DNA of 64,000 nt from Acidocella aromatica (GTDB lineage Bacteria > Pseudomonadota > Alphaproteobacteria > Acetobacterales > Acetobacteraceae). The stretch is taken from assembly GCF_014201825.1 (NCBI RefSeq), contig NZ_JACHFJ010000001.1, positions 248,001-312,000 of the forward strand, given 5' to 3'. The position numbers were made by a program, and so were the translations under genes. This document shows positions 1-64,000 of this stretch, piece after piece. The notes beneath the pieces are model-generated. The model did no database searches. It was not told the origin of the DNA and was given only the letters and a program-made list of their open reading frames with translations. Position 1 is the first letter of the stretch, and each line of letters begins with the position of its first letter.

Positions 1-101
1 CGGGAGAACGGCTCGTAAGGCACGTTGGCGAAGGGCGGCGCGTGGTTCTGCACCGCGCAGCCGCCCAACAGCAGAAGAGGAAGAAGAGACTTACGCAACA
101 T
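1..101 (-). CDS. Lipoprotein, N-terminal part only (runs off the window)
   Basis: The first 33 codons of a minus-strand gene are visible, starting at the ATG at 101-99. The peptide opens with basic residues, then a leucine-rich stretch (SLLPLLLLGGC), a signal peptide ending in a lipobox with the cysteine at residue 16, so the protein should be lipidated and exported. Its start overlaps the last 11 bases of mtnA, so it is probably co-transcribed and coupled to it. The rest lies outside the window, so the family cannot be named. Confidence 0.6.
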   Translation of the reverse strand, partial: MLRKSLLPLLLLGGCAVQNHAPPFANVPYEPFS

Positions 102-1179
102 CCTTGAACATCGCGGTCAGCGCGGCCTCGTTGGCATCGCACAGACCACGCTCCGTAATCAGCCCGGTGACGAGCCGCGCCGGCGTCACGTCGAAGGCTG
201 GGTTGGCGGCCGGGCTGGAGGTCGGCACGATACGCACGGTGGCGATGGAGCCATCCAACGCACGGCCGGTCATGGTGGTCACTTCCGTCGCCGCACGCTC
301 CTCGATGGGAATGTCGGAGAGGCCGTCGCTGATCGTCCAATCAATGGTGGAGGAAGGCAGCGCAACCCAGAACGGCACGCCGTTATCACGCGCCGCCAGC
401 CCCTTCAGATAAGTGCCTATCTTGTTGCAGACATCGCCGCTGCGGGTGACGCGGTCGGTGCCGACGATGACCAGATCCACCTCGCCATGCTGCATATAGT
501 GGCCACCAGCATTGTCGGCGATGACGGTGTGCGGCACACCATGCTTGCCTAGTTCCCAGGCGGTGAGCGAAGCGCCCTGGTTGCGCGGGCGGGTTTCCTC
601 GACCCAGACATGCACGTCGATGCCGGAATCGTGTGCCATGTAGATCGGCGCGAGCGCGGTGCCCCAGTCCACAGTGGCAATCCACCCAGCATTGCAATGC
701 GTCAGCACGTTCACGCGGCGGCCATTCTTGGCGCGCTCAGCAATGAGCGGCAGGCCATTCTCGCCTATGGCGCGGTTCGTCGCCACGTCCTCGTCGCAAA
801 TCTTCGCGGCTTCCTCATAAGCGGCGGCGACGCGCGCGGCGGCAGGCAGCGGAGCCAGCACCTTCTCCATGCGCGCCAGCGCCCAACGCAGATTGATCGC
901 TGTGGGGCGGGTGCCGCCGAGCACGGCTAGCGCGTTGGCTAGGCTGGCGTCGGACGCATCGGCGCGCAGCGCCAGCGCCACGCCATACGCCGCCGAGGCG
1001 CCAATCAGCGGCGCGCCGCGCACCAGCATGGCTTTGATCGCATGCGCCATCTCTTCCATCGTGGTGAGGCGCACGAGATCGACCGCCCAGGGCAGCTTGG
1101 TCTGGTCGATGATGCGGACTGACCAGCGGTCCAGTTCATCAACCCAGATCGAGCGGAAGGGCGTGCCGTCAATTCTCAT
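91..1179 (-). CDS. mtnA: S-methyl-5-thioribose-1-phosphate isomerase
   Basis: This cytoplasmic enzyme isomerises 5-methylthioribose-1-phosphate to the ribulose form in the methionine salvage pathway. The 362-residue protein has the usual family length and is related to eIF2B alpha-type proteins. The loop LVRGAPLIG lies near residue 52, the catalytic cysteine is in HCNAG (Cys162) and the catalytic aspartate is in IVGTDRV (Asp242). No other salvage gene (mtnB, C, D, K, N or P) is beside it. Downstream it overlaps a lipoprotein gene by 11 bases; upstream, after 11 bases, is the UPF0262 gene on the same strand, so the four minus-strand genes probably form one transcription unit. Confidence 0.95.
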   Translation of the reverse strand: MRIDGTPFRSIWVDELDRWSVRIIDQTKLPWAVDLVRLTTMEEMAHAIKAMLVRGAPLIGASAAYGVALALRADASDASLANALAVLGGTRPTAINLRWALARMEKVLAPLPAAARVAAAYEEAAKICDEDVATNRAIGENGLPLIAERAKNGRRVNVLTHCNAGWIATVDWGTALAPIYMAHDSGIDVHVWVEETRPRNQGASLTAWELGKHGVPHTVIADNAGGHYMQHGEVDLVIVGTDRVTRSGDVCNKIGTYLKGLAARDNGVPFWVALPSSTIDWTISDGLSDIPIEERAATEVTTMTGRALDGSIATVRIVPTSSPAANPAFDVTPARLVTGLITERGLCDANEAALTAMFKDVA

Positions 1180-1190
1180 AATTCGATATC

Positions 1191-1667
1191 CTAAAGTTTC
1201 TGGTGCAGGGCGCAGACGAGGGTGAATAAGCGCCGTGCGGTCGGAAAATCAATCTCCACCTTTCCGGCCAGGCGTTCGACCATCAGTTCCGCACCTTCGT
1301 TATGCAGGCCCCGGCGACCCATATCGATAGCCTGGATGCGCGCCTCGCGCCCTTCGGCCACGGCCTGGGCGTAAGAGTCGAGCAGCATCTGGTAGTCCTT
1401 GATGAGCATCTTGAACGGCCCCATCGCGAGCATCACCGCCTGCACCGGGTTGTCCTCTGCGTCGCGAATGTCGAACACCAAACGCCCCTGCTGAATGGAA
1501 AGGTGGAGTATGCTTTGCAGGTCGGGATGCGTGGTGAGGTAGAAGGAGTTATCCTCGCGCAGATCCGCCACCGCCTGGTCGCGATCAGCCTCCTGCAAGG
1601 CGGAGAGCCTGTGCAGTGCCTCCCCCTCCAGCACAATCAGCGTCAGCCGCCCCTTTGCATCCGCCAT
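1191..1667 (-). CDS. UPF0262 family protein
   Basis: The 158-residue protein begins at an ATG that overlaps the DUF983 stop codon by one base (TAATG), which argues for this start and for translational coupling. It matches the alphaproteobacterial UPF0262 family, recognised by the central stretch with DIRDAEDNPVQ and by KDYQMLLDSY followed by DMGRRGLHNEGAE. There is no signal peptide or membrane segment, so it is cytoplasmic. Its function is unknown. The next gene in the same direction is mtnA, but I would not infer a role in methionine salvage from that. Confidence 0.85.
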   Translation of the reverse strand: MADAKGRLTLIVLEGEALHRLSALQEADRDQAVADLREDNSFYLTTHPDLQSILHLSIQQGRLVFDIRDAEDNPVQAVMLAMGPFKMLIKDYQMLLDSYAQAVAEGREARIQAIDMGRRGLHNEGAELMVERLAGKVEIDFPTARRLFTLVCALHQKL

Positions 1668-2110
1668 TACAGCCTCTCGCGTTTCAAGCCGAGCTTCAGC
1701 AATATGCCGATCACCGCCCCCTTGGCCATGCGTAAAACGACCATGCACAGCAGCACCAACAGAACCAGCAGCACCCCGGCCATGAAGATCCCGGGCCGAT
1801 AATAGCCCTTGTAGAAAAACACGACAAATAGCGCCACAAAGTGCAGCACAACGAGCATGGCTATGTAGGGGGGCGCGTCGTCTGCCGGCATGTCCCCAAG
1901 CGGCGCGCCGCAATGCAGGCAGGCTTTGTGGACCTTGAGATAGCCGTCGAAAATCGGCCCCTCCTTGCAGCGCGGGCATCGCCCGCATGCGCCGCGCCAG
2001 ATCGTTTCCGCCCAACCCGGCATGGCCTGCTGCGGTGCCTCGTGCGTGGTATCGGGCGGCCAACGCTCGAACTCGTCCTGCGGTTCAGGCGGTACGGAAG
2101 GATTGCTCAT
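1667..2110 (-). CDS. DUF983 membrane protein with zinc-ribbon motif
   Basis: The 147-residue protein has an acidic, proline-rich N-terminus, then paired cysteines (CGRCPRC and, 20 residues later, CLHC) that look like a zinc ribbon, followed by two hydrophobic segments (about residues 78-97 and 104-124). This is the DUF983 architecture; the function is unknown. I chose the ATG at 2110 because it starts the conserved part. An in-frame ATG 66 bases upstream would add 22 atypical residues. It heads the four-gene minus-strand unit. Confidence 0.85.
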   Translation of the reverse strand: MSNPSVPPEPQDEFERWPPDTTHEAPQQAMPGWAETIWRGACGRCPRCKEGPIFDGYLKVHKACLHCGAPLGDMPADDAPPYIAMLVVLHFVALFVVFFYKGYYRPGIFMAGVLLVLLVLLCMVVLRMAKGAVIGILLKLGLKRERL

Positions 2111-2466
2111 GCAGATGATTGTGACGACATCAACGGCAAATTCAAGCCGCGGGTTTTTATTCCGAACACGACCCAAAACTCACGAAGCGCCACACCACAT
2201 GCCGCGCCTTTTTACCACGCGGCAAAAAAAAATGCGTGCTATGCGTTGGTTATTGATGCTTTTTATTGACAGCAAACTACGGGAAGCAGAATAGCGAATC
2301 TTGCGTGCAATGCGCGATTCGCGCCGCAACCGAGTCAACCCCCTGCGCGGTCAAGTGGTCCGCACGTAAAAATAAGAAGGACAGGCCCCTGGCCTGACAG
2401 AAGATTATCAAGCGTCGGACTGCATGGAACCGAATCTTAACACCTTGTTCGAAGGAGCATCCCATC
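2111..2466. other. Intergenic region of 356 bases between divergent genes
   Basis: No gene is convincing here. The region is noticeably more AT-rich than its surroundings (A-run at 2224-2231, TTTTTATTGACAG near 2261). It must hold promoters for the DUF983 unit (minus) and the histone-like gene (plus). If the promoter proposed at 2266-2294 is right, the histone-like mRNA has an untranslated leader of about 165 bases. I saw no riboswitch signature. Confidence 0.5.
2266..2294 (+). promoter_or_regulatory. Candidate sigma-70 type promoter for the histone-like gene
   Basis: A perfect TTGACA (2266-2271) is followed after 17 bases by GAATAG (2289-2294), a weak -10. It lies in the AT-rich gap and points at the histone-like gene. 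The -10 match is poor, so this is only a candidate. Confidence 0.35.
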
Positions 2467-3177
2467 GTGAGCATTGAAGACACCAACGACACCAAGCGGG
2501 CCAAGCCGCTCGCCGTGAAAGCAACGGCGAAGAAGACCGCCGCCACCAAAAAGCCCGCCGCGAAGAAGACGGTTGCGAAGAAAGCTGCCGCGCCCGCGAA
2601 GAAGACCGCAGCCGCCAAGAAGCCCGCTGTGAAGAAGACCGCCACCGCGAAGAAGGCGACGACTACGAAGAAGACCACCGCCAAGAAGGCCACCACCACC
2701 GCGAAGAAAACCACCGCCGCCGCCAAGAAGCCGGCCGTGAAGAAGACCGCCGCCGCCAAGAAGACGACGGCCGCGAAGAAGACCACCGCCGCCGCCAAGA
2801 AGCCGGCCGTGAAGAAGGCGGTTGCGAAGAAGACCACCGCCGCCAAGAAGCCCGCTGTGAAGAAGACCGCCGCCGCGAAGAAGGCGACGACCGCGAAGAA
2901 AACCACCGCCGCCGCCAAGAAGCCGGCCGTGAAGAAGACCGCCACCGCGAAGAAGACGGTTGCGAAGAAGACCACCGCCGCCGCCAAGAAACCGGCCGTG
3001 AAGAAAGCCGCCGCGCCCAAGAAGGCTGCCGTGGCGAAGAAGCCGGTCGTGCGCCGTCCTCGCAAGACTGCGGCCCCTGCCCCGGCGCCCGAGCTGCTGG
3101 AGACCGAAGTGCAGGTCGTCGAGCCCATCGAGACCTTCGAGCAGATCGACACCCCGACGGAAACCTCGCTGACCTGA
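2467..3177 (+). CDS. Histone H1-like, lysine/alanine-rich repetitive protein
   Basis: The 236-residue protein is mostly KK-A/T/P repeats (units such as AAAKKPAVKK and TTAKKTT) from about residue 16 to 195, strongly basic and without a globular domain. It resembles the C-terminal tail of eukaryotic histone H1 and the bacterial AlgP/HctA-like nucleoid proteins, so it probably binds DNA or RNA non-specifically. The last 35 residues change character and are acidic (ELLETEVQVVEPIETFEQID). Start is GTG, with a strong AAGGAG at 2452-2457 nine bases upstream. The gene contains in-frame near-identical DNA repeats, so its length is likely to vary between strains. It ends at a strong terminator. Confidence 0.8.
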   Translation: MSIEDTNDTKRAKPLAVKATAKKTAATKKPAAKKTVAKKAAAPAKKTAAAKKPAVKKTATAKKATTTKKTTAKKATTTAKKTTAAAKKPAVKKTAAAKKTTAAKKTTAAAKKPAVKKAVAKKTTAAKKPAVKKTAAAKKATTAKKTTAAAKKPAVKKTATAKKTVAKKTTAAAKKPAVKKAAAPKKAAVAKKPVVRRPRKTAAPAPAPELLETEVQVVEPIETFEQIDTPTETSLT

Positions 3178-3204
3178 TCAAGCGCCCGGTTAAACGGAAC
3201 CACG

Positions 3205-3237
3205 AAAAATGCAGGGGTCTTGGCCCCTGCATTTTTT
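3205..3237. terminator. Bidirectional rho-independent terminator
   Basis: Stem GCAGGGG (3211-3217) pairs with CCCCTGC (3224-3230) around a 6-base loop and is flanked by A-run and T-run extensions (AAAAAT/ATTTTT). It serves the histone-like gene and, on the other strand, nudC, whose stop codon overlaps the T-run. Confidence 0.9.
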
Positions 3238-4132
3238 ATTCGCTCTCCAGCCAGTCCTCTATCAACCTGCGCGCGATTGAGTCTTTCGGCGGCAGGTTGA
3301 AGCCCAGGGCCTTGCGATTGGCGATCTCCTCGCGCGTGAACCAGCGCGCATCGCGCATTTCCTCCACTTCCAGCACGATCTCGTCGCTCAACCCTTCCGC
3401 GTAAAAGCCGAGCATCAGCGAAGCCGGAAACGGCCAGGGCTGGCTGGAGTGATACACCACCTCACCCACGCGCACGCCCACTTCCTCCAACACCTCGCGC
3501 CGCACCGCATCCTCCAGGCTCTCGCCCGGCTCCACGAAGCCCGCAAGGGTGGAGTAGAAATTTCGCTCTGGCGGAAAACGGTGCGACTGCCCAAGCAGCA
3601 ATTTGCCGCCACGCGTCACGAGCATGATCACCGCCGCATCGATGCGCGGAAAATTCTCGCGCCCGCAGCCGCCGCAATGCAGCACCCAGCCACCACGCAC
3701 CGGCACAGTAGCGCCGCCACAGGCCGGGCAATATTTATGTGTGGCGCGCCAATGCAGGATGCCGCGCGCGGTTGCCAGAATCTCGGCGTCAAGCGGTGGC
3801 AACAGCGCCGTCATGGCGCGCAGGTCAGCGAACTCGCCCACGCCAAACGCGGGCGGTTCCTCAGGCGCCGAAACATCCAGCGCGAACACCGGCGCGCCTT
3901 CCACCAGCCCCAGAAACACCCAAGCTCCGTTCTGCGCCGGCCTTGGCAACAGCACGGCGCGCGGTATCTCACCGGGCGCGATCAGCGCCCTGCCGCGCCA
4001 AAACGGTACAAAACGGCTGGCTGGATCAGCCAGGGCGGTCTCCAGCCAAGCAGTGTCGGCACGCAGATACACGGCGCGTTCCAGCGTGCCGCCGCTATAT
4101 TGATTGGGCCTTGAGGGCCGGATGATGCGCAT
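3236..4132 (-). CDS. nudC: NAD(+)/NADH diphosphatase (Nudix hydrolase)
   Basis: NudC hydrolyses NAD(H) to NMN(H) and AMP and in E. coli also removes NAD caps from RNA. The 298-residue protein has an N-terminal alpha/beta region, a zinc ribbon (CPACGG and CGGCG) and a Nudix domain with GFVEPGES and REVLEEVGV, followed by the NADH-specific signature SQPWPFPAS. All expected elements are present. The ATG at 4132 gives MRIIRPSRPNQYSGG, a typical start; the longer frame upstream (to 4237) would run into the SRP RNA gene and is unlikely. It is divergent from the SRP RNA gene. Confidence 0.93.
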   Translation of the reverse strand: MRIIRPSRPNQYSGGTLERAVYLRADTAWLETALADPASRFVPFWRGRALIAPGEIPRAVLLPRPAQNGAWVFLGLVEGAPVFALDVSAPEEPPAFGVGEFADLRAMTALLPPLDAEILATARGILHWRATHKYCPACGGATVPVRGGWVLHCGGCGRENFPRIDAAVIMLVTRGGKLLLGQSHRFPPERNFYSTLAGFVEPGESLEDAVRREVLEEVGVRVGEVVYHSSQPWPFPASLMLGFYAEGLSDEIVLEVEEMRDARWFTREEIANRKALGFNLPPKDSIARRLIEDWLESE

Positions 4133-4169
4133 GCCAAGACCCTGGCACGGCGCATTTTTCTTGCCAAGC

Positions 4170-4198
4170 TTGCACTCGGGCCAGGATAAGAGGATAAG
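4170..4198 (+). promoter_or_regulatory. Promoter of the SRP RNA gene
   Basis: TTGCAC (4170-4175), a 17-base spacer and GATAAG (4193-4198) put a transcription start at about 4205. That is exactly where the folded SRP RNA begins, which supports both calls. Confidence 0.6.
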
Positions 4199-4204
4199 GC
4201 CCCT

Positions 4205-4300
4205 GGGAGATCGGCGGCGGACAGCGCGTGCCGCCAACCTGGTCAGGGCCGGAAGGCAGCAGCCACAACGGATTTCGCATGGGTCGCTGTCCGGTCTCCC
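4205..4300 (+). ncRNA. ffs: Signal recognition particle RNA (4.5S, small bacterial type)
   Basis: The conserved apical region is visible (AACCTGGTCAGGGCCGGAAG, then GCAGCAGCC), with the GGAA tetraloop and the asymmetric internal loop that binds Ffh. The two ends pair (GGGAGATCGG with CCGGTCTCCC), which defines a 96-base hairpin. Together with Ffh it targets nascent membrane proteins to the translocon. It lies just before dnaX, the common arrangement ffs-dnaX-ybaB-recR. Confidence 0.95.
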
Positions 4301-4336
4301 ACCCCATACGCAAAAGTCTAAGGTGAAGCGCCGCCC

Positions 4337-6115
4337 ATGGGTTTGTTCGACGACGACGATAAAGACGCGCCGCCGCCGCCCGGGCCCTCGCTATTCGGGG
4401 ATGAACCGCAGGATACCGCGCCAAAAGCCGCCGCTTACCGCGTGCTGGCGCGCAAATACCGCCCCACCACATTCGACGATCTGATCGGCCAGGACGCGCT
4501 GGTGCGCACCCTGCGCAACGCCTTCGCCATGAACCGCATCGCCCATGCCTTCATGCTCACTGGCGTGCGCGGCGTGGGCAAAACCACCACCGCCCGCATC
4601 CTCGCCCGCGCACTCAATTGCACAGGGCCGGACGGCACTGGCGGCCCCACGCCCGACCCATGCGGCGTGTGCGATAACTGCAAGGCGATTCTCGCCGACC
4701 GCCATCCGGATGTGGTGGAGATGGACGCCGCCTCCAATACCGGCGTGGACGATGTCCGCGAGATCATCGAGGCAACACGCTTCCGCCCGCTTTCCGCGCG
4801 CACCAAGGTGTTCATCATCGACGAAGTGCACATGCTCTCCAAGGCGGCGTTCAACGCGCTGCTAAAAACGCTGGAAGAGCCGCCGCCGCACATCAAATTC
4901 GTGCTCGCCACCACCGAGATCCGCAAAGTGCCGATCACCGTGCTCTCGCGCTGCCAGCGCTTCGATTTGCGCCGCGTGGCCGTGGAAACACTGGCCACAC
5001 ACTTCACGCGCATCGCCGAGAAAGAGCATGTCGCCATCGCACCGGGCGCGCTCGAGCATATCGCCCGCGCCGCCGATGGTTCTGTGCGCGATGGCCTCTC
5101 GCTGCTCGACCAGGCCATCGCACGCGGCGCCGAGGATGGCTCCGAAATCTCCGCCGCCATGGTGGCGGACATGCTGGGCCTCGCGGATCGCGGCTTTGTC
5201 TTCGACCTGATGGACGCCGTGGTGGCTGGCGACGCCGCCAAGGCGCTGGGCTTTGCCGACGACGCCTATGAGCGCGGCGCCGACCCCGGCGTGCTGCTCT
5301 CCGATCTGCTGGGCCTTGCCCATCTGCTTACGCGCATGAAATCCGTGCCGTCTTTGGCCGGCAGCGCCACCTTGCCCGAGGCCGAGCGCACGCGCGGCAC
5401 GGCGCTGGCGCAGATGCTCTCCATCCCCTTCCTCGGCCGCCTGTGGCAAATGCTGTTGAAAGGGCTGCAAGAGGTGGAGACCTCGCCGGACAAGCGCGCC
5501 GCGGCGGAGATGATCCTCATCCGCCTGTGCCATGTGGCGGACATGCCGCCCCCTGGCGAGCTGATCAAAAAACTCACCGAAAACCCCGGCGCCAACATGA
5601 ATGGCGACCCTGCTCCCGGTCCTGGCGGCGGTGGGGCCGTGCGCGCCATGGCGGGCGGTGGCGGTGCGGTGTTGCAGGCCGCTCCACGCAGCCTCACCTT
5701 CCAGGATGTGGTGGCGCTGGCGCAGCATAAGCGCGACGTGATGCTGTATGCGCATCTGCGCCAATCCGTGCATCTGGTACGCTTCGCCCCGCCGGTGATC
5801 GAGTTGCGCATCGAACCCACCGCCCCGCGCGATACCGCCGCTAAGCTGGCCGCGATGCTGGAGGCCGAGACCGGCAAGCGCTGGACCATCGCGCTCTCCA
5901 ACCTGCAAGGCGAGCCAACCATCGACGAAGCGGAGGGCGTCGCCACCGCCGCAGCGCGCAATGCCGCGCTCGCGCATCCGCTGGTGCAGGCGATCCTCTC
6001 CGAGTTCCCCGGTGCGCGGGTGGAAACGCCCATTACCCATGAACCAGACCCCGAGCCGCCCGCCGATTGGGCGGCGCTGATCCCGCCAGACGAACTCTAC
6101 GAAGGAGAAGACTAA
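4337..6115 (+). CDS. dnaX: DNA polymerase III subunit gamma/tau
   Basis: This is the clamp-loader ATPase of the replicase. The 592-residue protein has an extra 30-residue acidic/proline N-terminus, then the AAA+ domain with Walker A GVRGVGKT (76-83), four zinc cysteines (95, 109, 112, 115), Walker B with DEVH (162-165) and the sensor/arginine-finger region LSRCQRFD. Domain III and a tau-like C-terminus (about 440-592, separated by a glycine-rich linker) follow. Its stop abuts the ybaB start (TAAATG). An AAA AAA run at 5567-5572 lies where a gamma-length product would end; see findings. Confidence 0.96.
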   Translation: MGLFDDDDKDAPPPPGPSLFGDEPQDTAPKAAAYRVLARKYRPTTFDDLIGQDALVRTLRNAFAMNRIAHAFMLTGVRGVGKTTTARILARALNCTGPDGTGGPTPDPCGVCDNCKAILADRHPDVVEMDAASNTGVDDVREIIEATRFRPLSARTKVFIIDEVHMLSKAAFNALLKTLEEPPPHIKFVLATTEIRKVPITVLSRCQRFDLRRVAVETLATHFTRIAEKEHVAIAPGALEHIARAADGSVRDGLSLLDQAIARGAEDGSEISAAMVADMLGLADRGFVFDLMDAVVAGDAAKALGFADDAYERGADPGVLLSDLLGLAHLLTRMKSVPSLAGSATLPEAERTRGTALAQMLSIPFLGRLWQMLLKGLQEVETSPDKRAAAEMILIRLCHVADMPPPGELIKKLTENPGANMNGDPAPGPGGGGAVRAMAGGGGAVLQAAPRSLTFQDVVALAQHKRDVMLYAHLRQSVHLVRFAPPVIELRIEPTAPRDTAAKLAAMLEAETGKRWTIALSNLQGEPTIDEAEGVATAAARNAALAHPLVQAILSEFPGARVETPITHEPDPEPPADWAALIPPDELYEGED

Positions 6116-6439
6116 ATGAAGAACCTTGCCGGCATGATGAAGCAGGCCCAGCAGATGCAGCAGAAGATGGCCGAGATGCAGGCGCGCCTGGAAGCCGCCG
6201 AGATCGAGGGCGTGGCTGGCGCCGGGCTGGTGCGCGTGACGCTGACCGGCAAGGGCGTACTGAAGGGGCTGAAGGTGGACCCGAAGCTCGCCGACCCGGC
6301 GGAGATCGAGATGCTGGAAGACCTCGTTGTTGCCGCGCATGCGGACGCCAAGTCCAAGCTCGACTCCATTATGGAATCCGAGACCAAAAACGCCATGGGC
6401 GGCATCAGCCTGCCGCCGGGCCTCAAGCTGCCGTTCTGA
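6116..6439 (+). CDS. ybaB: YbaB/EbfC nucleoid-associated protein
   Basis: A small (107-residue) dimeric DNA-binding protein of the YbaB/EbfC family. The helical N-terminus ([19 protein letters not shown]) and the beta-region with [12 protein letters not shown] are typical. It starts immediately after the dnaX stop with GGAGAAG just upstream inside dnaX, so it is translated from the same message. Its place between dnaX and recR is conserved across many bacteria and suggests a role in recombination or repair, not yet defined. Confidence 0.93.
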
Positions 6440-6455
6440 GCTTTGGGGAAAACTG

Positions 6456-6521
6456 ACAAAAGTTTTTGGGGCGCGCTTTTTTAAAAAAAGTGGCACCAAA
6501 AAATTTTTGTCCCATTAACAT
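6456..6521 (+). repeat. Dispersed hairpin repeat, copy A
   Basis: An imperfect inverted repeat: ACAAAAGTTTTTGGGGCGCG with CTTTTTT, then AAAAAAAGTGGCACC with AAAAAATTTTTGT, followed by the tail ATTAACAT. Copies B (14382) and C (28354) have the same arm sequences, order and tail. Here the tail's last two bases are the A and T of the recR start codon. The hairpin lies between ybaB and recR and could act as an attenuator or processing site. Confidence 0.75.
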
Positions 6522-7110
6522 GGGCGGCCCTGAGCTCGAAAACCTGATCGCGCAATTCGCCCGCCTGCCGGGGCTTGGCCCCCGCAGCGCGCGGCGCATT
6601 GTGCTAAAACTGCTCACCGAGCGCGACACCCGCCTGCTGCCGCTGGCCGACGCCCTGCGCCAAGCCTCCGCCGCCGTACGCAGCTGCTCCATCTGCGGCA
6701 ATCTCGACACGCAAGACCCCTGCACCATTTGCGCCGACCATAGCCGCGAAAACCGCATCTGCGTGGTGGAAGGTGTGGCCGATCTCTGGGCGCTGGAGCG
6801 CGCGCATGTGTATCGCGGCGGCTACCATGTGCTGGGCGGCACGCTCTCGGCCATCGCCGGGCGCGGGCCGGAGGATCTCGCCATCGCCCCGCTGCTGGCG
6901 CGCGTGGAGCGCGAGCACCCCGAGGAGATCATCCTTGCTTTGCCCGCCACGGTGGACGGCGCCGCCACCGCCCATGTACTCACCGACCGGCTGAAGCCCT
7001 TCAGCCTCCCCGTCTCCCGCCTGGCCCAGGGCGTGCCCATGGGCGGCACGCTAGAGGTGCTGGACGAAGGTACCCTGGCAACCGCGCTGCGCGCCCGCAG
7101 CCCGGCTTGA
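6520..7110 (+). CDS. recR: Recombination mediator RecR
   Basis: RecR works with RecF and RecO to load RecA on gapped DNA. The 196-residue protein has the N-terminal helix-hairpin-helix (LPGLGPRSARRIVLKLL), four zinc cysteines (CSICGN and CTIC) and the Toprim domain beginning at ICVVEG, with GGTLSAIAGRGPEDL. The ATG at 6520 gives the standard MGGPELENLIAQF start; the in-frame ATG at 6466 lies inside the hairpin repeat and would translate the repeat, so I reject it. There is no clear ribosome binding site, because the repeat occupies the upstream sequence. Confidence 0.94.
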   Translation: MGGPELENLIAQFARLPGLGPRSARRIVLKLLTERDTRLLPLADALRQASAAVRSCSICGNLDTQDPCTICADHSRENRICVVEGVADLWALERAHVYRGGYHVLGGTLSAIAGRGPEDLAIAPLLARVEREHPEEIILALPATVDGAATAHVLTDRLKPFSLPVSRLAQGVPMGGTLEVLDEGTLATALRARSPA

Positions 7111-7142
7111 GAAGCGCAGCGACTTCCCCCATACCGCGCGCC

Positions 7143-8543
7143 ATGAGCACGCTAGACCCCGCGGATTGGTCCGCCCTTCGCGCCCTTGGCCACCAGATGC
7201 TGGACGACATGGTGGACCACCTCTCCGGCATCCGCGAGCAGCCCGTCTGGCGGCCCATGCCCCCCCCTGTGCGCGAGGGCTTTACTGTCCCTCTACCCGC
7301 CATCGGCACCGCTCCTGAGGCCCTCTACGAGCGCTTCCAGGCCGATATCCAGCCCTATGTGACCGGCAATACACATCCGCGCTTCATGGGCTGGGTGCAT
7401 GGCGGGGGGAATCCTGTCTCCATGCTGGCGGAACTGCTGGCCGGGGCAATGAACGCCAATTGCGGCGGGCGCGACCATGTGGGCATCGCGGTGGAGCGTC
7501 AGGTCATCGCCTGGGCGGCGGAGATGCTGGGCCTGCCGGAGAGCACCTCCGGCGTGCTGCTCACTGGCTCCTCGATGGCCAATTTCGTCGCCGTGCTCTG
7601 CGCCCGCTACAAGGCGCTGGGGCAGCAGGGCCGCCGCCAGGGCGCTGGCAGGCAAAAGCTCGTGGCCTATGCCTCGGCGGGCGTGCATCGCTGCGTGCCG
7701 GGAGCCATGGATATGGCCGGGCTAGGCTCGGACGCGCTGCGGCGCATCCCCGTGGACGCCGATTTCCGCATGGACCTCGCAGCCCTGCGCACCGCCATCA
7801 CGGCTGACCGCGCGGCCGGATACCGCCCTTTCCTCATCATCGGCACCGCGGGCACAGTGGATGTCGGCGCGTTCGACGATCTCAACGCCCTGGCGGACAT
7901 CGCCGTGGAAGAGAATTGCTGGTTCCATGTGGACGGCGCCTTCGGTGCATTGGCTACCCTCTCGCCCACGCTGAAGCCGCTCACCAACGGCATCGGCCGG
8001 GCGGATTCCGTGGCGTTCGATTTCCATAAATGGGCGCAGGTCACCTACGATGCAGGCTGCGTGCTGGTGCGAGACCGCGAGATCGAACTCGCCACCTTTG
8101 CCCAGACCACCAATTATCTGGCCTCCGCCCCACGCGGGCTGGCAGGCGGCTTCCCCTGGCCGTGCGACCTGGGGCCGGACCTCTCCCGCGGCTTCCGCGC
8201 GCTGAAAGTGTGGATGACGCTCTCCGCCTATGGCAGCGAAGCGCTTGGCGGTATTGTGGACGACACCTGCACCCTCGCCCAGCGCTTGGCCGCGCGCGTG
8301 AACGCCAGCAACCGTCTGGAGTTGCTGGCTCCGGTGAAGCTGAACATCGTCTGCTTCGGCATCGCCGGCTTCACCGACACACAGACAGCGGATCTAGTGG
8401 CCGATTTGCAGGAAGAGGGGAAATTCACCCCCTCCACCACCACCATTGGCGGGCGCCTCGCCATTCGTGCCGCGATCGTCAACCATCGCACCACGGCAGC
8501 GGATATCGATGCACTGGCGGAGGAGATTCTACGGCGGGTTTAA
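7143..8543 (+). CDS. Pyridoxal-phosphate-dependent decarboxylase (group II, aromatic-L-amino-acid type)
   Basis: A 466-residue cytoplasmic PLP enzyme of the group II decarboxylase family. The PLP lysine is in FHKW (Lys296), the conserved aspartate/histidine region in WFHVDGAFGA, and the N-terminal TGNTHPRFMGW and HVGIAVERQVIAW are typical. Relatives decarboxylate tyrosine, tryptophan or glutamate, or act in cytosolic aspartate or amine metabolism; the substrate cannot be told from this reading. The ATG at 7143 is preferred to a TTG overlapping recR. Its stop overlaps the stop of the small lipoprotein gene on the other strand. Confidence 0.85.
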   Translation: MSTLDPADWSALRALGHQMLDDMVDHLSGIREQPVWRPMPPPVREGFTVPLPAIGTAPEALYERFQADIQPYVTGNTHPRFMGWVHGGGNPVSMLAELLAGAMNANCGGRDHVGIAVERQVIAWAAEMLGLPESTSGVLLTGSSMANFVAVLCARYKALGQQGRRQGAGRQKLVAYASAGVHRCVPGAMDMAGLGSDALRRIPVDADFRMDLAALRTAITADRAAGYRPFLIIGTAGTVDVGAFDDLNALADIAVEENCWFHVDGAFGALATLSPTLKPLTNGIGRADSVAFDFHKWAQVTYDAGCVLVRDREIELATFAQTTNYLASAPRGLAGGFPWPCDLGPDLSRGFRALKVWMTLSAYGSEALGGIVDDTCTLAQRLAARVNASNRLELLAPVKLNIVCFGIAGFTDTQTADLVADLQEEGKFTPSTTTIGGRLAIRAAIVNHRTTAADIDALAEEILRRV

Positions 8544-8746
8544 CGCCAGTGGCCATGCTCGCCCCAGTCGTCACCCCAGCCCCACCAGCCGCCAACCACC
8601 ACCGGCGGCGCGACATAAGCGGGCTGCGCATAATAACCGTAGCCGGAGGGGTAATACACGCAGCCCGCCAGCGACGCGCCAGCCAGTGCGATCGCGGCAA
8701 TGCGCGCCATCGCCCGTGACGAAATTTTCATGCCCATGATAGCCAT
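8540..8746 (-). CDS. Small tyrosine/tryptophan-rich lipoprotein
   Basis: A 68-residue predicted lipoprotein: basic start, hydrophobic segment and lipobox SLAGC with cysteine 29, then a short Y/G/P/W-rich mature part ending in GWWGWGDDWGEHGHWR. The start at 8746 is chosen because GAGGATCAGG lies just upstream; ATGs at 8737 and 8731 are also possible. Similar short lipoproteins are common in alphaproteobacteria and have no known function. It is transcribed divergently from the FecR-domain gene and converges with the decarboxylase gene, overlapping its stop by four bases. Confidence 0.6.
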   Translation of the reverse strand: MAIMGMKISSRAMARIAAIALAGASLAGCVYYPSGYGYYAQPAYVAPPVVVGGWWGWGDDWGEHGHWR

Positions 8747-8919
8747 AGCCTGATCCTCGTAATCTTTGCGGCGCAACGACGCCCGGTTTTGGATTGTCTC
8801 ATGATTTTGAGGCGGGTTTTGGGCAATACAAGCGCGAGAATTTAAAACATTGTAACGCCATGCCATGGTTTCGCCGCCGTCGCGCATTATGTGCGGGATA
8901 ATAATGACAAGGACCCGCC

Positions 8920-10854
8920 ATGTCCCGCACACGCCTTTCCCTTCGCCGCGCCCTCGCCTTCACCACGGCGCTTGGTCTCGCCGTGCCCGCCAACGCGCAG
9001 GATAGCAGCTACGCCGCACCTCCCTCCCGTGTCGGCCAGATCACAGGCATTGCGGGCGGCGTCTCGTATAACGGGGCAGGCTCCAACGGGCAGTGGGTTG
9101 CCGCCAGAAACAATTACCCCCTCACCACGGGCGACACCCTGTTCACCCAGGGGGATGGTGAAGCATCCATCGCCATCGATTCCAGCCGCGTCACGCTGGG
9201 GCCAAACACCGAGTTGCAGGTGACACTGCTGGATGACAGAGATTTCACCGCCACCGAGAGCCAGGGTGACATCTTCCTGAACCTTACCGCACTGCAACAG
9301 GGGCAGGGCTTCAACATCAACACGCCGGGCGGCGAAGTCAGCATCGACGAACCCGGGCAATACGAAGTGTTAGCCGGAGATGCGAACACTCCCGCCGAGA
9401 TCCAGGTGCTCCAGGGCCAGGCCGAAGCCGGCGGCGTGACGATTTCCGCCGGGCAGGCCGCGTATCTTGCCGGTAACGGCCAGCCTGAAATCACCCAGGC
9501 GCAGCGCGACGCGTTTGCCGACCATGTGATGGCGGAGCTGACCCCGCCCCCGCCGCCCTACGCGCCCCCAGCTGTAATGCAGATGACCGGCGTGGAGGAA
9601 CTCTCCGGCTACGGCAGTTGGGAGCAATCGCCGCAATATGGCGCTATCTGGTACCCGAATGTCGCTTCCGGCTGGGCGCCCTATCATTATGGCCATTGGG
9701 CCTATGTGGTTCCCTGGGGCTGGACCTGGGTGGAAGACGAGCCCTGGGGCTTCGCGCCGTTCCATTACGGGCGCTGGGCACAGATTTACGGCCGCTGGGG
9801 CTGGATACCCTGCGGCTATGCCGATGGAAGCTATGCCGAGCCCCCGGTTTACGCGCCTGCGCTGGTCGCCTTCTTCGGGCTCGGGCTGGCGGCGGGCATT
9901 ACCATCGAGGCCCTCTCCCAAGGTTATATCGGCTGGGTGCCGCTGGGCCCCGGCGAGGCCTATTATCCGCATTATCACGCCGACCAGAATTACCTGCGGC
10001 GGATCAACCGCTTTGACATGCACGACCCCGGCCGGATCGATTTCCAGCACCCGCCCGCTTTCGGCCATTACACCAACCGAGGCGCGGCGCTGTACGGCCC
10101 GGCCAGCGCCATCTCGCATGGCGAGCAGGCGGGCCATTACGCAAAGCCGGTACCGCATGAGATGTTCGGGCAGGCCCGCCCTGTGGGACAGCAATTCCCC
10201 GAGGCCGTGCGCCCGCAATTCACACCACATTCAGCCCCGGCGCCAACACCCGGCTTCCATCAGCAGCAGGGCATCGCACCGCAACCGCAGATGCAGCCTC
10301 CGCCTGGACAGCACGGCACGCCCCAACAGTTTCACCAGCAAACACCTGGCGGATTTGTCCCGCAAGGGCAGCAGCAAGTCCACCAGCAGCAAATGCCGCA
10401 GGTGATCACGCCGCCAGAACAACAACAGCACGCGCAGCCGCAATTTCACCAGGAACAGCCACAGCAATTCCACCAACAGCAGACGCCGCAGATACTCGCA
10501 CCACAGCAACAACAGCCGCACACACAGCCGCAATTCCATCAGGAGCAGCCGCAACACCAGTTTCACCAGGAACAGCCACAGGGCTTCCAGCAACAACAAT
10601 TCCACCAGCAGCAGACGCCACAGATGCTCGCACCACAGCAACAACAGCCGCACACACAACCGCAATTCCATCAGGAGCAGTCGCAACACCAGTTTCAACA
10701 GGAACAGCCACAGGGCTTCCAGCAACAACAATTCCACCAACAGCAGACGCCGCAGATGCTCGCACCACAGCAACAACAGCCGCACACACAACCGCAATTC
10801 CATCAGGAGCCACCACAACCACGGTCGGAACAGCCACAATTCCATCCGCAATAG
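8920..10854 (+). CDS. Exported FecR-domain protein with Gln/His-rich repeat tail
   Basis: The 644-residue protein has a signal peptide (cleavage near residue 27, after PANAQ), a FecR-like beta domain (about 35-175, with GDTLFTQGDGEASIAI and GGEVSIDEPGQYEVL), then a W/Y/G-rich region with repeated GHWAYVVPWGW and EPWGFAPFHYGRW motifs (about 225-300) as in DUF6600 proteins. From about residue 440 to the end it is Gln/His/Pro-rich low complexity with a 44-residue repeat. There is no FecI sigma factor or TonB receptor beside it, so it is probably not a FecIRA regulator but a secreted or surface protein. The tail could bind metal or be disordered. Confidence 0.75.
   Translation: MSRTRLSLRRALAFTTALGLAVPANAQDSSYAAPPSRVGQITGIAGGVSYNGAGSNGQWVAARNNYPLTTGDTLFTQGDGEASIAIDSSRVTLGPNTELQVTLLDDRDFTATESQGDIFLNLTALQQGQGFNINTPGGEVSIDEPGQYEVLAGDANTPAEIQVLQGQAEAGGVTISAGQAAYLAGNGQPEITQAQRDAFADHVMAELTPPPPPYAPPAVMQMTGVEELSGYGSWEQSPQYGAIWYPNVASGWAPYHYGHWAYVVPWGWTWVEDEPWGFAPFHYGRWAQIYGRWGWIPCGYADGSYAEPPVYAPALVAFFGLGLAAGITIEALSQGYIGWVPLGPGEAYYPHYHADQNYLRRINRFDMHDPGRIDFQHPPAFGHYTNRGAALYGPASAISHGEQAGHYAKPVPHEMFGQARPVGQQFPEAVRPQFTPHSAPAPTPGFHQQQGIAPQPQMQPPPGQHGTPQQFHQQTPGGFVPQGQQQVHQQQMPQVITPPEQQQHAQPQFHQEQPQQFHQQQTPQILAPQQQQPHTQPQFHQEQPQHQFHQEQPQGFQQQQFHQQQTPQMLAPQQQQPHTQPQFHQEQSQHQFQQEQPQGFQQQQFHQQQTPQMLAPQQQQPHTQPQFHQEPPQPRSEQPQFHPQ
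10489..10808 (+). repeat. Tandem repeat, 132-base unit, inside the FecR-domain gene
   Basis: The marker CAGAT(A/G)CTCGCACCACAG recurs at 10489, 10621 and 10753, exactly 132 bases apart. Two full units and one partial unit keep the reading frame (44 residues each, containing FHQQQTPQMLAPQQQQPHTQ). High identity between units suggests recent expansion. Confidence 0.9.
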
Positions 10855-10930
10855 CCGCAAAAAACAGCCGCATGAGGAGCATCAGGAACAGCGAAACGGC
10901 CCGCATGGCGGCCAGTTCCCACCGTGAGCC

Positions 10931-12049
10931 TTATGCGGGAACGCCGTAGAGAACAGTATCGAACGCGTTAGCCTCATGCTGACGCAAAAACAGCTTGGCA
11001 TAAGGCGCCAGTTCCCTCAGCAGGCGCGGCAGTGTCCACAGATCATCCGGCCGGTGATACGCGCTCACCGCAAGATGCGGTCTCGTCCTGCCAATGGCCT
11101 TAGCCATGCCGCGTAGCGCCATTGCCTCCCCGCCCTCGATATCGAGCTTGATGTAATCGGGCCGCAGCCTGGGCAGAACATCGTCCAACGCGACGCAAGG
11201 AATGGTAATATTGCCAGAGGCTTCGGCATGTGCCGAAGTGCCGCCATCGGCAGCGAAACGGATTTATGCGAAGCTATCACTGAGCCCACAAGGGAACAGA
11301 GCCGTCCGCGACGGAATATCCTTCGCAAATGCCACGAGCTTTTCAAAATTTCGTGGATCAGGCTCAAAACCCGCCCAGTCGCCAATCTCAATACCTTTGC
11401 TTCGCAAATATCGGAATGTATCGCCATCAAAGGCCCCGCCATCGACAAAACTGATCTGCTTCGGCAGACGTAAAACACCCGGCGGGAAATATTGCTCACT
11501 CAGATTGTAATCGGGATGATGATCCGGTTCGCCGGTAATACGGTAGCGGACAAGGCCGGTAAGCGTCCTAACACTCGTATCATCCGCCAAATGCGAGGCC
11601 GTTTCAGCAAAGTCTCGCAGATGTTCAATCACGAAGTGCCGCGCCGTCAGCCAGTAATTATCCGCCTCGGCTCCCAGCGCATCGGCAAGATCCGCATTCC
11701 ACAACACATCCGCAAACGGAAGAGAACGGCCATAGGCAAGAATTGCCTCAAGCTTGGCGAGATGGCTGTGCACACCAACAACAAGGCATTTACCCTCGGC
11801 CTGGGCGGGTTCCAGCGCTTTCGGCGCAAAGGCGGGCAAGCCTTCAAACACCTCACCATTGCCCGTGAATTTACGGTCCACGACGCCGTGGCAATGAATC
11901 CCCCGGGCCCCTAACAAGGCCAAAATCCGCCGCCCATACCCGCCAGCACCATAAACATAGCACCCAGCCGACAGCATTTGTCTCAGATAAGCCGGGGAAC
12001 GGGATTGAACGAAAGCCGTCAACTCGTTCTCGAGGTCCGAAAAAATCAC
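10931..12049 (-). pseudogene. FkbM-family methyltransferase, interrupted by an in-frame stop
   Basis: The frame codes 261 residues from the ATG at 12049 to a TAA at 11266-11264 and then continues in the same frame, without a shift, to a stop at 10931. Before the stop are an N-terminal Rossmann-like part (YVYGAGGYGRRIL) and the start of the FkbM domain (SFVDGGAFDGDTFRYL, then FEPDPRNFEKL). After it are the rest of the domain, with IRFAADGGTSAHAEASGN and DYIKLDIEGGEAMALRGMAK. Joined, they make a normal FkbM protein of 372 residues, so one nonsense change disables the gene (or there is a sequencing error). The GC content is lower than that of neighbours, hinting at transfer; FkbM enzymes often modify surface polysaccharide. 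Confidence 0.85.
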
Positions 12050-12080
12050 ACCGCCCCCTTTATTTCTTCAATGTCATGAT

Positions 12081-12113
12081 AACAAAAAAACGGCGCCCGC
12101 GAAGGCGCCGTTT
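12081..12113 (-). terminator. Rho-independent terminator of fusA
   Basis: CGGCGCC (12091-12097) pairs with GGCGCCG (12104-12110). Read on the minus strand the stem is followed by seven T residues, correct for transcription coming from fusA. It separates fusA from the methyltransferase pseudogene. Confidence 0.9.
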
Positions 12114-12137
12114 TCATTTATCCGCAGTGGGAGTGCT

Positions 12138-14219
12138 TTACGCGCTCTTCGCCATGATCTCGTCGGCCACGTTGCGCGGCACCGGATCGTAGTGGTGGAA
12201 CTGCATGGTGAAGGACGCGCGGCCCTTCGTCATGGAGCGCAGGTGCGAGATGTAGCCGAACATTTCCTTCAGCGGCACATGCGCGCGCACGATCACGGTG
12301 GAGCCCGAGGCCTCCTGGTTCTGGATCATGCCGCGGCGGCGGTTGAGATCGCCCACCACGTCACCCACATGGTCGTTCGGGGTGGTGACTTCCACGTCCA
12401 TGATCGGCTCCAGGATCACCGGACCGGCCTTCTTCATACCCTCGCGGAAGCAGGCCTTGGCGGCGATTTCGAACGCGAGCGCGCTCGAGTCGACGTCATG
12501 GTACTTGCCGTCCACCAGCGCGAAGCTGAAGTCCACAGTGGGGAAGCCCGCGAGCACACCAGTATCGGCCTGGTTGCGGATGCCCTTTTCCACGGCCGGG
12601 ATGTATTCCTTGGGAACCGCACCGCCGACGACCTTGTTCTCGAAGGTGATGCCCTCGTTCCGCTCACGCGGCGCGAAGACGATCTTGACTTCGGCGTACT
12701 GACCCGAACCGCCCGACTGCTTCTTGTGGGTGTAGGTTTCGGTGTGCTCCTTGGTGATCGTCTCGCGGTAAGCCACCTGCGGGGCGCCGATATTGGCGTC
12801 CACGCCATATTCGCGCTTCAGGCGGTCGACGATGATCTCCAAGTGCAGCTCGCCCATGCCGGAGAGGATGGTCTGGCCGGTTTCCTGGTCGGTCTTCAGG
12901 CGCAGGGACGGGTCTTCCGACGCCAGCTTCTGCAGGCCGAGCGTCATCTTCTCGACGCCTTCCTTGGTCTTCGGCTCGACGGAGATGTCGATCACGGGCA
13001 CGGGGAACGCCATGCGCTCCAGCACCACCGGGTCCTCGGCGGCGGCCAGGGTGTCACCAGTGCCGGTGTCCTTCAGGCCCACGAACGCGGCGATATCGCC
13101 CGCCACCACTTCGGTGATTTCCTGGCGCTTATCGGCATGCATCTTGTACATGCGGCCGATACGCTCCTTGTGGCCCTTGGTGGTGTTCAGCACGGAGTCG
13201 CCGGACTTCAGCGTACCGGCGTAAACGCGCACGAAGGTGAGCGAGCCGTACTTGTCGTTGATGATCTTGAAGGCGAGGCCGGCGAACGGCGCGGCCGGAT
13301 CGGCCTTGATGCGGCGTGCGTTCGGGTCTTCGTCCTGTCCCTCTTCCGGGGCCACCTTGATGCCCGGAACGTCAACCGGGGACGGCAGGTAGTCGAGCAC
13401 GCCGTCCAGCAGCGGCTGCACGCCCTTGTTCTTGAAGGCGGTGCCGCACATCACGGGACGGAAGGCGCCGGTGATGGTGCCGGTCTTGATGGCGCGCTTC
13501 AGGGTCTCGACGGAGACGTCGCCCTTCTCGAAATACTCTTCCATGCCCGCGTCATCGACGGCCAGGGCGGTGTCGAGCAGGACCTGACGGGCCTCCTTGG
13601 CCTTCTCCAGCATGTCGGCCGGGATCTCTTCGTCGTGGAACTTCGCGCCGAGCTCGCCGCCTTCCCAGATGATGGCCTTCATCTCGACCAGATCGACCAC
13701 GCCGAGGAAGCCGTCTTCGATGCCGATGGGCAGCTGCAGCGGCAGCGCCACGATGTCCAGCTTCTCCTTCAGCGTGTCGAAGGCGCGGTAGAAATCGGCG
13801 CCGGTACGGTCGAGCTTGTTGATGAAGATCAGGCGCGGCACGTTGTAGCGGTCGGCCAGACGCCAGTTGGTCTCGGACTGCGGCTGCACGCCGGCAACGC
13901 CCTCGATGATGAAGATGGCGCCGTCGAGCACCCGAAGCGAGCGGTTGACTTCGATGTTGAAGTCGATGTGGCCCGGGGTGTCGATGATGTTGATGTTGTG
14001 GTTCTTCCACTCACAGGTCACCGCGGCGGAGGTGATGGTGATGCCGCGCTCACGCTCCTGCGCCATATAGTCGGTGGTGGTGTTGCCATCGTGCACTTCA
14101 CCAATCTTGTGGGACACGCCGGTGTAGTAAAGGATGCGCTCCGTGGTGGTGGTCTTGCCCGCGTCGATATGCGCGGTGATCCCGATATTCCGGATCTTCG
14201 TAAGGTCAGTCTCAGCCAT
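12138..14219 (-). CDS. fusA: Elongation factor G
   Basis: EF-G is the GTPase that drives ribosomal translocation and, with RRF, recycling. The 693-residue protein has all five domains and the GTPase motifs AHIDAGKT (G1), RGITI (G2), DTPGHID (G3) and NKLD (G4). Domain IV has [14 protein letters not shown] and domain V ends with [18 protein letters not shown]. The ATG at 14219 has GGAGG five bases upstream; the longer frame upstream is not EF-G-like. Unusually, there is no rpsL, rpsG or tuf beside it, and it has its own terminator, so it is transcribed alone. Confidence 0.96.
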
Positions 14220-14381
14220 CAGTGCCTCCACGGGCGGGAAAAAGGTCGAACACGTAGTACGCCGCCCAAATAGGCAGCGCTGCTCGGGCGGCTTTTGCGG
14301 CAGAGCGCGGCTTTTGGCAAGTGCAAAACATGCCCCCGCCGAAACCAAACCCGGCCTTGCCCCCGGCATCCGCTAAAATAT

Positions 14382-14443
14382 CACAAAAGTTTTTGGGCGC
14401 GCTCTTTTTTCAAAAAGGGTGCAAAAACGTTCTTAATTAATGT
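14382..14443 (+). repeat. Dispersed hairpin repeat, copy B
   Basis: CACAAAAGTTTTTGGGCGCG, CTCTTTTTTC, AAAAAGGGTGC, AAAAACGTTC and the tail TTAATTAATGT are in the same order as copy A (6456). The arms pair imperfectly. It lies between the 3' end of the CinA-like gene and fusA, both on the minus strand, so it could also work as a hairpin in that transcript. Confidence 0.7.
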
Positions 14444-15193
14444 TCAGCCCGGCTCGCCCGGGACGGGGACAACCCCCTGAGCCGCAATCAGCGCGGAAGC
14501 CTCGGCAATTGCCGCCTCGATGGCCGCAACATCCGTCCCCTTGCCCACCAGCGCCACGCCCCATTTATTGTCGCGCTTGAACGGGTAGCTGCCGAGATCC
14601 ACCTGCGGGAAACGGTCCTGAATCGCGCCCAGCCCGTCGGCGATGGAACCTTCCAGCACCCCGATGCCGTACACGGCCCGCATCTCGATTCGCTCCCCGC
14701 GCGGCAGTTCCGGCTCCAGCGCCTTGAACATGGCCTGCATGATCCGCGGCACCCCGGCCATCACATGCACATTACCAATCGTGAATCCCGGCGCGATGGA
14801 GGCCTCGTTCTTGATGGGCACGGCCCCCTGCGGCATCGTGGCCATGCGCAGCCGGGCGGCGTTCACCCGCTCGCCCCAGGCCGCGCGCATGACCTCCGCC
14901 GTCTCCTCATGAAGCACCCAGGGCACGCCGAAGGCCGCGGCGATGCACTCACTGGTGATGTCATCATGCGTCGGACCGATACCGCCCGTGGTGAACAGGC
15001 AGGTATAGGCGGCGCGCAGCTCGTTCACCGCGCCGATGATACGCCCCGGAATATCCGGCACCACCCGCACCTCCTCAAGCTTGATACCAAGCTCAGCCAA
15101 GCGCTGGGCGATGAACTGGACGTTCACATCCTGGGTGCGGCCCGAGAGGATCTCGTTGCCGATGATCAGGATCGCGGCAGTGGGGTTGGTCAT
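14444..15193 (-). CDS. CinA-like molybdopterin-binding domain protein
   Basis: The 249-residue protein matches the N-terminal (MoaB/Mog-like, COG1058) half of CinA: LIIGNEILSGRTQDVN at the start, FTTGGIGPTHDD in the middle and VHVMAGVPRIMQAMF further on. It lacks the C-terminal NMN-deamidase (PncC) half, as is usual for the stand-alone alphaproteobacterial form. Relatives include an ADP-ribose pyrophosphatase activity in full CinA; the role of the short form is unproven. Its start overlaps the GNAT-Nudix gene by four bases (ATGA), so the two are co-translated. Confidence 0.85.
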   Translation of the reverse strand: MTNPTAAILIIGNEILSGRTQDVNVQFIAQRLAELGIKLEEVRVVPDIPGRIIGAVNELRAAYTCLFTTGGIGPTHDDITSECIAAAFGVPWVLHEETAEVMRAAWGERVNAARLRMATMPQGAVPIKNEASIAPGFTIGNVHVMAGVPRIMQAMFKALEPELPRGERIEMRAVYGIGVLEGSIADGLGAIQDRFPQVDLGSYPFKRDNKWGVALVGKGTDVAAIEAAIAEASALIAAQGVVPVPGEPG

Positions 15194-16197
15194 AGGAAAT
15201 CCCTCAACATCGGAATGAGCGGCCGGTCGGCCGGGGGCATCGGGTACTCCACCAAGCGGTCCGGCGCCACCCAGGCCAAAGCCTGCCCTTCCTTGGGCTG
15301 CGGCTCACCCTTCCAGCGGCGGCACAGAAATACCGGCATCAGCAGGTGGAAACTGTCATAGGCATGCGAGGCGAAGACGAAGGGCGCGAAATCCTTGGGG
15401 TTGGTCTCCAGCCCCAGCTCTTCGCGCAACTCACGCGCCAAGGCGGCCTCAGGCGTCTCGCCCGGCTCCAGCTTGCCGCCGGGGAATTCCCACAGCCCAG
15501 CCATCTTCTTGCCCTCGGGCCGGCGAGCCAGCAGGATCCGCCCCTGCGAATCGATGAGTGCGGCAGCGGCTACCAGCAGCGTGCCTCCCTTGGGCGCCTC
15601 GGCCGCGATGCCGGAGGCCAGCAACTCGCGCTCGCGGGTGAAGTGCTTCACCGGCAACTTCTGCCCCGGACGGCACATGAAGCTCTTCAGCCCCTTGCTC
15701 GTCTGGGCGAAACCTAGCTTGCGCAGCACGGCCATCGAGCCCTCGTTATCCGCCGCCACCGTGGCGGTGACATGCGAGAGCGGCAGCGCCGCGAAAGCCC
15801 AGTCCAGCAGCCGCCGCGCGGCCTCCAGCGCGTAGCCCTGCCCCCAATGCGCGCGGCCCAGCCAATAGCCCAGCTCGGCCGTTTTCTGCCCTTTGCCCAG
15901 GCGCAGCCCGGCAACCCCCACCAGCGCGCCGGTCTCGGCCTCCACCATGGCGAATTGCTCGGCCCGGGCGGCCTCGCGGTCGGCCAGCGCCGCGTCGATC
16001 CAATCCGCCGCCAGCTGCGCCGGGTAAGGAAAGGGCGCATCCGGCAGGCGGCGGCAGATTTCCCAGTCATTGATGAGCCGGTGGAAATGCGCCGCGTCGC
16101 CCGCATGCAGGGGGCGCAGCACCAGCCGCGTGGTGCGTAGCACGGGGCCGGGGGGCGGCAAGGTCTCCAGCATCGGCGAATCGTTTAGGTCTGGCAT
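15190..16197 (-). CDS. Fused GNAT acetyltransferase and Nudix (MutT-type) pyrophosphohydrolase
   Basis: Two domains are visible in 335 residues. Residues 20-165 are a RimJ-like GNAT domain (TTRLVLRPLHAGDA at the start, ELGYWLGRAHWGQGYALEA as the acetyl-CoA loop). Residues 205-330 are a MutT-like Nudix domain (LLARRPEGKKMAGLWEFPGG, then ARELREELG), the type that removes 8-oxo-dGTP from the pool. The fusion is known from other alphaproteobacteria. Whether the GNAT half has a related substrate is unknown. It lies directly upstream of the CinA-like gene with a 4-base overlap. Confidence 0.9.
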   Translation of the reverse strand: MPDLNDSPMLETLPPPGPVLRTTRLVLRPLHAGDAAHFHRLINDWEICRRLPDAPFPYPAQLAADWIDAALADREAARAEQFAMVEAETGALVGVAGLRLGKGQKTAELGYWLGRAHWGQGYALEAARRLLDWAFAALPLSHVTATVAADNEGSMAVLRKLGFAQTSKGLKSFMCRPGQKLPVKHFTRERELLASGIAAEAPKGGTLLVAAAALIDSQGRILLARRPEGKKMAGLWEFPGGKLEPGETPEAALARELREELGLETNPKDFAPFVFASHAYDSFHLLMPVFLCRRWKGEPQPKEGQALAWVAPDRLVEYPMPPADRPLIPMLRDFL

Positions 16198-16248
16198 ACG
16201 CTATGCTGTTTAGCGTGCTGTTGAACTTCCCGCCAGGACAGGGCAAGC

Positions 16249-17520
16249 ATGTCGCCCATGAACGCGGAACCCGATACCAACACGCAGATCATGCACCAGA
16301 TGGGCGCCAAGGCCAAAGCCGCCGCCGCCCTGCTCGCCCGCCTGCCTGCCGGCACGCGCGACCACGCGCTGCGCCAAGCCGCCGCCACACTGCGCCGCGA
16401 CGCGCCGCTGATCATCGCCGCCAACGCGCGGGACATGGAGACCTTCAAGGGCAGCGCCGCCTTTGGCGACCGCCTGATGCTGAACGAGGCCCGCGTGGAG
16501 GCCATGGCGCGGGGACTCGAGGAAGTCGCCGCCCTGCCCGACCCGCTGGCCCGCTCCCTCGGCGAGTGGACCCGGCCCAACGGTCTCGTCATCTCCCGCG
16601 TGCCCCAGCCGCTGGGCGTGCTGGGCATGATCTATGAGAGCCGCCCCAACGTGGGCGCGGACGCCGCCGCCATCGCCATCAAATCCGGCAACGCCATCAT
16701 CCTGCGCGGCGGGTCGGAGAGCTACCATTCCGGCAAGGCGATCAACGCCGCGCTGACCGAGGGCCTGCGCGCCGCCGGTCTGCCCGAGCACGCCGTGCAG
16801 GTGGCCCCCAGCACGGACCGCCGCTTTGTCACCGCCATGCTCCAGGCCTCGGGGCTGCTGGATCTCATCATCCCCCGCGGCGGCAAGACACTGGTGGAGC
16901 TGGTGCAGAAGGAAGCCCGCGTGCCGGTGCTGGCCCATGCCGAGGGGCTGAACCACACCTACATTCACCGCTCGGCCGACTTCACCATGGCGCGCAACGT
17001 GCTGGCCAACGCCAAGATGCGCCGCACCGGCGTCTGCGGCGCCACCGAAACCCTGCTGATCGACGCCGCCGTGGCCCCGGCTTTGCTACCGCTGCTGGTG
17101 GCGGACCTCTCCGCCCTGGGCTGCGCCTTCAAGGCCGATGCGGCGGCGCGGGCCATATGCCCCGAACTGCCCGCCGCCGTGGCCAAGGATTTCGAGACCG
17201 AGTGGCTCGACGCGGTGCTGAACGTGAAGATCGTCGCCGGGGTGGACGAAGCCCTGGCGCACATCGCCCAGCACGGCAGCGAGCATACCGACGCCATCAT
17301 CACCCAGGACGCGGCGGCGGCGGAATACTTCCTCGCCAGCATCTCCTCGGCCGTGGGCATGTGGAACGCCTCCACCCAGTTCTGCGACGGCGGGGAGTTC
17401 GGCTTCGGCGCGGAGATCGGCATCGCCACCGGGCGCATCCACGCCCGCGGGCCGATCGGGCCGGACCAACTCACCACCTTCCGCTACATCGTGCGCGGCA
17501 CGGGTCAGGTACGTCCCTGA
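16249..17520 (+). CDS. proA: Glutamate-5-semialdehyde dehydrogenase
   Basis: This enzyme makes the second step of proline synthesis, reducing gamma-glutamyl phosphate with NADPH. The 423-residue protein has the aldehyde-dehydrogenase fold with MIYESRPNVGADAAA, the catalytic cysteine in RRTGVCGATE (Cys263) and HTDAIITQD near the C-terminus. Start options are the ATG at 16249 and another at 16258; AGGACAGGG upstream favours 16249. proB is not here. Its stop codon overlaps the presumed CTG start of nadD (CTGA), making it the first gene of a four-gene unit. Confidence 0.95.
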   Translation: MSPMNAEPDTNTQIMHQMGAKAKAAAALLARLPAGTRDHALRQAAATLRRDAPLIIAANARDMETFKGSAAFGDRLMLNEARVEAMARGLEEVAALPDPLARSLGEWTRPNGLVISRVPQPLGVLGMIYESRPNVGADAAAIAIKSGNAIILRGGSESYHSGKAINAALTEGLRAAGLPEHAVQVAPSTDRRFVTAMLQASGLLDLIIPRGGKTLVELVQKEARVPVLAHAEGLNHTYIHRSADFTMARNVLANAKMRRTGVCGATETLLIDAAVAPALLPLLVADLSALGCAFKADAAARAICPELPAAVAKDFETEWLDAVLNVKIVAGVDEALAHIAQHGSEHTDAIITQDAAAAEYFLASISSAVGMWNASTQFCDGGEFGFGAEIGIATGRIHARGPIGPDQLTTFRYIVRGTGQVRP

Positions 17521-18125
17521 ACATCCCGCGTTTCGGCCACCATCGCCGGATTCGCATCGGTCTTCTGGGCGGCTCCTTCAACCCGGCGCATGAGGGGCAT
17601 CTGCACGTCGCGCGGGAGGCGCTGCGCCATGCCGGGCTTGACCAGCTCTGGCTGATGGTCTCCCCCGGCAACCCGCTGAAGCCCAGCATCGGCATGGCCC
17701 CGCTGCCCGAGCGGCTGGCCACGGCGCGGCGCTTCGCGGATGGGCGGCGGATCATCGCCACGGATATCGAAGCGCGCATCGGCACACGCTACACCGTGGA
17801 CACGATGCGCGAGCTGAAGCGCCGCTTCCCCGCCGCCCGATTCGTCTGGCTGATGGGGGCGGACAACCTGATCCAGCTGCCGCGCTGGGGAAGCTGGCGG
17901 CGGATCATACGCGCCATGCCCATGCTGGTGCTACCCCGCCCCGGGGCCACGCGCCGGGCGCTGGCCTCGCAGGCTGCAAAAGCATATGGAAAATATCGCC
18001 TTCCGGCGCGGGCTGGGCTATGCCTTCCGGCGGCGGAGTCACCCGCCTGGATTCTTCTGCCGGTGAAGGAGAATCCGGTCTCTGCCACGGAATTACGCCG
18101 GAAAGCCAAAGGAGCGTCGCCATAA
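17517..18125 (+). CDS. nadD: Nicotinate-nucleotide adenylyltransferase, apparent CTG start
   Basis: NadD joins nicotinate mononucleotide and ATP to make deamido-NAD. The 202-residue protein shows the nucleotidyl-transferase signature GLLGGSFNPAHEGHLH about 16 residues from the start, LMVSPGNPLK, FVWLMGADN and the C-terminal SATELRRK. No ATG, GTG or TTG is in frame between the proA stop and the first motif. The CTG at 17517 overlaps the proA stop as CTGA, with AGGT six bases upstream, and is the best start; an ATT at 17550 is the alternative. An in-frame GTG about 160 bases upstream, inside proA, is unlikely. Confidence 0.88.
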   Translation: MNIPRFGHHRRIRIGLLGGSFNPAHEGHLHVAREALRHAGLDQLWLMVSPGNPLKPSIGMAPLPERLATARRFADGRRIIATDIEARIGTRYTVDTMRELKRRFPAARFVWLMGADNLIQLPRWGSWRRIIRAMPMLVLPRPGATRRALASQAAKAYGKYRLPARAGLCLPAAESPAWILLPVKENPVSATELRRKAKGASP

Positions 18126-18658
18126 CCCGTCCGCCGACCCGCACCCCCCCCGCCCGTGGCGCTGCCCCCGCCACGCCCCGCAAACGCGCGCCCAAAAAAG
18201 CCGCCGCTGCCGCCCCGGCCGAGGCTCTGCCCGCCATGCCCGGCACGCCGCGCAAAAAGGCGGCCATCGCCGGACCCAAGGGCAAGAAATCCGCGCCCAA
18301 GCCGCCGGTGGAGATGCTCGACCGCCTGCAGGGCCTGATCGTCGCCGCACTGGAGGATGACAAGGCCGAAGACATCGTGGTGCTGGACCTCGAGGGCCGC
18401 GCCAGCTTTGCCGACCGCATGATCATCGCCACCGGCCTCGCCGACCGGCAGATCTCGGCCATGGCCACTCATCTACACGAGAAACTGCACGAGGCCGGGT
18501 TCAAGAAACCCCTGACCGAAGGCGCCAGCGGCACCGACTGGGTGCTGATCGACGCTGGCGACATCATCGTGCATCTGTTCAAGCCTGAAGCCCGCGCGCT
18601 CTACCGGCTGGAGAAGATGTGGTCCGCCGAGTTGGATGAGGCCGACGCCGAAGAGTGA
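18122..18658 (+). CDS. rsfS: Ribosomal silencing factor RsfS with long basic N-terminal extension, apparent ATA start
   Basis: RsfS binds uL14 and blocks subunit joining in starvation. The conserved domain is residues 66-170 (DDKAEDIVVLDLEG, MIIATGLADRQISAMA, then TDWVLIDAGDIIVHLF). It is preceded by about 65 Pro/Ala/Lys-rich residues. AAAGGAG (18108-18114) followed by seven bases points to ATA at 18122, which overlaps the nadD stop as ATAA. A G-to-A change in an ancestral ATGA would leave the nadD stop intact but turn ATG into ATA. If ATA is not used, the next in-frame ATG is at 18236 and would still give a full domain (140 residues). Confidence 0.85.
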   Translation: MTRPPTRTPPARGAAPATPRKRAPKKAAAAAPAEALPAMPGTPRKKAAIAGPKGKKSAPKPPVEMLDRLQGLIVAALEDDKAEDIVVLDLEGRASFADRMIIATGLADRQISAMATHLHEKLHEAGFKKPLTEGASGTDWVLIDAGDIIVHLFKPEARALYRLEKMWSAELDEADAEE

Positions 18659-19110
18659 GGCTACTGGCTGTCGGCAAGGGGGGCAGTGGCCCAGAACGTG
18701 AGTTGTTCGAACGCTATGCCAAGCGTATCAAGCCTACTCTTTCGCTCGTCGAATTCCCCGACGGCGTGGGCAGCCCCGCCGAGATCAAGCGCCGCGAAGC
18801 GGACGCGATTCTCGCCGCGCTGAAACCAGATGAATTCGTCATCGCCCTGGACTTGGACGGCGCCACGCCGGACAGCCCGGGGCTGGCGCGTCTGCTGGCC
18901 GGATGGCTGGAGCGGAGCAAGAAACTCGCCTTCGTCATCGGCGGGGCGGAAGGGCTGGATGCCGCCATACTGGCGCGCGCCGGGGCGAAACTCTCGCTCG
19001 GCAAACTCACCTGGCCGCATATGCTGGTCCGCCCGATGCTGGCCGAACAGATCTACCGCGCCCAGATGATACTGGCCGGGCACCCGTACCACCGGGCGGG
19101 CAGGCCCTAA
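18655..19110 (+). CDS. rlmH: 23S rRNA (pseudouridine-1915-N3)-methyltransferase
   Basis: RlmH methylates pseudouridine 1915 in helix 69 of 23S rRNA on the 70S ribosome. The 151-residue SPOUT-family protein has LDLDG in mid-sequence, the knot segment FVIGGAEGL and the C-terminal LAEQIYRAQMILAGHPYHR. It starts at GTG, overlapping the rsfS stop as GTGA. It normally follows rsfS, so context supports it. It ends the unit proA-nadD-rsfS-rlmH. Confidence 0.94.
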   Translation: MRLLAVGKGGSGPERELFERYAKRIKPTLSLVEFPDGVGSPAEIKRREADAILAALKPDEFVIALDLDGATPDSPGLARLLAGWLERSKKLAFVIGGAEGLDAAILARAGAKLSLGKLTWPHMLVRPMLAEQIYRAQMILAGHPYHRAGRP

Positions 19111-19235
19111 AAGCAGGACGGCGATTGTCGCCTCAAAATGGACATCATGACCCGCCAAGGAAAAACGCGCGCCGCATATTGTATTTTCAGCCGCCGGCTT
19201 TCCAAATCCTGTTGTCCAACTGCCTGGAAACGATC

Positions 19236-19967
19236 ATGACCACTGTCAAATACCGGCTGTACCAGCCGCGCCTTGCCCCCCGCCGCACCAAGGTCCAAGT
19301 ACCGGGCTGGGGTGGCACGAAGGAGCCAAGGCAGGATGGCTCGCATGAGCAAGCCTGGCACTGCCTGCCTTTCGTCGAGGGCGCGCAATACGGCATCGAG
19401 ATTTTTTATCCCTATGACAACGAAGTGCGTGTCTCCCGCCGCGACGGCAAATTCGTCTTCGACGGCGATTTCGGCCCCAACCCGAACACGGGCGTGAGCT
19501 GGCCGCCCTTCCGGGCCTTCGGCGAGGGCTTTTACACCCTCCAGCTCCTGCTCGACCTGAAAGTGCCGGAAAGCATGGCCGTCCGCACCGAACCGCATCC
19601 GCGCTTTTATTTAAGTGCCACGGATGACGTGCCGCTAGCCGTTCCGGCGCTGCTGCGCACGTCTTGGTGGCCGATGATCAATTTTGTCGTGTTTAAGGCC
19701 CCGCCTGAAGGTGGCATGCATATATTCCGCCCCGGCGAGCCGTTCATGCAGTTTTGCATCGTGCCGGCCGAACCCGATTTTGTGCTGGAACCGATGGGCG
19801 AAGAAGAGGCTGCCGAGCGCGAGCTGCAATCCAGGCGCATTCACGCCAGCCGCGAGACTCTGGGCCGGGACACAAGGTGGGTCTCATCGACCAAGACCGT
19901 GTTTGACGGCACCTACCGCCGCATTCTTGGCGCCGCCCGGGCCAGGGACCGGGCGGCCGACGACTAA
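19236..19967 (+). CDS. Conserved-looking protein of unknown function (243 residues)
   Basis: I do not recognise the family with confidence. The protein starts at the ATG at 19236 (GGAAA just upstream) with MTTVKYRLYQPRLAPRR. It is rich in aromatic residues and proline, with motifs EIFYPYDNEVRVSRRDGKF, WPPFRAFGEGFYTLQLLL and SWWPMINFVVFKAPPEGG; the spacing suggests a compact beta-rich fold. There is no signal peptide or membrane segment. The C-terminus is charged and basic. It may belong to a DUF family such as DUF6065, which would need a profile search. Its stop lies three bases from the stop of the poly-histidine gene. Confidence 0.6.
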   Translation: MTTVKYRLYQPRLAPRRTKVQVPGWGGTKEPRQDGSHEQAWHCLPFVEGAQYGIEIFYPYDNEVRVSRRDGKFVFDGDFGPNPNTGVSWPPFRAFGEGFYTLQLLLDLKVPESMAVRTEPHPRFYLSATDDVPLAVPALLRTSWWPMINFVVFKAPPEGGMHIFRPGEPFMQFCIVPAEPDFVLEPMGEEEAAERELQSRRIHASRETLGRDTRWVSSTKTVFDGTYRRILGAARARDRAADD

Positions 19968-19970
19968 GCT

Positions 19971-20393
19971 TCAGTTAATCTCCACGCCAATACCCGGCAG
20001 CATGATCACCGCCCCGCTGTGGTGGTGGTGGTGGTGATGGTGATGGTGATGGTGGTACCAGTAGGGAGGCGGTGGGGGTGGAGCATAATAGTCGTGGTGA
20101 TGGTGATGATGGTGGTGGTGGTGGTGGTGGTGGTGGTGATCGTAGCCATCGCCCTCTGGGTACCATTGCACTTCTTCCACCGGCACCTTGCTGGCCTGTT
20201 CCGTCAATTCCGCATTATGGGCTTTCAATGCCGCCACTGCGTTGGGAATGGGGCGGAGCAGATCGGAATAGGACGTCACCGCCAAAGGCGCCGGCGGCAT
20301 TACGGCGGCATGGCTCGCGGCCTGCGCGTTGCCGGCCCCCAGGGCGGCGACCCCGGCCAATGCGCCGAGCAACCCGGCTGTTTTCCGTTCCAT
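19971..20393 (-). CDS. Exported poly-histidine protein
   Basis: The 140-residue protein begins with a clear signal peptide (LLGALAGVAALGAGNAQA, cleavage near residue 25). Then comes a short region (about 26-80) with a possible helix around AVAALKAHNAELTEQASK. The C-terminal third has a run of 15 histidines, DYYAPPPPPPYWY, a second run of 12 histidines and a hydrophobic end (SGAVIMLPGIGVEIN). GGAGGAG lies upstream of the ATG. It is probably periplasmic and metal-binding (nickel, zinc, copper or cobalt), but no metal transporter is next to it. Low-complexity DNA makes the run length uncertain and probably variable. Confidence 0.75.
   Translation of the reverse strand: MERKTAGLLGALAGVAALGAGNAQAASHAAVMPPAPLAVTSYSDLLRPIPNAVAALKAHNAELTEQASKVPVEEVQWYPEGDGYDHHHHHHHHHHHHHHHDYYAPPPPPPYWYHHHHHHHHHHHHSGAVIMLPGIGVEIN
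20018..20138. repeat. Two GTG/ATG triplet tracts coding for poly-histidine
   Basis: The tract at 20018-20053 encodes 12 His and the one at 20094-20138 encodes 15 His (CAC/CAT codons on the minus strand). Triplet tracts of this type are prone to slippage, so copy number may vary, in frame. Confidence 0.8.
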
Positions 20394-20529
20394 CTAACAC
20401 TCCTCCAAGCAATAAGCGGAACCTAGAATGGGGGAGAGCAGCCGACTTTTTTGCGCTTGAAAAAGGGTTGGATTGTGGCGGGCAGCCTAAAAGCCATTAA
20501 GTTATGTTCAGGTGAGAGTAAGGTCGTCC

Positions 20530-21519
20530 CTACTTCCCCATCACCAGCACCGCTGCGCCTTCCAACCGGCCTGCGCGCAGGTCGGCCAGTGCGGTATTGG
20601 CATCTTCCAGCCTGTAGGGCTTCGTCGTCGTCACCACCGGAATTTTCGCCGCCAGCGGCAGGAACTCCTCGGCATCGCGGCGTGTGAGATTCGCCACCGA
20701 GCGGATGCTCCGCTCCTTCCACAAAATCTCATACGGAAATGGCGGGATCTCGCTCATATGGATGCCCCCGCACACCACCACGCCACCCGGCGCCAGCGCC
20801 CGCAACGCCGCCGGCACCAGCGCGCCGACGGGCGCAAAAATCAGCGCCGCGTCTAGCGGTTCGGGCGGCAATTCGTCCGACCCGCCAGCCCAGCCACCGG
20901 TGATGGAACTGGCGAAATCCTGCGCTGTTTTGTCGCCTGGGCGGGTGAAGGCGTACACCTCCCGCCCCTCATAACGCGCCACCTGCGCCGCGATATGCGC
21001 CGCCGCGCCAAAGCCATAAATGCCAAGCCGTTTCGCATCGCCCCCGGCGCGCAAAGTGCGGTAGCCGATCAGCCCGGCACAAAGCAGCGGTGCGGCTTCA
21101 GTGTCGGAAAATCGTTCGGGGATGGGAAAGCAGTAGCGCGCATCGGCCACGGCCTGCTCGGCATAGCCGCCGTCGATCTGATAGCCGGTGAAGCGCGCCG
21201 TCTCGCACAGGTTTTCGCGCCCGGCACGGCAATAGGCACATTCCCCGCAGGTCCACCCCAACCAGGGCACGCCCACGCGCTCACCTCGGGTAAAACGCTC
21301 CACGCCAGGCCCCACCGCCAGCACCCGGCCGACAATCTCATGCCCCGGCACCACATGCGGCTTCGGGTTAGGCAACTCACCATCCACGATATGCAAATCC
21401 GTGCGGCACACGCCGCAGGCACAGACCTGCAGCAATATCTGCCCCGGTCCCGGCTCTGGCGCGTCGCATTGGCGCAGTCGCAAAGGCACGCCTGCTTTCT
21501 CGAAGATCATCGCCCGCAT
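20530..21519 (-). CDS. Zinc-dependent alcohol dehydrogenase (AdhA-like)
   Basis: A 329-residue medium-chain, zinc-dependent dehydrogenase. The catalytic zinc ligands are in ACGVCRTDLH (Cys38), PGHEIVG (His60, Glu61) and Cys147. The structural zinc uses Cys91, 94, 97 and 105 (CGECAYC...C). The nucleotide-binding loop is GIYGFGAAAHIAAQ, close to GxGxxG. It should oxidise an alcohol or reduce an aldehyde with NAD(P)(H), in the cytoplasm. The protein is slightly short of the usual 335-345. No partner gene is next to it. Confidence 0.88.
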   Translation of the reverse strand: MRAMIFEKAGVPLRLRQCDAPEPGPGQILLQVCACGVCRTDLHIVDGELPNPKPHVVPGHEIVGRVLAVGPGVERFTRGERVGVPWLGWTCGECAYCRAGRENLCETARFTGYQIDGGYAEQAVADARYCFPIPERFSDTEAAPLLCAGLIGYRTLRAGGDAKRLGIYGFGAAAHIAAQVARYEGREVYAFTRPGDKTAQDFASSITGGWAGGSDELPPEPLDAALIFAPVGALVPAALRALAPGGVVVCGGIHMSEIPPFPYEILWKERSIRSVANLTRRDAEEFLPLAAKIPVVTTTKPYRLEDANTALADLRAGRLEGAAVLVMGK

Positions 21520-21580
21520 GGACGGAGCCTAGACCCGCCTCTGGCCAGGAGCAATCAGCCAAATATCCCTACAAACTCAA

Positions 21581-21609
21581 TTGACATTACAAAAGCTGCT
21601 TCCTAGGCT
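21581..21609 (+). promoter_or_regulatory. Candidate sigma-70 promoter for the TPR protein gene
   Basis: Perfect TTGACA (21581-21586), a 17-base spacer and TAGGCT (21604-21609), about 95 bases before the start codon. The -10 is a partial match. Confidence 0.5.
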
Positions 21610-21704
21610 GCCATCATTCCCAAGCCAAGGAGCCACGCCTTGCCCGCGCTCACCTGCCCCGAAGAGACCACCCAAGCCTTACCGACCTTCGGGAGAGAGC
21701 AAAA

Positions 21705-22982
21705 ATGAGCCAATCCGTGCGTGACGCCGCCTTCGCCCAAGCCGTGGACGAATATCTCGGCTGGTACGGCGACCCGATGGCCAGCCTGAACAAGGCGTTG
21801 GACGCCGATCCAGGCTTCCTGCTCGGCTACACCACCTTCGCCGCATTGCATTCCATCGGCGGCACACCGGGCGATGCCGAGCCTATCCAGACCGCGCTGA
21901 AATCCGCCGAGGCGCTCTCCACCAGCGCCACCATTAAAGAAAAACTGCATTTGCGCGCCGCGCAGGATTGGGCCAGGAGCGCCATCACCGAGGCCGCCAC
22001 CTCCTGGGAACTGGCCCTGGCCGAGGACCCGCACGATCTGCTGGCGCTGCATCTGGCGCATGACACGCATTTCTACCTGGGCGATGCACGCAAGTTGCGT
22101 GACGTGCCGCTCTCCGTACTGCCCGCCCAGGCCTCCGGCTCCAAGGCGCGCGGCTATGTGCTGGGCATGGCGGCCTTCGGGCTGGAGGAAAGCGGCGATT
22201 ACGAAGCGGCCGAGCGCGCCGGGCGCGAGGCGGTGGAGATCAACCCCGCCGACACCTGGGCCATCCACGCCGTGGCGCATGTGCTGGAAATGCAGGGCCG
22301 CGCCGATGAGGGCATCGCCTGGCTGCGCGGGCTGGAGCCACATTGGGCCCCGGCTGGCGGGCTGGCAGTGCATCAATGGTGGCATCTCAGCCTGTATCTG
22401 CTGGAGGCCGGGCACTTCGACGAAGTGCTGGAGATCTACGACGCCCATATCCGCACCCAGGAAACCAGCCAAATCCTCGATCTTGTGGACGCTGCCGCCC
22501 TGCTCTGGCGCCTCGAGCTGCTGGGCGTGAACGTGGGCGAGCGCTGGCAGGCGCTGGCCCCCATCTGGGGCAGGCACGCCCAGGAGCATGTGCTCGCCTT
22601 CAACGACGTGCATATCGCCTTCACCCTGGACAGTGCGGGCGACAAGGCCGGGTTGGAAGAGCTGGAAGCCTCTCTGGCCCGCTATGCCCAAACCGGCACC
22701 GAGAATGCCAAATTCACCCGCGAGACCGGCCTACCACTGATCCACGCCCTGCACGCCTTCCGCCGTGGCGATTTTGCGCGGACGGTGGAGCTGCTCGCCC
22801 CCATCCGCGGGCATCTCAAGCAGATCGGCGGCTCCAACGCCCAGCGGGATTTGTTCACCCAGACCCTGGTCATCGCCGCCTTCCGCGCCGGGCAGCCAGA
22901 GCTGGCGCATCAGGTCATCGCCGAGCGCAAAGCGATCAAGGCGGGCAGCCCGCGCGCCTTCGCGCCATATCTGGCCAGCTAA
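21705..22982 (+). CDS. Tetratricopeptide-repeat protein, TTC38 family
   Basis: The 425-residue protein is an all-helical repeat protein. Signatures of the TTC38-like group are seen: TWAIHAVAHVLEMQGRADEG (residues about 180-200) and, earlier, LHLAHDTHFYLGD. The first helical repeats include DPMASLNKALDADPGFLLGY. It has no signal peptide. In the bacterial relatives it is annotated only by its repeats, and its function is not known. The ATG at 21705 has GGGAGAGAG upstream. It does not clearly share a transcript with gpmI, because a hairpin lies between them. Confidence 0.8.
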   Translation: MSQSVRDAAFAQAVDEYLGWYGDPMASLNKALDADPGFLLGYTTFAALHSIGGTPGDAEPIQTALKSAEALSTSATIKEKLHLRAAQDWARSAITEAATSWELALAEDPHDLLALHLAHDTHFYLGDARKLRDVPLSVLPAQASGSKARGYVLGMAAFGLEESGDYEAAERAGREAVEINPADTWAIHAVAHVLEMQGRADEGIAWLRGLEPHWAPAGGLAVHQWWHLSLYLLEAGHFDEVLEIYDAHIRTQETSQILDLVDAAALLWRLELLGVNVGERWQALAPIWGRHAQEHVLAFNDVHIAFTLDSAGDKAGLEELEASLARYAQTGTENAKFTRETGLPLIHALHAFRRGDFARTVELLAPIRGHLKQIGGSNAQRDLFTQTLVIAAFRAGQPELAHQVIAERKAIKAGSPRAFAPYLAS

Positions 22983-23015
22983 ACGCGCAACGCGGGACAC
23001 TCCCCCTTGGGATTC

Positions 23016-23047
23016 GCGCGGGTTTTGCCCTAATAAAGCCCGCGCGT
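23016..23047 (+). promoter_or_regulatory. Hairpin between the TPR gene and gpmI
   Basis: CGCGCGGG (23016-23023) pairs with CCCGCGCG (23040-23047) across a 16-base loop. No T-run follows, so it is not a classical terminator; it could still slow transcription or protect an mRNA end. The gpmI ribosome site is just downstream. Confidence 0.3.
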
Positions 23048-23068
23048 ACCGCTTAATTGGGAGTTGAG

Positions 23069-24583
23069 ATGCCTAAAAAACCCGTCATGCTCGTGATCCT
23101 CGATGGCTTCGGCTGGAATGAAAGCCGCGAGGACAATGCGGTCGCCCAAGCGCATAAGCCGAATTTCGACCGTCTCTGGGCAAATTCGCCGCACGCCTTC
23201 CTCAACACCTCGGGCCGGGTGGTGGGCCTGCCGCAGGGGCAGATGGGCAATTCCGAGGTCGGGCATCTGAATATCGGCGCGGGCCGCGTGGTCACGCAGG
23301 AGCTGCCGCACATCGACATCGCCATCGAGGACGGCTCGCTCGCCGCCAACCCCGTGCTGGCTGATTTCATCGCCGCGCTGAAAAAATCCGGCGGCACGGC
23401 GCATCTGCTGGGCCCGGTCTCGCCGGGCGGGGTGCATTCGCACCAGGACCATATCGTCGCCCTGGCCAAGATCCTGCACGCGGCGGGCATCAAGGTCGTC
23501 GTCCATATCTGGACCGACGGGCGTGACACCGCCCCCGAATCCGCCGCCGAATACGTGAGATCCTTCACCGCCGCCCTGGGCGACGCCGCCAAGATCGGCA
23601 CCCTGGTCGGCCGCTATTACGCCATGGACCGCGACAAGCGCTGGGAGCGCGTGCAGCTGGCCTATGACCTCCTGGTGGACGCCAAGGGCGCGTCCTTCGC
23701 CGATGCCGAGACGGCAATCCTGGAGAGCTACAACACCGAGGTAACGGACGAGTTCATCAAGCCCGTGGTGATCGGCGACTACGCCGGGGTGAAGGATGGC
23801 GACGCCGTGCTCTGCGCCAATTTCCGCGCCGACCGCGTGCGCGAGATCCTCACCGCTTTGCTCGACCCGTCCTTCACCGGCTTCACCGCGCGTCAGCCTA
23901 AATTGGTGGCCGCCACCGGCATGACCGCCTATTCCGACGCCCTGGCCCCCTTCATGACCACGCTCTTCCCGCCTGAACGGCTGGAGAAGCTGCTGGGTGA
24001 GGTCGTCGCCTCCCACGGCATGACGCAGATCCGCATGGCGGAGACGGAGAAATATCCGCACGTCACCTATTTCTTCAACGGTGGCATCGAGCAGCCCTAC
24101 CCCGGCGAGGACCGCGTCCTCGTCGCCTCGCCCAAGGTCGCCACCTATGATTTGCAGCCTGAGATGTCCTCGGCCGAGCTGACCGAAAAGGCCGTCGAGG
24201 CGATCAACTCCGGCAAGTACGACCTGCTGGTGCTGAACTTCGCCAACCCGGACATGGTGGGCCATACCGGCGTGCTCTCCGCCGCTATCAAGGCGGTGGA
24301 AGCGGTGGATAAGGGCCTCGGCGCCATTGCCGATGCCATAGCCGCCCATGGAGGTTCGCTGCTCGTCACCGCCGACCACGGCAATTGCGAGATGATGCGC
24401 GACCCCGAGACCGGCGGCCCGCACACCGCGCACACCACCAACCCGGTGCCGGTGTTCCTGGCAGGCGCACCGTCTGGCGCGAAGCTGCATGACGGCGTGT
24501 TGGCCGATCTGGCCCCAACTCTGCTCAAGCTGATGGGCCTGGAGCAGCCGGTGGAAATGACCGGGCAACCACTCTTCTCTTGA
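23069..24583 (+). CDS. gpmI: 2,3-bisphosphoglycerate-independent phosphoglycerate mutase
   Basis: GpmI interconverts 3- and 2-phosphoglycerate in glycolysis and gluconeogenesis with two manganese ions. The 504-residue protein has the alkaline-phosphatase-like fold: VILDGFGWN, the phospho-serine in GNSEVGHLNIGAG (Ser62), HIWTDGRDT and, near the end, the metal site TADHGNCE with GPHTAHTTNPVP. The ATG at 23069 has GGGAG upstream. Its stop overlaps the EnvC-like start as TTGA, a gpmI-envC-ctpA arrangement often seen in alphaproteobacteria. Confidence 0.96.
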   Translation: MPKKPVMLVILDGFGWNESREDNAVAQAHKPNFDRLWANSPHAFLNTSGRVVGLPQGQMGNSEVGHLNIGAGRVVTQELPHIDIAIEDGSLAANPVLADFIAALKKSGGTAHLLGPVSPGGVHSHQDHIVALAKILHAAGIKVVVHIWTDGRDTAPESAAEYVRSFTAALGDAAKIGTLVGRYYAMDRDKRWERVQLAYDLLVDAKGASFADAETAILESYNTEVTDEFIKPVVIGDYAGVKDGDAVLCANFRADRVREILTALLDPSFTGFTARQPKLVAATGMTAYSDALAPFMTTLFPPERLEKLLGEVVASHGMTQIRMAETEKYPHVTYFFNGGIEQPYPGEDRVLVASPKVATYDLQPEMSSAELTEKAVEAINSGKYDLLVLNFANPDMVGHTGVLSAAIKAVEAVDKGLGAIADAIAAHGGSLLVTADHGNCEMMRDPETGGPHTAHTTNPVPVFLAGAPSGAKLHDGVLADLAPTLLKLMGLEQPVEMTGQPLFS

Positions 24584-25761
24584 AGCGCGGCACAGCCCTC
24601 TGTTTGGCTCTGGCCCTCGCCCCGGTTACGGCCGGGGCGGAGTCGGCTCACCACCATAAGCACGCGCACCACCACACACAGGCAACGGCGGCAGCACCCG
24701 CGACTCAGGCTCCAAACGATGCCATGCAGGCGGCGCAGCAAGCCAAGCAGGAGGCCCAGAAAGCTCAGCAGCAGGCGCAGCAAGCCCAGCAGGCGGCAGC
24801 CGCCCGTGCCACGGCGCTGGCGCAGCAGCAGGCCCAGGCGGCGGCTTCCATCCGCGACCTGGAGGATAAAACCGCCCAGGCCACCGGGCAGCTCGCCAAT
24901 CTCCAGGCGGCGCAGGGCGACACGGCCAAGCATCTGGCCCAGGCCGAGGCCGCGCTTTCCCGGCTTTTGCCGGTGATGCAGCGCCTCTCCACCCAACCCG
25001 CCTCCACGCTGCTTACCGCTCCGCTCTCGCCCGGCGACGCCGTACGGGGCGTGGCCCTACTGCAAGGCTTGGCCGCCGCCATCGCCACCCAGGCCCAGGC
25101 GGTGCAGACACAGAACGCCCAGCTGACCCAGCTCATCGCCGCGACCAAATCCAGCCAAGCCCACCTCACCAACGCCGCGGCCCAGCAGCAGGCAGCCGAG
25201 GCGGCACTCTCGGCGCAGATCGAGGCGGCCAAGGCGGCGGAGCAGGCGGCGGCAGACAAGAAAGCGGCTGCCCAGGCGCAGAAACTGGCGGCGGCGCATA
25301 AGCTCGACACTCTGAACGACGCCGTGAACGGCCTCGTCCCCGCCGCCACCCGGGCCAGCCTGCCCGTCAGCGCTGGCACCGCACCCGTGGCCGGGCATAT
25401 CGTGCAGGCTTATGGCGCTTCCACCCTGGCTGGCCCCTCCACCGGGGTGAGCTACGGCACCGCGCCGGGCGCGCGCGTAACAACGCCGTGCGGGGGGACT
25501 GTTATGTTCGCCGGTCCGTTCCAATCTTATGGGAACATGGTCATCACCGATTGCGGCGGCGGCACCAGCGTGGTGCTCGCCGGCATGGATCATCTCGACG
25601 TCTCGCAAGGGCAGCGCTTGGTTAAGGGCCAGCCCATCGGCAGCATGCGTGGCTTCGACCCTTCCACCCCCACGAACCAGCCCCGGCTCTACGTGGAGCT
25701 GCGCCAGAACGGCGCACCGGTGGACCCCACCCCCTGGCTTGCCGGGCACAGCTCTGGCTAA
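24580..25761 (+). CDS. EnvC-like murein hydrolase activator (degenerate LytM domain)
   Basis: The 393-residue protein starts at TTG overlapping the gpmI stop and has a signal peptide ending near TAGA (residue 19). The mature N-terminus is His-rich (HHHKHAHHH). Residues 45-270 are Ala/Gln-rich coiled coil. Residues 285-390 are a LytM/M23-type domain, with GTAPGARVTTPCGGTVMFAG and, at the C-terminus, LYVELRQNGAPVDPTPWL. As in EnvC, the metal-binding histidines of active M23 peptidases are missing (LYVEL where active enzymes have HxH), so it should activate amidases rather than cut peptidoglycan. It acts in the periplasm during division. Confidence 0.85.
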   Translation: MKRGTALCLALALAPVTAGAESAHHHKHAHHHTQATAAAPATQAPNDAMQAAQQAKQEAQKAQQQAQQAQQAAAARATALAQQQAQAAASIRDLEDKTAQATGQLANLQAAQGDTAKHLAQAEAALSRLLPVMQRLSTQPASTLLTAPLSPGDAVRGVALLQGLAAAIATQAQAVQTQNAQLTQLIAATKSSQAHLTNAAAQQQAAEAALSAQIEAAKAAEQAAADKKAAAQAQKLAAAHKLDTLNDAVNGLVPAATRASLPVSAGTAPVAGHIVQAYGASTLAGPSTGVSYGTAPGARVTTPCGGTVMFAGPFQSYGNMVITDCGGGTSVVLAGMDHLDVSQGQRLVKGQPIGSMRGFDPSTPTNQPRLYVELRQNGAPVDPTPWLAGHSSG

Positions 25762-25817
25762 CAGGATGGGATGCTGTCTAATATGATTTCAGTTATCCGG
25801 TTTTGAGGACATAATAC

Positions 25818-27176
25818 ATGCGTTTGCGCGGCGGTCTCTTGCTGAGCGGGGTTTTCTTGGGCGGGCTGGCGCTCGGCACGGTGGCGCAGCCGCTGACACG
25901 CGCGATGGGCCAGAACGCCCCATCCGATAGCACCTACCAGCAGCTCTCCCTCTTCGGCGATGTGCTGACCCAGGTGAAGCAGAACTACGTGATGGACCCG
26001 CCATCCGATAAGCTGATCTACAACGCCATCAACGGCATGCTCTCGGGGCTGGACCCGCATTCCAGCTACATGAACGCCAAGCAGTACGCCGACATGCAGG
26101 TGCAGACCTCAGGCCAGTTCGGCGGGCTCGGCCTTGAGGTGACGGAGAAGGACGGGCTGATCGAGGTCATAGCGCCCATCGATGGCACGCCGGGTGCGCG
26201 GGCGGGCATCAAGCACAACGACATCATCCTGGAGATCAACGGCCATTCCACCGACGGCCTCGCGCTCGACGACGCCGTGGCCAAGATGCGCGGCACGCCG
26301 GGCACGCAAATCACCCTCACCATCAAGCGCAATGGCGTGAACACGCCGATCCACGTCACGCTAACGCGCGAGGTCGTCAAGATCGAAGACGTGAAGAGCA
26401 AGCTGTTCAACACCCCGGACGGCCCAGTGGGTTATATCCGCCTCTCCAGCTTCGACGAGAACGCCGACCCGCATATCCGCAACGCGGTGAACAGCCTGCG
26501 CCAGCAGGCGCATGGCAGCATCCACGGCTATATCCTGGACCTGCGCGACAACCCCGGCGGACTGCTCGACCAGGCCGTGGCGGTGAGCGACGACTTCCTC
26601 AATTCGGGAGAGATCGTCTCCACCCATGGCCGCCACTCACAGGACGACCAGGTGTGGTACGCGCAGAACGGCGATGTCACCAATGGCGCGCCGATCGTCA
26701 TCCTCACCGATGCCGGCACCGCCTCGGCGGCCGAGATTGTCACCGCCGCGCTGCAACAAAATCGCCGCGCTCTGGTGCTAGGCACCAAGACCTTCGGCAA
26801 GGGTTCGGTGCAGACGATCATGCCCATCGACAACGAGGGCGCGCTGCGCCTGACCACGGCGCTGTATTTCACGCCGTCGGGCAAGTCGATCCAGGGTTAC
26901 GGCGTGACACCGGACGTCAAGGTCTCCGACACCAACCTGCCGGATGACGCCTTCTTCGCCCAGCTGCGCGAGACGGACCTGCTGAACTCCTTCGCCAACC
27001 CCACGGGCCAAGCCGTGGCCCCGCTGCCGGCGGCGCCGCCCTTGCCCGCGGTGGCCTCGCAGATCCAGGCCAAGCCGCCGCAGAACTGGCCGGCCTTCGA
27101 CCCCACCAAGCCGGATACCGACTTCCAGCTGCAGATGGGGATCAAGCTGCTGGACGGCATGACCCGCGCGCAATAA
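25818..27176 (+). CDS. ctpA: Carboxy-terminal processing protease (S41 family)
   Basis: A 452-residue periplasmic protease anchored or exported by its N-terminal hydrophobic segment. In order: leader/helical region with LSGLDPHSSYMN, a PDZ domain (about 95-170, GLGLEVTEKDGLIEVI and APIDGTPGARAGIKHND), and the S41 core with DLRDNPGGLLDQA. The catalytic serine is in TASAAEI (Ser303) and the lysine in KTFGKGSVQ (Lys328). The last 60 residues are proline/alanine-rich. The gpmI-envC-ctpA-rppH order is conserved in alphaproteobacteria and points to cell-envelope maturation. Confidence 0.95.
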   Translation: MRLRGGLLLSGVFLGGLALGTVAQPLTRAMGQNAPSDSTYQQLSLFGDVLTQVKQNYVMDPPSDKLIYNAINGMLSGLDPHSSYMNAKQYADMQVQTSGQFGGLGLEVTEKDGLIEVIAPIDGTPGARAGIKHNDIILEINGHSTDGLALDDAVAKMRGTPGTQITLTIKRNGVNTPIHVTLTREVVKIEDVKSKLFNTPDGPVGYIRLSSFDENADPHIRNAVNSLRQQAHGSIHGYILDLRDNPGGLLDQAVAVSDDFLNSGEIVSTHGRHSQDDQVWYAQNGDVTNGAPIVILTDAGTASAAEIVTAALQQNRRALVLGTKTFGKGSVQTIMPIDNEGALRLTTALYFTPSGKSIQGYGVTPDVKVSDTNLPDDAFFAQLRETDLLNSFANPTGQAVAPLPAAPPLPAVASQIQAKPPQNWPAFDPTKPDTDFQLQMGIKLLDGMTRAQ

Positions 27177-27186
27177 AGCCCCGGCC

Positions 27187-27663
27187 ATGACTGACCATAG
27201 CTCCCTGCCGTACCGGCTGAATGTCGGCGCGGTGCTGTTTGGCCCGGATGGGCGCGTGTTCGTGGGCAAACGCATCGGCGTGCCCGATGCCTGGCAGTTG
27301 CCGCAAGGCGGAATCGACGCGGGCGAGGACCCGCGCGAGGCCGTGCTGCGCGAGTTGCTCGAAGAAGTCGGCACCGGCAAGGCCGAGGTGATCGGTGAGC
27401 ATCCGTGCTGGCTGGAATACGACCTGCCGCCCTCGCTGCTCGGCGTGGCTTGGGGCGGCAAGTATCGTGGCCAGAAGCAGAAATGGTTCGCGCTGAAATT
27501 CCTCGGCGCGGACGAGGACATTCAGCTCAACGCCCATGAGCACCCGGAGTTCGAGGACTGGAAATGGGTGGAGCTCGCCGAGCTTCCCGCCCTGGCCGTG
27601 GCGTTCAAACGCGAAATTTACGAGATACTCGCCCGCGACTTTGCGGTATATGCAAAGCTGTAG
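27187..27663 (+). CDS. rppH: RNA pyrophosphohydrolase
   Basis: RppH removes pyrophosphate from 5'-triphosphate mRNA, which starts decay by RNase E. The 158-residue protein starts YRLNVGAVLFGPDGRVFVGK and has a Nudix box in PQGGIDAGEDPREAVLRELL with EEVG following. The aromatic residues that stack on the first base are in the expected region (WGGKYRGQKQKWFALKFLG). The start is 10 bases after the ctpA stop. Confidence 0.94.
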   Translation: MTDHSSLPYRLNVGAVLFGPDGRVFVGKRIGVPDAWQLPQGGIDAGEDPREAVLRELLEEVGTGKAEVIGEHPCWLEYDLPPSLLGVAWGGKYRGQKQKWFALKFLGADEDIQLNAHEHPEFEDWKWVELAELPALAVAFKREIYEILARDFAVYAKL

Positions 27664-27691
27664 CGTATTTCATAAACCATAGGGAACGCCA

Positions 27692-28348
27692 ATGCTGAAA
27701 CTGACTGCCGCTGACGGCCATGAATTCAGCGCCTTTGAAGCCGGAAACGTGAACGCCCCTCGCGGGCTCGTGGTGGTGCAGGAGATTTTCGGCGTGAACG
27801 CGCATATGCGTTCCGTGTCCGAGCGTCTGGCGAGCTATGGCTACCGCGTGCTTTGCCCCCGCTTGTTCGACCGCGTGGAGCGCAACGTGGAGCTGGGCTA
27901 CGAGCCAGCGGATATCGAGAAGGGCCGCGAGCTGCGCTCACGCATCACCGAGGCGCAGGTCCTGCTGGACCTGCAAGCCACGGCGGCGGCTTTTGGTGGC
28001 AAACCGGTGGGGATCATTGGCTATTGCTGGGGCGGCACGCTGGCCTGGCTTGCCGCCGCCAAGACGGAAGCCTTCTGGGCGGCTTCGGGCTGGTATGGCG
28101 CCGGCATCGCGGCGCAGCGCGACCTTACACCCAACTGCCCGGTGCAACTGCATTTCGGCGAGCACGACCACAGCATTCCGCTGAGCGATGTCGAGGCCAT
28201 CCGCAAGGCACAGCCGGGCATTGAGATACACGTGTACCAGGGCGCCGAGCACGGCTTTGGCTGCGAAGCCCGGGCCAGCTACAGCCGCAAGGATTGGGAA
28301 CTCGCGGAACTGCGCAGCCTCGCGTTTTTTGCTGAACATGTGCGATAA
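27692..28348 (+). CDS. Dienelactone hydrolase family protein
   Basis: An alpha/beta hydrolase of 218 residues. The nucleophile is the cysteine of GIIGYCWGG (Cys112), the acid aspartate is in GEHDHSIPLSD and the histidine in GAEHGFGC, the Cys-Asp-His set of the dienelactone hydrolase family. Starts with GHEFSAFEAG and VVVQEIFGVNAHMR, as usual. No aromatic-degradation genes are near, so its substrate is probably not chlorocatechol-derived dienelactone and remains unknown. Downstream is hairpin repeat copy C. Confidence 0.9.
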   Translation: MLKLTAADGHEFSAFEAGNVNAPRGLVVVQEIFGVNAHMRSVSERLASYGYRVLCPRLFDRVERNVELGYEPADIEKGRELRSRITEAQVLLDLQATAAAFGGKPVGIIGYCWGGTLAWLAAAKTEAFWAASGWYGAGIAAQRDLTPNCPVQLHFGEHDHSIPLSDVEAIRKAQPGIEIHVYQGAEHGFGCEARASYSRKDWELAELRSLAFFAEHVR

Positions 28349-28353
28349 GCATC

Positions 28354-28413
28354 TGTAAAAACGCCACTTTTTTGCAAAAAAACGACACCAAAAAACTTTT
28401 ACAAAATTAACAT
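28354..28413 (+). repeat. Dispersed hairpin repeat, copy C
   Basis: TGTAAAAACGCCACTTTTTT, GCAAAAAAACGACACC, AAAAAACTTTTACAAA and the tail ATTAACAT. The second arm and the tail match copies A and B; the first arm is shortened. It lies between convergent genes, and the last codons and stop of the chromate-transporter gene (minus strand) are read from the repeat itself. Confidence 0.7.
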
Positions 28414-28917
28414 CCCCAGCACCGCGCCGCCGCCCAGCAGCCAGAGCGGATGCAACCGGCTGCACCAGGAGAGCACGGCGCAGCCCAAGGCGATGCAGGC
28501 CGTCAGCCAGCCGGAGACCGACTGCACCGTAAGCACCAGGGCCGCCGCCAGCACCAGCCCCGCGGTGATGGGCAGCAGCGCCGCCTTGGCCAGTTTCTGC
28601 CACCGCGCCCCGGCATGGCGCTCGAACCCCTTACTCACCAGAATCGCCAGCAGGCCAGAGGGCAGGATCATCGCCAGCGTGGCCACGATACCGCCCGGCA
28701 CCCCGGCCACATGCGCGCCGATCACCGTGGCGATCATCACATTCGGCCCCGGCGCGGCGTTGGAGATGGCGTAAAGCTGCGCGAACTGCACCGGGCTGAG
28801 CCAGTGGCGCAATGTAACCACTTGGCGCGCGATTTCCGGTACCGTGGCATTGGCCCCGCCCACCGCCACCAGCGAGAGCTTGCCAAACAGCAGCGCAAGC
28901 TGGGCGAGGATGTTCAT
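28399..28917 (-). CDS. chrA: Chromate transporter, second half-size subunit
   Basis: A 172-residue membrane protein with about five or six hydrophobic segments and the CHR-domain motifs KLSLVAVGGANATVPE near the start and NAAPGPNVMIATVIG. It is a single CHR domain, so it should pair with the subunit encoded just upstream to form a complete transporter. CHR proteins export chromate, but many small ones have not been tested. Its ATG overlaps the partner's stop as ATGA. Its last four residues (MLIL) are coded by hairpin repeat C, an odd feature. Confidence 0.85.
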   Translation of the reverse strand: MNILAQLALLFGKLSLVAVGGANATVPEIARQVVTLRHWLSPVQFAQLYAISNAAPGPNVMIATVIGAHVAGVPGGIVATLAMILPSGLLAILVSKGFERHAGARWQKLAKAALLPITAGLVLAAALVLTVQSVSGWLTACIALGCAVLSWCSRLHPLWLLGGGAVLGMLIL

Positions 28918-29462
28918 TTCACTGCCCTCCAGGCCAGCAGCAGCGAGACCGGTAGCACCAGCAGCATGGTTAGCGGCAGCGGCAGGCGCAGCCCCACCAC
29001 CAGCACAAACACCGCCACCGCGATGCCGATATTGCGCCCCACCTTCAACACCGGCCCGGCGATCTTCAGCCCCGCACCCAGCATCAGCCCCGCCGCGGCC
29101 GCCGCCAGCCCGGCCAGCGCGTGGCGCACCGGCCCCAGCGTGCCATAGCGCGCATACAGCCCACCAAAGACCATCACGATGGCCATCGGCGCACCCAGAA
29201 TGCCCAAGATCGCGGCTGCCGCGCCGCTGAGCCCCTGGTTACGCGCCCCGAAGGCGAAGGCAAAATTCACCATATTCGCCCCGGGCAGGGATTGGCAGAG
29301 CGAAAACAGCTCGTTGAACTGCTCCTGCGTAAGCCAGCGCCGCTTTTCCACCACCACCCGCCGGGCGATGGGCAGCACGCCGCCGAAGCCGAACACCCCC
29401 GCCTCGAAAAACCCCAGGAACAGATCCTTATGTGACAAGCCTGCGGCGCGGTTATGCTGCAT
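28914..29462 (-). CDS. chrA: Chromate transporter, first half-size subunit
   Basis: The 182-residue CHR-domain membrane protein has the N-terminal motif FFEAGVFGFGGVLPIARR, the conserved QSLPGANMVNFAFAFG segment and about five hydrophobic stretches. It is the N-terminal half of a two-gene ChrA system. The two subunits are paired head-to-tail with a 4-base overlap. The gene is divergent from pstS. Confidence in the family is high; substrate is not shown. Confidence 0.85.
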   Translation of the reverse strand: MQHNRAAGLSHKDLFLGFFEAGVFGFGGVLPIARRVVVEKRRWLTQEQFNELFSLCQSLPGANMVNFAFAFGARNQGLSGAAAAILGILGAPMAIVMVFGGLYARYGTLGPVRHALAGLAAAAAGLMLGAGLKIAGPVLKVGRNIGIAVAVFVLVVGLRLPLPLTMLLVLPVSLLLAWRAVK

Positions 29463-29514
29463 GCGGCGTTATTATGGGGCGAAACCTCACAAAACAATGT
29501 TTAATAAGGGAGAA

Positions 29515-29532
29515 ATGTCATTGAACTGCAAC
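29515..29532 (+). promoter_or_regulatory. Candidate PHO box upstream of pstS
   Basis: ATGTCATTGAACTGCAAC closely resembles the PhoB-binding consensus CTGTCATAWAWCTGTCAC, with the two 7-base half-sites in register. It lies about 110 bases before the pstS start, a plausible distance. No clear -10 is seen. Confidence 0.55.
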
Positions 29533-29644
29533 CCAAATCCCGTCGCCATTGTCACACGCTTCAACTATTGCGAGCCCATGCGGGGAAGCCCCCGCTGACC
29601 GCACAGGGATTCCTCTTCAGGGACTCAACATAAGGAACGCGAAC

Positions 29645-30700
29645 GTGAAGATTTTGACCAACCTCCTCCGCTCCGGCGTTGCCGCGCTGGCCATTGCCTC
29701 CGCCGCCGGCGCCGCCCACGCCCAGACTGTCGACGTCCCGCTGACCGAGAGCGGCTCCAGCCTGCTTTACCCGCTGTTCAACCTGTGGGTCGCCTCCTAC
29801 AGCGCCAGCCATCCCGGCGCTGACATCACCACCACCTCGACCGGTTCCGGCGCTGGCATCGCGCAGTCCATCAAGGGCCTGGTGCAGATCGGCGCCTCCG
29901 ATGCGTATCTCTCCGATACGATGGTCAAGAAGAACCCGACGATGATGAGCATCCCGCTCGCCATCTCCTCGCAGGCCGTGAATTACAACCTGCCCGGCAT
30001 CTCCCACCTGAACCTCTCCGGCCCGATCCTGGCTGGCATCTATGAGGGCAAGATCACCCAGTGGAACGATCCCGCGATCGTTGCCGCCAACCCGGGCGTG
30101 AGCCTGCCGAACCACGTGATCATCCCGGTGCACCGCCTGGACGGCTCGGGTGACACCTTCATCTTCTCCCAGTACCTGGCTTTCTCCACCCCGGAATGGG
30201 CCTCCACGCTGCACTACGGCACCACCATCTCCTGGCCGGCCGTCCCCGGCGCACTCGGTGGCAATGGTAACTCCGGCGTTCTCGCCGCGGTGAAAGCCAA
30301 CCCGTACTCGCTCGGCTATATCGGTGTGTCCTATGCCGACAAGGCCGCTGCCGCTGGTCTGGGCGTCGCCGCGCTGCAGAACAAGCATGGCGAGTACGTG
30401 CTGCCGACCGACGAGACCATCGCCGCCGCCGCGCAGAGCGTCGCCACCACCACCCCGGCCGATGAGCGCGTCAGCATGATCTTCGCCGAAGGCGCGAACG
30501 CCTACCCGATCGTGAACTACGAATACGCGATCGTGAACAGCACCCAGCCCGCCCCGGCGCTGGCCTCCGCCATCCACGACTTCCTGACCTGGGCGATCAA
30601 CGAGGGCAACAGCCCGACCTTCCTGAAGCCCGTGCACTTCCTGCCGCTGCCGGCAGCGGTGAAGACCCTCTCCCAGGCCCAGATCGACAAAATCCAGTAA
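29645..30700 (+). CDS. pstS: Phosphate ABC transporter substrate-binding protein PstS
   Basis: The 351-residue periplasmic protein has a signal peptide cleaved near AHAQ (residue 23) and the phosphate-binding motifs: ESGSSLLYPLFNLW, TGSGAGIAQS, GASDAYLSD, RLDGSGDTF. The C-terminal lobe is complete. The GTG at 29645 has AAGGA upstream. It captures inorganic phosphate and delivers it to PstC/PstA. A stem-loop follows the stop, likely to give more pstS than pstCA product. Confidence 0.93.
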   Translation: MKILTNLLRSGVAALAIASAAGAAHAQTVDVPLTESGSSLLYPLFNLWVASYSASHPGADITTTSTGSGAGIAQSIKGLVQIGASDAYLSDTMVKKNPTMMSIPLAISSQAVNYNLPGISHLNLSGPILAGIYEGKITQWNDPAIVAANPGVSLPNHVIIPVHRLDGSGDTFIFSQYLAFSTPEWASTLHYGTTISWPAVPGALGGNGNSGVLAAVKANPYSLGYIGVSYADKAAAAGLGVAALQNKHGEYVLPTDETIAAAAQSVATTTPADERVSMIFAEGANAYPIVNYEYAIVNSTQPAPALASAIHDFLTWAINEGNSPTFLKPVHFLPLPAAVKTLSQAQIDKIQ

Positions 30701-30715
30701 GACGCCTAAACACCT

Positions 30716-30741
30716 CCCCTTCCGGCATAAGCCGGAAGGGG
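30716..30741 (+). promoter_or_regulatory. Intercistronic stem-loop after pstS
   Basis: CCCCTTCCGGC (30716-30726), ATAA loop and GCCGGAAGGGG (30731-30741): a perfect 11-base-pair stem without a T-run. It probably protects the 3' end of a processed pstS message or partly terminates, giving excess binding protein. Confidence 0.65.
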
Positions 30742-30766
30742 AACCCTCAAAAACGCACGGTGGACC

Positions 30767-31693
30767 ATGAAAATCAGGCCGTTTCGTCTTTCAGTCCTGT
30801 CGCTCAGCCTGCTGATTCCTGCCGCGCTTGTCGCGGTTGTTTTGTTTCTGGTGGTGTATTCGGGCCAGGCCATGCTCTTCAACGGCCTGCATTTCGTCAC
30901 CGACATCAACTGGAACCTGGGCGACCTGTATAGCGATCCGGTGACCGTCAATGGAATCTCCGTTCCGTCCGGCGCCAATTACGGCATCCTCGTCTTCATC
31001 GTCGGCACGCTGCTGTCCTCCCTCATCGCCATTCTCATCGCCGTGCCGCTCTCAGTGGGTGCCGCCATCTTCCTGGCCGAGGCCGTACCGCATCGCATCC
31101 GCCCGGTGCTTTCCATGCTCGTCGAACTGGTGGCGGTGGTGCCCTCCGTGGTGTTCGGGCTTTGGGGCATCGCGGTGCTCATCCCTTTCATCGGCCATTA
31201 TCTCAGCCCCACCGGCAACGGCTACGGTCTGCTCGCTGCCGCCATCGTGCTCGCACTCATGGTCACGCCGATCATCGCCTCCACCCTGCTGGACGCGCTG
31301 ATGCAGGTGCCCAAGGAAAACCGCGAATCCGCCTTCGCGCTTGGCGCCACGCATTTCGAGGTCGTCTCCAAAGCGATGATGCCGATGGTGCGCACCACAC
31401 TGATCGGCGGGATCGTGCTCGCGCTGGGCCGCGCGCTCGGTGAGACAATGGCCGTGCTGATGGTCTCGGGCGGCGGCATCAACATCCTGCCGGACTCCCC
31501 CTTCTCCCCGATCTCCACCATCGCCTCCTTCATCGTCAGCCAGCTCGACAGCGCCGAGGCCGACCCCACCAACATGTCCGTGCGCACGCTCTCCGAGCTG
31601 GCGCTGGTGCTGTTCTTCATCACCCTGGCCGTCAACGCCACCGCCAAACTGCTTACCTCCGGAGCGTTCAATGTCCGCAAGCGTCAGTCTTAA
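30767..31693 (+). CDS. pstC: Phosphate ABC transporter permease PstC
   Basis: A 308-residue inner-membrane permease with about six hydrophobic segments. The ABC-permease loop reads ALGATHFEVVSKAMMPM, and GGIVLALGRALGETMAVLM follows. The early periplasmic loop (residues 35-65) is typical. The gene overlaps the first 23 bases of pstA. With PstA it forms the membrane channel of the high-affinity phosphate transporter. Confidence 0.93.
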   Translation: MKIRPFRLSVLSLSLLIPAALVAVVLFLVVYSGQAMLFNGLHFVTDINWNLGDLYSDPVTVNGISVPSGANYGILVFIVGTLLSSLIAILIAVPLSVGAAIFLAEAVPHRIRPVLSMLVELVAVVPSVVFGLWGIAVLIPFIGHYLSPTGNGYGLLAAAIVLALMVTPIIASTLLDALMQVPKENRESAFALGATHFEVVSKAMMPMVRTTLIGGIVLALGRALGETMAVLMVSGGGINILPDSPFSPISTIASFIVSQLDSAEADPTNMSVRTLSELALVLFFITLAVNATAKLLTSGAFNVRKRQS

Positions 31694-32543
31694 GGCCACG
31701 CGTTCGGCGCATGAGCTGCGCCGCGTCATCACCAGCAATATCGGCTGGATCGGCTGCGGCCTTGCCCTGCTGCTGGTCATCGCCCCGCTGCTCGACATCG
31801 TCGGCGTGGTCACCTTCAACGGTCTGGCCGCGTTTTCGGTCCAGCTCTTTACCAAGAGCACGGGCGGCACGGCCAACGGGCTGCTCAACGCCATGGAAGG
31901 CACGGTCATCATCACCATCTTCGCGATGCTGATCGCCGTGCCCATCGGCATCGGGGCGGGCGTCCACCTCTCCGAATACGGCAAGAATCAGCTGGGAGGC
32001 GTCATCCGCTTCCTTTCGGACGTGCTGACCGGCACCCCCTCCATCGTTCTGGGCTATTTCTCCTACATCGTGTTCATCATCGGCTTCGGCTGGGGTTTCT
32101 CCCTGGCCGCCGCCGCCATCACACTTGCCATCCTCATCGTGCCGTATCTGGCGCGTATCACGGAGTTGGCTCTGCAGCAGGTGCCGAACCCGATGCGCGA
32201 GGCCGCCTACGCCCTGGGCGCTGATGACTCCACGGTGGTATTCAAGGTAGTGCTGCCCGCCGCCTCCGCCGGTGTCATCACCGGCGCGCTGCTGGGCCTT
32301 GCCATCTCGGTGGGCGAGACCGCGCCACTGATCTACACCGCCGGCTGGTCCGATTTCACCTGGGACGGCCGCTTCACCCACGCCCCGGTCGCCTACCTTA
32401 CTTATGTGATCTGGACGTTCATCGACCAGCCGGACGCGCATTCTCACGCGCTGGCCTATGCCGCGGCGTTCTTCGTGATGCTCGTGGTGCTGGCGATCAA
32501 CATCGCCGTGCGTCTGGTCGTGAAGCGCACGAAATTCGCGTAA
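31671..32543 (+). CDS. pstA: Phosphate ABC transporter permease PstA
   Basis: The 290-residue permease has six predicted membrane segments, VHLSEYGKNQLGGVIRFLSD and the coupling loop MREAAYALGADDSTVVFKVV. Its start lies inside pstC (23-base overlap), so translation is coupled. A strong terminator follows directly; pstB (ATPase), phoU and phoB/R, which usually follow, are absent from the cluster and must be elsewhere. Confidence 0.93.
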   Translation: MSASVSLKATRSAHELRRVITSNIGWIGCGLALLLVIAPLLDIVGVVTFNGLAAFSVQLFTKSTGGTANGLLNAMEGTVIITIFAMLIAVPIGIGAGVHLSEYGKNQLGGVIRFLSDVLTGTPSIVLGYFSYIVFIIGFGWGFSLAAAAITLAILIVPYLARITELALQQVPNPMREAAYALGADDSTVVFKVVLPAASAGVITGALLGLAISVGETAPLIYTAGWSDFTWDGRFTHAPVAYLTYVIWTFIDQPDAHSHALAYAAAFFVMLVVLAINIAVRLVVKRTKFA

Positions 32544-32566
32544 CGGCAGACAGAGCCGCCACGAAA

Positions 32567-32597
32567 AAAGGGGCCTCGCGAGAGGCCCCTTTCTTTT
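32567..32597. terminator. Bidirectional rho-independent terminator
   Basis: AAAGGGGCCTC (32567-32577), GCGA loop, GAGGCCCCTTT (32582-32592), then CTTTTT. It ends the pst transcript and, on the other strand (A-run before it), ppa. Confidence 0.92.
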
Positions 32598-32618
32598 TGT
32601 CCGGGTTTGACCGGCGGC

Positions 32619-33140
32619 TTACTTGGCGCGGGCCAAGCTGGCGGAGATCGCAGCCTCGGCGGCCTCGCGATTGGCCCAGCCGGTCACCTTCACCCACTTG
32701 CCCTTTTCGAGATCCTTGTAGTGCTCGAAGAAGTGCTTGATCACGTCGAGGGTGATCGCGGGGAGCTGCTCGACCTCGGTCACGCTGCTGTACTGCGGAT
32801 GCACCTTGTCGTGCGGCACGCAGACGATCTTCTCATCCTGGCCGGACTCATCTTCCATCTGCAGCATGCCGATCGGGCGGCAGCGGATCACCGCACCCGG
32901 CACCACGGCGGTGGGCAGCAGCACCAGGGCGTCGGCCGGGTCACCGTCATCGGCCAGGGTGTTGGGGATGAAGCCGTAAGCGGCCGGATAGGTCATCGGG
33001 GTGAAGACCACGCGGTCCACCACCAGGGCGCCGCTCTCCTTGTCGATCTCGTACTTCACACCCGAGCCAGCGGGGATCTCCACCACCACGTTAATATCGC
33101 GGGGCACATCCTTGCCAGCCGAAATCTTGCTCACATCCAT
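32619..33140 (-). CDS. ppa: Inorganic pyrophosphatase (family I)
   Basis: A 173-residue soluble, magnesium-dependent pyrophosphatase that hydrolyses diphosphate from biosynthesis to phosphate. The active-site motif is DDGDPADALVL, with VEIPAGSGVKYEIDKESGAL near the start and the KVHPQY and HFFEHYKDLEKGKWVKV stretches typical of bacterial enzymes. All catalytic acidic residues expected in these motifs are visible. It is convergent with the pst operon and shares a terminator. Confidence 0.96.
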   Translation of the reverse strand: MDVSKISAGKDVPRDINVVVEIPAGSGVKYEIDKESGALVVDRVVFTPMTYPAAYGFIPNTLADDGDPADALVLLPTAVVPGAVIRCRPIGMLQMEDESGQDEKIVCVPHDKVHPQYSSVTEVEQLPAITLDVIKHFFEHYKDLEKGKWVKVTGWANREAAEAAISASLARAK

Positions 33141-33192
33141 TGGATTAGTCTCCCAGTTGCACTGGGCCGCGTATAGCCTGCGCCAGGGTCTC

Positions 33193-33220
33193 TTGCCAAC
33201 GCGCGCGCGCTGGCTATGTT
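33193..33220 (+). promoter_or_regulatory. Promoter of the CAU-anticodon tRNA gene
   Basis: TTGCCA (33193-33198), a 16-base spacer and TATGTT (33215-33220). This would start transcription about 17 bases before the mature tRNA. Confidence 0.5.
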
Positions 33221-33243
33221 GCCCCTGCCCATGTTTGGCACAT

Positions 33244-33319
33244 GCGCCGGTAGCTCAACGGTTAGAGCGGACCGCTCATAACGGTTTGGTTGCGGGTTCG
33301 ATTCCTGCCCGGCGCACCA
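33244..33319 (+). tRNA. tRNA with CAU anticodon (probably tRNA-Ile2, otherwise tRNA-Met)
   Basis: A full cloverleaf of 76 bases with the CCA end encoded. The acceptor arms GCGCCGG and CCGGCGC pair, the D-arm is GCTC/GAGC, the anticodon stem is GACCG/CGGTT around loop CTCATAA (anticodon CAT), and the T-arm is GCGGG/CCTGC around TTCGATT. A CAU anticodon is used by initiator and elongator tRNA-Met and by the lysidine-modified tRNA-Ile2. The variable loop TGGTT is like E. coli tRNA-Ile2, which makes that my preferred reading. There is no initiator-type acceptor mismatch. Confidence 0.9.
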
Positions 33320-33329
33320 TGTTCCCTGG

Positions 33330-33770
33330 CTAATGCCAGCGCTTGCTCAGCTCCGCCGCCTCGGCTTCCAGCTGGCGCACCTCATCCAGCACCACATCCG
33401 CCTGGGTATCGCAACGCATCGCCTCCTCGGAAACGCCGAACATATAGCCATTCACTGGCAAAACGCGTTCGGCGCAGTCATGATACTCGTCCACCAGCAT
33501 GATCAGCTCGTGCCGCAGCGCCTCCAGCAGTTCCTGGCATTGCGGGTGTCCGCGCCAGTTCTCGATGATCGCCCGATGCGTCTCGGCCAGCAGCGCGTAG
33601 GTCTCGGCCAGATGGTCGGGCTGGATTTTTTCCACATCCGCCCGCAGCTTGGCTACGGCGGCGCCCACTTCCGGCATTGGCGGCGTGGATTGCCCGCCGT
33701 GCTCCGTATGAGGGATGGGCGGCATCACGGGCTGAACGCCGGTTGCCCCCGCTTGGTTCTTGTTAGGCAT
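33330..33770 (-). CDS. Small conserved-looking protein of unknown function
   Basis: A 146-residue, mostly helical protein starting MPNKNQAGATGVQPVMPPIP, with a proline-rich first 35 residues and then a helical body (about 45-145) containing AVAKLRADVEKIQPDHLAET and LLEALRHELIMLVDEYHDCAE. The last residues form another acidic helix. There is no signal peptide or membrane segment. The ATG at 33770 has AGGACAAG upstream, which decides the start against a longer frame to 33908. The function is unknown. It runs opposite to the tRNA, with its stop 11 bases beyond the tRNA end. Confidence 0.6.
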   Translation of the reverse strand: MPNKNQAGATGVQPVMPPIPHTEHGGQSTPPMPEVGAAVAKLRADVEKIQPDHLAETYALLAETHRAIIENWRGHPQCQELLEALRHELIMLVDEYHDCAERVLPVNGYMFGVSEEAMRCDTQADVVLDEVRQLEAEAAELSKRWH

Positions 33771-33985
33771 GTCATCTTGTCCTGGCTGGCTGTTGGAGGC
33801 GCTTCTTCGGCGCTGCCGGACCAGAGCTTCGCCACGGCCGCCCATACCCAACGCAAACTCTAGCAGGGAAACGCCTTCCCAGCCGTTACAAATCGGACAG
33901 CCGAACAAGCGCGCCCCTGCCCTGTTGCCCCTGCCCTGCCCGGCAATTATACCCTGGCCAACCGAATTTGAAGGACGCGCGCGCG

Positions 33986-35665
<1,680 letters not shown>

Positions 35666-35677
35666 TTTGCCCCTGGC

Positions 35678-36202
35678 ATGAGTGTTTCATCCGCCTGGGT
35701 GCTGAATACGGCGCGCCTGCGGATGACACCCGTGGGCTACCGGGACCTGCCAGACCTCGTCCGGCTGAAGGGTGATCCGCGCGCCTATGCGCTGCTGCTG
35801 GGCGGCGTGCGCTCCCCCGTGCAAACCGCCGAGGAGCTGGCCCACGACATTCAGGACTGGGGCCGCCACGGCTTCGGCATGTGGGCCGTGCGGGCGCCGC
35901 GCGGCAAGTTCCTGGGCATGACGGCGCTGATGCACCGGTCCGACGGGCGCGGCGTGGCCTTGCGGTTCGCCTTCCTGCCGGAGGCACGGGGCTTCGGCCT
36001 CGCCAGCGAGGCAGCCGGGGCCGCACTGAACTATGCGCATGATGCAGCAGGACTAACACGCGTGATCGGCGTGGCGCGGGAGGAGAATTTCGCCTCGCGC
36101 GCGGTGTTGGGGGGCATCGGTATGTCCCAATCCGGGACATTCATGCGCGGCGGTTACATTCTATACGTGTACGAATCTGTGCGTCCCGGAAATGCGGGGT
36201 GA
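35678..36202 (+). CDS. GNAT-family acetyltransferase (RimJ-like)
   Basis: A 174-residue GNAT protein: beta-strand LNTARLRMTPVGYRDLPDLV at the start, the acetyl-CoA loop region FAFLPEARGFGLASEA (a variant of RxxGxG/A) and the last strand VARENFASRAVLGGIGM. These features are those of the RimJ-type subgroup that acetylates proteins or small amines; the substrate is unknown. It begins 12 bases after ettA and may be co-transcribed. Confidence 0.85.
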   Translation: MSVSSAWVLNTARLRMTPVGYRDLPDLVRLKGDPRAYALLLGGVRSPVQTAEELAHDIQDWGRHGFGMWAVRAPRGKFLGMTALMHRSDGRGVALRFAFLPEARGFGLASEAAGAALNYAHDAAGLTRVIGVAREENFASRAVLGGIGMSQSGTFMRGGYILYVYESVRPGNAG

Positions 36203-36265
36203 ATTTCCCTCCATACACGAAAATCTTACTTGCCTGTGCACGGGTCTTCCCTCCTATGGAAGGCT

Positions 36266-36547
36266 ATGACACGCGAAGAGCACATGGACATTCTTGCGTT
36301 TTTCGACCGGGTGATGAACTCGGCCGACGCAGCTGTCGACGTTGAAGCGGACGCGATTATTCGCGCCATGTTCAAGCGTAACCCCGATGCGGCGTACCAT
36401 GTGACCAAGCTGGCCATGACGCTTGCCGCCCAACCCGCCCTCTTATCGGTCCAGGCTTCTCCCCCGGCATCCGCACCAAAGCAAGCGGGCAAGCCGCGGC
36501 AATGGTTCGCCTCGCTGCTCCACCGCAATCCGCACGCTGTTTTTTAA
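36266..36547 (+). CDS. Short DUF2076-like N-terminal domain protein
   Basis: A 93-residue protein starting MTREEHMDILAFFDRVMNSA. The arrangement (helix, VDVEADAIIRAMFKRNPDAA, then a second helix YHVTKLAMTLAAQPA) resembles the N-terminal part of DUF2076 proteins, usually much longer with a C-terminal GGGFL-rich region; here the rest is only about 30 basic residues. So it is either a short family member or a truncated copy. GGAAGG lies just upstream of the ATG, and the start at 36230 would be poorer. The function is unknown. Confidence 0.55.
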   Translation: MTREEHMDILAFFDRVMNSADAAVDVEADAIIRAMFKRNPDAAYHVTKLAMTLAAQPALLSVQASPPASAPKQAGKPRQWFASLLHRNPHAVF

Positions 36548-36548
36548 G

Positions 36549-36887
36549 CTAACACGGAGTATCTAACGCCCGGTAGCGTGCACGGGCCAGCGCATCGCCC
36601 TCCAGTGCCGCGCGCAACGACGCCTCGCCCGCCGGAGAGGCCAACACCACCACGCGGCTGAAATACGGCGCCGTTCCCATCGCGCGGGCGCGGAACAAAA
36701 CCGCCAGCGCCTCTGCCACGGGGCTGCGGGCCACGCAACAGGCGCAACCCAGCCCATGCGCCGCCCCCAGGGCAAAGCGCAGCACATACCCGGCCGAGGA
36801 AACCGCCACGCCTTCCTCGGCCAGCACGGCATCCATGGCCTCCGGCTGTTGCCCGAACAGCACGGGAATACGACTATCTTCACTCAT
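36549..36887 (-). CDS. Unknown CxCC protein resembling a fragment of a COG0523 (CobW-type) metallochaperone
   Basis: The 112-residue protein reads MSEDSRIPVLFGQQPEAMDA, then a short hydrophobic piece, GLGCACCVARSPVAEALAVL and FSRVVVLASPAGEASLR, ending ARARYRALDTPC. The CACC motif followed by a helix with leucines and a strand RVVVLASPAG resembles the middle of CobW/YjiA GTPases (GCxCC, then L..L..., then RVVIETTG). Walker A and the rest are missing, so it is not a GTPase. It lies head to head with metH, with the start codons about 40 bases apart. No function is known to me; see findings. Confidence 0.5.
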   Translation of the reverse strand: MSEDSRIPVLFGQQPEAMDAVLAEEGVAVSSAGYVLRFALGAAHGLGCACCVARSPVAEALAVLFRARAMGTAPYFSRVVVLASPAGEASLRAALEGDALARARYRALDTPC

Positions 36888-36925
36888 CGGCTGGACATGG
36901 GGGCGCGCCGGTGTATCTGACAAGC

Positions 36926-39900
36926 ATGTCACGGCCACATCTTCTCGACGCCCTCTCCAAAAACGTGCTGCTCTGCGATGGCGGCATGGGTTCACGCGTG
37001 CAGGCGCTCACTCTCGACCTGGAAAAAGACTTCTGGAACCAGGAAAATTGCACCGAGGTACTGAACCTCTCCCGCCCGGATATCGTACGCGATATCCATC
37101 GCGGCTATTATGCCGCCGGATCGGACATGGTGCAGACCAACAGCTTCGGCGGCTCGGCGATCACGCTGGGCGAGTTCGACCTCCAGGACCGCGCCTTCGA
37201 GATCAATAAAATCGCCGCCGAGCTGGCGCGCGAGGCCGCCGAGAGCTTCGCCGATGGGCGCACGCGCTGGGTGGTGGGGAGCATCGGGCCAGGCACCAAG
37301 CTGCCGAGCCTGGGCAATATCGCCTACGACCCGCTGGAAGAGGCGCTGTTCCTGCAATGCCAGGGCCTGCTGGCAGGCGGGGTGGACGCGCTGCTGATCG
37401 AGACCTGCCAAGATACACTGCAAATTAAAGCGGCGGTGAACGGCGCCAAGCGGGCCAAGACTCTGGCCAACAGCGATGTGCCCATCTTCGTGCAGGTGAC
37501 GGTGGAGACCACCGGAACGCTGCTGGTGGGGCCGGATATAGCCGCCGCCGCCACAACCATCCACGCGCTGGACGTACCGCTGATGGGCCTGAACTGCGCC
37601 ACCGGGCCGCAGGAGATGGCCGAGCATGTGCGCTGGCTCTCCCAGAACTGGCCAGGCAAGATCTCGGTGCAGCCCAATGCCGGGCTGCCCGAGCTGGTGG
37701 ACGGCAAGACGCATTATCCCCTCACTGGCGACCAGATGGCAGTATGGGTGGAGCGCTTCGTGGTCGAGGACGGGGTGAACCTGATCGGTGGCTGCTGCGG
37801 CACCTCCATCCCGCATATCCAGGCGCTGGACGGGATGCTGAAGAAGCTCGGCAACCCGCGTCCCACCCCGGTGGCGCGTAAGTTTCATTGGGTGCCTTCC
37901 GTCGCCAGCCTGTATTCCTCGGTGCCGCTGCGCCAGGAGAACTCGTATTTCTCCATCGGCGAGCGCTGCAACGCCAATGGCTCCAAGAAGTGGCGCGAAC
38001 TGCAGGAGGCCGGCGACTGGGATGGCTGCGTGGCGATGGGCCGCGAACAGGTGGCCGAAGCCTCCAACGCGCTGGATATCTGCACCGCCTTCGTCGGGCG
38101 CAACGAGATCTTGGAGATGAGCGAGGTCATCACCCGCTTCACCTCCTCCGTGAACGCGCCTCTGGTGATCGACAGCACCGAGACCCCGGTGATCGAAGCG
38201 GCGCTAAAGCTGCATGGCGGCAAGCCGATCATCAACTCGATCAATTTCGAAGATGGCGAGCACCACGCCGCCGAGCGCATGACGCTCGCCAAGAAATTCG
38301 GCGCGGCGGTGATCGCGCTGACCATTGACGAAGTCGGCATGGCCAAGACCGCCGAGGACAAGCTGCGCATCGCCCGCCGCCTGGTGGAATTCTCCTGCAC
38401 CAAATACGGCCTGCCACAGAGCGACCTGCTGATCGACCCGCTGACCTTCACCATCGCCACCGGCAATGAGGATGACCGCAAGCTGGGACTGTGGACGCTG
38501 GAAGGCATCAAGGCCATCCGCGACGAGTTCCCGGATATCCAAATCATTCTGGGCCTGTCCAACATCTCCTTCGGCCTCAACCCCGCCGCGCGCGCGGTGC
38601 TGAACTCCGTGTTCCTCGACCATGCGGTGAAGGCGGGCATGACCGGGGCCATCGTGCATGTGAGCAAGATCCGCCCGCTGCACATGATCGCCCCGGAAGA
38701 GGTGAAGGTGTGCGAGGACCTGATCTTCGACCGCCGCACCGAGGGCTACGACCCGCTGCAAAAGCTGCTGGAGATGTTCGCCGACCGCAAGGCCGCCGAC
38801 GCCACCAAGAAGAAGCGCGCCGAGACGGTGGAGGGCCGCCTGAAGGACCGCATCGTGGATGGTGACCGCAAGGGGCTGGCCGAGGAGCTGGATGAGGCCC
38901 TCAAAATCCATAAGCCGCTCGACATCATCAACAACATCCTGCTGGACGGCATGAAGGTGGTAGGCGAGCTGTTCGGCGCGGGCAAGATGCAGCTTCCCTT
39001 CGTGCTGCAATCCGCCGAGACGATGAAGGCCGCCGTGGCGCATCTCGAGCCGCTGATGGAGCGCGTGGAGGGCGAGGAGCGCGGCATCATGGTGCTCGCC
39101 ACCGTGAAGGGCGACGTGCATGATATCGGCAAGAACCTTGTCGACATCATCCTCACCAATAACGGCTACAAGGTCATCAATCTCGGCATCAAGGTGCCGC
39201 TGGCGGACATGATCGCCGCCGCCAAGGAGCATAAGGCGCATGCCATCGGCATGTCCGGGCTGCTGGTGAAATCCACCGTGGTGATGCGCGAGAACCTCGA
39301 GGAAATGTCACGCCTCGGGCTCGACATCCCCGTGGTGCTCGGCGGTGCTGCGCTGACGCGCAATTACGTCGAGGACGATTGCGTCGCGGCTTATGACTCC
39401 GGCCGCGTGGCCTATGCGCGCGATGCGTTCGACGGCCTGCACCTGATGGACCGCATCGCCAGCAACGGGTTCGACGATTACCTCGCCGCCATCCAGGCCA
39501 AGCGCGCTGGCAAGTCCCGCAACACCAAGCGCACGCTGGGCCAGGCGGCGGAAGCCGCCTTCGCGCCCGTGGACGTGAAGGAGGTGCAAACCCGCCGCCG
39601 CCGCCTGAATGCCGATGAAGCCACCCTCACCCCGCCCTTCTGGGGCGCGAAGGTGATCGAGGCCGCGCCGAAAGCCGTGGTGCCGTTCATCAACGAGCGC
39701 TCGCTCTTCCAGTTCCAATGGGGCTTCCGCAAACAGGGCAAGAGCCTGGAGGACTTCATGGGCTGGGCCCGCCACGAGCTGCGCCCGGTGATGAAGCGTA
39801 TGCTCGATATCTGTCTGGCTGAAAACATCCTGCACCCGCAGGCGGCCTACGGCTATTGGAAGGCCGCCGGCCAGGGCAATGACCTGATCCTGTTCGAGGA

Positions 39901-40408
39901 GGACGGCGTGACCGAGGCCGCGCGCTTCGCCCTACCCCGCCAGCCGCGCGAGGATGGCGAATGCATCGCCGACTTCCTCCCCGATATCGAGGACGGGCGC
40001 GGCGTGATCGGGCTGCAGGTGGTGACGATGGGCACCCGCGCCTCGGAGGTCGCACGCGCTTGGTTCGAGGATCATCGCTACCAGGATTATCTGTACCTGC
40101 ACGGTTTCTCGGTGGAGATGGCGGAGGCGCTGGCCGAGTACACGCATAAGCGCATCCGCGCCGAGCTAGGCTTCGCCGCCGAGGACGACCGCGACATGGA
40201 CAAGCTGCTCCAGCAATCCTATCGCGGCTCGCGCTATTCCTTCGGCTACCCGGCCTGCCCGAAGCTGGAGGACCAGGAACAGCTGCTCAAGCTGCTGGGG
40301 GCGGAGCGCATAGGCGTCTCGCTCTCCGATGAATCGCAGCTGCACCCGGAGCAATCCACCAGCGCCATCGTCATCCTGAACCGGCACGCGAAGTATTTCT
40401 CGGTCTGA
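36926..40408 (+). CDS. metH: Cobalamin-dependent methionine synthase
   Basis: MetH makes methionine from homocysteine using methylcobalamin and 5-methyltetrahydrofolate. The 1,160-residue protein has all modules in order: homocysteine domain (ends with the zinc cysteines in LIGGCCGTS, about residue 289), pterin domain (INSINFEDGEHH and LIDPLTFTIATG), cap domain (GKMQLPFVLQSAETMKAAV), B12 domain (DVHDIGKN, axial His about 732) and AdoMet activation domain (SYRGSRYSFGYPACP). It is full length. The ATG at 36926 is preferred over a GTG at 36911. metF is at 61 kb in the same window. Confidence 0.97.
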   Translation: MSRPHLLDALSKNVLLCDGGMGSRVQALTLDLEKDFWNQENCTEVLNLSRPDIVRDIHRGYYAAGSDMVQTNSFGGSAITLGEFDLQDRAFEINKIAAELAREAAESFADGRTRWVVGSIGPGTKLPSLGNIAYDPLEEALFLQCQGLLAGGVDALLIETCQDTLQIKAAVNGAKRAKTLANSDVPIFVQVTVETTGTLLVGPDIAAAATTIHALDVPLMGLNCATGPQEMAEHVRWLSQNWPGKISVQPNAGLPELVDGKTHYPLTGDQMAVWVERFVVEDGVNLIGGCCGTSIPHIQALDGMLKKLGNPRPTPVARKFHWVPSVASLYSSVPLRQENSYFSIGERCNANGSKKWRELQEAGDWDGCVAMGREQVAEASNALDICTAFVGRNEILEMSEVITRFTSSVNAPLVIDSTETPVIEAALKLHGGKPIINSINFEDGEHHAAERMTLAKKFGAAVIALTIDEVGMAKTAEDKLRIARRLVEFSCTKYGLPQSDLLIDPLTFTIATGNEDDRKLGLWTLEGIKAIRDEFPDIQIILGLSNISFGLNPAARAVLNSVFLDHAVKAGMTGAIVHVSKIRPLHMIAPEEVKVCEDLIFDRRTEGYDPLQKLLEMFADRKAADATKKKRAETVEGRLKDRIVDGDRKGLAEELDEALKIHKPLDIINNILLDGMKVVGELFGAGKMQLPFVLQSAETMKAAVAHLEPLMERVEGEERGIMVLATVKGDVHDIGKNLVDIILTNNGYKVINLGIKVPLADMIAAAKEHKAHAIGMSGLLVKSTVVMRENLEEMSRLGLDIPVVLGGAALTRNYVEDDCVAAYDSGRVAYARDAFDGLHLMDRIASNGFDDYLAAIQAKRAGKSRNTKRTLGQAAEAAFAPVDVKEVQTRRRRLNADEATLTPPFWGAKVIEAAPKAVVPFINERSLFQFQWGFRKQGKSLEDFMGWARHELRPVMKRMLDICLAENILHPQAAYGYWKAAGQGNDLILFEEDGVTEAARFALPRQPREDGECIADFLPDIEDGRGVIGLQVVTMGTRASEVARAWFEDHRYQDYLYLHGFSVEMAEALAEYTHKRIRAELGFAAEDDRDMDKLLQQSYRGSRYSFGYPACPKLEDQEQLLKLLGAERIGVSLSDESQLHPEQSTSAIVILNRHAKYFSV

Positions 40409-40455
40409 TTTGCCGGCATGGCGGCTCCGGATGGGGTCGCCGTCGATCTTTCTAT

Positions 40456-40483
40456 ATCAAAACCACGATTAATTGATTTTGAT
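40456..40483. promoter_or_regulatory. Inverted repeat, candidate operator of marR
   Basis: ATCAAAA (40456-40462) and TTTTGAT (40477-40483) are perfect complements 14 bases apart, in an AT-rich stretch between metH and marR. The size suits a MarR-family or similar dimer, but the site may also be promoter. Confidence 0.35.
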
Positions 40484-40500
40484 CATGGTATGACAAGGCA

Positions 40501-40524
40501 TTAGCGCGAAACAATTCGCGTTAA
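40501..40524. promoter_or_regulatory. Palindrome, candidate operator of marR
   Basis: TTAGCGCGAA (40501-40510), ACAA, TTCGCGTTAA (40515-40524): nine of ten pairs match. It lies 30 bases before the marR start codon, where autorepressor sites usually are. Confidence 0.45.
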
Positions 40525-40554
40525 TGTCTCAATAAACATGACAGGGCTGCAATT

Positions 40555-41037
40555 ATGAAAAAACAACCGGAAATCAGCCTGAACGACGACTACTCCATAG
40601 GCCACCCTGGGTTTCTTATCCGCCGCCTGCACCAAATCGCGGTCGCCTTGTTTGCCGAGGAATGCGATGGGCTGGACATCACCCCCACCCAGTTCGGGAT
40701 TATGCTGGCCGTTTCTCAGAATCCGGGCATCGACCAATCCGCTGCCGCCGAGATGCGAGGCGTGGACCGCGCCACCATGGCGAGCATCGTGGCCCGGCTG
40801 GAAAAGGACGGCTATCTACGCCGCGTGACCTCCAAAACCGACCGGCGGCAGAAGCTCCTCACCCTCACCGCCGCGGGCAAGTCGCTACTGAACAAGGCCC
40901 GGGCGCCGGTTTCCCGCTCCAACGAGCGCACGCTGGAAGTTCTAGGTCCGCGCGACCAGAAGAGTTTCATGCGCCTGCTGGAAAAGCTGGTCGATGGCGG
41001 CAACCATCACGGCCGCGCCAAGCTGCGGCTGAAATAG
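40555..41037 (+). CDS. MarR-family transcriptional regulator
   Basis: A 160-residue winged-helix regulator: dimerisation helices at the ends, recognition helix in AAEMRGVDRATMASIVARLEKDGYL and wing in RRVTSKTDRRQKLLTLTAAG. This is the MarR fold. Members bind short palindromes and release DNA upon binding small aromatic ligands; the ligand here cannot be guessed. Two inverted repeats lie in its promoter region, consistent with autoregulation. No efflux or enzyme gene adjoins it, so its targets are elsewhere. Confidence 0.85.
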   Translation: MKKQPEISLNDDYSIGHPGFLIRRLHQIAVALFAEECDGLDITPTQFGIMLAVSQNPGIDQSAAAEMRGVDRATMASIVARLEKDGYLRRVTSKTDRRQKLLTLTAAGKSLLNKARAPVSRSNERTLEVLGPRDQKSFMRLLEKLVDGGNHHGRAKLRLK

Positions 41038-41043
41038 CCGAGT

Positions 41044-41826
41044 TTACTTCGCTGGGCAGGCGGCGGGGGGAATGCTCAGCTTGGTGAGCTTTCCGGCCAT
41101 CTCGAAATCGCCGAAATCCAGCGTGAGGTCCGTCGCCACTCCGTCGTCGAAATAGCGCATCGAGGTGCGGAAATTCGGCGTCTCGTCGTCGTTCTTGCGG
41201 GAGTAGAAGGCGATATCCACATCCGCGCTGGGAATGCCATCCAGCGCGGGCCAGACGGTTTTCTCGCCCTCGTGATAGCCGAGCTCGGCCACGAAGGTCG
41301 CCTGGGCGCCATCGGCGGTGGTGCCGTCGAACAGTGGCGGCGCGATGAATTTCTTCCCCTCCCGCCCGGCGGCGAGCAGCGCCTCGGTATGCTGCATGGG
41401 AAAGAGCGTGCCGGGCGGCAGTTTGAGCGTGGTGTTGGCCGGGGTGGTGTAGGTTACGAGCCCTGAACCATCTTGGTTGCGCGTGGCGGTGCCGGCATCG
41501 TCGATCTGCTCCTTGCCGTCATTGTCGCTCTCGCGCAGCACGAAGCTGAAATTCTTCCCGTCCTTGCTTTCCCAGGTGATGTAGTCGCTCACCGTCTTGT
41601 TCAGCGTGCCATCCGTGTTGCGGATGATCAACGTCATGTGCTGGGTGGTCGCCCAGCCGGTGCAGCCGTCCACCATGTCGAAGCTCATCTGCCCGGTGGC
41701 GCCGGTGATGTCATGCGTGCGCAGCTTGGTAAGAGTAAGCGTGTAGAGCGCATGCTGGCCGGTCAGGCTGTCGGCATGGGCTAGGCCGGGGACAAGCAAG
41801 GCGAGCAGGGCAAGAACGGATCTCAT
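41044..41826 (-). CDS. EipB-family (DUF1849) periplasmic protein
   Basis: A 260-residue exported protein with a signal peptide (residues 1-18, cleavage after GLAHA). It begins DSLTGQHALYTLTLTKLRTH, then GQMSFDMVDGCTGWATTQHM, LIIRNTDGT and many beta-strands, which fit the EipB/DUF1849 spiral-like beta fold. EipB in Brucella binds envelope components and protects against envelope stress. The family's disulphide cysteines fit the Cys in DGCTGW and the one in the last residues (PPAACPAK). The ATG at 41826 is chosen because it starts the signal peptide. Confidence 0.75.
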   Translation of the reverse strand: MRSVLALLALLVPGLAHADSLTGQHALYTLTLTKLRTHDITGATGQMSFDMVDGCTGWATTQHMTLIIRNTDGTLNKTVSDYITWESKDGKNFSFVLRESDNDGKEQIDDAGTATRNQDGSGLVTYTTPANTTLKLPPGTLFPMQHTEALLAAGREGKKFIAPPLFDGTTADGAQATFVAELGYHEGEKTVWPALDGIPSADVDIAFYSRKNDDETPNFRTSMRYFDDGVATDLTLDFGDFEMAGKLTKLSIPPAACPAK

Positions 41827-41877
41827 GCCCCCATCTTCCCGCCTCCCCGCCATGCCGTCAAACCCCGGCCGGTGTGG

Positions 41878-42381
41878 CTACTTTTTCCAGAGGCTGGTGT
41901 CCCAGATCTGGGAGCTGCTGCTCAACTTGTCATTGATACTCTCCAGCATGGCGCGCAGCGACTGAGGCGTAAGCCCAGCCAGCGGGATGATCGCGTTGGC
42001 GTAGAGGGACTCACCGTCCGTGCTGTTTTCCATCGAGAAATAGAAATCACCAATATCGCTCGTCTCGAGCAGCTTGGTCAGGTTAAGCTTCGCCAGATCG
42101 GCCGGTTTGTAGGTGTTAACGTTCACATAGGCGTAGGCCAGCGTGCCGTCCTTCGAGAGGTCGAAATGCAGGCGGTAATCGTAGTCGCCATGCCATTCGA
42201 TGGCGAAGGCCTGCTTATCGCTGTCGAGCGAGGTGGTGTAGCCGAGATTGCCCACCATGGTCTGCAGCTTGCTCAAACCATCGGGCTCGGTGGGGCCGGC
42301 ATTGTCGGCCCAGGCCGCGAGTCCGCCGGAAAGGAGTAACGCCAGAGCCAGAGACACGCCAAGATAGCGCTGCTTGAGCAT
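41878..42381 (-). CDS. Exported YbjN-like protein of unknown function
   Basis: A 167-residue protein with a signal peptide (QRYLGVSLALALLLSGGLAA, cleavage near AWA). The mature part has LQTMVGNLGYTTSLDSDKQA, IEWHGDYDYRLHFDLSKDG and the helix TPQSLRAMLESINDKL, the pattern of a YbjN/TY3H-like alpha/beta fold. The ATG at 42381 is chosen because GGAGG lies eight bases before it and only two before the upstream ATG (42387). The function is unknown. Confidence 0.6.
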   Translation of the reverse strand: MLKQRYLGVSLALALLLSGGLAAWADNAGPTEPDGLSKLQTMVGNLGYTTSLDSDKQAFAIEWHGDYDYRLHFDLSKDGTLAYAYVNVNTYKPADLAKLNLTKLLETSDIGDFYFSMENSTDGESLYANAIIPLAGLTPQSLRAMLESINDKLSSSSQIWDTSLWKK

Positions 42382-42444
42382 GACCATAACCTCCTTGATT
42401 ATTGTGTCGGAATGTTACGGCAAACCAGCTCCCCGGGCAATGGC

Positions 42445-44613
<2,169 letters not shown>

Positions 44614-44673
44614 GCCGCCAATATGGCCCTGGCGGGGGCTGGGGGGAAGCCCGCCCCCAGCCAGGGCTCGGGC

Positions 44674-45114
44674 TTACTTCTTGCCGAACGCGGCCTGCAT
44701 CTCCGTCATTGCCTCGGAGACGCGGCTGTTGAGCTTGTTCAGCGCCTCGGCGTTGGATTTCTGGATCAGGTCGCCAAGTTCCTTGGTGTTGGCCACGGCG
44801 TTCTCGTAAGCCTGCTTGAGCAGTTCCGTCTGCTTGGCGGCGCGGCTGGTGGGGGTGCCGGCGGTGGAGAGTTCCTTCAACGTCTCGGTCAGGCCGGACA
44901 TGGTGGATTGCAGGATTTCCATGTGCCGGCGAGCGACAGCCTGCGCGCCTTCCAGCGCCACGCGGTTGGCTTCGGTCAGTGCTTCCAGATTGCGCTTATG
45001 CGCGGACAACACCGCATCCATGTCGGGCACGGCAGGCAGCTTCATGTCACCCAGAAGTTTCTTGATATCGAAGTCGGGAAGGAAAGACGCGGTCTTATCT
45101 TTATCGTCGGCCAT
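44674..45114 (-). CDS. Phasin family protein
   Basis: A 146-residue, helical, soluble protein with the phasin_2 pattern: FDIKKLLGDMKLPAVPDMDA, RNLEALTEANRVALEGAQAV, RRHMEILQSTMSGLTETL and the coiled coil ending AALNKLNSRVSEAMTEMQ-like. Phasins coat polyhydroxyalkanoate granules; some related proteins do other things. ATG at 45114. No phaC/phaZ gene is in the window, so the PHA connection is family-based. Confidence 0.85.
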   Translation of the reverse strand: MADDKDKTASFLPDFDIKKLLGDMKLPAVPDMDAVLSAHKRNLEALTEANRVALEGAQAVARRHMEILQSTMSGLTETLKELSTAGTPTSRAAKQTELLKQAYENAVANTKELGDLIQKSNAEALNKLNSRVSEAMTEMQAAFGKK

Positions 45115-45157
45115 CAAGTTCGTTCCTCTTTGTTACAGCCGGTAACCCCGGCTGGTT

Positions 45158-45787
45158 TCACTCTACCGGGGAAGCGCCTTGCGGCAAAGGTGTATCCGCC
45201 TCCGCAACAGGCTTGGGCGAGAAACGATTGACGATTGACTCGGCCCGGGCGAGCGCCTTGTCCACCGCCGCCATGGTGGCGGTCAGGTCCTCGCTCTCGT
45301 CATCGGCCCAGGCGCGGACGCCATAAGCCCAGACCGCCAGCAGGCCGCGCTTGGCCAGCGCGCCGCGCAGGCCGGTGGCGTCCACGCCCGCGCCTTCCAG
45401 CAGCCAGCCCATGGAGGCGATGTTGAGTTCCGCCATCACGAAGGCCAGAGGCGGGCAGAACGGCAAAGCGCGCAGCAGCGCCACCACGCCGGGGCGGTAC
45501 ATCTGCAAAAAATCGAACCGGCGGAGCAGAATGTCGAACAGCCTGTCGCGCACGCTGCCCTCGGTGAGGGCGTTGTTCAGCGCCGCCGTATCGGCCATCT
45601 CGCCGAACTTTTTCAGGATCGCGCCGGTGCAGGGATAGGCGGCGCGCACCTTCGCCAGATCCAGCCCGGCATACCGCGCGGCAGCGGCGGGGGAGACGTG
45701 CCTCCACCCCTTCTCCGCACCAAGCGCGAAGGCGGCGGTAACCAGTGTGGCGTCAGCCAGCGCGGTATCGAAGTCCATTTCGTTCAT
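45158..45787 (-). CDS. COQ9/TetR-like helical protein
   Basis: A 209-residue helical protein. The N-terminal 55 residues (TLVTAAFALGAEKGWRHVSP, then AGLDLAKVRAAYP) resemble a TetR-type helix-turn-helix, and the end (GLLAVWAYGVRAWADDESED) resembles the COQ9 C-terminal region. COQ9 itself is a TetR-fold lipid-binding protein in ubiquinone synthesis, so either label fits. It starts 43 bases upstream of the phasin gene and may be co-transcribed. I rate the family call as uncertain. Confidence 0.5.
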   Translation of the reverse strand: MNEMDFDTALADATLVTAAFALGAEKGWRHVSPAAAARYAGLDLAKVRAAYPCTGAILKKFGEMADTAALNNALTEGSVRDRLFDILLRRFDFLQMYRPGVVALLRALPFCPPLAFVMAELNIASMGWLLEGAGVDATGLRGALAKRGLLAVWAYGVRAWADDESEDLTATMAAVDKALARAESIVNRFSPKPVAEADTPLPQGASPVE

Positions 45788-45827
45788 GCCGGGAGTGTAG
45801 GCATGGATGACGGCTTTGCCAAGGAAA

Positions 45828-46379
45828 TCATCCGATTGGACGCAACCCCCGGCGATACGCTTCGGTCAGGCCGAGATAATGCGGCACCGTCTCGTCCCAT
45901 TTGGCGCGCTCATCGTCGGTCATCACGCGGGAGAGCTTGGCGGGGCTGCCCATCCACAGCTCCTGCCGGCCGATACGCTTGCCCGGCCCCAAAAAGCCGC
46001 GCGCCGCCAGCAGCCCGCCTTCCTCCACCACCGCGCCGTCCAGCACTGTGGCGCCCATGCCGACAAAGGCGCGGTTTTCCAGCCGGCAGGCATGGATGAT
46101 TGCGGAATGCCCGACCGTCACGTCATCGCCGATGATGGCCGGGTTGTCGCCATGGTCCACGTGGATCACCGTACCATCCTGGATATTGCTCCGCGCGCCC
46201 ACGATCACCGGGTTGGTGTCGCCGCGCAGCACGCAGTTGAACCAGATATTCGCGCCCGGGCCGATGCGCACATCGCCGATCAGCACGGCTGTGGGAGCCA
46301 CCCAGGCCGTGGGGTCGATCTGCGGTTTCAACTCGCCCAGGGCGTAGAGCAGCCCGCCCGGTTTCTGCGCCTCGGACAT
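45828..46379 (-). CDS. Gamma-class carbonic anhydrase-like hexapeptide-repeat protein
   Basis: A 183-residue left-handed beta-helix protein made of hexapeptide repeats (VLIGDVRIGPGANIW and NPVIVGARSNIQDG). The metal histidines are expected in VIHVDHG and TVGHSAIIHAC, consistent with the gamma-carbonic anhydrase/PaaY group. Some members lack measurable carbonic anhydrase activity. Its ATG overlaps the argC stop by one base (TGATG), so the two genes are translationally coupled; a functional link with arginine synthesis (bicarbonate for carbamoyl phosphate) is only a guess. Confidence 0.9.
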   Translation of the reverse strand: MSEAQKPGGLLYALGELKPQIDPTAWVAPTAVLIGDVRIGPGANIWFNCVLRGDTNPVIVGARSNIQDGTVIHVDHGDNPAIIGDDVTVGHSAIIHACRLENRAFVGMGATVLDGAVVEEGGLLAARGFLGPGKRIGRQELWMGSPAKLSRVMTDDERAKWDETVPHYLGLTEAYRRGLRPIG

Positions 46380-47284
46380 CAAGCACCTCCCAGCATCAGG
46401 TTGATATTCTGCACCGCCGCCCCGGACGCCCCCTTGCCGAGGTTGTCCAACCGGGCAATCAGCACCGCGTGCCCCGCCGACTCATTGGCGGCAACGAAGA
46501 TTTCCAACTTATCGGTATTGTTCAGCGCCTCGGGCTGCAAATTGGCGGCATGCAGGCCCGGATGCGCGATCACATTCTCCGCGCCGGCATAATAGTCGGA
46601 ATACGCCTCCGCGAGACGCTCCGCCGTGGGATGGCCACGCAGCTGGTCGAGGAACATCGGAACACAAACCAGCATCCCCTGCGCGAAATGCCCCACCGAG
46701 GGGACGAAAAGCGGCCGCCGGTTGAGCCCGGCATACTGCATGATTTCGGGGATATGCTTGTGCGCAAGGCCCAACGCGTACAGCTCAAAGGCCGGGCCGC
46801 CCTCCGCCTCGTGCGCCGCAATCATTGCCTTGCCGCCACCCGAATAGCCCGAGATGGCGTTGATGCTGAGCGCCTGCCCCGGCCCCAACAACCCCAGCTT
46901 GACCAGCGGATGCAACAACGCGATGGCCCCGGTGGCGTAGCAGCCCGGATTCGCCACCAGCCGCGCCTGAGCGATGGCCGCCGCTTGGCCCGGGGCCAAC
47001 TCGGGGAAGCCGTACACCCACCCGCGCGCCACGCGGTGGGCGGTGCTGGCGTCCAGAAACCGGGTGCCCTCAGGGGCAATCGCTATAGCCTCACGCGCCG
47101 CGTCATCGGGCAGGCACAGCACGGTGAGGTCGGCCTCCGCCATCGCCGCGGCGCGGGCCTCGGGCGATTTGCGGTGCGCGTCGTCCAGCGTGACGAGGCT
47201 GACATGGGGGACTGCGGCGAGCCGCTGGGCGATGCCAAGCCCGGTGGTCCCGGCTTGGCCGTCGATGAAAATCTTGGCACTCAT
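46379..47284 (-). CDS. argC: N-acetyl-gamma-glutamyl-phosphate reductase (short, type 2)
   Basis: ArgC reduces N-acetylglutamyl phosphate with NADPH in arginine synthesis. The 301-residue protein is the shorter type-2 form: FIDGQAGTTGLGIAQRL at the nucleotide loop, the catalytic cysteine in NPGCYATG and FVPSVGHFAQGMLV further on. It is coupled to the carbonic anhydrase-like gene. It is divergent from secB. argH, for the last step, is 2 kb away on the other strand. Confidence 0.94.
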   Translation of the reverse strand: MSAKIFIDGQAGTTGLGIAQRLAAVPHVSLVTLDDAHRKSPEARAAAMAEADLTVLCLPDDAAREAIAIAPEGTRFLDASTAHRVARGWVYGFPELAPGQAAAIAQARLVANPGCYATGAIALLHPLVKLGLLGPGQALSINAISGYSGGGKAMIAAHEAEGGPAFELYALGLAHKHIPEIMQYAGLNRRPLFVPSVGHFAQGMLVCVPMFLDQLRGHPTAERLAEAYSDYYAGAENVIAHPGLHAANLQPEALNNTDKLEIFVAANESAGHAVLIARLDNLGKGASGAAVQNINLMLGGA

Positions 47285-47356
47285 GCGGCTCTACTTATCA
47301 CGCCGCCGCCGCCGTGCTAGGGCGGGCCAGGACCACCCTACAGGAAATTTATAATC

Positions 47357-47857
47357 ATGTCCGAGCAAGCGACCGCCCCGGCCCAGCCGCCCCTCGTCGT
47401 CAACATCCAGTACACCAAGGACCTGTCCTTCGAGGTGCCGAACGCCCCGGCGATCTTCACCAGCCTGCGTAGCGCCCCGCATGTGAACATCAACCTGGAT
47501 GTGCAGGTCCGCCGGATCGAGGAAGCGCACACCGTGTTCGAAGTGACGCTGGCCGTGCGCGCCGAGGGCACCACCCCGACCGATGGCTCGGACAAGCCGA
47601 CCGTGGTGTTCATCGCCGATCTCGCCTATGCTGGCGTGTTTACCCTCAACGGCGTGCCCGAGGCCCAGCACGAGCCGATCCTGCTCGTGGAATGCCCGCG
47701 CCTGCTCTTCCCCTTCGCCCGCAACATCCTGGCTGATGTCACCCGCGATGGCGGCCTGCCGCCGGTGATGCTGGGGCCGATCGACTTCGTCGGCCTGTGG
47801 CAGCAGCGCCGGTCCCAGCAGGGCCTGGCCAACATCCAGCCCATCGCCAACGCGTAA
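47357..47857 (+). CDS. secB: Protein-export chaperone SecB
   Basis: SecB is a cytoplasmic tetrameric chaperone that holds preproteins unfolded and passes them to SecA. The 166-residue protein has the family hallmarks NIQYTKDLSFEVPNAPAIF, VTLAVRAEG, ECPRLLFPFARNILADVTRD, GLPPVMLGPIDFVGLW. The acidic SecA-binding surface is present. It is followed by a strong terminator. Confidence 0.96.
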   Translation: MSEQATAPAQPPLVVNIQYTKDLSFEVPNAPAIFTSLRSAPHVNINLDVQVRRIEEAHTVFEVTLAVRAEGTTPTDGSDKPTVVFIADLAYAGVFTLNGVPEAQHEPILLVECPRLLFPFARNILADVTRDGGLPPVMLGPIDFVGLWQQRRSQQGLANIQPIANA

Positions 47858-47860
47858 CCA

Positions 47861-47897
47861 AAAAAAGCCCGGCAGCGCCAAACTGCCGGGCTTTTTT
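47861..47897. terminator. Bidirectional rho-independent terminator
   Basis: GCCCGGCAG (47867-47875), a 7-base loop and CTGCCGGGC (47883-47891), with six A before and six T after. It ends secB and, on the minus strand, the TlpA-like gene whose stop lies at 47900. Confidence 0.93.
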
Positions 47898-47899
47898 GT

Positions 47900-48511
47900 T
47901 CACAGCGGCACCGCGGCCGGCTTCTCCTTTTGCGGCTTTGCCAGCCCGCCCAGAAACTCGAACACCATTTGGGTGTTCCAATCGGCCGCGCCATCCAGCC
48001 GCGCCACCAACCGCCCTTCGGCGTCCAGCACGATCGTCACCGGCACGCCATCCGTATCCAGCACGTCCAGGCTATGGCCATCCGGGTCCAGCAGCACGGG
48101 CAGGTCGTGGATCTTGCGGCTAGCGAAAAACGGCTTCACCGCCGCCGCGCCGTCAACGTCGATGGCAATCGGCAGCACCAACCCGCCAAAGGGCTTGATG
48201 CGCTCGGCCAGGGCGGCGAGGCTCGGCAGTTCCTCGCCGCAGGGGCCACACCATGTGGCCCAGATATTCACCACCAGCACATGGCCCTTGTAATCCGCCA
48301 GTGTCAGCCTGCGCCCCTTGTCGGTGCTGAACACCAGCGGCGGCGCGGCGGAAGGGGTAAGCTGCGTCCAGGCCAAGGCGGCATCCGGCAGAGCATCTTC
48401 GCTGCTCTGCGCCACGGCGCGATTGCCCCAGGCGGCGGCAATGGCTAATCCAGGGGCGGCGGCGATGATGGATCGCCTGGATAGCAAAGGGCGCTTGGAC
48501 GTGACGGACAA
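47900..48511 (-). CDS. TlpA-family thiol-disulphide protein, probably Tat-exported
   Basis: A 203-residue thioredoxin-fold protein with the active site WATWCGPC and the typical [12 protein letters not shown] and [16 protein letters not shown] stretches. The N-terminus has a twin-arginine-like leader ([20 protein letters not shown]), so it may be Tat-exported to the periplasm, where it would reduce or handle thiols (cytochrome c maturation). No ATG fits; a TTG at 48511 has GGAG eight bases upstream. That start overlaps the divergent argH start by 11 bases, an unusual arrangement. Confidence 0.82.
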
Positions 48512-49907
48512 GAACAATTCTCCGGTAAAAGGCCAGCTGCAATGGGGCGGACGGTTCGGCGCCGGCCCCGATGCGGTGATGCAGGCCATTAATGTCTCGA
48601 TCGGCTTCGACCGCAAGCTCTGGGCGCAGGACATTGCCGGCAGCCAGGCGCATGCCGCGATGCTGGCCAAGCAGGGCATCATCACTCCCGAGGATCAGGC
48701 CGCCATCAAGCGCGGACTGGAGGATATCGCCGACGACATCGAGGATGGCCGCTTCGGCTTCTCGGACGCGCTGGAGGACATCCACACCAATATCGAGGTC
48801 CGCCTGACCGAGCGCATCGGCGAGGCCGCACGCCGCCTGCACACCGCCCGCAGCCGCAACGACCAAGTGGCGACCGACTTCAAGCTCTATGTGCGCGAGG
48901 CCATCGACGGCATCCTGGCCCAGGTGAAGGATCTGATGCTCGCTTTGGCCGAGCGCGCCGCCGAGCATGCCGCCACGGTGATGCCGGGCTTCACCCATCT
49001 GCAAACGGCGCAGCCGGTCACCTTCGGGCATCATCTGCTGGCCTATGTGGAGATGCTGGGCCGCGATTCCGGCCGCCTGGAAGACGCCCGCAAGCGCCTC
49101 AACGAATGCCCTCTGGGCGCCGCCGCCCTGGCCGGCACGTCCTTCCCCATCGACCGCTTCGCCACCGCCACGGCGCTCGGCTTCGACCGCCCGACCGCCA
49201 ACTCGCTCGATTCGGTCTCCGACCGCGATTTTGCGCTGGAATTCCTCTCGGCGCTGTCGATCATGGCGATGCATCTCTCCCGCTTCGCCGAGGAGATCAT
49301 CATCTGGTGCTCCTCGCCCTACCGGCTGATCTCGCTCTCCGACGCCTTCACCACCGGCTCCTCGATCATGCCGCAGAAGCGCAACCCGGACGCCGCCGAG
49401 CTGACCAAGGCCAAGACCGGGCGCATCTTCGGCCATCTGCTCGGCCTGCTCACCGTGATGAAGGGCCTGCCCATGGCCTATGCCAAGGACATGCAGGAGG
49501 ACAAGGAGCCGGTGTTCGACGCCGTGGACGCCATCACCCTCAGCCTCGCCGCCACGGCGGGCATGGTGCGCGACCTCACCGCCGACACCGCCCGCATGGC
49601 GGCCCTGGCGGGCAGCGGCTTCTCCACCGCCACGGACCTCGCCGACTGGCTGGTGCGGGTGCTGAAGATGCCCTTCCGCGACGCGCATCATGTCACGGGC
49701 CGCATCGTGCGTATCGCCGAGGAGCGCGGGGTGGATATCTCCGAGCTGTCCCTGGCCGAAATGCAATCCGTGGAGCCGCGCATCACGCAGGAGATTTTCG
49801 ACGTGCTGACGGTTCAGGCCTCGGTCGCCTCGCGCACCAGCTTCGGCGGCACCGCGCCGCAGAACGTGGCCAAGGCCGCTGCCCTGTGGCTGGAGAAACT
49901 CAAATGA
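48501..49907 (+). CDS. argH: Argininosuccinate lyase
   Basis: ArgH cleaves argininosuccinate to arginine and fumarate. The 468-residue protein begins near [13 protein letters not shown], has [31 protein letters not shown] and the superfamily signature [11 protein letters not shown] with the catalytic serine, and ends [12 protein letters not shown]. The GTG at 48501 puts the conserved WGGRF 12 residues in, as usual, with AAGGG nine bases upstream. ATGs at 48465 and 48468 are alternatives. Its stop overlaps the LptM-like start as ATGA. Confidence 0.95.
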
Positions 49908-50026
49908 AGCCGCTGCTGGCCTTGCTCTGCCTGCTGGCGCTGGCGGGCTGCGGCCGGCGCGGCGCGCCCGTGCCGCCCGGCCCGGCGCAGGATATCGTCT
50001 ACCCCCACCCCTACCCGTCTGAATAA
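49904..50026 (+). CDS. LptM-like small lipoprotein
   Basis: A 40-residue lipoprotein, [20 protein letters not shown] and then a Pro-rich tail ending YPHPYPSE. The lipobox LAGC gives cysteine 16, followed by [10 protein letters not shown]. Small lipoproteins of this form (LptM/YifL) lie beside lysA/dapF or argH in proteobacteria. In E. coli LptM helps assemble the LptD barrel with its disulphides. It overlaps argH by four bases and lies 11 bases before lysA, so all three are one transcript. It is too short to be called by many gene finders. Confidence 0.75.
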
Positions 50027-50037
50027 AGTAACGACCC

Positions 50038-51351
50038 ATGGCTGATGTTTATACCGGCGCGGAGCCGGATCTGGCGGCATTGCTCGCCGCCCGCCCGGCT
50101 TTCTCGATGAACGTGCGCGAAGGCCTGAGCTTCGAATCCGTGCCCCTGAACGCGATCGCGGACCAGTTCGGCACGCCCGTATGGGTGTATGGCGCGGGCA
50201 GCATCCGCGCGCGTTTCGCGGCACTCAAGGCGGCCTTCGCGGGCGAGAACCTGCCCGTGCATATCCATTACGCGGTTAAGGCCAACGACCATCTGGCCAT
50301 CCTCAGCCAGTTCCAGCGCCTTGGCGCGGGGGCGGATGTGGTCAGCATCGGCGAGTTCCTGCGCGCCCGCCAGGCTGGCGTGGCGGCGGCGGATATCGTG
50401 TATTCCGGCGTCGGCAAATCGGCGGAGGAGCTGGAGACCGCACTGGGCCAGGGCATCGGGCAGATCAACGTGGAAAGCGCCGAGGAGCTGGAGATGCTCT
50501 CCGGCATCGCCACGCGGCTGGGCGTGACCGCCCCGGTGGTGCTGCGCATGAACCCGGATGTGGATGCCGGCACCCACGCCAAGATCACCACCGGCCTCGC
50601 CGAGAACAAATTCGGCATCGCGGCGGCGGATATCCCCGCCCTTTACGCCCACGCCGCCAGCCTGCCGGGGATCAGGGCGCTGGGTCTGGCGCTGCATATC
50701 GGCAGCCAGATCCTCTCCACCGAGCCCTACGCCAAGGCCTACGCCAAGGCCGCCGACATGGTGCGTGCCCTGCGCGACCAGAGGTTGAGCGTCGAGGTGC
50801 TGGACCTCGGCGGCGGCATCGGCATTGGCTACCATGACGAACCGGGCATGAATCTCGCCGCCTTCGCCGCCACGATCCGCCGCACGGTGGGTGATCTCGG
50901 CGTGCGGCTGATGGTGGAGCCGGGGCGGTATCTGGTGGGGCCGGCTGGCCTGCTGCTGGCCTCGGTGATTTTGCAGAAGCGCACGCAGAAGCGCTTCGTG
51001 GTGCTGGACGCCGCGATGAACGAGCTGATGCGCCCGGCGCTCTACGAGGCATGGCACGGCATCCTGCCCGTGGACCCGGCTTTGTTCCACACCGCGCAGA
51101 CGCAAGCCGATGTCGTCGGCCCGATCTGCGAAAGCGCAGATTGCTTCGCCCAGGACCGCGCCTTGCCCGACCTGCCCCCCGGCACCCGCGTAGCGCTGCT
51201 GGATACTGGAGCCTACGGCGCGGTGATGAGCAGCGCCTATAACGCCCGCCCGCGCGCTGCTTCGGTGCTGGTCGATGGCGGCAAGGCGGTGTTGATCACT
51301 CCACGCCAGCCCCCGCAGGACCTCTGGGCGGACGAGATCGTTCCCGCCTAA
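50038..51351 (+). CDS. lysA: Diaminopimelate decarboxylase
   Basis: LysA decarboxylates meso-diaminopimelate to lysine with pyridoxal phosphate. The 437-residue protein has the PLP lysine in HYAVKAN (Lys81), the phosphate-binding glycine loop in LGGGIGIGY, the EPGRYLVGPAG motif and the active-site cysteine in VGPICESADCFA. It is of normal length. Its upstream neighbours argH and the LptM-like gene give the common argH-lipoprotein-lysA cluster. It converges with copD, with only four bases between stops. Confidence 0.95.
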   Translation: MADVYTGAEPDLAALLAARPAFSMNVREGLSFESVPLNAIADQFGTPVWVYGAGSIRARFAALKAAFAGENLPVHIHYAVKANDHLAILSQFQRLGAGADVVSIGEFLRARQAGVAAADIVYSGVGKSAEELETALGQGIGQINVESAEELEMLSGIATRLGVTAPVVLRMNPDVDAGTHAKITTGLAENKFGIAAADIPALYAHAASLPGIRALGLALHIGSQILSTEPYAKAYAKAADMVRALRDQRLSVEVLDLGGGIGIGYHDEPGMNLAAFAATIRRTVGDLGVRLMVEPGRYLVGPAGLLLASVILQKRTQKRFVVLDAAMNELMRPALYEAWHGILPVDPALFHTAQTQADVVGPICESADCFAQDRALPDLPPGTRVALLDTGAYGAVMSSAYNARPRAASVLVDGGKAVLITPRQPPQDLWADEIVPA

Positions 51352-51355
51352 GACC

Positions 51356-52228
51356 TTACATCCCCGCCATGCCAGCCATGGCGGGGGGCTCCAGTTGCAA
51401 TAGCACCCCGGCGGCGAGCAGAACGGCAAAACCAAGACCGATTTCCAGCGCCACGGTGCGACATAAGGCGGCGCGGCTGCCCGGCAGGCTTGGGGTGAGA
51501 CGAAACTTGTTGCGCGCGGCTAGGCCAATGAGCACCGCCAGCGCCAGGAGCTTCGCGCTGACCAAGGCACCATAGGCCGAGGAAAACAGCGCCCCCACCC
51601 CGCCGATCAGCAGTACGAACTGCACCACCGCCGCGCTCAACAGCACGGCCACGCAGGCCATGCCCAACGGCGAGAAGCGCCTCGCCAGGCGCGCGGCTTC
51701 ATCCCCCGGCAAATGCCGTAGCGCCAGCAACAGCGCCGGCAACGTACCCAGCCACAACGCTGCCCCGGCCAGATGTAGCACGGCGCTGGCCAGCAGCACA
51801 TTACCCTCCGGCCCGTTCATGGCTCCGCCATGCCCCAGCCAAGCCTGGGCCAACACGCCGCCCAACCCCAGCAGGGCGGCAGGGCGCGTCCAACCTGCTT
51901 GGAACAGCAGCATGGCCAGCAGCAGCACGGCCACACGCCCCAGCAGCAGCGCGCCGAAGCGCGTATCCTGCGCCACGATCGGACTGGCGGTGATGATATC
52001 AGCCCAGCCCTGGGCCGCGGCGAAATACGCTGTTTGCAGCAGAAACCATCCCGCTCCCGCTCCAAGCGCCAGGGCGAAGCCGCCCCAGGCCAGAAGTTTA
52101 AGCCCCGGCACCCGCGCCCCGCGCAGCAGCGTGGCGGCCAGGACCATGGTGCCGGACACGGAAAAACACCCAGCCAGATGCAGCCCCCGGCACAACCCGC
52201 GCAGCACCAGCCAAGCGGGACTGTCCAT
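51356..52228 (-). CDS. copD: CopD-family copper resistance membrane protein
   Basis: The 290-residue membrane protein has about eight hydrophobic segments, with the conserved motifs LAGCFSVSGTMVLAAT (near the N-terminus), HLAGAALWLGTLPAL and ALVSAKLLALAVLIGLAARNKFRL. These are CopD/PcoD-like (copper import or delivery to the cytoplasm). The ATG at 52228 overlaps the copC stop by one base (TAATG). CopC and CopD normally work together, CopC handing periplasmic copper to CopD. Confidence 0.82.
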   Translation of the reverse strand: MDSPAWLVLRGLCRGLHLAGCFSVSGTMVLAATLLRGARVPGLKLLAWGGFALALGAGAGWFLLQTAYFAAAQGWADIITASPIVAQDTRFGALLLGRVAVLLLAMLLFQAGWTRPAALLGLGGVLAQAWLGHGGAMNGPEGNVLLASAVLHLAGAALWLGTLPALLLALRHLPGDEAARLARRFSPLGMACVAVLLSAAVVQFVLLIGGVGALFSSAYGALVSAKLLALAVLIGLAARNKFRLTPSLPGSRAALCRTVALEIGLGFAVLLAAGVLLQLEPPAMAGMAGM

Positions 52229-52578
52229 TAAGGGGAGACGGTGAAGCTGAAGCTGCCCTGGGTCTTGTGCGTGTCCTGCGAGAGGGCATGCCACGTCACG
52301 ACATATTTGCCCGGCGCGGTGATGTGCATGGGCACGGCCAGCTCGTTCTCATGCCCAGGCACGGGTTGGGGCTTGGCGGTTTGCACCTGCGCACCGTCCG
52401 GCCCGGCCACCGTCACGGTGCAGAAAGGCACTTCCAGCCCCTCGGTATAGGTGAGCAGAAGCTGCGCGGGCGGGGTGGCGACTACGGCGCCGACGCTGGG
52501 CTCAGCACTCTTGAGGAAGGCATGAGCAAAGGCGGGAGCCGGCGCGAACACGGCCAGCAGCGGCAGCAAACGCTTCAT
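52228..52578 (-). CDS. copC: CopC-family periplasmic copper-binding protein
   Basis: A 116-residue exported protein. The signal peptide is cleaved before HAFLKSAEP, so the mature chain begins with the copper-binding histidine. The beta-barrel motifs PAQLLLTYTEGLEVPF and TWHALSQDTHKTQGSFSF follow; the latter holds the second histidine. The ATG at 52578 is preferred because GGAGG lies seven bases upstream. It is the first gene of copC-copD. Confidence 0.9.
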   Translation of the reverse strand: MKRLLPLLAVFAPAPAFAHAFLKSAEPSVGAVVATPPAQLLLTYTEGLEVPFCTVTVAGPDGAQVQTAKPQPVPGHENELAVPMHITAPGKYVVTWHALSQDTHKTQGSFSFTVSP

Positions 52579-52603
52579 CACCGCCCCTCCCGTCCTACGC
52601 CGT

Positions 52604-53170
52604 TCAGAACCAGCCGAACAGGCGCTGGAAAACCCCCTGCGACTGGTTGCTGTTCTGCGGCGTGGCGCCGGTGGTCACCGGCTGGCCGAGCGCCTGATTC
52701 TCCTGCAGGCGCTTCTGCTCTGCCGGGGCGTTCACCGTGGGCTGCGGCGCCGGGCCGGATCCCATCAGGCCGGAGACAAAGCCCTGCGGCTTGCTGGCGA
52801 TCATCGCGTTCTGGTTCACCTGGGCGCGGATATCGCCCTGCGGCGCGGGACCAGCCTGCTCCAGCAAAGCCTGCTCACCCGGCGTGGTGTTGCTCGGTGG
52901 CGCGGTGATAGCGTTCTGCGGCGAGACAATATTCGCGCCTTCTTGTGCGGCGTCCACCTGCTGCGGGCGCGGCTCGCCGGGATTGGGCTGCTGCAGCTGG
53001 CCGAGTTCAGGCGGCAAGGAGAGTGGGGCCTCGGTGCCGACCTGGAAGGCGTCCGGCGGCGTATTGGTGAGGCCCAGGGTCTTGCGGGTACCCTCCGTGC
53101 ACCCGGCGAGCGCCAGGGCAAGGGCGATGGTGGCGGCAGCGGCAACGGGGCGGGCGAGAACAGATTTCAT
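52604..53170 (-). CDS. BamF-like (DUF3035) lipoprotein
   Basis: A 188-residue lipoprotein: lipobox LALAGC with cysteine 24, then the DUF3035 signature PPDAFQV followed by APLSLPPELGQL. The rest is Gln/Pro/Ala-rich and probably disordered, ending in the aromatic tail FQRLFGWF. In Caulobacter, BamF is a subunit of the outer-membrane beta-barrel assembly complex. It lies nine bases from lspA, which processes lipoproteins, probably in the same transcript. Confidence 0.8.
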   Translation of the reverse strand: MKSVLARPVAAAATIALALALAGCTEGTRKTLGLTNTPPDAFQVGTEAPLSLPPELGQLQQPNPGEPRPQQVDAAQEGANIVSPQNAITAPPSNTTPGEQALLEQAGPAPQGDIRAQVNQNAMIASKPQGFVSGLMGSGPAPQPTVNAPAEQKRLQENQALGQPVTTGATPQNSNQSQGVFQRLFGWF

Positions 53171-53179
53171 GGCGTCTTC

Positions 53180-53668
53180 CTAACCTTCCCCCGGGTTAGC
53201 CGCAACGGGGGGCTTTTGTAACAGATTTTCCAGCATCAGCGCGACAACACCGCAGACAATTGCGGAATCCCCGACATTGAACACCCAGGGGTAGTACAAC
53301 CCGCCCAGATGCGCCTGGAGGAAATCCACCACCGCGCCGAAGCGCAAACGGTCGATGACATTGCCGATGGCCCCGCCCGCGATGGCCCCCACCGCGAGGG
53401 TGACCACCCATTTCTGCGTGCGCCACATCCAGGTGAACAGCGCCAGCACTACGACACTGGCGATGAGGGCCAGCAGGATTTTAGCCCCCGCCCCGGCGAA
53501 CAGCCCGAAGGTGATGCCGTGATTCCACACCAGCACGAGGTTGAGGAACGGCGCCACGGTGAGCAGATGCCCGTCCTGCAGCCCCAGCGGGTTGAGGACG
53601 AGATATTTGCTCCACTGGTCCACCCCCAGAACCAGGGCTGCGACAAGGAACCCGGCCAGACGGCGCAT
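53180..53668 (-). CDS. lspA: Lipoprotein signal peptidase (signal peptidase II)
   Basis: LspA removes signal peptides from prolipoproteins at the inner membrane. The 162-residue protein has four membrane segments and the aspartyl-protease pair: GNVIDRLRFGAVVDFL and FNVGDSAIVCG. Most relatives have FNVAD; here a glycine replaces the alanine, which should be tolerated. The start overlaps the ileS stop (TGATG). The ileS-lspA pair is common. Confidence 0.93.
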   Translation of the reverse strand: MRRLAGFLVAALVLGVDQWSKYLVLNPLGLQDGHLLTVAPFLNLVLVWNHGITFGLFAGAGAKILLALIASVVVLALFTWMWRTQKWVVTLAVGAIAGGAIGNVIDRLRFGAVVDFLQAHLGGLYYPWVFNVGDSAIVCGVVALMLENLLQKPPVAANPGEG

Positions 53669-56466
53669 CAGGCGGCGTCCACCGCGTCGCAGCAGCGGCG
53701 GCAGAGCGTGGGGTGTTTGGCAATGCTCCCCACCTCGGGCAGTACTTTCCAGCAGCGCTCGCATTTCTGGCCCTGCGCGGCGATAGCCGTGTCGTTCTCG
53801 CCGAAACTCACCGCCGAGGTGATGCAGATATCCGCCCAGAGTGCCGCGTCATCCAGCACGGCGCGGGCCTCGGCGGAGAGCACTGCCTCGGCCTGGAGCG
53901 AGGAGCCGATGGCCTTGTCGCGGCGCATCTCCTCGATGGCGCCAGTGACATTGCCGCGATGCTCGCGGATCTTGCCGAAGATCTCCGCCAGCGCATCGTC
54001 GCGCCACGCAGCCGGAACTTCGGGGAACAGCTCCAGATGCACGGAAGTCTCCGCACCGAAGCGGGTGACCCAGGCTTCCTCAGCGGTGAAAGGCAGCGCC
54101 GGAGCCAGCCAGGTAGCCAGGCAGCGGTGCAGGATGTCGAGGAAGCTGCGGCAGGCGCGGCGCTTTTCGGCGGCGGGCGCGTCGCAATACAGGCTGTCCT
54201 TGCGGATATCGAAGTAGAAGGCCGAAAGATCGGTGGCGCAGAAATGATGGATGGCCGGGTACACGCCGGTCCAGTCATGCCCCCGCACCGCCGCTTCAAT
54301 CTTGCCGTTCAACTCCCATAGCCGGTGCAGCATGAAGCGCTCCAGCGCCGGGAAGCTCGCCTCGGGCACGCGCTCGGCCTCGGTGAAGCCATCCAGCGAG
54401 CCCAGCACCCAGCGCAGCGTGTTGCGCAGGCGGCGGTAAAGCTCGGCCTGCTGCTTGAGGATTTCGGGACCGATGCGCAAATCTTCCGATGTGTCGGAGT
54501 TCATCACCCACAGGCGCAGAATGTCCGCGCCGTATTTGTCGTTCACCTCCTGCGGGGCGGTGACGTTGCCGAGCGATTTGGACATCTTGCGGCCCTGCTC
54601 GTCGAGCACGAAGCCGTCCGTTACGATGGTCTTGAACGGCGCGACGCCGCGCGTGCCGACGGATTCCAGCAGCGAGGCCTGGAACCAGCCGCGATGCTGG
54701 TCGGAGCCTTCGAGATAGATATCGGCAGGGGTGGGAATGCCACGCGCTTCCAGCACAAAAGCATGGGTCGAACCGGACTCGAACCACACATCCACCACGT
54801 CGAAAATCTGCTCGTAGTTATCGGGGTTGCGGTCGGGGCCTAGGAAGTCGGAAGCCGGACGGGCGTACCACGCATCGGCGCCCTCTTTGGTGAAGATGTC
54901 CACCACGCGCTGCATCACCGCCGCGTCGCGCAGCGGTTCGTGCGTGGTCTTATCAACAAAAATCGCAATCGGCACGCCCCAGGCACGCTGGCGCGAGATG
55001 CACCAATCGGGGCGGGATTCCACCATCGAGCGGATGCGGTTGCGCCCGATCTCTGGCACAAATTTCGTATTGTCGATGGCGGCAAGCGCCTTGTTGCGGA
55101 TCTCGTCCTTACCGTCCATGCGGATGAACCACTGCGCGGTGGCACGGTAGATCAGCGGCGCCTTGGAGCGCCAGCTATGCGGATAAGAGTGCAGGAACTC
55201 GTTACGATGCAGCAGCGCGCCCGCTTCCTTCAGTTTCTCGCAGACAGGATCGGCGGCTTTATAAACATGCAGACCAGCGAAAAGCGGCACGCTGGCGTAA
55301 TAGGTGCCGTCCGCATCCACCGTATCCGGCACCACGATGCCATGCGCCTTGCAGAGAGCAAAATCGTCCTCACCATGGCCGGGGGCCATGTGCACAATGC
55401 CGGTACCGGCATCGGCGGTCACAAAGTCACCTAACAAGACCGGAGAATTATCAGTGTATAGCTTGTCCTCAGGACTGTAGAGGGGGTGCCTACAAATTAC
55501 GTTTGAGTCCCGTCCGCCAAGCTCTGAGCCCTTATAGGACTTGAGCTCTATGCAGCTTTCTATGCCAACGGTGTTTGTAAATTGGACCAGCAGCTCACGC
55601 GCGACCACAAGTCGCTCGCCAACACGCGCCAAGGAGCCGTCCTTAACCGCTGTTACCTGGACCAAAACATACTCAAGGGTAGGGTTTACTGCGAGAGCAC
55701 GGTTACCAGGGATGGTCCATGGTGTCGTGGTCCAGATAACCAAAGATGCACCAAGCAGATCGGGTTCAGAGGAGCTGTTAGATCCAAAGTAAAGGAAGAT
55801 CCGGAACCGCACGTAAATCGCGGTGTCCTTCTTGTCGTAATACTCGACCTCGGCTTCGGCGAGCGCGGTCTTTTCCACCGGGCTCCACATCACCGGGCGC
55901 AGGCCGCGATAGAGCGCGCCGTTGAGCAGGAACCGGCCGATCTCACCCGCGATCAGCGCCTCGGAGGCGAAATCCATAGTGGCGTATCGGTTGGCCCAAT
56001 CCCCGGCCACGCCGAGGCGCTGGAACTCGGCGGACTGCACGTCCAGCCAGTGCTGCGCGTATTCGCGGCATTCCTTGCGGAATTCCAGAACCGGCACTTG
56101 GTCCTTATCCAGCTTCTTGGCCCGGTATTTTTCCTCGACCTTCCACTCGATGGGCAGGCCGTGGCAATCCCAACCAGGGATGTAATCGGCATCCTTGCCC
56201 GCCATCTGCTGGGCGCGGTTGATGACATCCTTATGAATCTTGTTCAGCGCGTGGCCGATATGCAGATTGCCGTTGGCGTAGGGCGGGCCGTCATGCAGCA
56301 CAAATTTCGGCCGCCCCTTGCCCGCCGCGCGGAGCTTTTGCCACAGCCCCATCTCTTCCCAGCGCTTAAGCATCTCCGGCTCGCGCTTGGGCAGTTCGCC
56401 GCGCATGGGGAACTCGGTGCGCGGCAGGAATACTGTGGCTTTGTAATCTGGGGTGCTGTCAGTCAT
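53668..56466 (-). CDS. ileS: Isoleucyl-tRNA synthetase, with an internal low-GC mosaic segment
   Basis: IleRS charges tRNA-Ile and edits misactivated valine. The 932-residue protein has HIGH (69-72), KMSKS (about 627-631), the CP1 editing domain between them, and the C-terminal zinc cysteines CERCWKVLPEVG and CRRCC. The frame is complete. From about 55425 to 55815 (residues roughly 217-347, in the editing domain) base composition and codon choice differ sharply from the rest: lower GC, codons such as TTA and AGT. The editing motifs WTTTPWTIPGN and ADAGTGIVHMAPGHGEDD are retained, so the protein should work. Confidence 0.95.
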   Translation of the reverse strand: MTDSTPDYKATVFLPRTEFPMRGELPKREPEMLKRWEEMGLWQKLRAAGKGRPKFVLHDGPPYANGNLHIGHALNKIHKDVINRAQQMAGKDADYIPGWDCHGLPIEWKVEEKYRAKKLDKDQVPVLEFRKECREYAQHWLDVQSAEFQRLGVAGDWANRYATMDFASEALIAGEIGRFLLNGALYRGLRPVMWSPVEKTALAEAEVEYYDKKDTAIYVRFRIFLYFGSNSSSEPDLLGASLVIWTTTPWTIPGNRALAVNPTLEYVLVQVTAVKDGSLARVGERLVVARELLVQFTNTVGIESCIELKSYKGSELGGRDSNVICRHPLYSPEDKLYTDNSPVLLGDFVTADAGTGIVHMAPGHGEDDFALCKAHGIVVPDTVDADGTYYASVPLFAGLHVYKAADPVCEKLKEAGALLHRNEFLHSYPHSWRSKAPLIYRATAQWFIRMDGKDEIRNKALAAIDNTKFVPEIGRNRIRSMVESRPDWCISRQRAWGVPIAIFVDKTTHEPLRDAAVMQRVVDIFTKEGADAWYARPASDFLGPDRNPDNYEQIFDVVDVWFESGSTHAFVLEARGIPTPADIYLEGSDQHRGWFQASLLESVGTRGVAPFKTIVTDGFVLDEQGRKMSKSLGNVTAPQEVNDKYGADILRLWVMNSDTSEDLRIGPEILKQQAELYRRLRNTLRWVLGSLDGFTEAERVPEASFPALERFMLHRLWELNGKIEAAVRGHDWTGVYPAIHHFCATDLSAFYFDIRKDSLYCDAPAAEKRRACRSFLDILHRCLATWLAPALPFTAEEAWVTRFGAETSVHLELFPEVPAAWRDDALAEIFGKIREHRGNVTGAIEEMRRDKAIGSSLQAEAVLSAEARAVLDDAALWADICITSAVSFGENDTAIAAQGQKCERCWKVLPEVGSIAKHPTLCRRCCDAVDAA
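55425..55815 (-). other. Low-GC mosaic segment inside ileS
   Basis: By hand count the line 55441-55500 has 28 G+C of 60, against 43 of 60 at 55861-55920 in the same gene. The edges are abrupt and the frame is unbroken. This looks like a recombined patch from a lower-GC relative covering part of the CP1 editing domain. Confidence 0.7.
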
Positions 56467-57410
56467 GGGCTCTGGGGTTTCTCTTGATTTTCGTCGCTGT
56501 CAAGCATGCGACGAGCCTGGGTGGCGTCGGCCTCGATCTGCGCCTTCAGCGCCTCGAAGCTGGGAAATTTCTGCTCCTCGCGGAGGAAATGGTGCAGATA
56601 GATGGTGATCTCCCGGCCATACAGATCGCCGGAGAAATCGAAGAAATGCGCCTCCAGCCGGGATTCGGTGCCGCCCACGGTAGGGCGCTGGCCGATATTG
56701 GCGACACCCTTCACCACCGCGTCATCAATGCGGGCAGTGACGGCATACACCCCGCGCTGCGGCTCCAGATGCCGCCCGAGGGGGATATTGGCGGTGGGGA
56801 AGCCGATAGTGCGGCCGCGCTTGTCGCCATGCATCACCTCACCACGGATGGATGGCGGGCGCCCGAGCAGCGCCGCGGCGCGCTCCGGATAACCGTCCTG
56901 GATCAGGCGGCGGATGCGCGATGAGGAAATCGGCCCTTCCTGATCCGTCACCGGCGGCACGATGGTCAGCCCCATGCCCAGCGCCTCGGCGCGGGCCGCG
57001 AGGAAAGCGACATCGCCGCCCCGCCGGTGGCCGAAAGCGAAATCCGCGCCGCAGACAAGATGTACGGCCCCCAAGCCCTGGTGCAGAACCTCCCCCACGA
57101 ACTCCTCGGCCGAGAGGTGTGCAAAAGCGGCATCGAAGGGCAGTTCGTACAGATATTGCACGCCGAGCCCCGCCAGCGCCGCCGCGCGCTCGGTGGAGAG
57201 GGTTAGGCGGAACGGCGGGTCCTGCGGGCGGAAGAATTCACGCGGATGCGGCTCGAAGGTGAGCACGGCGCGCGGCGCGTCCGGCCGGGCGGCGTGGGCG
57301 GCGCGCAGCACCGCCGCGTGGCCCAGATGCACACCGTCGAAATTCCCCAGCGCGATGGTGGCGCCGCGAGCCTCGGGGGGCAGGCCGCGCCAGTCGTGAA
57401 AAATCTTCAT
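56463..57410 (-). CDS. ribF: Bifunctional riboflavin kinase/FAD synthetase
   Basis: RibF phosphorylates riboflavin to FMN and adenylylates it to FAD. The 315-residue protein has the N-terminal adenylyltransferase domain (ALGNFDGVHLGHAAVL, then SSSRIRRLIQDG) and the C-terminal kinase domain (GKRGRTIGFPTANIPLG and LEAHFFDFSGDLYGREITI). It is full length. Its stop overlaps the ileS start by four bases (ATGA), giving ribF-ileS-lspA, a conserved order. Confidence 0.95.
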   Translation of the reverse strand: MKIFHDWRGLPPEARGATIALGNFDGVHLGHAAVLRAAHAARPDAPRAVLTFEPHPREFFRPQDPPFRLTLSTERAAALAGLGVQYLYELPFDAAFAHLSAEEFVGEVLHQGLGAVHLVCGADFAFGHRRGGDVAFLAARAEALGMGLTIVPPVTDQEGPISSSRIRRLIQDGYPERAAALLGRPPSIRGEVMHGDKRGRTIGFPTANIPLGRHLEPQRGVYAVTARIDDAVVKGVANIGQRPTVGGTESRLEAHFFDFSGDLYGREITIYLHHFLREEQKFPSFEALKAQIEADATQARRMLDSDENQEKPQSP

Positions 57411-57495
57411 GCCGGTGCAAAAGCGCCAACACTTGGCCGCAGGTCAAGGGTGGGGCATGAAGATCACATAGACTAGGAACGGAGCGGGTCATCTC

Positions 57496-58683
57496 ATGCG
57501 GGGTATTTTCAAGCTGCTGGCCGGTATCGTGGTGGCGCTGGCCGTGGTTTGGGCCGGGTTGTGGTGGTACGCGCAGACGCGGCTGCAAGCCGTGCTGAAG
57601 GCTTATGCCGCCGAGATGACGCCCGCGGACGGCTCCTCCAGCCTGAGCTATGACCGCATCTCGGGCGGCGGCTTCCCCTTCTCCGCCAAGGCCACCATCG
57701 CCAACCCGAACCTGACCGTGCCCCTGCCCGGCAGCCAGATCCCCGGCCCGCTGGCGCTGAATGTCGCCTATGTCACGCTGCGGATCGACCTGCTCAACCC
57801 GCTGGTGCTGCATATCGACGTACCGGACAAAATCACCGGCCATGTGCCTCAGGGCGAAGGCGCCGTGACCTTCACCAGCTTCGACGCGACGGCGAAGCTG
57901 AGCCCGGCGGCGCTGTTCAACCCGCACGTCTTCGCCGTCAGCGGCGTGGACACGACAATCACCGGCGTCAACGTACTGGCCTCCAGCGGCAGCCTGCAGG
58001 TGCTGCATATCGACAGCATCCGCACTCACCAGGCAGTGCTTCCCTCGGCCAGCCCGGCCCAGACCGGCCTCACGCTGACCGAGGATTTCCAAGGCATCTC
58101 CCTGCCTGGCTGGCTCACCCAGCTGCTGCGCGTGCCGTTCAAGGGGCAGGTGGCGCATCTGGGCATAAATTTGGCGCTCTCCGGCCCTCTGGATTGGCCA
58201 GCCCTCTCGCAGCAGCTCCAGGCCACGCCGCAAGGGCCGGAGCGGACAAGAGTTCTGGTTAACGCGCTGCATGGCTGGGCCAACCAGGGCGGCAACGGCA
58301 CGGGCAGCTTGAACCTCGTGGCGGGGCCGACCACGCTGAGCGCCGCCGGCACTGTGAAGTTCGACACCAATGTCCAACCCAACGGCACGGTGGACGTCAC
58401 CGCCGACCACCTGGACGCCCTGACCGCCGCGATCACCGCCTCCTATCCGCAGGCACAGGACAGCATCAACCAGATCGAGGCGCAGCTCGCACCCTATATC
58501 TCCGCCAGCGCCACTGGCGGGCAGGAGCTGACCATCCACGCCACCTATGGCAGCAGCGGCATCATGGCGAATGGGACGAAACTGGGCGAGATGCCGCCGC
58601 TGGACTGGAGCCTGCTGACCAGCCCGCCGCCGGCCCAGGCGCCGGGCGATGGCTCAGGCGCGGCCGCCGGGACTAATCCTTAA
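57496..58683 (+). CDS. DUF2125 domain protein
   Basis: A 395-residue protein with one N-terminal hydrophobic segment (LAGIVVALAVVWAGLWWYAQ), probably an uncleaved membrane anchor, and a large beta-rich periplasmic part. Family features are SYDRISGGGFPFSAKATIAN near residues 51-70 and GSLNLVAGPTTLSAAGTVKF. DUF2125 proteins are widespread in alphaproteobacteria, with unknown function and a fold recalling AsmA-type lipid-transfer proteins (inference). Its last 11 bases overlap the end of the ParB-like gene on the other strand. Confidence 0.8.
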   Translation: MRGIFKLLAGIVVALAVVWAGLWWYAQTRLQAVLKAYAAEMTPADGSSSLSYDRISGGGFPFSAKATIANPNLTVPLPGSQIPGPLALNVAYVTLRIDLLNPLVLHIDVPDKITGHVPQGEGAVTFTSFDATAKLSPAALFNPHVFAVSGVDTTITGVNVLASSGSLQVLHIDSIRTHQAVLPSASPAQTGLTLTEDFQGISLPGWLTQLLRVPFKGQVAHLGINLALSGPLDWPALSQQLQATPQGPERTRVLVNALHGWANQGGNGTGSLNLVAGPTTLSAAGTVKFDTNVQPNGTVDVTADHLDALTAAITASYPQAQDSINQIEAQLAPYISASATGGQELTIHATYGSSGIMANGTKLGEMPPLDWSLLTSPPPAQAPGDGSGAAAGTNP

Positions 58684-59299
58684 GGACAGGGCCACACCAG
58701 CCGGGCAGATACCCAGCCTCCTGCTCCTTGGCGAGACTCAGGGCGTGCTGCAACGCCTTGTCCGGGTTATCCTCCAGCAATGACGGCTTGATGCACCGGC
58801 GCAGGTAATCAGCCCAGAGGAACTCGCTGTAAGGCGTGGTATCCTTGGCGTAGCCCCCGGCCCGGCGCAGCGCCCCGGCTAGGCTGCGATACGGATCATC
58901 CTCCATCTCGCCCACATGCTTGGGCAAGTGCTTGGGGGCGCGCCGCTCGCCCTTGGCGTCGTAGAGATGCATCCAAGCGCGATTGTCGAGATAGACCCAG
59001 AAGGCCTCAGGCTCCAGTGCCGAAAGATCGGCGACCACCGTCGTCGCCACATCCTCCACCCCTTCCTCGAGCAATGCGCGGGCGAGATGATGATGGTCTA
59101 TGATATAAGATTTGCCCCCGGGCCCCAGCACCACCGGGATAAGATGCTGCCCCAGATATTCCGCCTTTTGCTCCGCCGCGCGGGTGCGCCATTCCTTACG
59201 CTTCTGCGCCACCTCGCGCAGGCCGATGGTTAGCTGCGTCGGGCGTAATTGCTTGATTTTGACGGGGATTAGCCGAGGTTCGCGCGCGAATGTCATCAT
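58673..59299 (-). CDS. ParB-like (ParB/Srx superfamily) protein
   Basis: A 208-residue protein with the ParB-like nuclease-type fold: LIPVKIKQLRPTQLTIGLRE, then IPVVLGPGGKSYIIDHHHLA, with the IDHHHLARAL helix resembling the ParB/sulfiredoxin box. The C-terminal half (PYRSLAGALRRAGGYAK, EFLWADYLRRC) is typical of a ParB-like family of putative nucleases or NTP-binding proteins. It lacks a ParB helix-turn-helix and is not beside parA, so it is not a chromosome partition protein. The start could be 59299 or 59296. It converges with DUF2125 with an 11-base overlap. Confidence 0.75.
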   Translation of the reverse strand: MMTFAREPRLIPVKIKQLRPTQLTIGLREVAQKRKEWRTRAAEQKAEYLGQHLIPVVLGPGGKSYIIDHHHLARALLEEGVEDVATTVVADLSALEPEAFWVYLDNRAWMHLYDAKGERRAPKHLPKHVGEMEDDPYRSLAGALRRAGGYAKDTTPYSEFLWADYLRRCIKPSLLEDNPDKALQHALSLAKEQEAGYLPGWCGPVLKD

Positions 59300-59429
59300 G
59301 CCCTCATGCAACAAAGCCACGCCGGAGGCAGAACTGCCCGCCACGGCGCAGCCATGTTGCTGAAGACTTAACGGCGGTCATTGAACTGGATCAAATCCAG
59401 CTAAAAAATCCGCCGCCCAGTGGCAGAAA

Positions 59430-60056
59430 CTACTGCTGGGCCTCTGTGGCCTTCTCGATCTGGTTCTGCATCGCGTTCAGCAGGGCCGAGACATTGCCGC
59501 CATTATCGGTGATGACGGAGGCGTAGTCGTTGCGCGTGGTGATGCACATCGAGGTCCCGGCCACGATCACGTCGGTGATTTGCGGCTTGCCGCCGATCTC
59601 ATCCACCTGCCAGGCCACATCCGCCGGGGCCTTGCCGGGGGTGTTGATGGTTGTGTCCACCAGCATGCCATTCCCCTGCGGCTTGGCGCCGTTCACGGTG
59701 AAGCTGATGCCCTGATACGCCTTGATCTGGTAGGTGATGTTGTACGAGAGCAGCTGGTGGAAGAGCTGCTGGAATTTGTCGTGCTGCGCCGGGGTGGCAA
59801 TGTTGATGTAGCGCCCCAGCACGTAATCCCCCACTTGGTTCACGGCCACGATCTGGTTGACCAGAGTACGCAGCTGCGCGGCCTTGTCGGCCGCCGAGCC
59901 ATTGCCGTTGACGATGGCCACAAGCTGCTGGCCGGATTGGTTGATGAAGCTCTGAGCATCAGAGGCGGTAATGGCGCGGGCCGGGGAGATACCCGCCATC
60001 ACGCCCAGAATCGGCGCGGCCATGGCGGCACCCAGGATAAAGCGGCGGAAATGCAT
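59430..60056 (-). CDS. mlaC: MlaC-like phospholipid-binding periplasmic protein
   Basis: A 208-residue exported protein: signal peptide to about residue 28 (ISPARA), then the Ttg2/MlaC fold with LRTLVNQIVAVNQVGDYVLG, QHDKFQQLFHQLLSYNIT and the lipid-pocket strands VDTTINTP and AWQVDEIGGKPQITDV. MlaC shuttles phospholipids between MlaA at the outer membrane and the MlaFEDB complex. It follows mlaA by 27 bases. mlaD/E/F are not in the window. Confidence 0.88.
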   Translation of the reverse strand: MHFRRFILGAAMAAPILGVMAGISPARAITASDAQSFINQSGQQLVAIVNGNGSAADKAAQLRTLVNQIVAVNQVGDYVLGRYINIATPAQHDKFQQLFHQLLSYNITYQIKAYQGISFTVNGAKPQGNGMLVDTTINTPGKAPADVAWQVDEIGGKPQITDVIVAGTSMCITTRNDYASVITDNGGNVSALLNAMQNQIEKATEAQQ

Positions 60057-60083
60057 GTCTGTCCTCGTGTCCTTAATTGAGCG

Positions 60084-60896
60084 TTAATGCGCGTAGTACG
60101 GCGTGCCGGGTGCGCCATTGGCCCCCTGCAGGTCGTTCTGCCGAATTAACTGCAATTGTGAGTCACGAGATTGGCGATAAAGGCTCCGGAATGTGGCATA
60201 GGGGTCCAGCGCCGTGGCGTTGATCTGGTCGATGGTGTCCAGATACTGGGCTCGGGTGTTGATCAGGTGCAACCCACCCTCGGCATAGCCGAAATCGTTA
60301 AGCGCGGTGTTCGCGGGCGCCAGTTCCATCGGGGTGGCGAAGAACTGCACGGGGATCTGCCAGAAATCACGCAGGCCGGACGGGCCAAACACCGGCAAGT
60401 ACAGATACGGGCCGGAGGAGAACCCCCACACGGCGAGCGTCAGGCCGAAATCGGTGTCCGTCTCCTTGTAGCCCAGCGCGCTGGCGGGGTCGAAAATGCC
60501 GCCAATGCCGATGGTGGAGTTGATGAGGAAGCGCATCAGCGAAGTGCCGGCATCCGTGGGCAGGCCGGAGAGCATGAAGTTCACCGTACGCGCGGGCTCG
60601 TTGATGTTGTCTGTAAAGTATCCAACATGGGTGCGGATGGGCTGGGTGGTGATGGCCACATACCCCTTGGCCACCGGCTTCATGGCGTATTTGTCTAGCG
60701 TATTGTTGACCTTGAAGAAGGTCCGGTTGGTAGGCTCCAGCGGATCGTTGAGCTGCTGGTAAGCCTGATAATCGGCGGTGTCCGATTTCGGCGGCGGGGT
60801 GGCGCAGCCGGACAGGCCGATCGCCAGCAGCGACGCCCCCAGCCCCAGAACCTGCCCAACGCGGCGTTTAAAGCCCTTCACGTGATTCACCCGCAC
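60084..60896 (-). CDS. mlaA: MlaA/VacJ outer-membrane lipoprotein
   Basis: MlaA removes mislocalised phospholipid from the outer leaflet. The 270-residue lipoprotein has lipobox GLSGC (cysteine about 32), NDPLEPTNRTFFKVN, FMLSGLPTDAGTSLMRFLIN, GGIFDPASALGYKETDTDFG and the amphipathic GPYLYLPVFGPS. The GTG at 60896 is chosen: a perfect AAGGAGG lies seven bases before it. The ATG at 60947 is poorer. It is the first gene of mlaA-mlaC and is divergent from metF. Confidence 0.92.
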   Translation of the reverse strand: MRVNHVKGFKRRVGQVLGLGASLLAIGLSGCATPPPKSDTADYQAYQQLNDPLEPTNRTFFKVNNTLDKYAMKPVAKGYVAITTQPIRTHVGYFTDNINEPARTVNFMLSGLPTDAGTSLMRFLINSTIGIGGIFDPASALGYKETDTDFGLTLAVWGFSSGPYLYLPVFGPSGLRDFWQIPVQFFATPMELAPANTALNDFGYAEGGLHLINTRAQYLDTIDQINATALDPYATFRSLYRQSRDSQLQLIRQNDLQGANGAPGTPYYAH

Positions 60897-61069
60897 CTTA
60901 TAGCCTCCTTCGCGGCGCGCCCAGTGAACGGCGCGGCCAAATATCATGTGATGTTCATTACCCCGGCTTCAACCGTGGCGCTACCTCCGCCCCCGCATGC
61001 GCGTTAGACCTTGCGTAAATGTGGCGGTGCTGCCACGACACGGGCCCGATAGAGCTATATATAGAGCAA

Positions 61070-62008
61070 ATGACCCACTCCCCTACCCCCGATACGCTGG
61101 AACGCTGGGCCTCGGGCACGCGCATCGCCCCGCTGCCCACGCGCGAGGGCTTGGCCCCGCCCGCCATCTCCTTCGAGTTCTTCCCGCCGAAAACCCCGGC
61201 GCTGGAAGCGCAGCTCTGGACCTGTATCGAGCGTCTGGCCACGCTGCGCCCGAATTTCGTCTCCGTGACCTACGGCGCGGGCGGCAGCACGCAGGAGCGC
61301 ACCCACGCCACCGTGTTGCGCATCGTGCAGGAGACCGACCTGACCCCGGCGGCGCATCTCACCTGTGTGGGGGCCACGCGTGAGGCTGTAGATGACGTCG
61401 CCCGGCGCTACTGGGAGGCTGGGGTGCGGCATATCGTGGCCCTGCGCGGCGATGCACCAAATGGCGAGAACTACGTGCCGCATCCGGGCGGCTACGCCTT
61501 CGCGGCCGATCTGGTAACCGGGCTGAAGAAAGTCGCGGATTTCGAGATCACCGTCGCCGCCTACCCGGAGACCCACCCGCAGGCGGCGAGCCCCGAAGCT
61601 GACCTAGACAACCTCAAGCGCAAGCTCGATGCCGGGGCCACCCGCGCCATCAGCCAGGTTTTCTTCGACAACGCCATCTTCCTGCGCTTCCTCGACCGCG
61701 CTTTGGCCGCTGGCATCAAGGCGCCGATCGTGCCGGGGATCATGCCGGTCACCAACTTCACCCAGGCTGAGAAATTCTGCGCCGCCTGCGGCACCTCGGT
61801 GCCCAAATGGATGGCCGGGATGTTCGAGGGGCTGGATGACGACGTGGAAACGCGGCGCATGGTCTCGGCGGCGGTGGCGGCCGAGCAGGTGCGCCTGCTC
61901 CAAGCCAACGGCATCGACGAATTCCATTTCTACACCCTCAACCGGCCGGACCTGACCTACGCCATCGCCCGTATCCTGGGCGTGAAGCCGCAGCCCAAAG
62001 CCGCATGA
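61070..62008 (+). CDS. metF: 5,10-methylenetetrahydrofolate reductase
   Basis: MetF makes the 5-methyltetrahydrofolate used by MetH (also in this window). The 312-residue flavoprotein shows ISFEFFPPKTPALEAQLW, SVTYGAGGSTQERTH, AHLTCVGATREAVD, ALRGDAPNG, AISQVFFDN and PGIMPVTNF, and ends FHFYTLNRPDLTYAI. The ATG at 61070 is chosen by length and by the FAD-domain start; the ribosome site is weak. A CTATATATAG palindrome lies just upstream (61055-61064). Its stop overlaps the helicase gene as ATGA. Confidence 0.95.
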   Translation: MTHSPTPDTLERWASGTRIAPLPTREGLAPPAISFEFFPPKTPALEAQLWTCIERLATLRPNFVSVTYGAGGSTQERTHATVLRIVQETDLTPAAHLTCVGATREAVDDVARRYWEAGVRHIVALRGDAPNGENYVPHPGGYAFAADLVTGLKKVADFEITVAAYPETHPQAASPEADLDNLKRKLDAGATRAISQVFFDNAIFLRFLDRALAAGIKAPIVPGIMPVTNFTQAEKFCAACGTSVPKWMAGMFEGLDDDVETRRMVSAAVAAEQVRLLQANGIDEFHFYTLNRPDLTYAIARILGVKPQPKAA

Positions 62009-64000
62009 GCGATTATCTCGCCGGGCTGAACCCGGCCCAGCGCGATGCCGTGGAAACCACCGAGGGGCCGGTGCTGGTGCTGGCCGGCGCCGGTACGGGC
62101 AAGACTCGCGTACTTACCACCCGCTTCGCGCATCTGCTGCTGACCAAACGGGCCTTCCCCAACCAGATTCTAACCGTCACCTTCACCAACAAGGCGGCGC
62201 GGGAGATGCGCGAGCGTCTGCACCGCCTGCTCGGCCAGCCGGTGGAGGGCCTGTGGCTCGGCACCTTCCACGCTTTGTGCGCACGCATGCTGCGCCGCTT
62301 CGCCGAGCGCGTGGGGCTGACCTCCGATTTCTCCATCCTGGACACCGACGACCAGTTCCGCCTGCTCAAGCAGATTATGGAAGCCGCGCATATCGACACC
62401 AAGCGCTGGCCCGCCAACGCGTTGATGACGCAAATTCAACGTTGGAAAGACAAGGGTTACCTGCCCGGCCAGATCCCCGCGAACGAGTCGAGTGACTTCG
62501 CCAACGGCAAGGCCGAGGCCTTGTACAAGGCGTATCAGGACCGGCTGAAATCGCTCAACGCCGTGGATTTCGGCGATCTGCTGCTGCTCATGGTGAACCT
62601 GCTCAAAACCGATGCCGAGGTATTAAGCACCTATCAGCGCATGTTCCGCTACATCTTGGTGGACGAATACCAGGACACCAATTTGGTGCAGTATTACTGG
62701 CTGCGGCTGCTGGCCCAAGGGCACAAGAATATCTGCTGCGTGGGCGATGACGACCAAAGCATCTATTCCTGGCGCGGCGCCGAGATCGAGAACATCCTGA
62801 AATTCGAACGCGATTTCCCCGGCGCGAAAGTCATCCGGTTGGAGGCGAATTACCGTTCCACCGCGCCGATTCTGGCCGCCGCCTCGCACCTCATCGCCCA
62901 TAACGAGGGCCGGTTGGGCAAGACGCTCCATCCCGGCCGGGTTGATGCCGATGGCGAGCCTGTGGAAGTGGTCGCTGTGTGGGACTCGGAGGAAGAGGCC
63001 CGCATGATCGCCTCGCGCGCCGAGTCGCTCTGGCGCGCCAAGCACAAGCTATCGGAAGTGGCGATTCTGGTGCGCGCCGGGTTCCAGACCCGCGCCTTCG
63101 AAGAACGGCTGATGGTGCTGGGCATCCCCTATCGCATCGTCGGCGGATTGCGCTTCTACGAGCGGCAGGAAATCCGCGACGCGCTGGCGTATCTGCGCCT
63201 GCTCGCTTTGCCCGCCTACGATCTCGCCTTCGAGCGCATCGTCAACCTGCCCAAGCGCGGCGTTGGCGAGGGCGCGATGCGCACCGTCCACGAGGCCGCG
63301 CGGGCGATGAACATCCCGCTCTACGCCGCCACGCAGAAGCTGGTGGCCGAAGGCGGGTTCAAGGGCAAACTGCGCGAGACTCTGCGCGGACTGCTAGAGA
63401 GCTTCGCGCGCTGGCGCGAGGAGCTGGCCCTGCGCGGCCCGGTGGTGGCGCTGGAGACGCTGCTCGACGAATCGGGCTATCTCGCCATGTGGAAGGCCGA
63501 CAAATCCCCCGAAGCGCCGGGACGGCTTGAGAACCTGAAGGAACTCGTGCGCGCGCTCGCGGATTTCGAGACCCTGCCGCAATTCCTCGAGCACGTCTCG
63601 CTGGTGACGGAAAACGAGGATCAGGCCGGAGACGACAAGCTCTCAATGATGACGCTGCACGGCGCCAAGGGGCTGGAGTTCGACACGGTATTCCTCCCTG
63701 GCTGGGAGGAAGGGCTGTTCCCCAACCAGCGCGCGCTGGATGAAGGCGGCAATAAGAGCCTCGAAGAGGAGCGCCGGCTCGCTTATGTGGGCATCACCCG
63801 CGCCAAGCACCGCGCCATCATCAGCCACGCCGCCCGGCGCAAGAGCTATGCTGGCTGGCAGGACGCCATCCCCAGCCGCTTCCTCGACGAGCTGCCCGAG
63901 AACATGCTTCGCCATTCCGGCTCGGCGCAGACGCAACCTTACCGCCAGCCGCATATGTCGGCGGGCTTTCCCGTGCTGGCCAAGCGCCCCGCGCGAGCCA
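62005..64000 (+). CDS. uvrD: UvrD/PcrA-type DNA helicase (3' end outside the window)
   Basis: 665 codons are visible without a stop. It is a superfamily-1A helicase: Walker A LAGAGTGKT (residues 26-34), TFTNKAAREMRERL, DEYQDTNLVQYYWL, VGDDDQSIYSWRGA, LEANYRSTAPIL, MTLHGAKGLEFDTVFLPGWE and the VGITRAKHRA motif VI. It unwinds DNA in mismatch and excision repair. It starts at an ATG overlapping the metF stop. The sequence ends in a proline/arginine-rich C-terminal region typical of UvrD, so probably only about 60-100 residues are missing. Confidence 0.94.
   Translation, partial: MSDYLAGLNPAQRDAVETTEGPVLVLAGAGTGKTRVLTTRFAHLLLTKRAFPNQILTVTFTNKAAREMRERLHRLLGQPVEGLWLGTFHALCARMLRRFAERVGLTSDFSILDTDDQFRLLKQIMEAAHIDTKRWPANALMTQIQRWKDKGYLPGQIPANESSDFANGKAEALYKAYQDRLKSLNAVDFGDLLLLMVNLLKTDAEVLSTYQRMFRYILVDEYQDTNLVQYYWLRLLAQGHKNICCVGDDDQSIYSWRGAEIENILKFERDFPGAKVIRLEANYRSTAPILAAASHLIAHNEGRLGKTLHPGRVDADGEPVEVVAVWDSEEEARMIASRAESLWRAKHKLSEVAILVRAGFQTRAFEERLMVLGIPYRIVGGLRFYERQEIRDALAYLRLLALPAYDLAFERIVNLPKRGVGEGAMRTVHEAARAMNIPLYAATQKLVAEGGFKGKLRETLRGLLESFARWREELALRGPVVALETLLDESGYLAMWKADKSPEAPGRLENLKELVRALADFETLPQFLEHVSLVTENEDQAGDDKLSMMTLHGAKGLEFDTVFLPGWEEGLFPNQRALDEGGNKSLEEERRLAYVGITRAKHRAIISHAARRKSYAGWQDAIPSRFLDELPENMLRHSGSAQTQPYRQPHMSAGFPVLAKRPARA

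Follow-up and report, generated by a model that had tools for sequence, protein, structure and literature searches.

Does the low-GC stretch inside ileS of Acidocella aromatica share the history of the rest of the gene, and, if not, how did it come to be there? The question matters because of the gene in which it arises: synthetase genes often serve as slowly evolving markers. The window (the whole 64,000-nucleotide stretch analyzed) carries ileS, for a bacterial-type isoleucine--tRNA ligase (IleRS) of 932 aa, as an open frame on the minus strand at 53668..56466. Family membership is met, with a TIGR00392 score of 840 bits against a curated cut-off of 621, and the translation contains the HIGH and KMSKS motifs. 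The C-terminal zinc finger is also recognized (PF06827, 27.7 bits against a cut-off of 21.3). The score for the mupirocin-insensitive enzymes (MupA, MupB) stays below cut-off, at 287 bits against 1900. The genome holds one full-length copy; three other matches are pieces no more than 29% identical. A ribF-like ORF upstream (56463..57410, minus strand) overlaps ileS by 4 bases, and an lspA-like ORF lies downstream (53180..53764, minus strand), its real start probably inside the listed frame. Both names rest on the order ribF-ileS-lspA annotated in E. coli.

A replaced segment in the CP1 editing domain

A preliminary description, made from sequence alone, had placed a low-GC patch at 55425-55815 within the editing domain. 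The patch is real. The hand counts of G+C given there (28/60 at 55441-55500 and 43/60 at 55861-55920) held exactly, and the coordinates are nearly those of the single break, at 55425-55802, in an 18.2 kb alignment to the nearest species (44001-62243) that otherwise runs at 89.2-90.0% identity. With the ileS of this nearest relative (L005) as comparison sequence for the borders of the window's ileS (Q), the replaced segment comprises codons 222-353 (55408..55803, minus strand), which belong to the N-terminal portion of the CP1 editing domain. Codons 212-221 are letter-identical to L005. Identity collapses at codon 222, giving a 5' border at codons 221/222 (55801..55806, minus strand), and returns at codon 354, within a 3' border zone of codons 353-357 (55396..55410, minus strand). 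Between these borders the two genes share only 53% of amino acids and 54% of nucleotides. Extra residues relative to L005 at codons ~225-236 (55759..55794, minus strand) form the lowest-confidence part of the structural model.

Composition follows the same outline, with softer edges. G+C is 52.3% in the patch and 62.0% and 63.9% in the 5' and 3' remainders of the gene, and GC3 is 0.56 at codons 222-347, whereas the main flanks have 0.81-0.83. Scored in windows of 40 codons, GC3 drops from 0.80-0.88 in the upstream part to 0.50-0.63 across codons ~211-370; values of 0.60-0.70 follow until about codon 440, after which GC3 recovers. The best segment is codons 225-430 by GC3 alone and codons 222-353 by identity to the nearest relative; these ends differ because codons 366-435 are intermediate and somewhat low in GC3 in the relative too, where a weak segment of its own spans codons 364-433 (LLR 8.3). 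This intermediate stretch (55162..55371, minus strand) has 82% nucleotide identity to L005 against 92-94% elsewhere; that it was co-imported from another Acidocella is a possible inference. When the 165 genes with 300 or more codons called within 432 kb of this genome are ranked by internal GC3 dip, ileS comes second (LLR 23.2). The top-ranked gene (LLR 24.9) is, judging from its translation, likely an antisense ORF.

The substitutions point to replacement rather than gradual change. Residues shared by Q and L005 are written with different codons at 39/61 positions (64%) in the patch against 33/218 upstream, and therefore we read the patch as a replacement by a divergent CP1 allele; the figure beyond codon 435 is 90/471. 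There are 56 transitions and 98 transversions in the patch, and 133 and 66, respectively, in the flanks. Deaminase-type hypermutation is disfavored by this excess of transversions.

The claim that frame and editing motifs are kept also held. The motif WTTTPWTIPGN (codons 245-255; 55702..55734, minus strand) lies inside the patch, preserved with altered synonymous codons, and a second, GTGIVHMAPGHGEDDF (codons 354-369; 55360..55407, minus strand), lies immediately outside it; the frame, W245-TTTPWTIPGN and G354-TGIVHMAPGHGEDDF are all intact. The TTTPWT and H...HG..D blocks have catalytic roles in IleRS CP1 editing, and both are invariant in 37 IleRS sequences, 10 of them patched. In a published set of 334 sequences, no relevant change by substitution or deletion was reported for the conserved editing-domain regions (PMC4861432). 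The predicted structure is normal (model pLDDT 93.9), with a TM score of 0.84 to IleRS 8c9f; against the isolated editing domain 1wk8 it reaches 0.86 when normalized to target length. That the patched domain still edits, which for IleRS CP1 means deacylation of Val-tRNA(Ile), is an inference. A change of editing specificity, suggested in the preliminary description, is conceivable, but there is no evidence for it and the editing motifs are unchanged.

Phylogeny and the search for a donor

The preliminary description had also named in advance what would support an import, namely different nearest relatives for patch and flanks, with sharp breakpoints. Both were found. In the flank tree Q pairs with L005 (support 100/97), and in the patch tree Q falls outside a clade of 23 unpatched Acidocella (97/91); the patch data reject a Q+L005 clade (p-AU 0.034) and reject Q+L005+L007 at the borderline (p 0.053). 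There is a second conflict: the patches of L030 and L081 are sisters (100/93), a pairing that their flanks reject (p 1.8e-10). Some contrasts are not decisive. Flank data do not reject L019 and L109 as sisters (p 0.18), patch data do not reject Q with the unpatched Acidocella (p 0.15), and the patch tree is built from 120 columns and has long branches. Nor is a clade of all Acidocella, patched ones included, rejected (p 0.34), which leaves the stem of the genus as a possible place for the source.

No close donor was recovered. In genomes of the family (397), class (385) and order (395), the best protein match over most of the patch was 57% identical; in plasmids (42 records) none of the 20 listed exceeded 41.1%, and in phages (12 records) none exceeded 38.2%. 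Three IMG/VR scans gave no near source for the patch; the pieces of highest identity were short and lay around the conserved motif, at 62% across 34 residues, 68% across 28 and 73% across 33. A protein search found no second copy in the same genome. No silent cassette was recognized in eight genomes with two matches, where the second match is likely a fragmented gene, a synthetase relative or a second IleRS-like gene (G749). In the proposed import from a lower-GC donor, the import is supported by trees and borders; the lower GC of the donor, which was not found, is inferred from composition only.

Recurrence in other lineages and a second site

The transfer of part of a synthetase gene had been called unusual, and this needs correction, as for ileS it is recurrent, through apparently independent exchanges whose borders are similar. 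A strong low-GC3 segment is present in 17 of 146 ileS sequences (145 genes, with L099/L120 counted twice and other identical sequences removed), and 16 of the 17 lie in CP1. The mark for a strong segment, LLR 13, was chosen after the list was viewed; the next six (L054 12.9, L103 12.6, L107 11.0, L230 10.7, L044 10.0 and L249 9.3) include none with a segment in CP1. Loci without a usable ORF were excluded (five, two and two in three locus sets). No CP1 dip is present in 130 unpatched high-GC ileS genes (-0.04 to +0.03). Relative to unpatched high-GC genes, the mean GC3 deficit of 16 low-GC genes goes from -0.12 at codons 214-221 to -0.42 at codons 222-230, and is only -0.04 to -0.06 over conserved codons 181-213. 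Of 19 pairs, 18 have a divergent segment that begins within codons 217-224. About five pairs (Q, L081, L040, L045 and, nearly, L042) clearly show a letter-sharp 5' border; for the remainder the comparison relatives are too distant to judge. The common border may in part simply mark where protein conservation ends. Patches of the same kind occur in the strain records of A. facilis ATCC 35904 and Roseibaca domitiana V10, and there are swaps without a strong GC shift (L015/L099, L038/L041 and L274/L280).

Related synthetases served as controls. No comparable segment was found in Acidocella valS and leuS (20 each, both sets including four patched species, G000, G004, G015 and G028; the valS scan counts 19 of the 20, L154 being excluded for a wrong ORF). 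The strongest control dips reach z -4.0 in valS (L155, codons 572-682) and z -4.8 in leuS (L191, at the ORF start), and the 17 ileS loci with a CP1 dip (representing 13 genes, four of which enter twice) range from -4.9 to -9.2. The ranges nearly meet, and little separates the weakest ileS case from the strongest control. In pairwise comparison, no such swap was seen in 190 pairs each of ValRS and LeuRS. Only 18 and 18 of these pairs, however, are at least 0.90 identical elsewhere, and among them the worst 126-residue window was 0.71 for ValRS and 0.73 for LeuRS; because the leuS editing window was mis-set, only these figures for the worst window anywhere are usable.

A second swap site lies in the C-terminal part, before the zinc finger, in E. 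coli SC418 (1 of 5374 E. coli genomes). Among named matches, the one nearest to its allele comes from Salmonella (87% aa); no relatives turned up in an IMG/VR scan, and 22 plasmid records were all below 60%. No CP1 swap of comparable depth was found among 5375 E. coli. Both hotspots sit between conserved blocks.

These observations can be set beside known systems. The Acidocella enzyme resembles other bacterial (type 1) IleRS in its full family match, editing motifs and fold of the CP1 post-transfer editing domain, but part of its CP1 has a separate ancestry. Horizontal transfer is known to affect IleRS: ileS2, the mupirocin-insensitive type, moves as a whole gene (PMC4861432), whereas here ~130 codons were exchanged. 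Ancient modular mosaicity has been described for class I synthetases, with CP1 as a separately acquired module (PMC8835825); CP1 is a separate module in both cases, but that work concerns the origin of the fold, and the ileS events separate closely related species. Mosaic genes formed by intragenic recombination include those for penicillin-binding proteins and icd beside a prophage. Like these, ileS has sharp divergent tracts within a core gene; unlike them, its 5' border is similar across unrelated lineages, and neither a selecting drug nor a prophage is known. Sharp borders in a collinear region and conflicting phylogenies, two criteria for a mosaic gene, are met in Acidocella ileS; the third, a donor, is not.

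Competing explanations and wider meaning

The data show the replacement, its borders, the phylogenetic incongruence and repeated events at this position in other lineages. The likely explanation is recombinational import of a divergent, lower-GC CP1 allele that replaced codons 222-353 of the native Acidocella gene. In this view, the allele would have entered by recombination after the split from the nearest sequenced relative, with crossovers at the margins of two conserved blocks, VRF (5') and GTG(I/F)VH (3'), so that frame and editing motifs would stay whole. Homologous recombination as the agent is inferred, as is a source in a relative, either on the Acidocella stem or elsewhere in the family.

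Why imports should recur here is less clear. Recurrence may be neutral: variable CP1 and C-terminal stretches flanked by conserved blocks would let DNA of any relative recombine in, and low-GC imports would merely be the visible ones. The position of both hotspots and the swaps without a strong GC shift favor this account. However, the similarly built ValRS and LeuRS show no such swap, and crossovers would be possible across conserved codons 181-213, where there is little GC3 trace. On balance we lean slightly against it.

Alternatively, diversifying or balancing selection could maintain long-standing alleles of both CP1 and the C-terminal segment as a pool, driven, for example, by a toxin, phage protein or amino-acid analogue acting on these parts of IleRS. 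Allele classes cross species despite discordant flanks (L030/L081, and SC418 with Salmonella), and swaps are concentrated in one gene, at two places, among the genes compared. Against this, no agent is known or was found, the E. coli variant is far from intermediate frequency, and the E. coli set showed no CP1 swap of this depth. We regard selection as a tentative possibility.

Accelerated AT-biased evolution in place, through a mutational hotspot or hypermutation without import, is unlikely. Patch GC3 does track host composition (r 0.84, constrained permutation p 0.001), and most patches cluster loosely with their own family, although one tree behind this clustering left out 24 rows, mostly SAR11-like. 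But the correlation is weaker at four-fold sites (r 0.60) and absent within Acidocella, patch lineages are common to sequences with discordant flanks, and 64% recoding with a transversion excess stands beside flanks at 92-94% nucleotide identity. A programmed or mobile device (diversity-generating retroelement, homing element relic or silent cassettes) would suit the similar borders in unrelated lineages. It is nonetheless very improbable, as judged on repeats, copies and substitution types: there are no repeats of at least 10 bases within 55300-55950, the range searched, and none at the borders, whose hairpins are unremarkable (fold z-scores -1.75 and 0.04); a protein search of the genome gave no second patch copy; and substitutions are of all types, not adenine-specific as in a retroelement target. 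An assembly chimera or contamination can be all but excluded, for although many genomes used are metagenome bins and this one is in 29 contigs, the frame is exact, the patch lies mid-contig (503 kb), and there are like patches in A. facilis and R. domitiana and the swap in E. coli.

Under the preferred reading of recombinational import, ileS behaves at two places as if it were a slot into which segments can be exchanged, and does so in several proteobacterial families; full-length IleRS trees then mix histories. A selective cause, if there is one, would indicate an unrecognized agent acting on IleRS proofreading or on the C-terminal part. A bolder reading, possible as one joint claim, holds that the editing-domain segment (codons ~222-353) and the C-terminal segment before the zinc finger are two exchangeable cassettes, comparable by analogy to antigen genes, long kept by balancing selection against an unknown antagonist and passed between species and genera. 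Such alleles, rarely paired with like alleles, would therefore escape the force that raises host GC and drift toward even composition. Low-GC alleles beside high-GC flanks in the same gene allow ideas on how bacterial GC content arose to be tested; if the bolder reading is true, nature has set up, within a single essential gene, an experiment on what raises that content. Four-fold sites stand at A.22, C.28, G.23 and T.27 in the patches, and at A.04, C.45, G.44 and T.07 outside them in the same genes.

The replaced segment in ileS of Acidocella aromatica

In the isoleucine–tRNA ligase gene ileS of A. aromatica (53668-56466, minus strand; genome G000, contig 1, of which the window covers bases 248001-312000; hereafter Q), GC3 falls from 0.80–0.88 to 0.50–0.63 at about codons 211–370, then stays at 0.60–0.70 to about codon 440 and recovers thereafter (40-codon windows). 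To the preliminary description, a low-GC stretch of the CP1 editing region looked like a mosaic patch from gene conversion by a lower-GC donor; its G+C hand counts for patch and flank were both exact on recount, and its core reading held as to fact and interpretation. Against the nearest relative, Acidocella sp. clean390 (L005, identical in sequence to L085 of genome G030), protein identity is 99% over residues 1–221, 51% over 222–347, 89% over 348–440, and 96% over 441–930. Across 18.2 kb around ileS, DNA identity to this genome is 89.2–90.0%, with a single break at 55425-55802; codons 212–221 are letter-for-letter equal, divergence starts at codon 222, and identity returns at codon 354. Where the two proteins share a residue, different codons are used in 39 of 61 cases within the patch, compared with 33 of 218 on its 5' side and 90 of 471 beyond codon 435. 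The DNA itself was thus replaced, which is more than a change of protein. Codons 366–435 are intermediate (24 of 62 shared residues) and might reflect a second, closer import, or flank carried along with the patch. We regard the segment replacement, its borders, and its recurrence as well supported.

Within G000, we looked for internal low-GC3 segments in the 165 called genes with 300 codons or more (432 kb, made up of the window and 380 kb that overlap it by 12 kb). By change-point score (LLR), ileS ranked second at 23.2. Judging from the translations, an apparent antisense ORF came first (24.9), and the third score (19.3) belongs to the 3' end of an apparent apolipoprotein N-acyltransferase gene. 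In the latter (L142, G000:C1:193509-194936), GC3 is 0.58 at codons 379–475 versus 0.87; an apparent aspartate kinase gene (L133, G000:C1:8193-9404) dips at codons 178–265 (0.67 versus 0.90).

Controls were valS and leuS, each taken from 20 Acidocella genomes that included four patched species; one of the 20 in the valS dip control was the wrong ORF. Their strongest GC3 dips had z scores of -4.0 (valS) and -4.8 (leuS, at the open-frame start), compared with -4.9 to -9.2 for those ileS loci whose CP1 region dips. In pairs that match at 93% or more elsewhere, the lowest identity of any 126-residue window was 80% for valS (12 pairs) and 87% for leuS (7 pairs). For ileS pairs with flanks at 96% or more, CP1 identity averaged 0.87 (minimum 0.68) in 118 pairs without a low-GC patch and was 0.53–0.58 in the four with one or both members patched; with flanks at 0.93–0.96, the values were 0.85 (minimum 0.57; 94 pairs) and 0.40–0.63 (15 patched pairs). 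The absence of any replacement of the ileS kind from the valS and leuS genes compared is well supported.

The protein satisfies TIGR00392 (bacterial isoleucine–tRNA ligase), and the editing motifs are invariant in 37 ileS sequences, ten patched ones included. AlphaFold2 modeled residues 190–445 with a pLDDT of 93.9 and a pTM of 0.90, the lowest-confidence block being residues 230–239, within the extra residues; Foldseek placed IleRS structures on top (8c9f, TM 0.84). Taken together, family match, motifs, and predicted fold make a working editing domain likely, but this is an inference. CP1 substitutions in Bacillus subtilis and E. coli disrupt quality control and leave aminoacylation near wild type (PMC5282499), so the altered editing specificity raised as a possibility in the preliminary description is conceivable, but we have no evidence for any change. 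NCBIfam NF040702 describes an IleRS variant that bears an N-acetyltransferase domain; its profile exceeds Q by about 160 positions before residue 279, and the additional domain may accordingly lie within CP1 or ahead of it.

Recurrence and the common 5' border

The larger finding, beyond the single patch first described, is that CP1 replacement recurs. All 38 Acidocella-genus genomes examined had ileS matches, several with only a partial gene. Among 146 ileS sequences, chiefly the closest relatives of Q plus broader Alphaproteobacteria, 17 exceeded an LLR of 13, a cut-off chosen after the list was known, and 16 of these segments lie in CP1. They comprise six from Acidocella (Q, L081 of A. facilis ATCC 35904, L030, L019, L109, and L026), three from the rest of the family (L121, L123, and L237), five from Rhodobacter relatives (L040, L042, L045, L050 of Roseibaca domitiana, and L053), and two from further alphaproteobacterial families (L213 and L223). 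Since the sequences were picked by similarity to Q, 17 of 146 is no frequency for bacteria at large; in a broader proteobacterial sample the mark was reached by 0 of 27 and 1 of 20, the one being a C-terminal segment (L309). Patched genes form a discrete class: GC3 across CP1 deviates from the gene mean by -0.12 to -0.25 in the 17 above the mark versus -0.04 to +0.03 in 130 unpatched high-GC genes. Two other alphaproteobacterial sequences, L274 and L280, share 92% protein identity in the flanks and 47% in CP1 without a strong GC shift, and such a swap is therefore invisible to a composition scan.

The most striking single fact about these patches is that lineages of different families have a common 5' border. 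We compared 19 patched/unpatched or swapped pairs, numbered by Q codons; L030 was used twice, the pairs with L099, L038, and L274 are swaps that lack a strong GC shift, and those with L121, L237, and L213 have flanks merely 63–80% identical. Divergence starts at codon 217–224 in 18 of the 19; for the remaining pair (L123/L239) the segment obtained was short and unrelated. The 3' limit is more variable (314–357 in 13 of 18 pairs, 379–460 in the other five). Every codon ahead of the divergence is identical over 204–220 in L081/L018 and L040/L048 and over 208–221 in L045/L048. Relative to unpatched genes, 16 low-GC genes show a mean GC3 deficit of -0.12 at codons 214–221, -0.42 at codons 222–230, and again -0.13 at codons 353–360, and GC3 is hardly altered at codons 181–213. 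The common border may be due in part to protein conservation ending at that point, yet a conserved motif inside the patch (codons 244–252) has altered codons too (GC3 0.67 versus 0.92).

Source of the patches

We built a flank tree (45 ileS sequences, 485 columns) and a patch tree (120 columns). By the flanks, Q has L005 as its sister (100/97), and the patched Acidocella, six in all, are dispersed among 23 unpatched ones, requiring five changes, all forced by well-supported branches. By the patch, the 23 unpatched sequences form one clade (97/91) with all six patched outside. The patch data reject Q with L005 (p 0.034) and, only marginally, these two with L007 (p 0.053), but not Q with unpatched Acidocella (p 0.15) or an all-Acidocella clade (p 0.34). 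In the patch tree L030 pairs with L081 (100/93), a grouping the flanks strongly reject (p 1.8e-10); L019 likewise pairs with L109 (100/84), which the flanks do not reject (p 0.18). Low-GC patches in a broader patch tree (122 rows) sit on long branches close to the families of their hosts and require no fewer than 10 changes, five of them forced. These conflicts indicate that the segment was transferred between lineages, mostly within family range, and recombination with relatives having divergent alleles is the likely source.

Patch GC3 tracks host GC3 (r 0.84, p 0.001, 3,000 constrained permutations). Random low-GC donors would not predict such a link; relatives as donors, or evolution under relaxed composition, would. 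At four-fold sites the correlation is weaker (r 0.60, p 0.013) and within Acidocella there is none (r -0.07); four-fold composition is nearly even in the patches, compared with 89% G+C for the rest of these genes. We regard this reading of the link as tentative.

The open-access PMC literature searched (titles and abstracts; subscription papers and preprints were outside the scope) yielded no report of CP1 or C-terminal replacement in ileS. Transfer of ileS2 as a whole gene has been described, with conserved editing regions intact in 334 sequences (PMC4861432), and an ancient modularity among class I enzymes has been discussed (PMC8835825).

Replacement at a second, C-terminal site and E. coli SC418

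An ileS match was found in 5,375 of 5,426 E. coli genomes (51 had none). The CP1 region matched at 90% or more in all 5,375, with 1,119 at 90–95%, and CP1 is possibly unusually variable in this species as well. Whole ileS was at 95% or more in all 5,375, as against the 1,119 with CP1 at 90–95%.

The clearest case for intergeneric circulation of sub-gene ileS alleles is the sediment strain E. coli SC418, in which residues about 803–895 are replaced by a low-GC alternative allele (L346:3898-4203, NZ_LR778147.1). This segment is 48% identical in nucleotides and 35% in amino acids to ordinary E. coli ileS, with both sides at 98% nucleotide identity, and its GC3 is 0.41 versus 0.58. Among 5,374 E. 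coli genomes matching the C-terminal query, SC418 alone had most of the segment. The allele is present in Salmonella Infantis SARB27 (L353; 87% amino acid identity) and, among 295 genomes from the family of G1019, which has E. coli-like genes, in three genomes of one genus (87–88%), one of another genus (71%), and two more (56%). In these six (L354–L359), segment GC3 is 0.28–0.54 versus 0.67–0.78 upstream. SC418 thus seems to have acquired a pre-existing alternative allele with low GC.

The one non-CP1 case among the 17 above the LLR mark, L239 from the family of A. aromatica, has a low-GC segment at residues 852–898. In L309, from the same phylum but outside the class, the segment spans residues about 852–898. 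Two Acidocella-genus sequences, L103 and L107, show weaker low GC3 over the C-terminal third (residues about 635–896; LLR 12.6 and 11.0).
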